Shown piece by piece: positions 1 through 38,136 of a stretch of DNA of 38,136 nt. A program made the translations under genes and the position numbers. A model generated the notes under the pieces. The model saw only the letters and a program-made list of their open reading frames with translations, was not told where the DNA came from and did not search any database. Each line of letters begins with the position of its first letter. Within the stretch, counting starts at the first letter, position 1. The stretch is from Methylosinus sporium (GTDB lineage: Bacteria > Pseudomonadota > Alphaproteobacteria > Rhizobiales > Beijerinckiaceae), in NCBI RefSeq assembly GCF_003113265.1, contig NZ_PUIV01000035.1, positions 1 through 38,136 of the forward strand. The letters run 5' to 3'.

Positions 1-3000
1 CCGTAATAGCTCGGGGAGCCATAGCCGCCGCTGCCTCCGTGGTTGTCGCCCGTGCCATAGGGACCGCCGACGCCTTGCCCGGCGGAGGTCGTTCCCTGGA
101 AGGTGAACTCGGACGGAAGGCTGCCGTTGGAGCCGCCGCCGCCGCCATAGCCGCCGACTGCGCGAGACCCCGCGCCGCCGGAGCCGCCCGCCGCGCCGCC
201 GCCAGCGCCCGCGGTCTGATCATGCGCGGAGAGATCGAAGGTGACGTTATCGGCGAGTTGGACGTTATTGGCGACATTGAACGACAGAGCATTGGCCCCC
301 GCCGCCGACACTTTGCGGCCGGCAGGCAGGCTGAGGTCGCCGGCGAAATTCACCGAGATCAGGCCGCTATTTGAACCGCTCGCGCTCGCATCGGGCGTTA
401 TGGAGAAGCCGGATCGCACGTCGCCGACATACCACCAGCCGCCATTGCCGAAATCGATAATGTCGTCGACCGCCGCTCCGCCATTATTGTAATCGACCGT
501 GATCTTGCCGGAATTGATCCAGACCCAAGCGCCTGAGTAGACCGTCGTGTCGATCGAGAAATCGCTCGAGATCGTGTAGGTCGGCACGGTCGCCGGCGCA
601 ACGGTCGCGGCCGCATTGGGCAGATCGTCCACCGCGACGATATTGTCGACGAGGATCGAGCCGAAGGGCGTCGACGCGTCCTTCGCGGTCAGCGTCACTC
701 TGTCGAGACCATAGAAGCTCGCCAGCGATGTGTCGAAACGCTGGAAGCCGGCGCCGGCGGCGAGGCTGAGCTCGGCGGTCACTGTCTGTCCGCCGATCGT
801 ATGGCCGCTCAACACGACCACCGCCGTTCCGCTCGGAGCCGTATTGGCGAGCTCGAGCGAATAGAGCGTGAAGCCGTCGCCATTCGGCGTTCCGTCGGCC
901 TTGGCCGCCGCCAGCGTGAGCGCGTCGTCATTCGCGCGCGCCTGCGCCGCCGGGCTGATGGCGTCCGAACGTATCAGGCCGAGCGCGTTGGAGGTCGACA
1001 GCCGGAATCCGTTCGACGCATAGGCGACGTCGCCCTGGTTCAGTCCGTCGAAATTCAGCACCTTGTCGTAATTGCGATAAGTATCGAAATCATTCGCAGG
1101 ATCGGGCTGCGTCACCACGACGAGACCCGATTGCAGCGTGATGCGATTATTATCGATCATGACATTCACATTGGCGGTGGTCGTGGACACGACATCGAGC
1201 GTGTCGGTCCCCGTCTTGCCGCCGAGAATGCGCGTCAGATCGGCGCCGGCGGTCGAGATCACTGAGACCGGCGAGCCGGAGGGAAGCGTCGCGGCCTGAA
1301 GATCCGTGTCGAGCAGCGTCCAGGCGATCGGCGTTGTCGCATTGGCGGAATTATCAATGATGAGCTGCTCCACCGTCTTGTCGAAGGAGGTGAACTGATT
1401 GGCGATCGGCTGCGCCGAAACCTCTACCTGCAACGTATCCTTGCCGGACTGGCCGTCGACGATGGTGCGCGCCGCGCCGACGCTGCGCGCCTCGATGAGA
1501 TCGTCGCCGCCGCCGCCGAACACGCCGAGCACGGTCGCCGGCAGAATGGCGGCGTGGACGTCCAGCGTGAATGTGTCATTGCCGTCGCCGAGCTTGGCGT
1601 CGACCTCGGCCAGAGAGCGGAAGGTGACGTCGCCCACGGTGAGGCCGGAGGCGATTCCCTCGCCGACGACGGCGCCGTCGCGTATCACGCCCGTCGTCGT
1701 GGCGGCCGGCGTTCCCGAGAGATCGACGGTGAGCTTGGCGAAGTCGCCGGCGCCGGTGACGAGCAAGGGCGCGCTAGTTCCGTAGACGATCGCCTCATCG
1801 AGGCCCGCGCCGAGATTGATCGTGGTCGGCCGGCCGGCGCCATGAACGAAAATCTTGTCCACCGCGCCATTGGCGTCGACGACGATCGGCGTCGCCGAGC
1901 CGTTTATGGTGACATTATTGGTGGTCGCGCCGGAGAGAGCGATGGTGGTCGCATCGACGCCCTCGAACTCCACCGGCTGCGCCATTCCGACCGCGGTGAT
2001 GCGGCCGCGCGTCGCCGAAACGGCGTCGAGCGTCAGATTGGAGTCGATCGTCGGGCTCACCGAGAATGCGTCGCCCGCATCGCCGCCGCCACGCGCGAGA
2101 ACATGGCCGCCGATATTGGCGAGGTTCGGCCCCAGCGTGATGGCGTCCGCGCCGGCGCCCGCATCGACGATCGTATCCGTCGAGCTGGCCGCGATCGTCA
2201 TCGCGTCGGCGCCGGAGCCCGCCTTCACCGTCACAGTGGCGAAATCGCCATAGGTGACGCCCACATTCGGATCGACCGCCGTCTGATCGGCTCCGCCCAT
2301 GCCGAAGCCGTAGATCCGATTGCCATTGGCGCCGCCGATGACGCCGACGTTGGCGACCGTATCGCCGTTGTCGTCGACCAGCAGTGTGTCGCCGCCGGCG
2401 CCGCCGTCGAGAATGAGCGCTCCGGCGACGCTATTCACCGTCGCATCCGCTCCCGAGACGATGACGGAGTCGGCGCCGTCGCCGAGGAACAGCGAGGTGA
2501 CGGTCGCAGCCGCGGTGGAGCGCACTGTCGCCGTATCTGCTCCGGCGCCGAGATGCAGCGCCAGCGAGCGAAGATCGCTGTAGACGACCTCGCCCGTCAT
2601 GCCGAAGCCGGCGATCTCGCTGTCGGAGACGGTTCCCGTCACGCCCTGCGCGAAGCCGGAATTGTCGAGATCGAGCGCGGCGAGACCATCGCTCGCGCCC
2701 GTCACGGTCAGCGTTCCGACGATCGTGGCGAGATTGCCGCCGACATTGCTCGTTCCCGTCGGCTCGCCGCTCGCATTGGTCGTCGCGCTCGCGCGGCTGC
2801 CGACGAGGATCACATCCTCGGCGCCGCCCGACGCCACTGTCGCCGGCGCATTGGCGGCGACGCCGCGAATGACGATCGTGTCGCGATCCACGCCGCCGAC
2901 GACCGATACGGCGGCCGCGGCGATCACGCCCTCGAGATCGATGAGCGCGCCGACGCCGGAATCGGCATCGCCGGCGTCACCCGTCAGCGTCGCCGTCTCG

Positions 3001-6000
3001 GCGGCGTTCAACATCGCGCCCACGGCCATGACGATATTGTCGCCGGCGGCGAGCGACACGGCGCCCGTCGTCGCGCTCATGAAGGAGGCCGCGCCGAAGA
3101 TGATATCCTCGCCGATCGCATTGCTGTCATGCGTCGAGAGAAGGATATCGCCGCTCGTCGAAGCGACTGTCGCGACGCCGACGCCGCCCGCGACATCCGC
3201 CGCGACCACATCGCCCTCGGTGGAAGCGGTGAAGGAGTTCGCCGCGCGATCGGCGTCGATGCGCAACGCATCGGCTTTCGCGCCGATCGAGCCGCCGCCC
3301 GCATTGAGAATGAGCGTGGGAGCGCTCACATTGACCGCGACGCCGACGTCGGCGTCGAGGATCGAGCCGGTCGCGGCGAGGCTCACGACCCCGCCCGTGG
3401 AACGCGCCGAGCCGAGCGCGAGATCGCCCGTCTCGCTGACGAAGATTCCATCCCGCGCGAGAGCGTCGAGACGCGTCGAGACCGTGCGGATCGGCGAAGC
3501 GGTGGAGCCGATCGCGCCGTCGGGCACCGACAGCGACAGAGTGGTCGCCTCTATGCGTCCATTCGCATTGGCGACGATATCGCCATTCGCCGTCGAGATC
3601 GACACCGGGCCGAGCGCGTCGAGAATGGCGTCGTTCAGCGTCACCTTGGTGCGCGCGGCGGTCGAAGTGTTGGAGATGGTGACGGCGGTGTGGCCCGGAT
3701 CGGCCGTCGTGACCGGCAGGAAGTCCTTCTTATAGGTCACATCGACGACGACGTTCTGCGCGAAATTGGGCGTCGCCGCCAGCGGATTGATGAGCCCGAT
3801 CCGCACGTCGAAATTCGACGCGTTCTGAATGAGAACGTGATCGAAAGCGGTGAGGAAGGTGATCTTGGGCGCGCCCTTGATCGAATCCTCGCCCGGCGTC
3901 GTGTCATAGCCGGCGGGCGTCGGGTCTTGTCCCCAGCTCGGAATGGAGAAGGTCGCCGTCCCGGCGGCGGTGGAGGTATTGACGATATCGGGCACGATGA
4001 AGACGCCGTTCTGCAGCGTCACCGTGCCTATGCCCTGCTTCTTGACGATATTTCCCGCAGCGTCGATGACGAGCTCGGGAGCCGGCGGGCCGGACAGGAA
4101 CACATCGGCGTTGAAATCGATGGTGCGCTGATAGGCGACGGTCTCCGACGGATGCTCGTCGCCCGTGTCGATCAGCGCTCCATGTGAGCTCGCATCGACG
4201 AAACCCGACACATTGGGCGAGCCATAGGCTTCGACCGTCAGCGCGCGGGTGTGAATGTCGCCGCCGCTCTCCGCCACGACGCGCGTTGTCACGTCGAAAT
4301 CATTCTTCGCATAGCTGTTGGTCGAGGCGCCGAGACCATTGGTCGTGGCGTCGGCGCTCGCGAGGCTGGTGACGGATTCGTGGCGCGCCTTCACATTGAC
4401 CGCGCCGCCGCCATTCACCGAAGCGCCGCTGTGCAGATCGACCAGCGCATCGGATGTAGGGCTGGAGGAGCCCGGCGCCGACTCTGGACGGCTCAATGTC
4501 GCATGCGCCTCGGAATTGGCGCCGAGCGCGCTCGATTCCGCGACGGCGTCGATCTTCAGATCGAGCGTCGTGACGCGCGCGAGAACGTCCAGCTTGCCGC
4601 CGGCGGTCAGCGTCGAAGCGCCGATATCCGTCTTGGTCGCGCCGCCATAGGTCAGATTTCCGGTGACGCGGGTATCGGCGCCGAGACCGCCGGCCGAGGC
4701 GTGCGGCGCGGATTTGCCCGTGCTGGACGTGCGCGATTCGACCGAGAGATCGCCGCCCGCGGCGAGCTGCGCGTTGCCGCCGATCGTCGTCGTCGTCGCA
4801 TCGGAGGCGTTGACGGTCGAGGTGGCGCCGATGACGGAGACGATCGCGCCTGCGCCGCCGTCGCCATCCGCCTTCGCATAATTGGTGGAGTCGGCGAGCA
4901 CGGTGAGACTCGTTCCCGCCGCAATATGGGCGCCGGCTCCGACGCTCACGCTATTGGCGTTCTTCAGAGTGCTGGTGGCGCCGCCCTCTATGACGGTGGC
5001 GCCGCCATAATTGCCGGCGTCGCCAGTCGCGAAGGAGGTCGTGCTCGTCACCGATTGCACCGAGGCCGATTGCGTGGCGGCGATATCGGCGCCGTCGTCG
5101 ATGGCGACGGTCATCGTCGGATCGATCTCCAGCTCTATGTCGAGCCCTTGGCCGCTCGCTATGCCGCCGCCGGCCGCATAGCCGCGCAGCTTGACCGATG
5201 TGGTCTGCATGGCCTTGACATCCATCGCGCAGCTGCGGATGACCGCCCGCTTGCCGACGCCGACCGCCATGATCGGCGCGAATTTGGCCTGCGCGATCAC
5301 CACGCCGACCGCTATGCCGCCGATGGCGCCGCCATCGATCTCGAGATTGTTCGCAGTGGTCGTGCTGGTTCCGTGAACATCGACCTCGCCGCCGGCGTAG
5401 ACGGCCGCGTCGTCGCCGATCCGCGCGGCGACCGCGCCATTCACGGTGATGAGCGTCGCGCCCGCAGCGGCACCGATGATGCCGCCGCCTATGGCGATGC
5501 CCATGGGCTGATTGGCGTCGAGCGGATTGACCGTGACCGTGCGCTGCGCGTCGATCGTCACATCGCCGACGATCTGTGCCGCATTGGAGCCGATCTGCGT
5601 GAACCTGCCGACGATCGCCTGCGACGTTCCCGCGATGGTGAGCTTGCCGACCGCGGCGCCGAGACCGGCGACGCCGGCGACAGACCAGGCGCCGTCGGCG
5701 AGGAAATGATTCACATTGGCGATGGATTTGACGCTGACGTCGCGGAAGCCCGTGACGATCGTCGCATCCACGAGCGAGGAGGCCTCGATCGTCGAGGAAT
5801 CGTCATGCGAGGCGCCGGGCGTCGCCCCCAGCATGGCGCGCGCGGAGCTGTTGTCGTCGATGAGCGACACGGCGCCGCCCAGCGAGACGAAGCCGCTGAC
5901 CGCGCCGGCGAAGCCCAGCACATGCGCGTTGGAGTCGAGATTGGCGGAGACGGTGAGCACGCCAGCGGCGGGATCGAGCCCGGTGATCGTCGTCTGCGGC

Positions 6001-9000
6001 GCGATGAATGCCGTCGAATCCGCATCTATGCTCACGACGCCGAGACCGACGCCGAGCGCCGCGGCGCCGCCCGCCACGCCGCCGGCGCGCGCCGTGAGAT
6101 CGAGCGCTTGCCGCGAGATCACGTCGAGATTGCCGGTCGCTATGTCCGCATATTGCAGAATGCCGGCGGTCGTGCCGCTGGTGACGCCGCTCGTCGCCTT
6201 GGTCGCCGAATTCACCCTGCCAGCCGGCGTGTTCGCCGTCGAAGCGCTCCGCGCCATATTGGCGATCTGCGCATTGCCCGCCGCGAGATTATGCGCGGAG
6301 CCGCTGGCGCCGGCCGCGTCTATGTCGATCGCATGGCCCGCCTGCGCATCCTCATAAGAGGCCGCGAGATTCACCAGTTGCGGATGCGCGCTGTCGATGA
6401 TGACGAAATAGACCTCGCCGTCCTTCAGCCCCTTTATCGCATTGCCGCCGCCAGCGTCATAGACGACGGCGTCGCCGGTCTTCAGCCCGCGATCGGCTCC
6501 GAGATCGATCGTGTCGGCTGCGCTGTTCACTTTCTGCGCCGGATCGAAGGTCGCCGATGACGCGTCGCTCGTCTGCATGCGGCCGGACAATGTGCCGACA
6601 GTGCTCTCGACGAAAGAGAGCACTGTCGAATTATCGCCGCTCAGCGCCGAGGAGGAGCCGCCCGAGGTCGAATAGCTATCGGTAAAATTGCCGCCGACGG
6701 AATAGACGACGATGCCGCCGCCGAGGCCGACGAGGCCGGCGCCGGCGCTGATGGCGTTGGCGTTGACGATCCAGCGCGAGAGCGCGAACACATCCGTGTC
6801 GCCCTTGGCGCGCACGCTCGCCGCGCCGATCAGCGCCTGCGTGTCATTGCGCAGCACGCCGACGTCCACAGAGGCGCCGACGCCGGCGCCGAGGCTGGCG
6901 CCGAGCCCGCCCGCGAAATTGAGGAGATCGAGCTTATTGGTCGCGGCGACGATGACGCTCTGCGAATTGGCGGCGGTCGCGGCGGTGTTCTGATTGATCT
7001 GCGCGCCGTCGCCGATCATCGCAAGCGTGTCGGAATCGACGAGCTCGACCGTCACCGAGCCCGCTATGCCGGCATAGGCGCCGGCGCCGAGGCTGGCGCC
7101 GACCGACACGATTTTTTCCGATGTCGCCGCGAGAACGGCGACGCCACGCGCGGTCTTCTGCGAAAAGCCGCCATTGCTCGAATAGGTCCCGTCCGGCGCG
7201 TCGGAGATGAAGGAGGCGCTATTGGCGTAGGCGTCGACGATCGCATGATCGTCGATAGTCGCCATCGTCGTCTTCTCGATCGAGGTGACGTCGACGGCGC
7301 CCGCGCCGCCGCCGGAGCCTATGCCGACGCCCACGGCGCCGCCGATCGCATAAGTCGTCGTGTCGTCCTTGGCGGCGACCAGAACATCGCCCACCGCCGA
7401 CACGCGCACGCGGCCGGAGATGGACGCGATCGTCGATGTGTCGATGACGACCACCGCGGCCGAGCCGGCCAAGGCGACCTCTCCCGAAGCAGCAATGCCG
7501 GCGGCGATGCTGAGCACATCCGTCACCGCATGGGAAACGACGGCGACATCGCCCGCGGCGTTGACGATCGTGTCGTGAGCATTGCCCGTGGTCGCGCCCT
7601 GCACGAAGGCTTCCGTCGCGCCTTTCAGCACGGGCGCGGCGAAGGCCGGAGCCACGGAGAAACCTCCCGAGCCCGCGAGGCCGCCGCCGATCGCGAGGCC
7701 ATTATAGGCGCGGCCCGCCGCGACCAGCACATTTTGTCCCGCGCCCGCGCCCGTATCCTCATCCGCATTTATGCGTGCGCCCTGGCCGATATGCGCGAGC
7801 GTGTCGATCTCATGCACGCTCACCGAGCCGGCGAGCGCGCCCGATCCTTCGCCGGCGATGGCGACGCCGACGCCGGCGCTGGTCAGATCATTGACGCTGA
7901 CCGCGACGATGATCACGCCCGATTGCGTGGCGACGAGCGGCTTGCGATCACGATTATTCGCGAGCGTCGGATCGTTGAAATTCTTATTGCTGATCGACGG
8001 AACGCCGGTGCTGTTCAGCGTCTGCACGACATGGCGCGCAGTGGCGGCGACGCCCGTGTCGACGAGATCGATTCTATGGCCGTTCAGCGCGTCGGCCTTA
8101 TTCGCCGCGAGCGCGAAATGATTGTCGTCGATACGAATGACGTAATAATGCCCACCCGTCTGCAGACCGCCGAGCGCCAGCGACTGGCCAGTGTAGATGA
8201 CTTCCTGGCCCGTGCTGAAGCCATGCCCGGCGACATGCATCGCATCGGCGCCGTAATCGACGGCGGAGGTCGCGAAATCCTTGTAGACGCCCTGCTGCTG
8301 CGCATTGGCGGTCGCAGGCGGCGCGCCGAACTCGCCCGTATCGGCGACGATTCCGCTCTTGCCGGATTTCGCCAGCGCCGTCACCGAAGCGCCGGCGGCG
8401 ATATAGGCCTCGGTCGTCTTCTTCACATAGCCGACGCCCGCGGCGATTCCGCCGGCGCCTGTACCCGCGGCGGCGATATTGCCGGACACTTGATCGAGCG
8501 TCGTGTCGTCCTCGGCCGAAACCAGAACATTGCCATCCGAACGCACGACGGCGCCCGCATCAATGTGCGCCTTGCCGGCGAGGTCGAGCACGGAGACGCC
8601 GGTGGTCAACCCGCCCGCGCCCGTGCTGGCGCCGGCGACAGCCGCCGAAACCGAGGTGACCGTCATGTCGCCCTGAGCATTGACGATCACATTATCGCCG
8701 CCCTTGGCCGTCGCGCCGGCGCCGATATAGGCTTCGAGGCGGCGCTTCACATAGCCGGCGTCCGCGCCCGCGCCAATGCCGACCTCGCTGCCAGCGATGG
8801 CGCCGGCGACTCCGACCAGCGACAAATGTCCGTGCGAGACAATATCGACATCGTGATCCGAATGCAGGCCCGCGCCCGCGGCCGGCGTCACGCTCGGCGC
8901 GTCCTCGAAGGCGAGCGCGCTCACATCGATATAGGTGAGGGTGAGCGCGCCGGCGCCGGCGCCGTCACCCGCGAAGGCGCCGCCGACGCCGATGATGACG

Positions 9001-12000
9001 ACGGATTCTCCAGCGTTCGCCTCGATCGAAAGGCCGCGTCGCGACTGGCCGCCGACATCCGTGAAAGCCGCGCCGGCACCGCCGGCCGAAAGAGTCGCGG
9101 CGCCGTCGACATAGGCTTTGGTCGTGTCGAGAATGGTGACGTTGGTCGCCGCGAGGCCGACGCCCACATCGCCGCCGGCGGCGAGGCCGCCCGCTATGGC
9201 GACGATATTGGCCGTGTCATCGGCGGTCACGCGCAGATTATTGCGCGCCGAAAGATTGGACGTCGCGCCGACCACGGCCGCCGTCACCGTATTGTCGATG
9301 ACGTTGATCGACAGCGAGCTGGCGAAGGAAACATTGTCGCCGCCGGCGCCGCCGAGCGTGAGCGAATGGATCGCCGCCGTCTCCTCGGCGTCGATGATAG
9401 CGTCGCCATTCGAGTCGATGGTCGAGCCGTCGACCTTCGCCGTCACCTGATTGGCGATGTAATTGGCGCTGATCGCTGCACCCACGGCGCTTCCAGAGCT
9501 GGAAATGGCGACGCCGCCGGTCAGCGCGTTGATCGTCGACTCGTCGCTCGCGCGCACGCTCACCGAGCCGCCGGCCCCGGCCGTCGTGCGCAGCGTGGAG
9601 CTGTTGGAAACGACCGCCTCGATGGTGTTGTAGACGCCATTGACCGAAAGGCTCGCGCCGACCGTCGCGCCATTGCCTTTCGAGCCGCCCACTGCGGCGG
9701 CCGCAATCTTGCCGGCGACGGAAATCGGCCCGTCCTGCGTCGAATGCGCGATCAGGCTGATCCCGCCCGCTCCCGCGGTGATGCTGGAATTGTCGACCGT
9801 GGCGCGCACTTGCAGCGCGATCTGATTCCAGCCGAGGCCGACGCCATAGGCCTGCCCCTGCGATCCGACGCCGAGCGCGCCAGCGACCGCATAGATGACC
9901 GAATTGTCCTTGGCTTCGAGCGAGACGCCCGAGGCGATCACATCGGCGTTCTGGATCGTCGCGAGAATCGGCGCGGAATTGTCGCGGCCGAATATCTTCT
10001 CGTCGGTCGAAATGATATTTATGCCGAGCGTGAAAGCCACGGCCTTGCTGTCCACGCCGCCGCCAGTCGCAATGCCCAGCGAAACGGCGAAAGCCCATAG
10101 TGTCTGATCGTCGATCGCGAGGATCGACAGATCGCCGCCGAGCGTCAGCGCGCTCCGACGCTTCTCGCCGAGCACGCCGGCGATCGTGTTGGCGCTGAGC
10201 TGATTGAAGCCGAGCGAGGCGCCGACGCCCTTGGCTCCTGCCGTATAGCTGGCGCCGCCGCCGATGGCGATGAGCTGCGCCTCGTCCCGCGCGGTGAGCG
10301 CCGCATTGCCATTGGCGCTGACCTTGGCGCCGTCGATCGTCGCCTTTGTGGTGTCGACAATGCGATTGACGGAGACCGAGCCGGCGAAAGCGTCGCCCTG
10401 CTCATTGGTGTTGGCGGAGACGGCGGCGGAGAAGCTCGCCAACGTGCCGCCGCGCGTCGCTTTCAGCGAGATTTCATCGCGCGTCGCGAGCGCCGCCGCA
10501 TGGCTGGCGATGACGAGCCCATTGGCGTCCGGCGCGCCGGAAACATCATCGGCGATGAAAGCTTCCGTATCCGCCGTGAGCTGATTGAACGCGAAAGCGC
10601 CGCCGATCGTCGTTCCGCCGCCGAGACCCGTGCCGGCGTTGACGGAAACCGCGACGCCGCCGACGATGGCGACGATCGTCTGCGTATTATCGGCGGTGAG
10701 CGACAATGTTCCGACCGACAGCGCACCGCGCGCATTTATGTAGGCGAGATCGGTGTCGCGAATGAAATTGATTCCGGCGCTGCCGGCGACGCCATAGCCG
10801 CTCTTGGGCTTGGGCGCCTCCTCGAACAGCGCGGGAAGCGAAATGCCGTCAAGCGGATCATTCGCCGAGGAGCCGAGATTTTGCGGCGCGCCCTGCGGAC
10901 CGGTCAGCACAGTCGCCGTGCCGACGACTCCGACGACGACGCCCGTCGTCGTGGCCGAGAGAGACGTGTCGCCGACATTCATCGACACGGCCCCGACGGG
11001 CGTCGCATTCGGATCGCCGCCCTTGCTAGGATCAGCGCCGATAAAGGCGAAGACCTTGCGCTCGACGTCATTGACGAGCGCCGACATTCCAAGACCATTC
11101 GAGCCCTTGCCGGCGACGATGATCGTTCCCGCGATCTCCACCTCGGTTCCGCCCGTCGTCGCGGCGATGTCCACGCCGCCGCCGCCGGTGACCGTCGGCC
11201 CGAAGCTCGCCGTCGCGACCAGCCCGGCCTCGACGTCGCTGCGTTGGCGCAGTGCGAGCCCGTTGCCGGCGAAGGCGAATTGGCCGCCATCATCCGTCTT
11301 GCCGCCCGACTGCGCGATGGCGAGACGGAAAATATCCTCGGTCGCATGGATGGTCAGCGCGCCGCTCGCGCCAATGCCGACCTTGGCGTCGCCTTCTATC
11401 CGCGCATAGACGGTGTTTTCTATATCATCGACGAGAATGGAGCCGCCGATCGCCTTGGAGCCCGAGCGACCGAAGACATCGACCACATCGCCGCCGCGCA
11501 GCAGCTCGCCGGCTTTCTTATTCTCGAATTTCGCCTTGCCGAACGGGCTTTCGCTCAGCGACCATTTGCCGATGCCCGCCATTTCGGCGAATTGCATCAT
11601 CACATCGGCCATGACAGTGACCGATTGCGTCGCCGCGGGATTATATCCCGCCGATGGCGGCGACTGATTGATGCGGGCGCCGGACTGAACGACCGCCGTG
11701 CTGTGGTCGATATAGACATTCACGGCGATGGAGCCGGAAACGGACGTCGCCTGCGTGTCCTGGGCCTTGGCGCGCGCCATCACCCAAGTGTTCATGAATT
11801 TCGAGCTGACGCCGAATGTGCCGTCCAGAAGATCGGTCAATCCGCTGACGCCGCGCGTGACGATGTCTTGCGGAATGCCGAGAACGAGATCGAGCGGATT
11901 GATGAGGAATGGATAGGAGAGCGAGGATGCGACCTTCACCGTCTCGCCGGCGTCGATGATCGTGTTCCCAGCGATGATCGCATTGGCGTCGTTGAGATAG

Positions 12001-15000
12001 ACGCCGACAGCGAAAGAGAGATCGACCGCTACCGCGGTCGTCGATTTCGTCTTCGATTTCGAGACGTCCGATTGCGAGATGAGCTGCGTGCGCTGCGTGC
12101 TCGTCGCCAGCGCTTCGACATTGTGATCGGTCTGCAGCGTCGTCGGCTTGGCGGCGGTCGCGTTCTTGCCGATCGTCGCTTCGACATCATTGATGACGAC
12201 ATTGACGGCGATGGCGCCGCCGGCGCTCAGCCCGTCATTGGTGATGTCCTTTGTGACGTCCTTGCCCGTGTTCGGATCAGTGACCGTCTTCTTGCCGCTC
12301 GTCGCAGACGCCTGGCCGAAAATCGTCGCGAGCGCGATGTCGGGCTTGGACAAGATGTCCTTATATTTCGTCGGATTGAACTTTCCGCCGACTTCCGGCT
12401 TGGCCTTGCCGCGCGTCTGCGAGTCGAGGATCGCCTGAACGCCTATGCCGATCGTGTTCGTGCTCGCCGCCAGAGCGTGATCGGCGCCCTTGCCGTCGCT
12501 GGTCAGATCGATCGGCTTGACCGCGGAGACCTCGCTCGCGTCCTCGACGAGACGGATGTGATTGTCGTCGACCTTGACGACATAATATTGCTCGCCCGCG
12601 GTGAGGCCGCGGATCTCGCGGTCGCCGGCGGTGAGGTCATGCACATTGCCTTGCGACGCTTGATAGACGCGATCCTCGGCGATGACATGCATGGACGCCG
12701 CGCCCGGATCGGCCAGCGTGACCAGCGCGCCGGTGGTGGCGTCGCGCAGCTCGAAGGAATCGGCGTCGACGACGACGAGCTTATACTGATGACCGCTCTG
12801 CAATCCGCCGACGGCATGGGCGCCGAGCGTCTCCAGCGAGGCGTAGTCGACGAGCAGCGGATCGGCCGCAGTCGCGACGAATCCGTGGCTCTGCAGGTAG
12901 ATCCGATTTGTCGTCGTGTCGATGCGCGCCAGCGTGACGCTCGCCGTCGTTTGCGTCGCGGCATTGACGAAGCTGTGCGCGCCGAGCGCGGCGCCTTGCG
13001 CCACGGAGACGAGGACGCCGTTCGTATCCTTCAGCTGGAACAGATCGTCGCTGACCTTCTGCACCATATAGACGGCGCCGCTCGTCAGTCCGCCGATCGG
13101 CGTGCTTCCGCCTGCGTCATAGGTGACCTGATCGCCGCTCGAGAAGCCGTGTCCGGCGATATGAATCGTCTTCGCCGTGGCGTCGATCGCGTCGAGCTCG
13201 AAGGCGCGCGACAGCGTCGTCGATTTGGTCGGGTCGACGGCATAGATGACGGCGTCGCCGCTCTTGAAGCCGTGATTGGCGATGGCGATCGTGTCGAGCG
13301 AGCCGTCGACAGCCGTGCTCGGGTCGAAGCTCTTCACGGCGCCGATATAGGCGAACGCATGTGTGGCTGCGGAGCCGGGATCGGTCAGAGTGATCCGGGC
13401 ATTCGTCTGCGCGTCGCGCAATTCGAACGTATCGGCGTCGGTGGCGACCAGTTTATATTGATGCGCCGCCTGCACGCCGCCGAGCGGCACATCATCTTCA
13501 GAGAGCGAATCATAGGTCACGTCGACCGGCGTTCCGATCGCGAAGCCGTGATTTTTGACGTGAATGCGGCCATTGGCGTCCACTCTCGCGAGCGTGACCT
13601 CGGCCTTCTTATTGTCGGACGCGCGCGTGAAGCTCTGCGTTCCGAGCGCCGAGCCCTGGGCGATCTGAACGACATTGCCAGAACTGTCCTTCAGACGGAA
13701 GCTCGCATCATCGACCCTGTCGACCGTATAGACGGCTTTATCGGCGAGGCCGGTGATCGCCGTGGCGCCGCCGGCGTCATAGGAGACCTGATCGCCCGTC
13801 TCGAAGCCGTGCGCGGCGATATGAATCGCATCCGCGCTCGGATCGATGGCGTCTATGTCGAACAGCTTGGCTTTGACGGCGTTCAGCGTCTGCGTCGCGG
13901 TGGGATCGACGCTCGATGGGTCGAGATCGATCGATGGCTCCTTGGAGAGCTGGATATGGTCCTGATCGACGACGATGACGTAATAGGTCTTGCCCTTCTC
14001 GAGCCCGCCGACCGCATCGCTCTGCTGGCCCTGCACCGCGAGAACGGTGGAGCCGGCGACCGATGTGTTGACGAGATAGGGCGTGTAGACGACGGCCTGG
14101 CCATTGGCGAAGCCATGCTTGGGAAGCGTGATGATGTCGGTGGAAGGATCGACGCCGCCGACCGGATCGAAGGTCTTCGTGTCTTCGCTTTCGCTCGCGG
14201 CCGTGCCCGCCGCCTTGATCGTTCCGTCGAGCGAGGCCTTCACCGTCCCGAATTCGAAGGCGAGCGCCACGCCGACGCCGGCGCGGCCGTCGATGGCGCT
14301 GATCGTGCTAGCGTCCGGCGTCGTCTTGGTCGCGCCATTGGCGATGACATTGACATTGCCGCTATGCGAGGTGATCGCCGCATCGACGCCCACGGTCGCC
14401 AACGCCGTTAGATCCGTATGCGCTATGGCGATGGCGATGGACGAGGCGTTCGGATCGACCGTGCCGACGATGTTGGAGGAGGCGCGCGCGACCGTCTTTG
14501 TCGCGGTCGAGCCCTTGGCCGTGATGGTGATGCTGCCACTGGCGTCGATGGTGGTGGAGCCGCCGATATTCGCCTCGACGTCGCTCTGCGCGAGGCCATA
14601 GCCGCCGGCGAATTCGAGGCCCGTATATTTCGCGAGGCCGCCGCTGCCGAGCGCCGAGGCGATCGCGAACACTTGCGTGTCGACCTTGGTTTCCGCCTTT
14701 ATGTCGACGGTTCCCTCGGCGATGATCGTCGCGTCGTCGACATTGATCTTGGCGTCGGCGCCGCGCAGAATCACCGAGAGATCGATGCCCGTCGCGGCGC
14801 TGAGCACGACGCCCGGAATCTGCCCCAGCAAGCTCGTCAGCGAGCCGGTGAAGCCGGCGGCCGACGCCGGCGCGTCGCTGTTGAGATTTACGTCCTTTGC
14901 GGTGGCGTTCACCTTGAACGAACCGCCACGCAGGGTCGCGCCCTGAATGTCGATGGCGGCGTCCTTCGCCGTGAAATCGCCCGGCCAGATGACGAGACGC

Positions 15001-16739
15001 GTCGCGACATCGGAGGTCGCGAGCGAAATCTTGCCGGCTTTGCGTCCATGCGCCGTATCGGCCTCTGCGAGCAATTGTGCATCGGGTCCGAGTGCGATGC
15101 GGGCGCCGCCGGCGAGGCTCGTCGTGCCGTCGGCGTTGGTCTTCTGACGCCCGAAGAGAATCTCGCCGGCGTTGCCGCCCGCGAGCTCCGTCGAGACGAT
15201 CGCGGAGCTCGCGACATTGCGCAGCGTCATCGTCACGGAGCCGCCGCCGCTCGGCGCGAAGGTCAGCATGTCGCCGACGCTGTATCCCGCACCCGCGGAG
15301 CTGAGCCGCGCCGTCGCCACGCCGTCCGCATCGACGACAATGGTGGCCTCGGCGCCCGCTCCGGCGCCGCCGGTCGCCGCCACATGCGCATAGCTCGCGC
15401 CGGCGGTCCAGGAGCCGCTGGAGCCGGTCTGATCGGCGACCGTGCCGACATAGATCGTGTCGGCCTGCAGCGTCAGCGCGCCGCCGTGCAGCGAAATATC
15501 GCCCGAGACGCTGACGACGCTCTTATGCGTCAGATGATTGTCGCCGGGCAGCAGGCCGCCCTCGTCGAACGGATCATAGCCCGAGAGCAGCGTATTCACC
15601 GACAGCGCCGCATGAAACGTGCTGTCGAGCGAGGCGATGTCGACGCTGTCTGACCCCGAGCCGCCCCGCACGGTAAGGGAATGCGTCGGCGCGCTGAAGG
15701 TCTGGCTCTCGAACTTACCGTTCAGGCTTTCGAGCGTCATGACGCCATCGACGGCGGTTCCCGCATCGTTCAGCCGCGCCTGCACGCCGCCGGAATTTCC
15801 GGCGAGCGACCCGAGATCGAAAGAGAGATCGGCCACGACGCCGCTGATCGTGACCGGCTCGAGACCGCGATAGGCGACGAGGCCGCGGTCGAACGCGATG
15901 ATCCCGCTGTCGGCGCCGGTCGCCGTCGAGACGAGGCTCTGCGCGACGCCGACATCGAGGACCAGCGTGTCGAAGCCGCCCGCGCCGCCATCCACCGCGC
16001 CGGCGAGACTGCCGCTCGTCGAGAAGGTGAAAGTGTCGCTGTTGTCCGCAGCGCCGATGAGATTGGCGAAGCCGCTGAAGACGAAGGCGCCGACGGAGCC
16101 GGATCCCGCGCCCTCGACTCGCCAGTCGGCGTCCGTCGCCGCGCCGATCAGCGTATCCGCGCCGCCGCCGACGAAATTTTGGACTCCGTCGAAGCTCACA
16201 TTCGCCGGGCCGCTGATCGCGCCGGAGCCGTCCTCGCGCAGCGTCCAGGTGGCCGCCTCGGCGGAGCCCCAAATCAGCGTGTCGGCCCCCTCGCCGCCAG
16301 CGAAGGTGAAATTGGGCAGCTCCCGGCCGGCGAAGGACGCCGCATCGATGGTGAGCGTGTCCGCGCCGGCGCCGCCGGCGATCGAGACGCGCTGGAGACC
16401 CGCGAGATCCGCGCTGGCGAGAACCGCCGAATTGCCACGGTCCACGACCTCGACCCGGGGAGCGGCGGCGACGCCGGCGGGGTCGACGAGCTGGATGACG
16501 ACGTCATGAGCCTGCTGCTGTGGAGCGGCGGCCGCCAAATTCACGGCGAGCACGTCCGCATTCAGCAGAACGCGCGGCTCCAGAGTGTCGAACACGACTT
16601 TCGGGCGTTGTGACGCCACAGGAACGAGAGCCGTCGAATTCTCGAGCTCAAATCGTCCGTCTGCGATCCTCTGCGGCTTGAAAAGCCTCAGGAAAGACAG
16701 GCGTCGCCCGCGATTTTGAAACGACTCCGCCGTAGACAT
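1..16739 (-). CDS. Giant beta-strand-repeat surface/secreted protein (LEPR-XLL type, adhesin/leukotoxin-like), C-terminus beyond window
   Basis: One minus-strand frame runs from an ATG at 16739 to the left edge, at least 5,579 codons. I read most of it and met no stop. An in-frame ATG at 16790, directly after an in-frame stop, is an alternative start adding 17 residues; neither has a strong ribosome site. Residues 53-62 read LEPRVLLNAD, the LEPR-XLL motif found near the N-terminus of giant exported proteins. Residues about 855-1410 hold repeated modules with HGFxxGDxVxY and IGGLxxGxxYxV cores; single copies recur near residues 2820 and 3400. Most of the rest is Ala/Gly/Val/Ser/Thr-rich beta-repeat sequence of filamentous-adhesin or LktA-like style. 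RTX-like stretches (GAGADAITL, GDGNDTFTL, GGGGDDLIE) lie about residues 4700-5100. The visible end is Gly-rich. A role in adhesion, biofilm or toxicity, probably by type I export, is inferred; no exporter is in the window. Confidence 0.9.
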   Translation of the reverse strand, partial: MSTAESFQNRGRRLSFLRLFKPQRIADGRFELENSTALVPVASQRPKVVFDTLEPRVLLNADVLAVNLAAAAPQQQAHDVVIQLVDPAGVAAAPRVEVVDRGNSAVLASADLAGLQRVSIAGGAGADTLTIDAASFAGRELPNFTFAGGEGADTLIWGSAEAATWTLREDGSGAISGPANVSFDGVQNFVGGGADTLIGAATDADWRVEGAGSGSVGAFVFSGFANLIGAADNSDTFTFSTSGSLAGAVDGGAGGFDTLVLDVGVAQSLVSTATGADSGIIAFDRGLVAYRGLEPVTISGVVADLSFDLGSLAGNSGGVQARLNDAGTAVDGVMTLESLNGKFESQTFSAPTHSLTVRGGSGSDSVDIASLDSTFHAALSVNTLLSGYDPFDEGGLLPGDNHLTHKSVVSVSGDISLHGGALTLQADTIYVGTVADQTGSSGSWTAGASYAHVAATGGAGAGAEATIVVDADGVATARLSSAGAGYSVGDMLTFAPSGGGSVTMTLRNVASSAIVSTELAGGNAGEILFGRQKTNADGTTSLAGGARIALGPDAQLLAEADTAHGRKAGKISLATSDVATRLVIWPGDFTAKDAAIDIQGATLRGGSFKVNATAKDVNLNSDAPASAAGFTGSLTSLLGQIPGVVLSAATGIDLSVILRGADAKINVDDATIIAEGTVDIKAETKVDTQVFAIASALGSGGLAKYTGLEFAGGYGLAQSDVEANIGGSTTIDASGSITITAKGSTATKTVARASSNIVGTVDPNASSIAIAIAHTDLTALATVGVDAAITSHSGNVNVIANGATKTTPDASTISAIDGRAGVGVALAFEFGTVKASLDGTIKAAGTAASESEDTKTFDPVGGVDPSTDIITLPKHGFANGQAVVYTPYLVNTSVAGSTVLAVQGQQSDAVGGLEKGKTYYVIVVDQDHIQLSKEPSIDLDPSSVDPTATQTLNAVKAKLFDIDAIDPSADAIHIAAHGFETGDQVSYDAGGATAITGLADKAVYTVDRVDDASFRLKDSSGNVVQIAQGSALGTQSFTRASDNKKAEVTLARVDANGRIHVKNHGFAIGTPVDVTYDSLSEDDVPLGGVQAAHQYKLVATDADTFELRDAQTNARITLTDPGSAATHAFAYIGAVKSFDPSTAVDGSLDTIAIANHGFKSGDAVIYAVDPTKSTTLSRAFELDAIDATAKTIHIAGHGFSSGDQVTYDAGGSTPIGGLTSGAVYMVQKVSDDLFQLKDTNGVLVSVAQGAALGAHSFVNAATQTTASVTLARIDTTTNRIYLQSHGFVATAADPLLVDYASLETLGAHAVGGLQSGHQYKLVVVDADSFELRDATTGALVTLADPGAASMHVIAEDRVYQASQGNVHDLTAGDREIRGLTAGEQYYVVKVDDNHIRLVEDASEVSAVKPIDLTSDGKGADHALAASTNTIGIGVQAILDSQTRGKAKPEVGGKFNPTKYKDILSKPDIALATIFGQASATSGKKTVTDPNTGKDVTKDITNDGLSAGGAIAVNVVINDVEATIGKNATAAKPTTLQTDHNVEALATSTQRTQLISQSDVSKSKTKSTTAVAVDLSFAVGVYLNDANAIIAGNTIIDAGETVKVASSLSYPFLINPLDLVLGIPQDIVTRGVSGLTDLLDGTFGVSSKFMNTWVMARAKAQDTQATSVSGSIAVNVYIDHSTAVVQSGARINQSPPSAGYNPAATQSVTVMADVMMQFAEMAGIGKWSLSESPFGKAKFENKKAGELLRGGDVVDVFGRSGSKAIGGSILVDDIENTVYARIEGDAKVGIGASGALTIHATEDIFRLAIAQSGGKTDDGGQFAFAGNGLALRQRSDVEAGLVATASFGPTVTGGGGVDIAATTGGTEVEIAGTIIVAGKGSNGLGMSALVNDVERKVFAFIGADPSKGGDPNATPVGAVSMNVGDTSLSATTTGVVVGVVGTATVLTGPQGAPQNLGSSANDPLDGISLPALFEEAPKPKSGYGVAGSAGINFIRDTDLAYINARGALSVGTLSLTADNTQTIVAIVGGVAVSVNAGTGLGGGTTIGGAFAFNQLTADTEAFIADDVSGAPDANGLVIASHAAALATRDEISLKATRGGTLASFSAAVSANTNEQGDAFAGSVSVNRIVDTTKATIDGAKVSANGNAALTARDEAQLIAIGGGASYTAGAKGVGASLGFNQLSANTIAGVLGEKRRSALTLGGDLSILAIDDQTLWAFAVSLGIATGGGVDSKAVAFTLGINIISTDEKIFGRDNSAPILATIQNADVIASGVSLEAKDNSVIYAVAGALGVGSQGQAYGVGLGWNQIALQVRATVDNSSITAGAGGISLIAHSTQDGPISVAGKIAAAAVGGSKGNGATVGASLSVNGVYNTIEAVVSNSSTLRTTAGAGGSVSVRASDESTINALTGGVAISSSGSAVGAAISANYIANQVTAKVDGSTIDSNGDAIIDAEETAAIHSLTLGGAGGDNVSFASSLSINVIDNTVTAAVVGATSNLSARNNLRVTADDTANIVAIAGGLAAGGDVGVGLAATNVTILDTTKAYVDGAATLSAGGAGAAFTDVGGQSRRGLSIEANAGESVVIIGVGGAFAGDGAGAGALTLTYIDVSALAFEDAPSVTPAAGAGLHSDHDVDIVSHGHLSLVGVAGAIAGSEVGIGAGADAGYVKRRLEAYIGAGATAKGGDNVIVNAQGDMTVTSVSAAVAGASTGAGGLTTGVSVLDLAGKAHIDAGAVVRSDGNVLVSAEDDTTLDQVSGNIAAAGTGAGGIAAGVGYVKKTTEAYIAAGASVTALAKSGKSGIVADTGEFGAPPATANAQQQGVYKDFATSAVDYGADAMHVAGHGFSTGQEVIYTGQSLALGGLQTGGHYYVIRIDDNHFALAANKADALNGHRIDLVDTGVAATARHVVQTLNSTGVPSISNKNFNDPTLANNRDRKPLVATQSGVIIVAVSVNDLTSAGVGVAIAGEGSGALAGSVSVHEIDTLAHIGQGARINADEDTGAGAGQNVLVAAGRAYNGLAIGGGLAGSGGFSVAPAFAAPVLKGATEAFVQGATTGNAHDTIVNAAGDVAVVSHAVTDVLSIAAGIAASGEVALAGSAAVVVIDTSTIASISGRVRVSAVGDVLVAAKDDTTTYAIGGAVGVGIGSGGGAGAVDVTSIEKTTMATIDDHAIVDAYANSASFISDAPDGTYSSNGGFSQKTARGVAVLAATSEKIVSVGASLGAGAYAGIAGSVTVELVDSDTLAMIGDGAQINQNTAATAANSQSVIVAATNKLDLLNFAGGLGASLGAGVGASVDVGVLRNDTQALIGAASVRAKGDTDVFALSRWIVNANAISAGAGLVGLGGGIVVYSVGGNFTDSYSTSGGSSSALSGDNSTVLSFVESTVGTLSGRMQTSDASSATFDPAQKVNSAADTIDLGADRGLKTGDAVVYDAGGGNAIKGLKDGEVYFVIIDSAHPQLVNLAASYEDAQAGHAIDIDAAGASGSAHNLAAGNAQIANMARSASTANTPAGRVNSATKATSGVTSGTTAGILQYADIATGNLDVISRQALDLTARAGGVAGGAAALGVGLGVVSIDADSTAFIAPQTTITGLDPAAGVLTVSANLDSNAHVLGFAGAVSGFVSLGGAVSLIDDNSSARAMLGATPGASHDDSSTIEASSLVDATIVTGFRDVSVKSIANVNHFLADGAWSVAGVAGLGAAVGKLTIAGTSQAIVGRFTQIGSNAAQIVGDVTIDAQRTVTVNPLDANQPMGIAIGGGIIGAAAGATLITVNGAVAARIGDDAAVYAGGEVDVHGTSTTTANNLEIDGGAIGGIAVGVVIAQAKFAPIMAVGVGKRAVIRSCAMDVKAMQTTSVKLRGYAAGGGIASGQGLDIELEIDPTMTVAIDDGADIAATQSASVQSVTSTTSFATGDAGNYGGATVIEGGATSTLKNANSVSVGAGAHIAAGTSLTVLADSTNYAKADGDGGAGAIVSVIGATSTVNASDATTTTIGGNAQLAAGGDLSVESRTSSTGKSAPHASAGGLGADTRVTGNLTYGGATKTDIGASTLTAGGKLDVLARVTTLDLKIDAVAESSALGANSEAHATLSRPESAPGSSSPTSDALVDLHSGASVNGGGAVNVKARHESVTSLASADATTNGLGASTNSYAKNDFDVTTRVVAESGGDIHTRALTVEAYGSPNVSGFVDASSHGALIDTGDEHPSETVAYQRTIDFNADVFLSGPPAPELVIDAAGNIVKKQGIGTVTLQNGVFIVPDIVNTSTAAGTATFSIPSWGQDPTPAGYDTTPGEDSIKGAPKITFLTAFDHVLIQNASNFDVRIGLINPLAATPNFAQNVVVDVTYKKDFLPVTTADPGHTAVTISNTSTAARTKVTLNDAILDALGPVSISTANGDIVANANGRIEATTLSLSVPDGAIGSTASPIRTVSTRLDALARDGIFVSETGDLALGSARSTGGVVSLAATGSILDADVGVAVNVSAPTLILNAGGGSIGAKADALRIDADRAANSFTASTEGDVVAADVAGGVGVATVASTSGDILLSTHDSNAIGEDIIFGAASFMSATTGAVSLAAGDNIVMAVGAMLNAAETATLTGDAGDADSGVGALIDLEGVIAAAAVSVVGGVDRDTIVIRGVAANAPATVASGGAEDVILVGSRASATTNASGEPTGTSNVGGNLATIVGTLTVTGASDGLAALDLDNSGFAQGVTGTVSDSEIAGFGMTGEVVYSDLRSLALHLGAGADTATVRSTAAATVTSLFLGDGADSVIVSGADATVNSVAGALILDGGAGGDTLLVDDNGDTVANVGVIGGANGNRIYGFGMGGADQTAVDPNVGVTYGDFATVTVKAGSGADAMTIAASSTDTIVDAGAGADAITLGPNLANIGGHVLARGGGDAGDAFSVSPTIDSNLTLDAVSATRGRITAVGMAQPVEFEGVDATTIALSGATTNNVTINGSATPIVVDANGAVDKIFVHGAGRPTTINLGAGLDEAIVYGTSAPLLVTGAGDFAKLTVDLSGTPAATTTGVIRDGAVVGEGIASGLTVGDVTFRSLAEVDAKLGDGNDTFTLDVHAAILPATVLGVFGGGGDDLIEARSVGAARTIVDGQSGKDTLQVEVSAQPIANQFTSFDKTVEQLIIDNSANATTPIAWTLLDTDLQAATLPSGSPVSVISTAGADLTRILGGKTGTDTLDVVSTTTANVNVMIDNNRITLQSGLVVVTQPDPANDFDTYRNYDKVLNFDGLNQGDVAYASNGFRLSTSNALGLIRSDAISPAAQARANDDALTLAAAKADGTPNGDGFTLYSLELANTAPSGTAVVVLSGHTIGGQTVTAELSLAAGAGFQRFDTSLASFYGLDRVTLTAKDASTPFGSILVDNIVAVDDLPNAAATVAPATVPTYTISSDFSIDTTVYSGAWVWINSGKITVDYNNGGAAVDDIIDFGNGGWWYVGDVRSGFSITPDASASGSNSGLISVNFAGDLSLPAGRKVSAAGANALSFNVANNVQLADNVTFDLSAHDQTAGAGGGAAGGSGGAGSRAVGGYGGGGGSNGSLPSEFTFQGTTSAGQGVGGPYGTGDNHGGSGGYGSPSYY
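6596..6628. repeat. Perfect 13-bp inverted repeat inside the giant gene
   Basis: The arm CGACAGTGCTCTC (6596-6608) and its exact reverse complement (6616-6628) flank a 7-nt loop. It lies within coding sequence; the minus-strand protein reads STVLSFVESTV there. A perfect stem of this length stands out in the repeat region. There is no T-run, so a standard terminator is unlikely. Confidence 0.7.
12540..13865 (-). repeat. Two tandem ~660-bp intragenic repeats (HGF-x-GD modules)
   Basis: Inside the giant gene, a unit beginning near 13863 (protein FDIDAIDPSADAIHIAAHGF) is followed about 660 bp later by a second unit beginning near 13203 (FELDAIDATAKTIHIAGHGF). Both continue in the same order: a GDQVxYDAGG stretch, a GAVY or KAVYTV stretch, an LKDxxG stretch, a VTLARxD stretch, a second HGF, then YKLVxxDADxFELRDA. 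They are diverged but alignable along their length. Shorter related modules lie at about 14177-13915, 8300-8060 and 6545-6370. Likely a repeating structural domain that spread by duplication. Confidence 0.75.
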
Positions 16740-16786
16740 CAGCCAACCCCACAAAAATATCGGGTACAGCTTAGCTCCACTTTGCG

Positions 16787-17002
16787 TCATTCATGTTGCA
16801 GCTGTTCGACAGCCGCCGACAGCGCGCTCGGCGCGTCGAGATTTTGCGCCGAGGAGGCGCCCCGAGCCATTGTGACGACGGCCTTATCTTCGGACCGTAG
16901 CGCAGCGTGACCCACAATCTTGCATACTCTCTCGCGGAACTCGCCCTGGCGGCGCGCCTCGAACGAAATGACCCCCGGAGAGGCTGAGACGGCGCCGTTC
17001 AT
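16787..17002 (-). CDS. Possible 71-aa hypothetical protein downstream of the sensor kinase
   Basis: An ATG lies 1 nt beyond the kinase stop codon (TAG-A-ATG), and the frame runs 71 codons to a TGA at 16787. The peptide starts MNGAVSASPG and ends AAVEQLQHE, with one Cys and no membrane segment or domain I recognise. The position fits a third, translationally coupled gene of the two-component operon, but the frame may be chance in this GC-rich sequence. Its end overlaps the alternative upstream start of the giant protein by a few bases. If it is not a gene, 16740-17003 is a non-coding leader for the giant gene. Confidence 0.25.
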   Translation of the reverse strand: MNGAVSASPGVISFEARRQGEFRERVCKIVGHAALRSEDKAVVTMARGASSAQNLDAPSALSAAVEQLQHE

Positions 17003-17003
17003 T

Positions 17004-18371
17004 CTAGCGCGCTTTCGGCAAAGACAGGCGGAAGGTCGCGCCGCCGCCCGGCGTGTCCTCGACCCAGATACGCCCCTGGAGCTTGTCCATCAGCTCGCGC
17101 GCTATGGCGAGGCCGAGCCCGGAACCGGGCGTCGTCTCGCTCTTGCGCCAAAACGGCTCGAAAATCGCATCACGATCTTCGAGCGCGACGCCTTCTCCGT
17201 GATCGATCACGCTGACGATCGCATCGGCGTCCACAGTCAAAATCACGGCGCCGTCGCGCGGTTCGGCGCGCAGCGCATTGTCGAGAAGATTGGCGACGAC
17301 GGATTCGATCGCGCGTCGATTTCCGCGAACGATCACCGGAGTATCGCTCGCCTCGAACTCGATGAAGCGGTCGCAATCCATGGCCAGCGGCAGCATGTTG
17401 GTGACGATTTCGCGCGTCGCCTCGCAAAGATCGACCTGCTGCTCGAGAGAAACCTGGCCTTCCGCGACCCGCGCGGCGATCAGCATCTGCTCGACGATGG
17501 AGCGCAGCCGGCCGGCGTCGACCAGAAGCGCGTTGTTGAGCGCGGTTTCCCGCGCATTCTCGAGCCTCGCGCGCATGATCGCGAGCGGCGTGCGCAGCTC
17601 ATGCGCGGCATTGGCTGTGAAGAGACGCTGTCGCGCGACCCCCGCCGCGAGACGCGAGAGCGCCTCGTTGACGGCGTCGACCAGCGGCATGATCTCGATC
17701 GGAACCGCAGTCGTCGCGAGGCGCGGTCCCAGCGAGTCCATGTCGATCTGCGCCGCCTCGCTCACCGTCGCGCGCAGAGGCTTCAATCCCTGTCGCACGG
17801 CGATCCAGGCCGCGGCGGTCGAGGTCACTAGAGCGGCGGCGACATAGCTCCAGACCCATTCGAAATTGGCCACCGACTGGAGCAGCACGTCGATCGGGCG
17901 CACTTGCAGGCAGTAATGCGCCAGATGCATCTTGCCGTAGCGCGTCCATCGCGTCTCCATGAAGCCGAGCGCCGGCGAGCGCGGATCGCCGGGCAGAACG
18001 AAATGCGCATGTTCCGAGCTGATGTCGATGATTTTCGCGAGCGGCGCGACGAGCTCGGGCGACGAGCCAGAAATGGGAGTACCGGTGGCGAAATCGAAAG
18101 CGGCGAATTTGAATCGCGGATTGCGCCGCATTTCTTCGGCGAGCTTCGGCTCCGGATCGATTCTGACGACCCCATCCGCATCGCGCACGAGCGACGACTG
18201 GATCAACATATTGGCGCGAAAGCTCGCCAGCTCGTCGAAGGACATCGAATATTGACCGATCTCCAGCACGCCGAGAATGATCGGAACCGCCCAGCCGACG
18301 AGATAGGCGACGAGCTGCGAGAGAAGGAGATAGCCGACCGAGCGACGAACGAGCGAAGGCGGCGGCGTCAC
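17004..18371 (-). CDS. Two-component sensor histidine kinase
   Basis: The 455-aa protein is an inner-membrane sensor kinase that should phosphorylate the adjacent regulator. A first membrane segment lies at about residues 11-35, a periplasmic sensor region follows, and a second segment lies at about 172-192. A HAMP-like linker precedes the dimerisation helix with H257 (AHELRTP), the phosphorylation site. The ATP-binding domain shows the N box (NLLDNALRA, N365), the G1 box (DHGEG, 390-394) and the G2 box (GSGLGLA, about 416-422). The layout matches EnvZ/QseC/PmrB-type kinases. The GTG start overlaps the regulator stop as GTGA, so the two are translationally coupled. The signal is unknown. Neighbours suggest control of either the giant surface protein or the metal-uptake genes; this is inferred from position only. 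Confidence 0.93.
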   Translation of the reverse strand: MTPPPSLVRRSVGYLLLSQLVAYLVGWAVPIILGVLEIGQYSMSFDELASFRANMLIQSSLVRDADGVVRIDPEPKLAEEMRRNPRFKFAAFDFATGTPISGSSPELVAPLAKIIDISSEHAHFVLPGDPRSPALGFMETRWTRYGKMHLAHYCLQVRPIDVLLQSVANFEWVWSYVAAALVTSTAAAWIAVRQGLKPLRATVSEAAQIDMDSLGPRLATTAVPIEIMPLVDAVNEALSRLAAGVARQRLFTANAAHELRTPLAIMRARLENARETALNNALLVDAGRLRSIVEQMLIAARVAEGQVSLEQQVDLCEATREIVTNMLPLAMDCDRFIEFEASDTPVIVRGNRRAIESVVANLLDNALRAEPRDGAVILTVDADAIVSVIDHGEGVALEDRDAIFEPFWRKSETTPGSGLGLAIARELMDKLQGRIWVEDTPGGGATFRLSLPKAR

Positions 18372-19063
18372 GAATCATCCTCTGCGTCGCTGCGCGACTC
18401 CTTGATGCGATAGCCGAGCGAGCGCGCCGACCGGATTTCGACGCCCGCATCGAGCTCGGCGAGGCGAGCGCGAAGCCGCGAGACCAGCGAGGTGAGCGCA
18501 TGTTCCTGCACCTCCATTCCGCGGCCGTAGAGCTGCGCATAGAGCGCCTCGCGCGAGACGATGCGATTGGCGCTCCTGACCAGCGCCTCGAGCAGCAGCA
18601 GCTCTTGGCGCGTCAGCAGCGTCTCCTCGCCGCGGATGGCGACGATGCGCTGATCGAGATCGAAGGACAGCGCCCCGATCTCGACCGGACGCAGAGCGGT
18701 TCTCCCCTGGCCGCGGAGCTGGACGCGAATGCGCGCGACCAGCTCGTCGAGGTTGAACGGCTTGGTGAGATAATCATCGGCTCCCGCCTCCAATCCGTCG
18801 ATGCGCGCATCGACAGCGTCGAGCGCCGTCAGCATCATGATGCGGATATCCGGCTGCTTCTCGCGAATGCGCGGGATGATCGCGATGGCGTCGCCGTCGG
18901 GCAGGCGCCGATCCAGCAGCGCGATCGAATAGAGGCAGTCGTCGAGCGCCTGTATCGCGCCCTCGATCGTGCCGACATGATCGACCCCATAACCGGCGCG
19001 CTCGACCTTCGACGCCACTTCCCGCGCCAAGGGCGCATGATCCTCCACCAGCAAGATACGCAA
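18368..19063 (-). CDS. OmpR/PhoB-family response regulator
   Basis: This is a DNA-binding response regulator with an N-terminal receiver domain and a C-terminal winged helix. Taking a TTG start at 19063, preceded by GGGGAG 8 nt upstream, the protein is 231 aa and begins MRILLVED, the usual start of the family. An ATG at 19117 would add 18 residues (MRSDGAGCTAG...) that do not fit the fold. Acidic residues E7/D8, the phospho-acceptor D51 (ALLDRRLPDG), T79 and K101 (TKPF) are all in place. The C-terminal domain contains LTRQELLLLEALV and ends near SLGYRI, as in OmpR-type effectors. It is the first gene of an operon with the kinase. Targets are unknown. Confidence 0.93.
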   Translation of the reverse strand: MRILLVEDHAPLAREVASKVERAGYGVDHVGTIEGAIQALDDCLYSIALLDRRLPDGDAIAIIPRIREKQPDIRIMMLTALDAVDARIDGLEAGADDYLTKPFNLDELVARIRVQLRGQGRTALRPVEIGALSFDLDQRIVAIRGEETLLTRQELLLLEALVRSANRIVSREALYAQLYGRGMEVQEHALTSLVSRLRARLAELDAGVEIRSARSLGYRIKESRSDAEDDS

Positions 19064-19301
19064 CGACGCCACTCCCCGAACGAACCCGGCCGTGCATCCG
19101 GCCCCGTCGCTCCTCAAACTGGCCGAAATCGAGGATCGAAACTGTGGCTTTTATACAACAAATAGAGCGCCTTGTGGCCTTTTTTTCAACTTATGAGGTT
19201 TCCGCGACTTTCGCCGCTTAGGGTCGAATGGCCGAGTGTCGCTTCGACGAAACCAATGGAGCGTCCGCTCGGCGATTCGATGTTCGTGATGCGGAAGGTT
19301 C
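19064..19301. promoter_or_regulatory. Divergent promoter region between the two-component operon and the receptor operon
   Basis: This 238-bp gap separates genes transcribed outward in both directions, so it should hold both promoters. Its middle (about 19140-19200) is clearly more AT-rich than the surroundings. On the minus strand a TTGAAA-like element near 19175 and TATAAA near 19150 are candidate promoter parts. I cannot fix either promoter with confidence, and I see no clear Fur-like dyad. Confidence 0.35.
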
Positions 19302-19715
19302 ATGAAGGCCGAGCGGAATAGAGCTTTGCATCACGTCCCTGTGTGGCGAATGCTCGCGCTCGGCCTCGTCGCGCTGTTTCTCGCCCTGCCGCCGATCATC
19401 GCCATCGGCGCCGACGTCCGCGCGCATGCCGGAGCAGATGGCGGGATCGCGATCGCCCTGGGCAAGGCCTGCAAAGTCGACAATGACAATGGCCGCGCGT
19501 CCGGGCGTCAGGATCATTCGCAGTCCTGCCGCTTATGCCTCGGCCTCTCCTGCGCCGGCGATGGATTGCTTCCAGACGTCGGCGCCGGCGCGCCGGTCTC
19601 GATCGGAGCGCAGAGTTCCCACGTCGCAGGACGGATTTCACGCATCGTCACCGCCCTCGGCGCGAGTGGCTGGGGCAGCTCCTGGACAGCGCAGGCGCCT
19701 CCCGCGTTCGGCTGA
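19302..19715 (+). CDS. DUF2946-like small membrane-anchored Cys protein
   Basis: The 137-aa protein starts at an ATG preceded by GGAAGG. A hydrophobic segment at about residues 17-36 is a signal anchor or signal peptide. After it come one Cys (ACKVDND) and the cluster DHSQSCRLCLGLSCAG, which resembles the His/Cys stretch of the DUF2946 family. Those small proteins are often found beside TonB-dependent receptors and are suspected of metal handling, though their role is not established. The receptor begins 76 nt downstream on the same strand, so the two are probably co-transcribed. The family call rests on the N-terminal anchor, the His/Cys motif and context only. Confidence 0.6.
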   Translation: MKAERNRALHHVPVWRMLALGLVALFLALPPIIAIGADVRAHAGADGGIAIALGKACKVDNDNGRASGRQDHSQSCRLCLGLSCAGDGLLPDVGAGAPVSIGAQSSHVAGRISRIVTALGASGWGSSWTAQAPPAFG

Positions 19716-19791
19716 TTCGTCACGCCGCCTCGCGGCGGTCCGCGTCTCGTCCCGAACAGAGCGGCAAACAACCGCTTTCCAGGAGATTTTC

Positions 19792-22017
19792 ATGCCTCAC
19801 CACGAATTAACGTGCGGCGCTTCCGCCTGCGCGCTCCTCATCTCGCTTTTCTCCGCGTCCGCCTCGGCACAAGAATCCCTGCCAACGATCGACATTGCCG
19901 GCGGCGGCCCCGCGACCGGAACGAAGACCAGCGCCGCCGCGCCCGCCAAAGAGAGTCGCTATCGGCGCACGAACTCCTTCGGCGCCACCAAGACCGATAC
20001 GCCGCTCTCGAGCACGCCGGTCGCCGTGCAGATCGTCCCGCGCGAAGTGATCGTGGACAAGCAGGCGCTCGACACGATGGAGGCGGTCAAGAATGTTTCC
20101 GGCGTGCAGGCGTCCACCGGCACATATTATGATCAATATCTCATTCGTGGCTTCACCAGCGGCAATGGCGTGACCTGGCGCGACGGCCTGAAGCTCGAAG
20201 GCATGATCGGCGGCGAGGAGATCGCTTTCACCGAGCGTGTCGAGATCATCAAAGGTCCGGGCTCGGTCCTTTATGGACGCATCGAGCCCGGCGGCTTCGT
20301 CAATGTCGTCACCAAGCGCCCGCAGGAGGAGTTCAAGGCGGAGATCACGCAGCAGGTCGGCAATTGGGGCCTCGCCCGCACGAGCGCCGACGTCACCGGC
20401 CCCGTAGACGCCGAGAAGACCGTGCTCTATCGCGTGATGGGAGTCTACGACCATGCGGACTCCTTCACCGATTTCGATCACCGCGACAATGGCGCCGCGG
20501 CGCTGTTCCTCACCTTTCGACCGACGCAGAATTTCGAATTCAATCTGCAATTCGAGCATTATCAGAAGAAGCAGACGCAGCCGGACGGCTCGGGCACGGT
20601 CCCCGTCAACATCGTTCAGGGCGTCGTCAATTATCCGATCAATCTCCCGCGTCACTTTTCGGTCGCCGATCCGGGAATATGGAACGACTTCCCCTATGTC
20701 GTCCGGCGGACGCTCTACGGTTTCGACTGGACCTATAAGATCGACGAGAATTGGAAACTGAAGAACCGCTTTCACATCGTGGATGACCGAGAAAACCAGA
20801 CGGGCATCGGCAATTGGACCGGATTCGACGGCGCCAATATCACGAGAACCTTCCACAACAATCCTTTGACCCGCAATATTCTCGCCACCAATCTCGATCT
20901 GACCGGCGAGATCATGACCGGCCCGATCCGTCACAAGACGCTCGTCGGCCTCGATTGGTACAAATATCAGGACGACTGGGTCGGAGACTACGGCTTCGCC
21001 CTGCCGGTCGCTCCGCTCAACATCTACGCGCCGGTCTATGGCTATTTCACCGGGCTGTTGCACGGTCTCGCCGATTCTGCGCGCAGCAACGTCCTTTGGC
21101 GTTCGCGTCAGCAGGATTTCGGCGTCTACGCCCAGGACCAGATCTCGCTGTTCGACGATCGTCTGCAAATTCTGCTCGGCGGCCGCTGGGACAAGGCGAC
21201 CGTTTCCGGGGCGGCGGTCTATGGAGCGGTCATGGCGGACTGCTTTCCGGGTTGCACCGGCTATCCGCTCAACACATATTCCGACAAGCCGAAGCTGTCG
21301 CCGCGCGCCGCCGCGCTGTTCAAGGTCACGGACAATATCTCCGTGTTCGGCGGCTATGTGCGCTCCTTCGGCGCCAATAATGGCGTCGACGCGAGCGGGA
21401 AGGTCTTTGCCCCGGAGGAATCGTTCCAATGGGAGGCCGGTCTCAAATCGGCCTGGCTCGACGGCGATTTGACGGCGAGCGTCACCCTGTTCGATCTCAC
21501 CAAAAAGAACATCGTCAAAGCCGATCCGCTCAATCCGGGCTTCTCCGAGCCGGTCGGTGTCGTGAACAGCCGCGGCGTCGAATTCGACGTCGCCGGCAAG
21601 GTCACCGAAAATCTCAGCGTGATCGCCAGCTACACATTCGACGTGGCCAAGATCGTCGACGACAACAACAATGGCAATAAGGGCCATCGCTTCAACAGCG
21701 TCGCGCCGCATGTCGGCAACCTGTGGGCAAAATGGGACACGGCGCCCGGACGGCCGGAAGGCTTCGAATTCGCCTTTGGCGCCTATGCCTCCGACGAGCG
21801 CTGGGGCGCCGACGACAACACATGGAAAATGCCGGCCTATGTGAAATTCGACACGATGACGTCCTATCGGACGCTCATCGACGATCACAAGGTGACGTTC
21901 CGCTTCAATGTAAAGAACCTCTCCGACACGAAATATTTCGAGCGGAGCGACGGCTGGATGTACGCCTATTACGGCGCGTCGCGCACCTTCGTCGGCTCGG
22001 TGAATTTCCAATTCTGA
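19792..22017 (+). CDS. TonB-dependent siderophore-type outer-membrane receptor
   Basis: The start at 19792 follows AGGAGA, giving 741 aa; upstream in-frame codons do not resemble receptor sequence. A signal peptide ends near residue 27 (ASASAQ). The plug domain follows with IVPREVIVDKQALDTMEAVKNVSG, the RGF motif (LIRGFTSGN) and a VEIIKGPGSVLYG segment, as in the FhuA/FhuE/FpvA siderophore-receptor group. The rest is a 22-strand-type barrel with repeated aromatic beta segments and a C-terminal Phe (VNFQF), the outer-membrane assembly signal. It should take up a metal chelate using TonB energy. The ligand cannot be read from sequence. The biosynthetic cluster starting about 1.2 kb downstream on the same strand makes its product an obvious candidate. 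A 13-bp hairpin follows the stop. Confidence 0.93.
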   Translation: MPHHELTCGASACALLISLFSASASAQESLPTIDIAGGGPATGTKTSAAAPAKESRYRRTNSFGATKTDTPLSSTPVAVQIVPREVIVDKQALDTMEAVKNVSGVQASTGTYYDQYLIRGFTSGNGVTWRDGLKLEGMIGGEEIAFTERVEIIKGPGSVLYGRIEPGGFVNVVTKRPQEEFKAEITQQVGNWGLARTSADVTGPVDAEKTVLYRVMGVYDHADSFTDFDHRDNGAAALFLTFRPTQNFEFNLQFEHYQKKQTQPDGSGTVPVNIVQGVVNYPINLPRHFSVADPGIWNDFPYVVRRTLYGFDWTYKIDENWKLKNRFHIVDDRENQTGIGNWTGFDGANITRTFHNNPLTRNILATNLDLTGEIMTGPIRHKTLVGLDWYKYQDDWVGDYGFALPVAPLNIYAPVYGYFTGLLHGLADSARSNVLWRSRQQDFGVYAQDQISLFDDRLQILLGGRWDKATVSGAAVYGAVMADCFPGCTGYPLNTYSDKPKLSPRAAALFKVTDNISVFGGYVRSFGANNGVDASGKVFAPEESFQWEAGLKSAWLDGDLTASVTLFDLTKKNIVKADPLNPGFSEPVGVVNSRGVEFDVAGKVTENLSVIASYTFDVAKIVDDNNNGNKGHRFNSVAPHVGNLWAKWDTAPGRPEGFEFAFGAYASDERWGADDNTWKMPAYVKFDTMTSYRTLIDDHKVTFRFNVKNLSDTKYFERSDGWMYAYYGASRTFVGSVNFQF

Positions 22018-22024
22018 GCCTAGA

Positions 22025-22055
22025 GTCCTTCCGGTTCAGATCGAACCGGAAGGAC
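22025..22055. terminator. Perfect 13-bp hairpin after the receptor gene
   Basis: GTCCTTCCGGTTC (22025-22037), loop AGATC, and the exact reverse complement (22043-22055) start 7 nt after the receptor stop codon. No T-run follows, so it may be a factor-assisted terminator, an mRNA 3'-end stabiliser, or a member of a dispersed palindrome family. The preceding CTAGAG is also found before the palindrome at 32214. Confidence 0.6.
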
Positions 22056-22062
22056 AAAGGCG

Positions 22063-22290
22063 ATGCGCGCCGTCGATGCGGTCGACATATCCATCGTCCT
22101 CCACCTTTATCACGAAGGCGCGCTGATCCGTTCTCGTTGGACGAAGCGATCAATGTCTCGATCTGTCGCGGAATCGATGCGAGCGGCTCGTCGCGCTCGA
22201 TTGCGCCGATGGCGTCGTGACGAGCTTCGATCGGCTCGCCGACATCCCGCCGCTCTTGAAGAGCAGATTCTGGCGCTCGGCGTGAAGGCT
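22063..22290 (+). pseudogene. Decayed glycosyltransferase family 2 fragment
   Basis: Three short segments in three frames line up as the N-terminal part of a family 2 glycosyltransferase. These are VDISIVLHLYHEGALI in the first frame, PFSLDEAINV with RGIDAS in the second, and ERLVALDCADGVVTSF followed by LADIPPLLKSRFW in the third. The order matches the nucleotide-sugar-binding start of GT2 enzymes (a SIVL-hydrophobic strand, SLDEA helix, then VALD-D). Two frameshifts separate the segments, and the third frame ends at a stop at 22288-22290. The remainder of the enzyme is absent, so it is a truncated, inactivated remnant of a transferred or lost gene. The family call is based on pattern recognition of short pieces. 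Confidence 0.6.
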
Positions 22291-23208
22291 TCATCGCAAT
22301 ATGGAGCGTCGCTGGAAGACGGTGAGCCGAACGAAGACTGCGCGGCGAATTGCGGCGATCCGATCGCTGCCCTAAAAATCCTCTATCGAGCGCGACGACG
22401 TCCGACATCTTTCGTCTTTTGCGCGGGGAGCATTTTGTTCGGCGTGGGATTCCGGGGCGCGCCACGCTCCCCATTCGAGTGTGCCCATATCTATATCGAC
22501 TAGGAGTTGTTCATTACCACTGCCCAGACGAGCAGAGAAAAAAATTTCCGGTTCAATTTCAATTAACTGTGCGCGACTGACGCTGCGGCCGTCGAGCAGC
22601 GGATGGGCGCGACTCCGACCATCGGAAGATGATTCTTGTAATTACGCGCACTATAAAATCACGGACATCATTGCCTCCAACGAGCATCGGAATCACCCGC
22701 TATGCGGGTAAGTGTCGGGCTGATTTCCACTTTTTTCGGACGGGCGCGCGACGGGAAGGCTATGCCGGCTAATTACATTAGAAATGTAGAAAAGCGCCGA
22801 TGGTTGAATTTCCATCAGAATTGACAGCATCTGCGGATTCGGATAACCATTTAATGAATACAAAAAACGATATATATCAAATATTATGCACTCGGAGCGG
22901 CTAATGCATGGTCTTTGTCTCGATATGAGCAGCAGTATATCGGCGAGAGTGTGAGCGGATACGTTGGGTAAGCCGGTCGGGTGGCGTCCGAGCCCCGACT
23001 CGAGACGATTTCTTCGAGCGCCACCTTGCCTGCTGATCGACTTGCCGCCGATCGCGCGGCCGGGCCGGAGCGTACCATCAACCAGTCCGTCTCGCGCTGG
23101 ATACATCGAAAACGCGCGCCGCAAAGGGTCGGCGCTCGCAGGCGATCCGCGGCTTCGCTTCCTGCTCCTGCGGAAGAGAAAATTGCTTTTTGGAAGGGAA
23201 TATCTGTC
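22291..23208. other. Gene-free, relatively AT-rich stretch upstream of the biosynthetic cluster
   Basis: I find no convincing gene here. Frames on both strands lack recognisable domains and good start regions. From about 22500 to 22960 the sequence is visibly poorer in G+C than its neighbours. It contains a short dyad ACCCGC-TAT-GCGGGT (22695-22709) and another TACATT-AGA-AATGTA (22774-22788). An AT-rich TATAAAAT lies near 22650. The region probably carries the cluster promoter and leader, and the second dyad could be an operator. Confidence 0.5.
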
Positions 23209-24156
23209 ATGCACGGCCCGATGGCGAACGCCGCTCTGATCGATCGGCTCAATCAAGCCTCTGTGAACCACATCAATTTTCCGCTCGTGACACTGCCGTT
23301 CGACGAGGCGCCGGGCGAGCAATCCTATTGGATGCCGCCCGAGCTCACCACGCTTTATGGAACGGCAGTGTGGGATGAATTGAGCGAAGACCAGAAAATT
23401 GATCTCTCGCAAAAAGAATTCGCCTTGATTTGCTCGATCTCCTGCAATGGCGAGAAGGAGGCGATAGGCGATATCGCCAAAATCATGCTGAAAAGCAAAT
23501 TCGAGTCCGTGCGCTCTTATTTAAGTCATTTGATCCGAGAGGAAAACAATCATATCGACATGTTTGTCGAATTCTGCAATCGATATGGAGAACTTACACG
23601 TTTTCGCTATTTCTATACGAAAGGCGATCAATGCACCGATCCGGCCTTCAACGATCTGCTCGCCTTCATCCATCTTCTTGTTTTCGAGGAACTCGGCGAT
23701 AATATCAATCGGGTGATGGCGAGGGACAAGTCGCTCCCGCCTCTCGTCAGAGCGATCAACAAGCTGCACGCAGAAGAAGAAGCCCGGCATATCGCCTTCG
23801 GACGACACATCGTCACTGAACTCGCCACGGAGCTTTCGCGCAAGATAAGCGCAAATCAGACACGCAAGCTTCACGACTATGTGTATTCGCATATTCATAC
23901 GCGCCACTATGAATATCACAATATGAGGATTTACAGCTCCATCGGCATCGACAATGCCTTCAGCCTGCGCGAGCGCCTGGTTCTGGAGCGAGACGCATCA
24001 TTCTTCTTCCGCACGGAGTCCGATCCGCATACGCCCCTCAAAAAAATACTCACGTTTCTGCATTCGATCGGTCTGATCAGCGACGCCCAATTGCATGAAC
24101 CGCCGCGGCAAATGCTCAACGTAGAGCGCGCCGCCGAAACGCTGTGCGCACGCTGA
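23209..24156 (+). CDS. AurF-like non-heme diiron oxygenase
   Basis: The 315-aa protein resembles the AurF family (p-aminobenzoate N-oxygenase type), which oxidises amines to hydroxylamine, oxime or nitro products using a diiron centre and O2. The expected ligands appear in order: Glu82/84 (NGEKE), E112-x-x-H115 (EENNH), E160/E161 (VFEEL), then H187-xxx-E191-xx-H194 (HAEEEARH). The last pattern matches the HxxxExxH of AurF, with spacing close to that of AurF. Length is near the family norm of about 330. The ATG at 23209 follows AGGGAA at about 10 nt; the frame upstream looks non-coding. It is the first gene of the cluster. The substrate is unknown; the carrier protein and adenylation enzyme downstream suggest a tethered or free amino acid. 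Confidence 0.85.
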   Translation: MHGPMANAALIDRLNQASVNHINFPLVTLPFDEAPGEQSYWMPPELTTLYGTAVWDELSEDQKIDLSQKEFALICSISCNGEKEAIGDIAKIMLKSKFESVRSYLSHLIREENNHIDMFVEFCNRYGELTRFRYFYTKGDQCTDPAFNDLLAFIHLLVFEELGDNINRVMARDKSLPPLVRAINKLHAEEEARHIAFGRHIVTELATELSRKISANQTRKLHDYVYSHIHTRHYEYHNMRIYSSIGIDNAFSLRERLVLERDASFFFRTESDPHTPLKKILTFLHSIGLISDAQLHEPPRQMLNVERAAETLCAR

Positions 24157-24197
24157 GCTTCTCATCAATGTATTGGCAGCATAATAGGAGCATAGAT

Positions 24198-25319
24198 ATG
24201 AGCGGCTGCACTGAGAACACCTGCATAAGACTCCACAGCCTGCAGGGATTGGACAATTTCACTCCAGAAGAGAACGCGAATTTCTGGAGCAGAACCGCCG
24301 GCGGCAAAAATGTCGCTTTGCGGAACCTGGGCTTGAGCACGACGGATGCGTGCAATTACAATTGCGTCTATTGCTATGGCACGGAGGCCGCCAATCGCGA
24401 CAGCCGGCGCGGACCTTTGACGCTGGCGGAACAAAAAGACCTTATCGACCAGGGGATCGAGCTGGGCGTTCGAACCGTCATTATTTGCGGCAATGGCGAG
24501 CCGACCTACGACCGCGATCTGCTTGAAATCGTGAACTATGCTGGCAAAAATGATCTTTACACGGTCATATTGACCAATGGATTTACGCTCGGCGACGATG
24601 GAATGGCCAAGCGGATCTACGGCCTCTCCGCTTTCGACGTCGCGCAGACCCTATTCGACGCAAATGCGTCGCTGATCATCAAGACCGAAAGCATCAAAGA
24701 GGATGTCTACAACTCGATCGTGCTCGCGCGCGGCCTCGACAATCCGTTCAAAGGCTTCATGCAGGCGATCGATTCTGTGGTCAAGCTCGGTTTCACGGAC
24801 CCCTCCAAATCCGCTCCGGCGACAGATGCGACCATCCCGACCCGATTGGCGATCTCTTCCGTGATCTGCAAGAGGAATTTCCTCGATATTCCGGCTCTGC
24901 GGGCGTGGACGCACGGCATCGGCGCCCAATACATCTGCAAGCTGCCGACCTTGTCGGGCAATTCGAAGGGCAATCTCGGCGAGTTTTTCGACGTCAATTC
25001 GACGACAGCGTGGCTGAAGGAAAATTACGGCTATCACTATTCGGAAAAGCCGGAAACACTTTCAACGGACATGAATCATTGCGGCGCGTTTCACTTTGGC
25101 GTGGTCATCGGCAACACCGGCGACATTCGGCAATGTTATCCTATGGCTGCGCATGGCGACAACGCGATCGGCAACATTCGCGACAAGCGACTGAAAGAGC
25201 TGCTGATCGAGCGCTCGTCCAAATTCGCCGCCAATCTGGCGCATGGCGCAAAATGCAGCGTGAAGAAAAATGAATATGTCGCGTTAGACGAGATCGAAAT
25301 CGCATCCGTCGCCGAGTGA
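24198..25319 (+). CDS. Radical SAM enzyme
   Basis: The 373-aa protein starts at an ATG with AGGAG 7 nt upstream. CNYNCVYC (C52, C56, C59) is the CxxxCxxC motif that binds the 4Fe-4S cluster and S-adenosylmethionine. The GNGEP segment (98-102) is the SAM-contacting motif. Three later cysteines (C295, C313, C353), in NHCGAF, RQCYPM and AKCSVKK, resemble the C-terminal part of SPASM/twitch proteins and may bind an auxiliary cluster. Cysteines C4 and C9 lie at the N-terminus. There is no cobalamin domain. Such enzymes do radical chemistry on peptides or small molecules; no precursor peptide is evident nearby, so a small or carrier-bound substrate is more likely. It lies 41 nt after the oxygenase gene. 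Confidence 0.9.
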   Translation: MSGCTENTCIRLHSLQGLDNFTPEENANFWSRTAGGKNVALRNLGLSTTDACNYNCVYCYGTEAANRDSRRGPLTLAEQKDLIDQGIELGVRTVIICGNGEPTYDRDLLEIVNYAGKNDLYTVILTNGFTLGDDGMAKRIYGLSAFDVAQTLFDANASLIIKTESIKEDVYNSIVLARGLDNPFKGFMQAIDSVVKLGFTDPSKSAPATDATIPTRLAISSVICKRNFLDIPALRAWTHGIGAQYICKLPTLSGNSKGNLGEFFDVNSTTAWLKENYGYHYSEKPETLSTDMNHCGAFHFGVVIGNTGDIRQCYPMAAHGDNAIGNIRDKRLKELLIERSSKFAANLAHGAKCSVKKNEYVALDEIEIASVAE

Positions 25320-25356
25320 CCCGCGCGCCTCGTGCACAGCCGTCCAGGAGCAAACA

Positions 25357-25614
25357 ATGAAAAATACAGACAGGGAATTGTTTTACGACAAAATGCGGCA
25401 ATTCATCTGCGCGAGGTCCGGCTTCTCCCCTGAAAAAATTGCGCCGGATACGGCGCTCATCTCCTCTGGATTGCTGGACTCGTTGGCGGTGTCCGAATCC
25501 GTCTTCTTCGTGGAGGACTTCGTCGGCCGGCCAATCGAAATCGACGATTTTCGAATGATGACGTTCAACAGTATGGAACATATCTATAACACCTATATCG
25601 CTCCGAAGCCATGA
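25357..25614 (+). CDS. Free-standing acyl/peptidyl carrier protein
   Basis: The 85-aa protein has the carrier-protein four-helix pattern with SGLLDSLA at residues 37-44. S42 is the expected attachment site for 4'-phosphopantetheine. AGGAG precedes the ATG at a good distance. The stop overlaps the start of the adenylation gene as ATGA, which couples carrier and loading enzyme translationally, as expected for a partner pair. It probably holds an amino-acyl thioester while the neighbouring enzymes act. It is not the fatty-acid ACP, because its surroundings and sequence differ. No phosphopantetheinyl transferase is in the window. Confidence 0.88.
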   Translation: MKNTDRELFYDKMRQFICARSGFSPEKIAPDTALISSGLLDSLAVSESVFFVEDFVGRPIEIDDFRMMTFNSMEHIYNTYIAPKP

Positions 25615-27158
25615 ATAGCTTCTACGAACTGCTCGTCGGCGCCGCTGATCACTCGCCCGAACAGGAGGCGGTCATCAGCGGCGACGCGTCCTGGACCTAT
25701 CGCGAGTTGAAGGCGCTTACGGACCGCTATGTCGAACAGTTCGCCGCCTCGGGCGTCGGGCGCGGCTCGACCGTCGCCGTCATGCTCGAAAATCGGCCCG
25801 AAGCGATTGCGCTTTTTGCGGCCTGCGCAGCGTCGGGCGCGGTGTTCACGCCGATCGACGTTCACGCGCCCGACCAGAGGCGACGCGATCTGCTTTGCGA
25901 CGCGCAGCCCGATCTCGTCGTGACCGACGTGAGCTGCGCAGAATTCAGTGACGGCCGCCGGGGCGCGACATTGGTCGGTTCGGAGTTGCGCGTCGCCGAA
26001 GGAGGCGGCGCGCCGAAGGAGGCGAGAAACGACGGCCACCTTTACACCATCTACACCTCTGGCAGCACCGGGCGCCCCAAGGGAATTATGATGAGCGAAG
26101 GCGCCGCGCTTTCATTCTTTCGCGGGCTCCTCGAATTCATGCGCTTGCCGGCAGGCTCTCGGTATATGACCACCTCGCCGCTCCATTTCGACTATTTCTG
26201 GCTCGACGTCGGGCTGACGCTCGCATCCGGCGGCGTCCTGATTTTGCTCGACCGCGCGCAATTGCGCAAACCCGGCGCCTTTGTCGCCGCTATAGAGCGC
26301 TACGGCGCGGGCTATGTCAGCGCGGTTCCGACGATCTGGAAAATGGCGCTGCGCTTCGCCGCGGCCGATCTCGCCGAGCTCACGACGTTGCGGCGCATTG
26401 TCTTTGCCGGTGAACATTTCCCGCAACCGCATATTCGCGAACTCTACCGGCTCATCCCGGATTTGCGGATCGTGAATGTCTACGGTCAGTCCGAATCGAT
26501 CGCATGTGCGTTTCATCTTCTCCCCAATCCGCTTCCGGCGGGACTGCAACATCTTCCGGTGGGAAGGGGCCATTGCGAAGCGGAGCTGTTTTTGATCGAC
26601 GATAACGGCCGCGAAATTCGGGAGCCGTTTCGACGCGGCGAATTATATCTCGAGGGACAGCTTCTTTTTTCCGGCTATTCGAACGGGCGGGATGAGACGG
26701 CGAAGCGCCTGCTTCCCGACCCCCGCAGCGGGACGGGAACGACCTTCCGGACGGGCGACATCTGCTATTTCGACGACGACGGGGTCTTCTATTTCGTTCG
26801 CCGCGCCGACAGTCAGGTGCAGGTCGCGGGCAATCGCGTCGAGCCGGCGGAAATAGAGGCGGTGATCGGCCGGCATGAAGATGTGAACAATGTCGCCGTC
26901 GTCGCAATGGAATCGGAGGGGGCGATCACGCTTCATGCGTTTGTCGTGCCCTGCGTCGGCAATGGAGCGCACGACCTCGAAGAGCGGCTGCGGTCTTATT
27001 GCGCAGCGCATTTGCCCTATTACATGAGCCCGCGCGCTTATCACCTCGTGGAAGGGATACCGATCGGCGCCACGGGAAAGAATGATGTGAACGCCTTGCG
27101 CGGGCTGCTTCTCGACGGAGGCGGCGAGCGCGGGGTCTGCGAGCTCCCGGCCTCATAG
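25611..27158 (+). CDS. AMP-forming adenylation enzyme (stand-alone NRPS-type A domain)
   Basis: The 515-aa protein activates a carboxylic acid with ATP and should load it on the carrier protein encoded just upstream. Visible motifs are A3 YTSGSTGRPKG (148-158), A4 HFDYFW (192-197), A5 NVYGQSES (from 289), A7 FRTGD, A8 GNRVEPAEIE and A10 with the catalytic Lys in ATGKND. D194 in the A4 motif aligns with the Asp that binds the alpha-amino group in GrsA-type domains, so an alpha-amino acid is the likely substrate; this rests on my alignment by eye. There is no fused carrier, condensation, thioesterase or reductase domain, so only the loading step is present. The start overlaps the carrier stop. 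Confidence 0.88.
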   Translation: MNSFYELLVGAADHSPEQEAVISGDASWTYRELKALTDRYVEQFAASGVGRGSTVAVMLENRPEAIALFAACAASGAVFTPIDVHAPDQRRRDLLCDAQPDLVVTDVSCAEFSDGRRGATLVGSELRVAEGGGAPKEARNDGHLYTIYTSGSTGRPKGIMMSEGAALSFFRGLLEFMRLPAGSRYMTTSPLHFDYFWLDVGLTLASGGVLILLDRAQLRKPGAFVAAIERYGAGYVSAVPTIWKMALRFAAADLAELTTLRRIVFAGEHFPQPHIRELYRLIPDLRIVNVYGQSESIACAFHLLPNPLPAGLQHLPVGRGHCEAELFLIDDNGREIREPFRRGELYLEGQLLFSGYSNGRDETAKRLLPDPRSGTGTTFRTGDICYFDDDGVFYFVRRADSQVQVAGNRVEPAEIEAVIGRHEDVNNVAVVAMESEGAITLHAFVVPCVGNGAHDLEERLRSYCAAHLPYYMSPRAYHLVEGIPIGATGKNDVNALRGLLLDGGGERGVCELPAS

Positions 27159-27474
27159 GGGGCCTTTCGGGATCCGGCGCGATTTGGCGCCGCGCCGAAA
27201 AAGGCGCCGCGCGCTGGAGCAGGATTTCTATCGCAAGCGCGTCGCCGGCTTTGCGGCGGGGCTCGACCGTGACGCGGCGAGGCGGAACGGCGGAGAAAAA
27301 CGGCGAAGAATGGAGACTTGAACTGCTTCGACGAGCGAAGGCATAGTCGGCGTCGGTCCTGGACGCGACGAGGGCGCTGCTTTCGCAGCCCTTCCTTTTT
27401 GCGGCCGGTTCCACTAGCGGCAGGCAGTCGTGTCTCGACGTGGCTGACAAAACATTTTGAAGAGGATAATCGCC
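27159..27474. other. Intergenic stretch inside the biosynthetic cluster
   Basis: This 316-bp gap is the only large break in the cluster. I see no gene in it. It carries a direct repeat GGCGCCGCGC at about 27188 and 27206. Further along is a hairpin with T-run. It may divide the cluster into two transcription units or hold a leader that controls the second one. Confidence 0.5.
27371..27400 (+). terminator. Hairpin with T-run (terminator or attenuator) before the IPMS-like gene
   Basis: GCTGC (27376-27380), loop TTTC, and GCAGC (27385-27389) form a stem, extended by AGGG/CCTT pairs around one bulged C and followed by CCTTTTT (27394-27400). It lies about 75 nt upstream of the gene for the isopropylmalate-synthase-like enzyme. 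It could end the upstream unit or act as an attenuator, as known for some leuA genes. No leader peptide rich in one amino acid was seen. Confidence 0.5.
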
Positions 27475-29211
27475 GTGAACTCGCTCGATGGAAAATACAG
27501 GCCCTATCCCCCGATCGCTCTCCCCGGCAGGACTTGGCCCGATCGCGTCATCGCGCATCCGCCGATCTGGTGCAGCGTCGATTTGCGCGATGGCAATCAG
27601 GCGCTGATTCAGCCGCTCGGCATCGACGCCAAGGTGGAGTTCTTCTCGCTGCTGGTCGGCATCGGGTTCAAGGAGATCGAGATTGGTTTTCCCGCGGCGT
27701 CTGAAACCGAATATGCATTCGTTCGTCGCCTGATCGAGGAAAACCGGATTCCGGACGACGTCACCGTTCAGGTGCTGGTGCAGGCGCGCGAGCATCTTAT
27801 CCACAAAACCTTCGAGGCGCTCGCCGGCGTCAAACGGGCGATCGTCCATCTCTACAACTCCACCTCCAGCGTGCAGCGTCGGGTCGTTTTCCGCAAGGAC
27901 AGGAAAGAAATCATCGATATCGCCGTCGAGGGCGCGCGTCTCGTGCAGCAATCCGCGGCGGCGCTCGCGGACACGGATGTCCTGTTTCAATATTCTCCAG
28001 AAAGCTTCACGGGAACGGAGCTCGACTTCGCTGTGCAAATTTGCGAAGCGGTCGCCGACGTCTGGCAGCCGTCCCGCGAGCGCAAGATCATCATCAATCT
28101 TCCCGCCACCGTCGAGCTGTCGACGCCGAATATCTATGCGGACCAAATCGAATGGTTCTGCCGGAATTTCGATTATCGTGACGCCTCGATCATCAGCATT
28201 CACACCCATAATGATCGCGGCACCGGCATCGCCGCCGCCGAATTCGGCCTGATGGCCGGCGGCGAACGCATCGAGGGCACGCTCTTCGGCAATGGCGAAC
28301 GCACCGGCAACGCCGACATCGTCACTCTGGCGCTGAATATGTTCAGCCAGGGCGTGGCCCCTGGTCTCGATCTGGCGAATCTCCCGCAGATCGCCCGGAT
28401 CGTGGCGCGCAACAATCAGATTCCGATCGGCGCCCGCCATCCCTATGCCGGGGATCTCGTATTCACCGCCTTTTCGGGCTCGCATCAGGACGCTATTCGC
28501 AAGGGGCTGGCCGCGCGACGGGTCGAAAGGGCGCCGCTTTGGGAGGTGCCCTATCTGCCGATCGATCCGGCGGATATCGGCCGGCACTACGAGCCTGTGG
28601 TCCGCATCAACAGCCAGTCCGGCAAGGGTGGCGTCGCCTATATTCTGGAAGACCACTGTGGCTATCAGATTCCCCGCGACCTTCAGATCGAGTTCAGCCA
28701 GATCGTGCAAGAAATTTGCGACGAAACCGGCAAAGAGCTGACGCCGAGCGAAATCGGCGAGGTGTTTCGCGCGGCCTATATGCCTGACGAGCCGTTCCGG
28801 CTCGGCAATCATGAGACCCGCTGCGACGTCGTCAATGAAACGACATCGCTTACCTGCGTCATTCGGCAAGGCGACGCGTCGCGGGAGATCAGCGGCAATG
28901 GCACAGGGCCGCTCAGCGCTCTCGTCAATGCGCTTCGTGAAGCTTTCGGCTTTCAGCTTTCCGTCCTCGACTACCATGAACATGCGATCGGCGAAGGACA
29001 GGACGCCTGCGCGATCAGCTATGCCCAGTGCAGCGTCGACGGCAAGCCGCCACGATATGGGATCGGCATTCATCGCAGCACCGAGGTGGCGACGCTCATC
29101 TCGGTCATCAGCTCCGTTAATCTGTCGATTCAGGGTTCCGACGAAGCCGGCGAGGTCGAGCGACCGCGGCGGATTCGCCAAATCGAGGAACAAAATAATG
29201 GCGCAGGTTAA
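27475..29211 (+). CDS. 2-isopropylmalate synthase-like (LeuA family) condensing enzyme
   Basis: The 578-aa protein belongs to the LeuA/DRE-TIM metallolyase family, which condenses acetyl-CoA with a 2-oxo acid. DLRDGNQAL (36-44) carries the metal-binding and catalytic Arg-Asp region, and HTHND (243-247) supplies metal ligands. The C-terminal regulatory domain is present, with the GNGTGPLSALVNAL stretch, so length and layout match the long LeuA type. The GTG at 27475 follows AGAGG; a TTG at 27457 is an alternative start. The last 14 nt overlap the aminotransferase gene. It could be the housekeeping leucine enzyme. Its setting, with no leuB/C/D nearby but with an aminotransferase and an RraA-like gene, suggests a dedicated paralog making an extended or branched 2-oxo acid; this is inference. 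Confidence 0.88.
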   Translation: MNSLDGKYRPYPPIALPGRTWPDRVIAHPPIWCSVDLRDGNQALIQPLGIDAKVEFFSLLVGIGFKEIEIGFPAASETEYAFVRRLIEENRIPDDVTVQVLVQAREHLIHKTFEALAGVKRAIVHLYNSTSSVQRRVVFRKDRKEIIDIAVEGARLVQQSAAALADTDVLFQYSPESFTGTELDFAVQICEAVADVWQPSRERKIIINLPATVELSTPNIYADQIEWFCRNFDYRDASIISIHTHNDRGTGIAAAEFGLMAGGERIEGTLFGNGERTGNADIVTLALNMFSQGVAPGLDLANLPQIARIVARNNQIPIGARHPYAGDLVFTAFSGSHQDAIRKGLAARRVERAPLWEVPYLPIDPADIGRHYEPVVRINSQSGKGGVAYILEDHCGYQIPRDLQIEFSQIVQEICDETGKELTPSEIGEVFRAAYMPDEPFRLGNHETRCDVVNETTSLTCVIRQGDASREISGNGTGPLSALVNALREAFGFQLSVLDYHEHAIGEGQDACAISYAQCSVDGKPPRYGIGIHRSTEVATLISVISSVNLSIQGSDEAGEVERPRRIRQIEEQNNGAG

Positions 29212-30400
29212 TTTACTGAGTTCCAGAAGCAGCCATCTGAACAGCGAAGGCGTCTATCCTGCGGGTTGGCGCATCGTCTCTGCGAAAAACTGTGACGTCG
29301 TTCTCGAGCGCGAAGGCCGGGAGCGGAGATTTGTCGACCTGACCAGCTCCTATGGAGCCGTGAATTTCGGCCATCGCAATCCGCAGATCGATCCGTTCCT
29401 CGATGCGCCCGCCGATCTCACGACGGGCTGTTACCCGCGGGAGGCGGACGATCTCTCGAGCTGGCTGTGCGAGCGTTTGCGGCTGCCGTTCCATCGCGTC
29501 CTGTTTCAGGTCGGCGGCAGTTTCGCGGTCACCAGCGCTTTGGCGATCGCGCAACGCCAACGCCCGGGAAAGATCGTCGCCATCGCGGGGGCGTTTCATG
29601 GATTAGGGCTGGATTCTCTGGCCGCGACGACCGCCCAGCGCGATTGGGCGCTGCAGGATTCCCGCCTCGCGAAGCATTTGCGCACGGAAGTCGTTCATAT
29701 CCATGAGGGCGATCCTGAGCCGGACTGGAACAAGGCGTCCTGTTTTCTGTTCGAGCCGGTTCAGGGCGCCAACGGCTATATTCCGCTGGACTTGGAATGG
29801 ATCGGCAATCTCGTCGATTCCGCGCGCAGCCATGGCGTCACGATCATCGCGGATGAGATTCAGGCGGGCTTTTTTCGCCATGGCCATCTCAGCCCGACGC
29901 GCTCGGCCGGCATAGACTCCGACATTCATCTTTTCAGCAAATCGATGACCAATGGTCAGTCCCCATTGTCTGCGGTCGTTTACGATGAGCGTTTCGATGA
30001 AGCGGTGCGGCTGGATTCGGCGCTCGCTCATACGTTTCAAACATCGGTCTACGGCTACAGGGCCGGTAGCGCCGTCGCCCTGTATCTCGACGCAAATCCG
30101 CCTTTCGCCTCCGTCAACGCCATCCAGGCGCGCCTCGAATGCATGGCGATCGAATTGAGGACGGTCGTCGGGGTCGAGCAGGTTCATGTGACGGGGCCGT
30201 CGCTTTCCTTCGGACTTGGGCGCCCGTCGATCGCGCGCGCGGCGATTCTGGAATGCTTCGAACGCGGCATCATGATCCTCGGCGGCGGCGCAGGCGGCGA
30301 GCGCATTCGCGTGGCGCCGCCGCTGACGATCGACGCCGCGGCGCTCGACGAAAGCGCCGAAATCGTGCTGGACGTCCTGGCGCGCCTACCGTTGCAATGA
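29198..30400 (+). CDS. Class III PLP-dependent aminotransferase
   Basis: The 400-aa protein has the class III fold signature. FHG lies at 133-135, the cofactor Asp is in IADEIQAGF (D219), and FSKSM carries the PLP lysine K248. The N-terminal LTSSYGAVNFGHRNP is the usual approach to the active site. Class III enzymes transfer amino groups to omega-amino or semialdehyde substrates and include aminomutases. The ATG at 29198 lies inside the end of the IPMS-like gene and is preceded by GAGGAA, so it is translationally coupled. It probably aminates the product of the adjacent condensation or aldol step to make an unusual amino acid; the exact substrate is not visible. The stop overlaps the next start as ATGA. 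Confidence 0.88.
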   Translation: MAQVNLLSSRSSHLNSEGVYPAGWRIVSAKNCDVVLEREGRERRFVDLTSSYGAVNFGHRNPQIDPFLDAPADLTTGCYPREADDLSSWLCERLRLPFHRVLFQVGGSFAVTSALAIAQRQRPGKIVAIAGAFHGLGLDSLAATTAQRDWALQDSRLAKHLRTEVVHIHEGDPEPDWNKASCFLFEPVQGANGYIPLDLEWIGNLVDSARSHGVTIIADEIQAGFFRHGHLSPTRSAGIDSDIHLFSKSMTNGQSPLSAVVYDERFDEAVRLDSALAHTFQTSVYGYRAGSAVALYLDANPPFASVNAIQARLECMAIELRTVVGVEQVHVTGPSLSFGLGRPSIARAAILECFERGIMILGGGAGGERIRVAPPLTIDAAALDESAEIVLDVLARLPLQ

Positions 30401-31122
30401 ATGATTATTACTCGGCCATTTCAGGGAGCGCGGCAATGGCGCCTTTCATCGACCGTTATGAACCACGGCAGATCGTCCAATTTTCCGCCGAGCTGAGCAA
30501 GCTCGGCTGCGCTCAAATCTATGACGCGGCGCCGAATTATTGTCACCCGCTGCCCGCCTTCCTCACGTCACGGGGAACGGCGCGCACGCTCGCCGGCCCT
30601 GTATTTCCGGTCTCGACGCTCAACGACATGTTGCCGCTGTTGCAGGCATTGGATCAGGCCCCCCCGGGGTGGGTTCTGTACGTCCGGAATGTAGCGCCGG
30701 AATCCGAAGCGCTCGCAGGCGATATTTTCATGAGCGCGATGCGGTCTCAGGGCCTGAGCGGCCTGGTCGTGGACGGCGCAGTTCGCGACATCGGATCGTT
30801 CGACGCCACGACGCCGCCGGTGTTTTCGAGATCCGTGACCTTCGTATCGGCGAAGACCGCGAAGGCGCCGGCCGGAGAGACGCCGACGACGCTCGACTAT
30901 GGCGCCTATCGAATCGAGCCGGGAGACTATGTGGTAGGGGACGCCGACGGACTGCTGCTGATCAAGCAGCAATATCTGACTGCGGTCATAGTCGGCGCAC
31001 GCCATTTGCTCGCAAAGGAATTCGAGCTCAAAGAGCGCCTCGAAAGCGGACGCCGGCTCGGCGATCTGATCGGTTTGTCGGCCTTTCTGCAGGGCAATGG
31101 GCCTTTGAAATTCGAAGTCTGA
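30397..31122 (+). CDS. RraA-like family protein (aldolase/decarboxylase fold)
   Basis: The 241-aa protein matches the RraA/4-hydroxy-4-methyl-2-oxoglutarate aldolase family. GLVVDGAVRDIGSF (122-135) is the core signature, with D126, R130 and D131 corresponding to substrate and metal contacts. The IEPGDYVVGDADGLLLI stretch is the family's second conserved block. Members cleave or decarboxylate 2-oxo acids such as HMG or oxaloacetate with a divalent metal. Some homologs are instead RNase E regulators, which the biosynthetic context makes less likely here. The ATG overlaps the aminotransferase stop (ATGA). With the IPMS-like enzyme and aminotransferase it could form a C-C bond-making or breaking module for a building block; this is inference. 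Confidence 0.8.
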   Translation: MNDYYSAISGSAAMAPFIDRYEPRQIVQFSAELSKLGCAQIYDAAPNYCHPLPAFLTSRGTARTLAGPVFPVSTLNDMLPLLQALDQAPPGWVLYVRNVAPESEALAGDIFMSAMRSQGLSGLVVDGAVRDIGSFDATTPPVFSRSVTFVSAKTAKAPAGETPTTLDYGAYRIEPGDYVVGDADGLLLIKQQYLTAVIVGARHLLAKEFELKERLESGRRLGDLIGLSAFLQGNGPLKFEV

Positions 31123-31141
31123 CGGGTTCGGGGGAAGAACG

Positions 31142-31702
31142 ATGAACCGCATGACCACCGAGCATTTGGCGCCGGCCTTCGGGGACGCACCGATTGCTTC
31201 CGACGAAGAGATGCGACGCCGCCTGCATGAATTTCTCGGCGCGCCCATTCCGATCTCACCCGAAGCGATGCGCGCCGCGCTGGAAAATCCCGCCTATGCG
31301 CTACGATTGATGGAGGCGACAGGAGACGCCGAACAGCTGACCGAGCTTCTGCGCGCGCCCGACGGCGGCGGGCGCGAAACATCGGGCCCTGGAGACGGCG
31401 AATTGCTGGCGCATGCCGCTGCGGCTTTCGCGCGATGGGCGAAAACCGGCTTCGCAATGGTGGCGAGGCCCGTTTATCAGCATCGTCTCGCGACATGTCA
31501 CGCCTGCAATCATCTCGGCGACGCGCCGGCTGAACGCCTTGTCTACCGTCTACTGTCGAACGCCGGCAAAGAGCATAAAATCTGCACGCAATGTGGATGC
31601 TTCGTCGTCCGCAAGGCCAAGCTGCCGACCGAGAACTGTCCCGTTGCGAGTTCGACCAATCCGCAGGAGAGCCGATGGGGAGAGCCCATGACACAGCGAT
31701 AG
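31142..31702 (+). CDS. Unrecognised protein with C-terminal zinc-ribbon-like motif
   Basis: The 186-aa protein starts after GGGGGAAG. I do not recognise the family. The N-terminal half (about 20-70) is helical and charged. The middle is Gly-rich (73-87). The C-terminal part has TCHACNHL (C119, C122), then ICTQCGCF (C148, C151, C153) and finally NCPV (C166). This C-x2-C, C-x2-C-G-C, then C-P pattern resembles small zinc-ribbon proteins found in phage and other accessory regions, in which a KxxxxxxxCP tail is common. It could be a metal or Fe-S carrier, a protein partner for the radical SAM enzyme, or a sulfur-relay component with SufE downstream. It has no signal peptide. Its place between RraA-like and sufE genes makes it part of the cluster. 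Confidence 0.7.
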   Translation: MNRMTTEHLAPAFGDAPIASDEEMRRRLHEFLGAPIPISPEAMRAALENPAYALRLMEATGDAEQLTELLRAPDGGGRETSGPGDGELLAHAAAAFARWAKTGFAMVARPVYQHRLATCHACNHLGDAPAERLVYRLLSNAGKEHKICTQCGCFVVRKAKLPTENCPVASSTNPQESRWGEPMTQR

Positions 31703-31766
31703 AGGCGGCGGCTTTTTTCGCGGCGAGGTCTTCGTGGTGGAGCATGTACATTCGGGAAAATGATCC

Positions 31767-32213
31767 ATGACAACGATCGACGAAATCATCACGCAGTTCG
31801 ATCTTCTCGACGACTGGGACGATCGCTATCGCTATGTCGTCGAACTCGGGCGCGCTCTCGAATCCTTTCCCGATGAGCTGAAGACCGAGCAGAACAGGGT
31901 GCATGGCTGTGTCAGTCAGGTCTGGCTGTGGACGACGCTACAAGACAAAGATCGCACTCCGCCGTCGCTCGCGATACGCGGCGACAGCGATGCCTATATC
32001 GTCCGCGGTCTGGTCGCGATCCTGCTGGCATATTGCCTCGGAAAAAACGCCGCCGAACTTTTGCAGGCGGATCCGGGCGAATTGTTCGAGCGCCTCGGAT
32101 TGGGAAACCATCTGACGCCGCAACGCTCCAACGGCTTCAGATCGATGATCGCCCGGATTCGCGCCGACGCCCACGCTGCGCTCGTAGCTTGCGACAGCGG
32201 ACCCGTCGCCTAG
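31767..32213 (+). CDS. sufE: SufE-family sulfur acceptor
   Basis: The 148-aa protein matches SufE, which accepts persulfide sulfur from the cysteine desulfurase SufS. RVHGCVSQVW (from residue 44) carries the acceptor C48. The length and the N-terminal FDLLDDWDDRYRYVVELG are typical. It is the last gene of the cluster, 64 nt after the zinc-ribbon gene. No sufS, sufB, sufC or sufD gene is nearby. It may help supply Fe-S clusters for the radical SAM enzyme or deliver sulfur to the product; which one cannot be read from sequence. It could also be the general SufE and only adjacent by chance. Confidence 0.9.
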   Translation: MTTIDEIITQFDLLDDWDDRYRYVVELGRALESFPDELKTEQNRVHGCVSQVWLWTTLQDKDRTPPSLAIRGDSDAYIVRGLVAILLAYCLGKNAAELLQADPGELFERLGLGNHLTPQRSNGFRSMIARIRADAHAALVACDSGPVA

Positions 32214-32258
32214 TCTAGAGTTTCCAGCCGAAGTGGACGCCGGTTCGGCGTTGGAAAC
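32214..32258. repeat. Intergenic palindromic element (Rhizobiales-type)
   Basis: Directly after the sufE stop, TCTAGAG leads into GTTTCCAGCCGAA (32220-32232). Then comes GTGGACGCCGG, and then TTCGGCGTTGGAAAC (32244-32258), which pairs with the first arm with two unpaired bases. The form CTAGAG plus imperfect stem with a GTGG-CCGG centre resembles dispersed intergenic palindromes known from Hyphomicrobiales genomes. The resemblance is from memory. Confidence 0.6.
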
Positions 32259-32274
32259 GCATCAAAACAAAAGC

Positions 32275-32317
32275 CTGGAGTCTTTGCGTGTTTCAATGAA
32301 ACACGCAAAGACTCCAG
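32275..32317. terminator. Perfect 21-bp inverted repeat between convergent genes
   Basis: The arms at 32275-32295 and 32297-32317 are exact reverse complements around a single A (core GTGTTTCA-A-TGAAACAC). The element lies between the converging sufE gene and the minus-strand secreted-protein gene, so it can serve both as a transcript end. No T-run is present. Such long perfect symmetry is unusual for an ordinary terminator. Confidence 0.7.
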
Positions 32318-32388
32318 AGTCCGGCGCGCATGCGGGCCGTCCCGAAATTTCCGCCACAGCCGTCCGAAGCGGAGATTCGGGAGACGCG

Positions 32389-32766
32389 TCAACGTTGCAG
32401 GATCGGCGATCCGCCATGGGCCGCGGGCATTCGATAAGGAATGACCGAAACGCCGAAATTTGGTCCATATTGCTGGCGTATGGCCGGCATGTTGACGACG
32501 CCGGTCTTCAGATCGGAGGATCTCGCGTCGACCGGCGGCGCTTCGACAAATGGCCGCGCCTTGTCGACCGCGCTCCGCAGTCGCCGATTGAGGCAGCCGA
32601 ACGCCAGATCGTTTCCGATCTGCACATCGACGCAGGTCGAGAACGCGGCTCTCCGCGGCGCTTCGCCGCCGATGACGAGTCCGCCGTTCGGCGCGGCGGC
32701 GTCATTCGCATGGCACGGCGCAGCGAGCACAATGGCTGTCAGAATGGCGAGAATGGGAGATTGCAC
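32389..32766 (-). CDS. Small secreted hypothetical protein
   Basis: The 125-aa protein starts at GTG (32766) with GGAGGG upstream. The first about 20 residues (MQSPILAILTAIVLAAPCHA) form a signal peptide with a good AxA-like cleavage site. The mature part contains two Cys (STCVDVQIG and FGCLNRRL), which could form a disulfide in the periplasm. A conserved-looking stretch PPVDARSSDLKTGVVN is followed by QQYGPNFGVSVIP. I do not know its function. It follows the lytic transglycosylase gene by 54 nt on the same strand, at the end of the secretion gene cluster, so it may be part of that envelope system. Confidence 0.75.
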   Translation of the reverse strand: MQSPILAILTAIVLAAPCHANDAAAPNGGLVIGGEAPRRAAFSTCVDVQIGNDLAFGCLNRRLRSAVDKARPFVEAPPVDARSSDLKTGVVNMPAIRQQYGPNFGVSVIPYRMPAAHGGSPILQR

Positions 32767-32820
32767 GGTCGGTCCCTCCGAACGATGGATCGCGGCGCCA
32801 TCCGCCGCCCGCGTGACGTC

Positions 32821-33618
32821 TCACCGCAGCCGCACGGCGTTTGCGCTCGCCTGGACGACGGCGTGATCGAGACGGGCGTTGATCGCGCCGAAGTCGAGGG
32901 CGGCCTGGCCGGACGCCGCGAGGCAGTTTCGACGACATCCGGCGCCGAGCGCCGAGCCGAGCCGGGATCGCGGCGGGTCGCCGAAGGTTGCGATCGGCAG
33001 GGCTCCGGTGACGCGATAGCCGCGCGCCGCGAGCTTGGCGCGCACGGCGAAGCAATAGTCGACAGACCGATGAGAAAATCGCGTCTCGCCATGGCCGGCG
33101 CGATATTTCATGACCGCCGTGCAGAGGTCGCCGCCGGCGAGGCGCCAGGCGCCCGCGAGATATTTCACGCCGTAGTGAATATTGGCCTCGGGAGCCGCGA
33201 GCCCCTCGATTCTGCCCACGAATCCGAGCGCGCGCGCCGTCGAGGGCAGCACTTGCATGAGGCCGATCTCGCCGACCGAGCCGATGGCGTGCGGATCGTA
33301 GCCGCTCTCGACCGCCATGACGGCGTCGGCGATCTCGCCCGGCATTCCTGTTCGACGCGCTTCCGCTTCGGCTAGCGCGCGATAGAAGGTGGGCGAGCCC
33401 GGCCGCTGCTGCGGCGCGGCCGCTCTGGCGGCGTCGACGGCCGAAGGCGTCGCGCTCGGCTCCGGTTTCGAAGCGGGCGCTCCCTGGCTCGTCTCTTCGG
33501 CGGCGAGCAGAGCGCCGGGCGGCGGCACGGAGACCGCGAGAACGCCGAGCATCGTCCAAGTCGGACGCCTCCCGCCACGCGCTCGGGCTTCGCGGCGATC
33601 ATGCGCCCCGCCGCTCAA
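32821..33618 (-). CDS. Periplasmic lytic transglycosylase (SLT domain)
   Basis: The protein cleaves peptidoglycan glycan strands. The SLT domain shows the catalytic Glu in MAVESGYDP, then VGEIGLMQVLPSTARALG, and KYLAGAW with MKYRAGHG, all expected blocks. I take a TTG start at 33618, which overlaps the upstream stop as TTGA and gives 265 aa with a basic N-region (RREARARGGRR) and hydrophobic segment before AAEE, a plausible export signal. An ATG at 33552 is the alternative. The frame remains open further upstream to 34110, but that part overlaps the TonB-like gene and reads as shadow sequence. It could open the cell wall for assembly of the type II secretion apparatus; this is inference from position. 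Confidence 0.88.
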   Translation of the reverse strand: MSGGAHDRREARARGGRRPTWTMLGVLAVSVPPPGALLAAEETSQGAPASKPEPSATPSAVDAARAAAPQQRPGSPTFYRALAEAEARRTGMPGEIADAVMAVESGYDPHAIGSVGEIGLMQVLPSTARALGFVGRIEGLAAPEANIHYGVKYLAGAWRLAGGDLCTAVMKYRAGHGETRFSHRSVDYCFAVRAKLAARGYRVTGALPIATFGDPPRSRLGSALGAGCRRNCLAASGQAALDFGAINARLDHAVVQASANAVRLR

Positions 33619-34076
33619 TTTTGGCCCCGCAGCGAAAGTTTCAGATGCAGAGGCTGCGACATATCGTCCGGCGGCGGCGCGCCCACATCCCGTCCCGCGA
33701 GAAGGGCGCGCAGCGCGACGGCCTCCGCGACGTCTATTCCCTCGAAATCGGCGCGCTCGATTTTTCCATTCGCCAGAATCCAGAGACGCGCGATGAAACT
33801 CGGCGTCGCTCCTTGCTGCTGCGAGCGCGCTTCCAGGGACGCGCGCAGCCGGCGCCCCGGCTCGTCGTCCTGCCCGAGCCAGTCCTGAACCCGGCGCTGA
33901 ACCAAAGATGCGTAGTTCAGCCATGCGGCCGGCGCGCCCTCTAGGGAACGGTAGGCGGCGGCCTGCGTCGGCGCCGGTCCGGGAAGCAGGGCGCCCGTCG
34001 CCACGATCCCCGATCCGAGCCATTTCGCCAAGGCGCCCGCCAATCGGGCGAGGGGCGATCGTTTCTGCTTCGACAT
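33615..34076 (-). CDS. TonB C-terminal-domain-like protein
   Basis: The 153-aa protein starts at an ATG at 34076 (MSKQKRSP). A membrane anchor or signal segment lies at about residues 16-38. The C-terminal half resembles the TonB/TolA C-terminal fold: YASLVQRRVQDWL, then FIARLWILANGKIERADFEG, ending with GAPPPDDMSQPLHLKLSL. This is shorter than a normal TonB and lacks the long Pro-rich spacer. It may be a periplasmic connector protein related to secretion rather than the energy-coupling TonB. The transglycosylase gene overlaps its stop. A 117-bp gap (34077-34193) separates it from the gsp genes upstream; I see nothing in that gap. Confidence 0.65.
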   Translation of the reverse strand: MSKQKRSPLARLAGALAKWLGSGIVATGALLPGPAPTQAAAYRSLEGAPAAWLNYASLVQRRVQDWLGQDDEPGRRLRASLEARSQQQGATPSFIARLWILANGKIERADFEGIDVAEAVALRALLAGRDVGAPPPDDMSQPLHLKLSLRGQN

Positions 34077-34193
34077 TGCTGTTCTTTGCCTTCGAGACGA
34101 ATAGGCCCACGGCGCGACGACGGCGGCCCTATTCGAGAGACGACGCGCGAGGGTCCAACCCGAAGACCAGGCCGCCGAAATCCGAAACAAAGT

Positions 34194-34658
34194 TCACCGC
34201 TGCGTCTTTCGCATAGCGGTCTTCGTCGACTGGCGCCTCGCTTCGAACATCGCGAAGGCTTTGGTGCGCCGGTCTTGCGCCAGGACGATGCGGGTCGGCT
34301 CGATCTCGGCGACCTTCCAGCCGCTGAGGTCGTCGCCGATCCGCGCGGCGCGAACCTTGTCCATCGGATTGAGCCGGACGAAAGCGCGCGTCCCTCGCTC
34401 GTCGGTCAGAACGCCGACGAGAACGACGTTCGGCGGCTCGGGCGGCGGCGGCTCGACCTCGAGCCGCGTCGCGACGGCGGGCGGCGGCGGCGGCCGTCGG
34501 CTCGGCGAGAACAGTGGCTGGTCGCGCGTCGCGGTGAAACGCTCGAGCGGCAGCCGCGCCAGAGGATTGACCTGCGCGCGCGCCGTCGTCTCCTGCGCCG
34601 CGACGCGCGCGAGCGACCAAACGAGAAGGGCGAGCGCGGCGAGCAGCGAGGTTCTCAT
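34194..34658 (-). CDS. Type II secretion protein GspN/GspC-like
   Basis: The 154-aa protein has an N-terminal membrane segment (LLAALALLVWSLARV) and then FTATRDQPLFSPSRRPPPPP, the Pro-rich motif typical of the Xanthomonas-type GspN and short GspC proteins. A small domain follows with VVLVGVLTDERGTRAFVRL and GDDLSGWKVAEIEPTRIVL, similar to the periplasmic homology region of GspC that contacts the secretin. The start at 34658 overlaps the GspM stop (ATGA). It would link the inner-membrane platform to the outer-membrane secretin. GspC and GspN cannot be told apart with certainty here. Confidence 0.7.
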   Translation of the reverse strand: MRTSLLAALALLVWSLARVAAQETTARAQVNPLARLPLERFTATRDQPLFSPSRRPPPPPAVATRLEVEPPPPEPPNVVLVGVLTDERGTRAFVRLNPMDKVRAARIGDDLSGWKVAEIEPTRIVLAQDRRTKAFAMFEARRQSTKTAMRKTQR

Positions 34659-35206
34659 GAGGCCGTCCGCCGCCAATGGGAGCGCAGGTTCAAGGTGACG
34701 CGCAAGAACGGCTGGTCGCCGCCGCGTCGCCCCGCGCTTTCCGGTTGGAGGAAGAGCGCCTCGACGAAAACATAGGGCGCCCCGGTTTCGAGCTCGTAGA
34801 GCAGCGCCTGCAATGCGGTAGGCTCCATATCGAATGTCGCCTGCAATCGGACGGAGTCGGCCGCCTCCTGGCCGGTCGCCGGCAGGGCGCTCGACGAGGC
34901 CAGGGCAGCGCGCCGCGCACTGACGAGGCGCGTGACATAGGCCTGCAATTGCGCGCTGGCGAGTCCCGCCGTCGGCGCGGCGATGAAGGCCGCCTCGGGC
35001 GCGCTCGCACGCCCCCCCGCCGCGCCGCCGCGCCGGTGCGCGGCTTCGAGACGCGCCAGCGTGTCGCGACGCCCGGCATTTTCCTCGGCCGCGCCGCTCA
35101 GCGCCCCGAGCGCGAACAGGGCGCCCGCCCCGCAGGCGACGACGAGCAGCGCCAGCGCCCCGAGCGCCGCGCCCTCGTCGCGATCCAGTCGAAGATCGAG
35201 TCGCAC
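34655..35206 (-). CDS. gspM: Type II secretion protein GspM (subtype b-like)
   Basis: The 183-aa protein starts at GTG (35206), with GGAGG inside the end of the gspL gene. One membrane segment lies at about residues 14-38, followed by a helical part and a ferredoxin-like periplasmic domain (RLQATFDMEPTALQALLYEL, then FLRVTLNLRSHW). This is the organisation of the GspM_b family. It is an inner-membrane platform component that pairs with GspL. It begins 4 nt after the gspL stop and overlaps the next gene, consistent with one operon. Confidence 0.8.
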   Translation of the reverse strand: MRLDLRLDRDEGAALGALALLVVACGAGALFALGALSGAAEENAGRRDTLARLEAAHRRGGAAGGRASAPEAAFIAAPTAGLASAQLQAYVTRLVSARRAALASSSALPATGQEAADSVRLQATFDMEPTALQALLYELETGAPYVFVEALFLQPESAGRRGGDQPFLRVTLNLRSHWRRTAS

Positions 35207-35210
35207 GGCG

Positions 35211-36275
35211 TCATCCTCCCGTCAGGGCGAGGCGCGCCGCGACCTGCGCCTCTATGCTGAAAGAAAAGAGCCTGCCGTCGGGGCCGCGCGTCGTCGGCGC
35301 GGAGAAGCGCACCTGCGACAACGGCCCGGAAGCTTCGAGCGCGGCGATCAGCGGCGGCGCGTCCTCGACGAGGCCGGCGATCCGCAGCTTGTCGGCCTCG
35401 AACCGGAGCTCGGTCAGATAGGCGCCGTCCGGCAGGCTCCGCGACAAGGATTCGAGCAGGTGGACGGCAGAAATCGACATTTCCTTGCGCGCCCAGGCGC
35501 GCTCCGGCAAGCCGAGAGCCGCGACCGTGCGCGGATCCTCGCCGGCCCGCGCCTGCTTCTGCATCGCACGCGCGCGCGCCGCGAGCGTCTCGTTCTCTTC
35601 CTGCAGCGACGCCGCGGAGAACGTGGCCCAGAGGCCGAGCCCCGCGCAGAGCGCCACATAGGCCGCCAGCCCGCCGCCGATGACGAGGCGCAGGCGCCCC
35701 CGGTCCTCCGCCGCCTGCCGCATGTTCCGCGACCACAAGACGACCGGCGCCTCGCTCGCCGGCTTGTCGGCGGACGCCGCCACGACTCTGTCGACGGCGA
35801 GTCCGCGAGCGGCGAGCTCCGCGCAGGCCGCCTCGATCTCGCCGCGCGCGACGATCGACACGCGCACGTCGAGAGTGGCCGGCTGTTCGCCGGGAACGAC
35901 GGCGAGCCCGTAGAAAACTTGCGCGACGGGCCAGGGCGAGAGACGATCGAGCCGATTGTCGACGACGCCGCGCATGAATTCCTGCGCCTTTGCGGGCAGA
36001 GCGATGCGGCGTGTGACGACCCGCTCCTGCGGCCATTCGAGCAGGACGATTTCCCTTCGCGCGCGCCGCTGAATGTCCTCGGAAAAGGGGCCGGCCGCCG
36101 ACGCGGCGAGAACCGGGGCGCCGGGGTCGGCGGCGGAACGAATGAGAAAGCCGCCGTTCTCTCGGGAAACGAAGAGGGCGCCGCGGCTTCGCCAAGTCTC
36201 GCGCGAGCGTTCGGCGAGTTTCGCCAGCGCATCGATCCAACGAATGATGAAATCAGAGCCCGACATGGATTTCAC
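35211..36275 (-). CDS. gspL: Type II secretion protein GspL/PilN-like
   Basis: The 354-aa protein has an N-terminal cytoplasmic actin-like part, a membrane segment at about residues 209-231, a coiled region (LQEENETLAARARAMQKQ) and a C-terminal domain like PilN/GspL. In this family the cytoplasmic domain contacts the GspE ATPase and the periplasmic domain pairs with GspM. The start is a GTG that overlaps the gspK stop as GTGA; an ATG 9 nt downstream is the alternative. The genes flanking it are gspK and gspM, supporting the call. Confidence 0.8.
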   Translation of the reverse strand: MKSMSGSDFIIRWIDALAKLAERSRETWRSRGALFVSRENGGFLIRSAADPGAPVLAASAAGPFSEDIQRRARREIVLLEWPQERVVTRRIALPAKAQEFMRGVVDNRLDRLSPWPVAQVFYGLAVVPGEQPATLDVRVSIVARGEIEAACAELAARGLAVDRVVAASADKPASEAPVVLWSRNMRQAAEDRGRLRLVIGGGLAAYVALCAGLGLWATFSAASLQEENETLAARARAMQKQARAGEDPRTVAALGLPERAWARKEMSISAVHLLESLSRSLPDGAYLTELRFEADKLRIAGLVEDAPPLIAALEASGPLSQVRFSAPTTRGPDGRLFSFSIEAQVAARLALTGG

Positions 36276-37216
36276 TCGAAAAAGCGGCGTTCGTCAGATC
36301 CGATCGGCGTCGGCAGCTGCTCGAACGAGAGAACACGATAAGGCTGCGTATCCTTCGGCAATATGACGATGACGGCCTCCGCCGCCGCCGCATAGCCGTC
36401 GGCGAGCGCGATCGTGATCCGAAGCCGCGCCACCGAACGGGTCGAGACCTTCGCATAGCGCCCGGCAGAGCCGAGAATCTGGTCGAGTCGCGCCGGCTCG
36501 AGCGGCGCCGCGCGCCGCGCTTCGAGAAGCTGCTCGATCTTGGCCTCGGTCATCTCGGGCAAGGCGCGCAAGACCTGTGGCGGCGCGGTCGCGGCGTTGA
36601 CCGTCTCATCGCCGAACACTGTCGCATAGGGCGCCATGAGGCGCGCATAGGCCGGCGTCACGGCTGGAATTTGCGTCATCTGGCGGACATTGGTGAAAAC
36701 CTGCTCGAATCCCTGCTTGGCCGGCTGTTGGCCCTGCGGCGGGGGCGCCGCGCCCGCCGCCTGCCGCCGCGGCGGCTCGGCCGCCTCTCCCTGGGCGACG
36801 GTCTTCACCGCGCCGTCGCGCCACAGGACGATCTCCCGAGCGACTTCCCCAGCGTCGGGCGCGCCGATTTCGGCGAGCAGCGAGGCGAATACTTCCACCG
36901 GCGCCTTGTTGATGTCGATCCTTCCGAGCTCGTCGCCGAGCCGCACGCGCGCGGCTCCCGCCGAAAGCGAGATGCGCGTCTCGACCGACGTCAGCGGCCG
37001 GCCACGATATTTCGCGAGAAGATCCGCGCCGGCCTCCAGCCCTGCCGTGAACAGCGCTTCCGCTTGCACGCGGTCGCGATCGACGCCGAGAACGCCGGCG
37101 AAACCGCGAAACCCCGCCGCCGCCGCCATGGCGAGGGCGGAGAGCATAGCGATCGTCCACAGCACGGCGACGAGCACGACGCCGCGGCGCGGATTCCGGC
37201 GGGAGCCAGCGCTCAT
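36272..37216 (-). CDS. gspK: Type II secretion minor pseudopilin GspK
   Basis: The 314-aa protein starts at an ATG overlapping the gspJ stop (ATGA). A short basic leader ends at RRG, followed by VVLVAVLWTIAMLSALA, a pilin-type hydrophobic helix that lacks the usual Glu5, as is characteristic of GspK. LGDELGRIDINKAPVEV and DETVNAATAPPQVLRALPEMTEAKIEQLLEAR are the expected repeated helix-hairpin-like blocks. A Pro/Gln/Ala-rich insert sits at about residues 183-207. GspK caps the pseudopilus tip together with GspI and GspJ. Confidence 0.88.
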   Translation of the reverse strand: MSAGSRRNPRRGVVLVAVLWTIAMLSALAMAAAAGFRGFAGVLGVDRDRVQAEALFTAGLEAGADLLAKYRGRPLTSVETRISLSAGAARVRLGDELGRIDINKAPVEVFASLLAEIGAPDAGEVAREIVLWRDGAVKTVAQGEAAEPPRRQAAGAAPPPQGQQPAKQGFEQVFTNVRQMTQIPAVTPAYARLMAPYATVFGDETVNAATAPPQVLRALPEMTEAKIEQLLEARRAAPLEPARLDQILGSAGRYAKVSTRSVARLRITIALADGYAAAAEAVIVILPKDTQPYRVLSFEQLPTPIGSDERRFFE

Positions 37217-38010
37217 GTCGGCTCCTCGGGCGGCGGCGGCGCCTTCTTCTCGCCCGGCGCGCCGGTCTTGCCGGGCAGGCAGTCCGGCGCGTCTCGCGCG
37301 CAAGCGGCCGGCGCGTCCGCCCACACGATGAATTCCGCGCCGACGACGAGATTCGCGCCGGACGCGGGATCCACGAGCCGCAAGCGCACGAGCCGCGGCA
37401 GTTCGGTCCGCCCCGTCCAACTGTCGACCCAGGTCAGCGCGCCGAACGCGTCCGCCCGCGCGAAGGCGAACGATATTTCGTAACGCCCCTCGAGCAGCAC
37501 GACGGCGTTGCTCGCCGCCTCGGCGAAAAGGCCCGAGCGCGGCCCGAGCCAGACGGCGCGCCGCCGCACCAGCCGCGTCACGCCGTCGCGCAGGGGCTCG
37601 ACCTCGAGAGTCAGCGCCTCCTCCGGCGCGGCGCGAGCGCCGACGGCGCTCCCCGAAACAAAGACGATTCGTTCAGACGCGCCCTCGAATGCGATGACCC
37701 GAGCTTTTTTTTCGTCGCCCTTTCGCGCCGCGCCGGACGGGCCCGGTTCGGACGGCCGCTCGTCCCGCTCCGCGGACGCGGCGACGAAACGCGCGGCGCC
37801 GAAATCGCGCGACAGCCGATCCATCGCCAACGCGAAACGTTCGGCTTCGGTCACGCCGAGCGCCCCGCGATCGAAATAGAGCGCGACATGGTGAACGAGT
37901 TCCGCCGCGCCGACGATGATCGCGGCGGCGACGGCGAGCGCCGCCAGCGTCTCGACCAGGGTGAAGCCCGCGCGAGCCTCTCTTTCGTCCGCGGCGCCGC
38001 CTTTCGCCAT
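37213..38010 (-). CDS. gspJ: Type II secretion minor pseudopilin GspJ
   Basis: The 265-aa protein starts at an ATG preceded by AGGAGG. The prepilin cleavage site is ARAG|FTLVETLAALAVAAAIIVGAAE, with Glu5 present. The globular part has RFALAMDRLSRDFGAARFV and later LEGRYEISFAFA with LVRLRLVD, as in GspJ. The C-terminus is an unusual Pro/Lys/Glu-rich tail (about residues 245-265). It starts 9 nt after the gspI stop codon and should form the tip complex with GspI and GspK. Confidence 0.85.
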   Translation of the reverse strand: MAKGGAADEREARAGFTLVETLAALAVAAAIIVGAAELVHHVALYFDRGALGVTEAERFALAMDRLSRDFGAARFVAASAERDERPSEPGPSGAARKGDEKKARVIAFEGASERIVFVSGSAVGARAAPEEALTLEVEPLRDGVTRLVRRRAVWLGPRSGLFAEAASNAVVLLEGRYEISFAFARADAFGALTWVDSWTGRTELPRLVRLRLVDPASGANLVVGAEFIVWADAPAACARDAPDCLPGKTGAPGEKKAPPPPEEPT

Positions 38011-38019
38011 CGCCCCCTC

Positions 38020-38136
38020 CTATCGCGCCTTCGCGAGACGGATCGTCTCCGCTGCGATCGCTTGCCCCTCGCCCCAGACCACTCGCGCCTCGACGCGATA
38101 GGCTGTCCATTTCGGCTCGTCCTCTTCCTTCCCCCC
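38020..38136 (-). CDS. gspI: C-terminal end of probable pseudopilin GspI (partial)
   Basis: The last 38 codons of a minus-strand gene that enters from the right edge end at a TAG at 38020-38022. The visible end reads YRVEARVVWGEGQAIAAETIRLAKAR, compatible with the C-terminal strands of GspI (often a VxVxW stretch and then ETIRL). The position directly before gspJ is the standard order I-J-K. Most of the protein is outside the window, so the call depends largely on gene order. Confidence 0.65.
   Translation of the reverse strand, partial: GGKEEDEPKWTAYRVEARVVWGEGQAIAAETIRLAKAR

What the first reader, a model, noticed from the sequence alone, without database searches (positions are those of the whole stretch)
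23209..32213. Compact nine-gene biosynthetic cluster with no known counterpart that I recognise
An AurF-like diiron oxygenase, a radical SAM enzyme, a free carrier protein and a stand-alone adenylation enzyme are followed by LeuA-like, class III aminotransferase, RraA-like, zinc-ribbon and SufE genes, all on one strand with short gaps or overlaps. Parts of this set occur in diazeniumdiolate (fragin/leudiazen) and Pseudomonas virulence factor pathways, which combine AurF-like N-oxygenases with NRPS proteins, but those lack the radical SAM, LeuA-like and RraA-like genes. A plausible product is a small N-oxygenated, possibly sulfur-containing amino-acid derivative. No condensation, thioesterase or reductase domain and no exporter is visible.
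Basis: partly seen in the sequence, partly recalled or inferred. Interest (0 to 1): 0.85.

Follow-up and report, generated by a model that had tools for sequence, protein, structure and literature searches.

The report
Orphan N-oxygenase biosynthetic gene cluster
A probable methane-oxidising bacterium carries a block of nine enzyme genes, not found as a set in the genomes searched, that most likely loads an unusual (probably beta-) amino acid onto a small carrier protein and oxidises its nitrogen to make an unknown small molecule.

Summary
Nine intact genes lie on one strand (23209-32213): AurF-like diiron oxygenase, radical SAM enzyme, free carrier protein, stand-alone adenylation (A) enzyme, LeuA, class III aminotransferase, RraA-like, zinc-ribbon, SufE. 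One gap (A to leuA) is 316 bp, so two tight sub-operons are possible. LeuA, RraA and SufE are not the only genome copies; this LeuA is 24% identical to the other two. The block looks acquired: DNA conservation with same-genus genomes stops at the end of the upstream TonB gene and resumes at 32.39 kb, and 0 of 9 same-genus genomes has this aurF. No locus tested matched more than two of the nine proteins by tblastn. A pmoA-type gene suggests a methanotroph host. New lead: in a 16-row tree the A enzyme groups (100/99) with stand-alone enzymes from beta-amino-acid settings, not with NRPS domains. AurF relatives mostly lie near carrier-protein charging enzymes (7 of 11 loci). Best reading: N-oxygenation of a (beta-)aminoacyl-carrier protein, with LeuA and aminotransferase supplying the substrate. 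The product and the roles of the other four enzymes are unknown. Not a ham/pvf member: separate A and carrier, no reductase domain, no HamA/HamE. A new variant of a known kind.

The parts
22023..32388 (.). segment, probably acquired, that holds the whole cluster (boundaries from comparison with same-genus genomes)
   Evidence: DNA conservation with G005 covers window 17006-22022 (90.8%) and 32389-36623 (77.7%), with G003 17031-22017 in two pieces. The nine proteins have no tblastn match in G005 C2 12500-32400 at E 1e-3 nor in C2 1-12600 at 1e-10. Not a clean empty site: in G005 the left block is inverted, with its TonB end 641 bp from a contig start, and the right flank begins at 28254. GC is 53-64% here, but the conserved TonB gene next door is also low (59-61%), so GC alone does not mark the boundary.
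23209..24156 (+). AurF-like diiron oxygenase (315 aa)
   Evidence: PF11583 119 bits; E70, E112, H115, E160/E161, H187, E191, H194 invariant in 8 aligned sequences, spacing as in AurF's seven ligands (ligand positions recalled)
24198..25319 (+). radical SAM enzyme with CxxxCxxC (C52, C56, C59) and further Cys at 247, 295, 313 and 353 (373 aa; GTG 24144 or ATG 24168 are other possible starts)
   Evidence: PF04055 51.5 bits; best NCBIfam matches are StsB, archaeal MoaA and MftC models, all far below cut-off; 30% identical to a Cereibacter plasmid enzyme
25357..25614 (+). free carrier protein (85 aa), presumed phosphopantetheine Ser42 in DSL
   Evidence: alignment A2, S42 invariant in 7 of 7; weak NCBIfam match to an ACP model; structure prediction inconclusive, pLDDT 53.8
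25611..27158 (+). stand-alone adenylation enzyme (515 aa) of beta-aminoacyl-ACP synthetase type; Asp194 in FDYFWLDVGL
   Evidence: PF00501/PF13193; best solved relatives titled b-aminoacyl-ACP synthetase; tree support 100/99
27475..29211 (+). LeuA-like 2-isopropylmalate synthase (start GTG 27475; TTG 27457 also possible)
   Evidence: NF002991 825 bits and TIGR00970 749 bits, both above cut-off; M. tuberculosis 2-isopropylmalate synthase (1sr9) E 8e-187 over residues 13-546 (species recalled)
29198..30400 (+). class III (PLP) aminotransferase, FSKSM motif with Lys248
   Evidence: PF00202 127 bits; no solved chain at E 1e-20
30397..31122 (+). RraA-like / oxaloacetate decarboxylase-aldolase type protein, RD motif (GAVRD) present
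   Evidence: PF03737 88.1 bits; solved relatives 2pcn, 3noj
31142..31702 (+). zinc-ribbon protein (CxxC ... CxxCGC), function unknown
   Evidence: DUF6171 match below cut-off; 8 plasmid records with a homologue, 5 opened
31767..32213 (+). SufE-like sulfur acceptor
   Evidence: PF02657 145 bits; second copy elsewhere in the genome
32215..32326 (.). genus-wide repeat with a perfect 20-bp hairpin (32275-32317), at the 3' end of the cluster

Best explanation
A probably acquired, thiotemplated pathway in a probable methanotroph. The stand-alone A enzyme activates an amino acid, most likely a beta-amino acid, and loads it onto Ser42 of the free carrier protein. The AurF-like diiron enzyme then oxidises the amine of the tethered aminoacyl group to a hydroxylamine, oxime or nitro group. 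LeuA (2-oxoacid plus acetyl-CoA to a 2-alkylmalate) and the class III aminotransferase make the substrate, helped by the host's leucine enzymes; the RraA-like enzyme is the candidate for a decarboxylation or aldol step. The radical SAM enzyme modifies the carbon skeleton before or on the carrier. SufE, and perhaps the zinc-ribbon protein, serve Fe-S upkeep or sulfur transfer. Shown: families, metal-ligand pattern, A-enzyme placement, set absent at the matching sites of two same-genus genomes. Inferred: substrate, order of steps, release, product.
For: Families and order. A enzyme: of the 20 plasmid rows listed, six annotated AMP-binding proteins score 268-311 bits and the best NRPS module 210; of five of those six opened, 3 lie beside a phenylalanine aminomutase (close copies of each other), 1 near a lysine 2,3-aminomutase, 1 near neither; tree support 100/99. 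AurF relatives: an aaRS-like amino acid:carrier ligase in 7 of 11 neighbourhoods (annotations); of the other four, one has an NRPS and one a stand-alone A enzyme, ACP and NRPS. Published precedent: the AurF homologue HamC oxidises carrier-tethered L-valine (PMC11659414, passages). Co-location: synteny breaks, 0 of 9 same-genus genomes with the aurF at E 1e-10.
Against: No other genome with the set was found, so common function is not shown by conservation. The 316-bp gap, a terminator-like match inside it (27376-27389, at chance level) and different GC (aurF, rSAM, ACP 49-55%; A to sufE 60-63%) allow two merged pieces. The beta label rests on neighbours' annotations and PDB titles; the window A enzyme is a long branch, 36% identical at best, and joins the five outside them; a linear gramicidin synthase module scores almost as well in the PDB. 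No aminomutase of known type is in the cluster. Release enzyme, exporter and regulator are missing. The radical SAM enzyme, zinc-ribbon and SufE have no assigned step.
Confidence: 0.45

Rival explanations
1. A ham/pvf-like route: an alpha-amino acid of the valine/leucine type (boosted by the extra LeuA) is loaded on the carrier and N-oxygenated; the aminotransferase acts late, like HamG, and the product is a signal or metallophore.
For: HamC acts on tethered L-valine, hamG is an aminotransferase, a LeuA gene lies near ham in eight of nine Burkholderia strains (passages); LeuA aligns to the M. tuberculosis enzyme over 534 residues.
Against: A enzyme groups away from NRPS A domains; no reductase domain and no HamA or HamE counterpart among the nine; the aminotransferase was not compared with HamG.
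Confidence: 0.25
2. Two unrelated sub-operons that happen to adjoin: aurF-rSAM-ACP-A makes one metabolite; leuA-AT-rraA-znr-sufE is a metabolic or stress operon.
For: 316-bp gap with a terminator-like match at 27376-27389 (such matches are at chance level, 9 found, 10.6 expected); GC of aurF/rSAM/ACP 52/55/49% against 60-63% for A to sufE; zinc-ribbon homologues lie in unrelated phage-tail- or Tc-like loci in the 4 annotated cases opened.
Against: The A gene shares the GC of the second group but overlaps the ACP gene; the nine genes fill one segment; the Cereibacter relative of the radical SAM gene also lies two genes from an HMGL-type synthase, though that synthase is only 26% identical to this LeuA.
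Confidence: 0.18
3. The AurF-like enzyme is not an N-oxygenase but a C-H oxygenase or CylC-like dimetal halogenase acting on an acyl-carrier protein.
For: CylC-type halogenases are described as having low homology to N-oxygenases and three cyanobacterial clusters pair them with a nitronate monooxygenase (PMC8406957, passages); nitronate monooxygenase genes also lie beside three AurF relatives here.
Against: The protein matches the Pfam AurF model at 119 bits and most relatives examined lie near amino-acid:carrier ligases, which bring an amine to the carrier. No CylC sequence was compared.
Confidence: 0.08

Closest known systems
ham / mgo / pvf diazeniumdiolate clusters (fragin, valdiazen, leudiazen)
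   Same: AurF-type oxygenase with an adenylation and a carrier unit, an aminotransferase (HamG) and often a LeuA gene nearby (PMC5878181, PMC11659414, passages)
   Different: Here A and carrier are separate proteins, A is of beta-amino-acid type, no reductase domain, no heme-oxygenase-like HamA, no HamE; extra radical SAM, RraA-like, zinc-ribbon and SufE genes
beta-aminoacyl-ACP synthetases of macrolactam pathways (VinN, IdnL1, CmiS6, HitB) with their free ACPs
   Same: stand-alone A enzyme plus stand-alone ACP (PMC11284099, passages); like core motifs in the alignments to solved enzymes; same group as plasmid enzymes from beta-amino-acid settings (the named macrolactam enzymes were not tree rows)
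   Different: no polyketide synthase, second A enzyme, acyltransferase or amidohydrolase among the nine; an N-oxygenase instead
Azospirillum argentinense plasmid p5 cluster
   Same: by the record's labels: class III aminotransferase, stand-alone A enzyme, ACP, AurF-like enzyme and a radical SAM-type arginine 2,3-aminomutase in one run, so five of the nine kinds (that the aminomutase is radical SAM is recalled)
   Different: by tblastn only AurF and A domains match this cluster; adds NRPS, PKS, methyltransferase and TauD-type genes; its A enzyme groups with NRPS domains; no LeuA, RraA or SufE in the stretch
AurF-like / carrier protein / aaRS-like amino acid:carrier ligase / nitronate monooxygenase modules (Tistrella, Streptomyces NBC_01431, Agrobacterium vitis plasmids)
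   Same: AurF relative (29-32% identical) next to a small carrier protein and a charging enzyme
   Different: charging enzyme is an A enzyme here; no nitronate monooxygenase
trichostatin, actinonin and matlystatin hydroxamate pathways
   Same: AurF homologues shown (TsnB7) or proposed (ActI, MatA) to make N-O groups (PMC5719088, passages)
   Different: AsnB-like amide or hydroxylamine transfer; no beta-type A enzyme mentioned in those passages

Membership tests
AurF family (PF11583) | profile match above the curated cut-off | tested here: met
   119 bits, cut-off 29.6
AurF family (PF11583) | diiron ligand set | tested here: met
   Glu/His positions invariant in 8 sequences with E-x2-H and H-x3-E-x2-H spacing; assignment of ligands is recalled
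AurF family (PF11583) | N-oxygenase activity | not testable with these tools
   needs enzyme assay; single-sequence structure model unusable, pLDDT 37.7
ham/mgo/pvf diazeniumdiolate clusters | A-T-R NRPS-like protein | tested here: not met
   A enzyme has only AMP-binding and AMP-binding_C; carrier separate; no reductase domain among the nine
ham/mgo/pvf diazeniumdiolate clusters | HamA (heme-oxygenase-like) and HamE (polyketide cyclase-like) partners | tested here: not met
   no such family named among the nine proteins
ham/mgo/pvf diazeniumdiolate clusters | AurF-type oxygenase | tested here: met
   not compared with a HamC sequence
beta-aminoacyl-ACP synthetases | phylogenetic placement with the group | tested here: met
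   100/99 with 5 stand-alone enzymes in a 16-row tree of chosen rows, 3 of the 5 close copies; best PDB matches 7dq5 and 8yyr are titled b-aminoacyl-ACP synthetase
beta-aminoacyl-ACP synthetases | stand-alone enzyme with free cognate ACP | tested here: met
   ACP gene overlaps the A gene by 4 bp
beta-aminoacyl-ACP synthetases | a source of a beta-amino acid in the cluster | tested here: inconclusive
   no aminomutase family called; radical SAM enzyme or aminotransferase could serve
beta-aminoacyl-ACP synthetases | selectivity for beta-amino acids | not testable with these tools
   needs loading assay
2-isopropylmalate synthase (LeuA) | match above an NCBIfam LeuA cut-off, catalytic and regulatory domains | tested here: met
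   NF002991 825 bits (cut-off 455), TIGR00970 749 (697); HMGL-like, IPMS_D2, LeuA_dimer
SPASM/twitch radical SAM enzymes | CxxxCxxC plus auxiliary-cluster cysteines | tested here: inconclusive
   CxxxCxxC present; C247, C295, C313 shared with the Cereibacter relative, but far below the cut-offs of the NCBIfam models listed

The most novel reading that the evidence does not exclude
A minimal pathway that N-oxygenates a beta-aminoacyl-carrier protein. LeuA plus host LeuCD/LeuB give 2-isopropyl-3-oxosuccinate; the class III aminotransferase traps it as 3-isopropylaspartate (an analogue of VinN's substrate 3-methylaspartate); the beta-type A enzyme loads it; AurF oxidises the beta-amine; the resulting beta-hydroxylamino or oxime thioester closes onto itself to an isoxazolidin-5-one or isoxazol-5-one, which would explain the missing thioesterase. 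No step of this chemistry has been tested here.
Probability: 0.12. Interest if true: 0.8.

Novelty: new variant of a known kind. Interest (0 to 1): 0.55.

Why it matters
The best documented AurF-type enzyme on a carrier protein (HamC) works in an NRPS setting on an alpha-amino acid. A nine-gene, megasynthase-free route with a beta-type loading enzyme would extend tethered N-oxygenation to beta-amino acids and would be a compact system for finding N-O natural products, here in a probable methanotroph. It also gives a divergent radical SAM enzyme in a small, testable pathway.

Tried and rejected
TonB/metallophore link: the siderophore-type TonB receptor upstream (19426-22017; TIGR01783 above cut-off) looked like part of the system, but the HK-RR-TonB block is conserved in G005 (90.8% DNA identity over 5,024 bp) and G003 (81-82% in two pieces), which had no AurF match. 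Set aside as an inherited neighbour; the metallophore idea is not excluded.

GC as sole evidence of acquisition: rejected, because the conserved TonB gene also lies in the dip (59-61%); the synteny comparison carries the claim.

Zinc-ribbon plus SufE as a sulfur-transfer module: of 8 plasmid records with a zinc-ribbon homologue, 5 were opened; the 4 with annotation are phage-tail- or Tc-like, the fifth has none, and none of the five has a SufE match. No support.

Same cluster elsewhere: genome-contig scan with AurF, 26 stretches, 0 relatives; with the radical SAM alignment, 42 stretches, 3 weak relatives, none with another cluster gene by tblastn. AurF at E 1e-10: 2 of 198 other relatives, 0 of 9 same-genus; at 1e-18: 1 of 397 others in the phylum. 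Radical SAM at 1e-30: 0 of 384 others in the class, 0 of 397 others in the phylum. The draws overlap. Sensitivity is limited: the radical SAM scan did not return the Cereibacter gene known (whether that plasmid is held in the collection is not known). Of the 17 plasmid records with an AurF relative, 8 were opened; 9 were not. ACP in plasmids: no match.

Structure prediction: single-sequence models of ACP and AurF were too poor to use, so no fold search was run.

Error found in my own work: in the scripts the TonB query began out of frame (19800), so its protein identities and its GC3 value are void and not used; the DNA alignments are unaffected.

That is true of tblastn matches only; by annotation L013, L014 and L027 hold AurF, carrier protein and A-type enzyme, and L027 five kinds. 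The terminator-like match in the A-leuA gap and the low GC of TonB were added.

Full report
What is there. The window is one whole contig (G000:C39) of a 3.79-Mb genome in 55 contigs, rated 100% complete. The genome carries a PF02461 (AMO) gene at 362 bits, with no match in 14 control genomes, so the host is probably a methanotroph; its name was not established. Families were checked with Pfam and NCBIfam. The weakest calls are the carrier protein (no Pfam match, a weak NCBIfam match, a conserved DSL serine in an alignment of seven carrier proteins) and the zinc-ribbon protein (DUF6171 below cut-off).

Organisation. Gaps are 41, 37, -4, 316, -14, -4, 19 and 64 bp. The 316-bp gap before leuA holds no promoter-like match and one weak terminator-like match at 27376-27389; in that scan both kinds were at chance level (4 against 3.8 expected, 9 against 10.6). 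A perfect 20-bp hairpin lies about 60 bp after sufE. It belongs to a repeat of about 100 bp with 37 matches counted in this genome (one is the hairpin's own reverse) and matches in 7 of 8 other same-genus genomes drawn, but in 0 of 4 other genomes of the order (scored candidates are capped at 40 per genome).

Acquired segment. In the same-genus genome G005, window 17006-22022 (histidine kinase, response regulator, TonB receptor) aligns at 90.8% and 32389-36623 at 77.7%; in G003, 17031-22017 aligns in two pieces at 81-82%. Conservation thus stops at the TonB stop codon and resumes just after the repeat. In G005 the left block is inverted, its TonB end 641 bp from the contig start, and the right flank begins at 28254, so this is not a clean empty site. 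AurF had no match in the 9 same-genus genomes searched. GC over 22-32 kb is 53-64%; 22 of the 25 one-kb steps outside 19-32 kb are 64% or more. But the TonB gene, which is conserved in the genus, also lies at 59-61%, so GC is weak evidence. The TonB receptor is older in the genus than the cluster and is not counted as part of it.

Not housekeeping. The genome has three LeuA_dimer proteins, two SufE and two RraA-like, the cluster's included. The cluster LeuA is 24% identical to each of the other two, and SufE 56% to the other one. LeuA is of the M. tuberculosis/yeast type: E 8e-187 to the solved enzyme 1sr9, with the stretches DLRDGNQALI, NLPATVE and HNDRGT shared. That these line the 2-oxoisovalerate pocket is recalled, not tested.

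The A enzyme. The best solved relatives are 7dq5 and 8yyr, titled b-aminoacyl-ACP synthetase, at E 6e-85 to 8e-85, then 5jjq (7e-84; that it belongs to this group is recalled), closely followed by a linear gramicidin synthase module (2e-82), so this alone would be weak. In plasmids, 20 of 295 records were listed; the top six rows are AMP-binding proteins at 268-311 bits and the best NRPS module among the rows scores 210. Five of the six were opened: three lie beside a phenylalanine aminomutase, one near a lysine 2,3-aminomutase, one near neither. A tree of 16 chosen rows (the window, those five, four NRPS modules of the same list, five A-type enzymes from AurF loci and a second enzyme of the Paenibacillus locus) puts the window enzyme with those five at 100/99. 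Caveats from the same call: the window branch is long (0.92), its best identity is 36%, it joins outside the other five, three of the five are close copies, and the root is by midpoint. The core motifs agree: FDYFWLDVGL, GEHFP and YGQSESIAC in the window against FDFSLLDMGL/FDFSLLDIGL, GEKFP/GEVFP/GEEFP and FGQSESIAC/FGSTESIAC in that group. PMC11284099 (passages) describes such A enzymes as each loading a free ACP.

The AurF-like enzyme. Relatives found are 24-32% identical. Eleven neighbourhoods were examined: an aaRS-like amino acid:carrier ligase is present in 7 (Tistrella, two Streptomyces, Agrobacterium vitis, G098, G068, G658; by tblastn, with annotations). Of the other four, one has an NRPS (Nostoc), one a stand-alone A enzyme, ACP and NRPS (Azospirillum), one neither (Tsukamurella), and one record has no annotation, with a weak A-domain match (Photobacterium). 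The relatives thus tend to lie with enzymes that charge carriers with amino acids. In the window that role would fall to the A enzyme. Known precedent: HamC on tethered valine (PMC11659414, passages).

The radical SAM enzyme. It is divergent: at E 1e-30 no match in 384 other class genomes or 397 other phylum genomes. Its best plasmid relative, 30% identical, lies in Cereibacter sphaeroides beside a methyltransferase gene and an HMGL-type synthase annotated isopropylmalate/homocitrate synthase. Two loci that pair this radical SAM type with an HMGL-type synthase are suggestive, no more.

Co-occurrence. In the 20 loci tested with all nine proteins (E 1e-3) and three longer stretches (E 1e-4), none matched more than two of the nine. 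The pairs were AurF with an A domain (5 loci), the radical SAM relative with a 26% LeuA-like match (L010), and SufE with a generic radical SAM gene annotated pqqE (L021), AurF with a weak A match (L061) and AurF with a carrier match (L063). tblastn misses carriers: by annotation the Streptomyces loci L013 and L014 hold AurF, carrier and AMP-binding proteins, and Azospirillum L027 also a class III aminotransferase and an arginine 2,3-aminomutase. No AurF locus showed LeuA, RraA-like, SufE or this radical SAM enzyme by tblastn. So the full set is, on present evidence, known from one genome.

Literature. Searches for AurF-like with radical SAM, carrier protein and isopropylmalate synthase, SufE with radical SAM and N-oxygenase and isopropylmalate synthase with N-oxygenase and radical SAM showed no title or abstract start that describes this combination; the library holds open-licence papers only. 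Passages were read in PMC5878181, PMC11659414, PMC8406957, PMC11284099, PMC10849742, PMC5719088, PMC11705231 and PMC11964084; none was read whole.

Verdict. A real, intact, probably acquired and so far unmatched small biosynthetic cluster; most likely a carrier-tethered N-oxygenation pathway on a (beta-)amino acid. The main weakness is that one genome gives no conservation test of common function, and four of the nine enzymes have no firm step.

Noticed in passing
window 3-16790, minus strand: A single open frame of 5,596 codons runs to the contig end; near its start it reads DTLEPRVLLNAD, an LEPR-xLL-like signature (name recalled), suggesting a giant repetitive surface-type protein.
   Followed up: no
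window 32210-32326: A repeat of about 100 bp with a perfect 20-bp hairpin, 37 matches counted in this genome and matches in 7 of 8 other same-genus genomes drawn, 0 of 4 others of the order: a genus-specific palindromic element.
   Followed up: partly
L027 938-14765 (Azospirillum argentinense plasmid p5): A run of class III aminotransferase, metal-dependent hydrolase, stand-alone A enzyme, ACP, methyltransferase, AurF-like enzyme, NRPS, PKS, TauD-type and arginine 2,3-aminomutase genes, perhaps another N-oxygenated product.
   Followed up: no
L010 11881-19438 (Cereibacter sphaeroides 2.4.1 plasmid): A radical SAM, methyltransferase, HMGL-type synthase, PLP transferase and asparagine synthase-type run flanked by IS66 genes; an unassigned small cluster.
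   Followed up: no
L011 11950-15235, L013 11875-14823, L026 6606-9609: Recurring module of AurF-like enzyme, carrier protein, aaRS-like amino acid:carrier ligase and nitronate monooxygenase in Tistrella, Streptomyces and Agrobacterium vitis; one paper search did not name a product.
   Followed up: partly
window 22018-23208: 1.2 kb of low-GC (about 54%) sequence between the TonB receptor and aurF without a convincing gene; it starts where conservation with two same-genus genomes ends.
   Followed up: no
L076 12667-17433 (same-genus genome G003): A domains 28-29% identical to the window A enzyme lie a few kb from G003's copy of the HK-RR-TonB block, so that block may serve an NRPS siderophore cluster there.
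   Followed up: no
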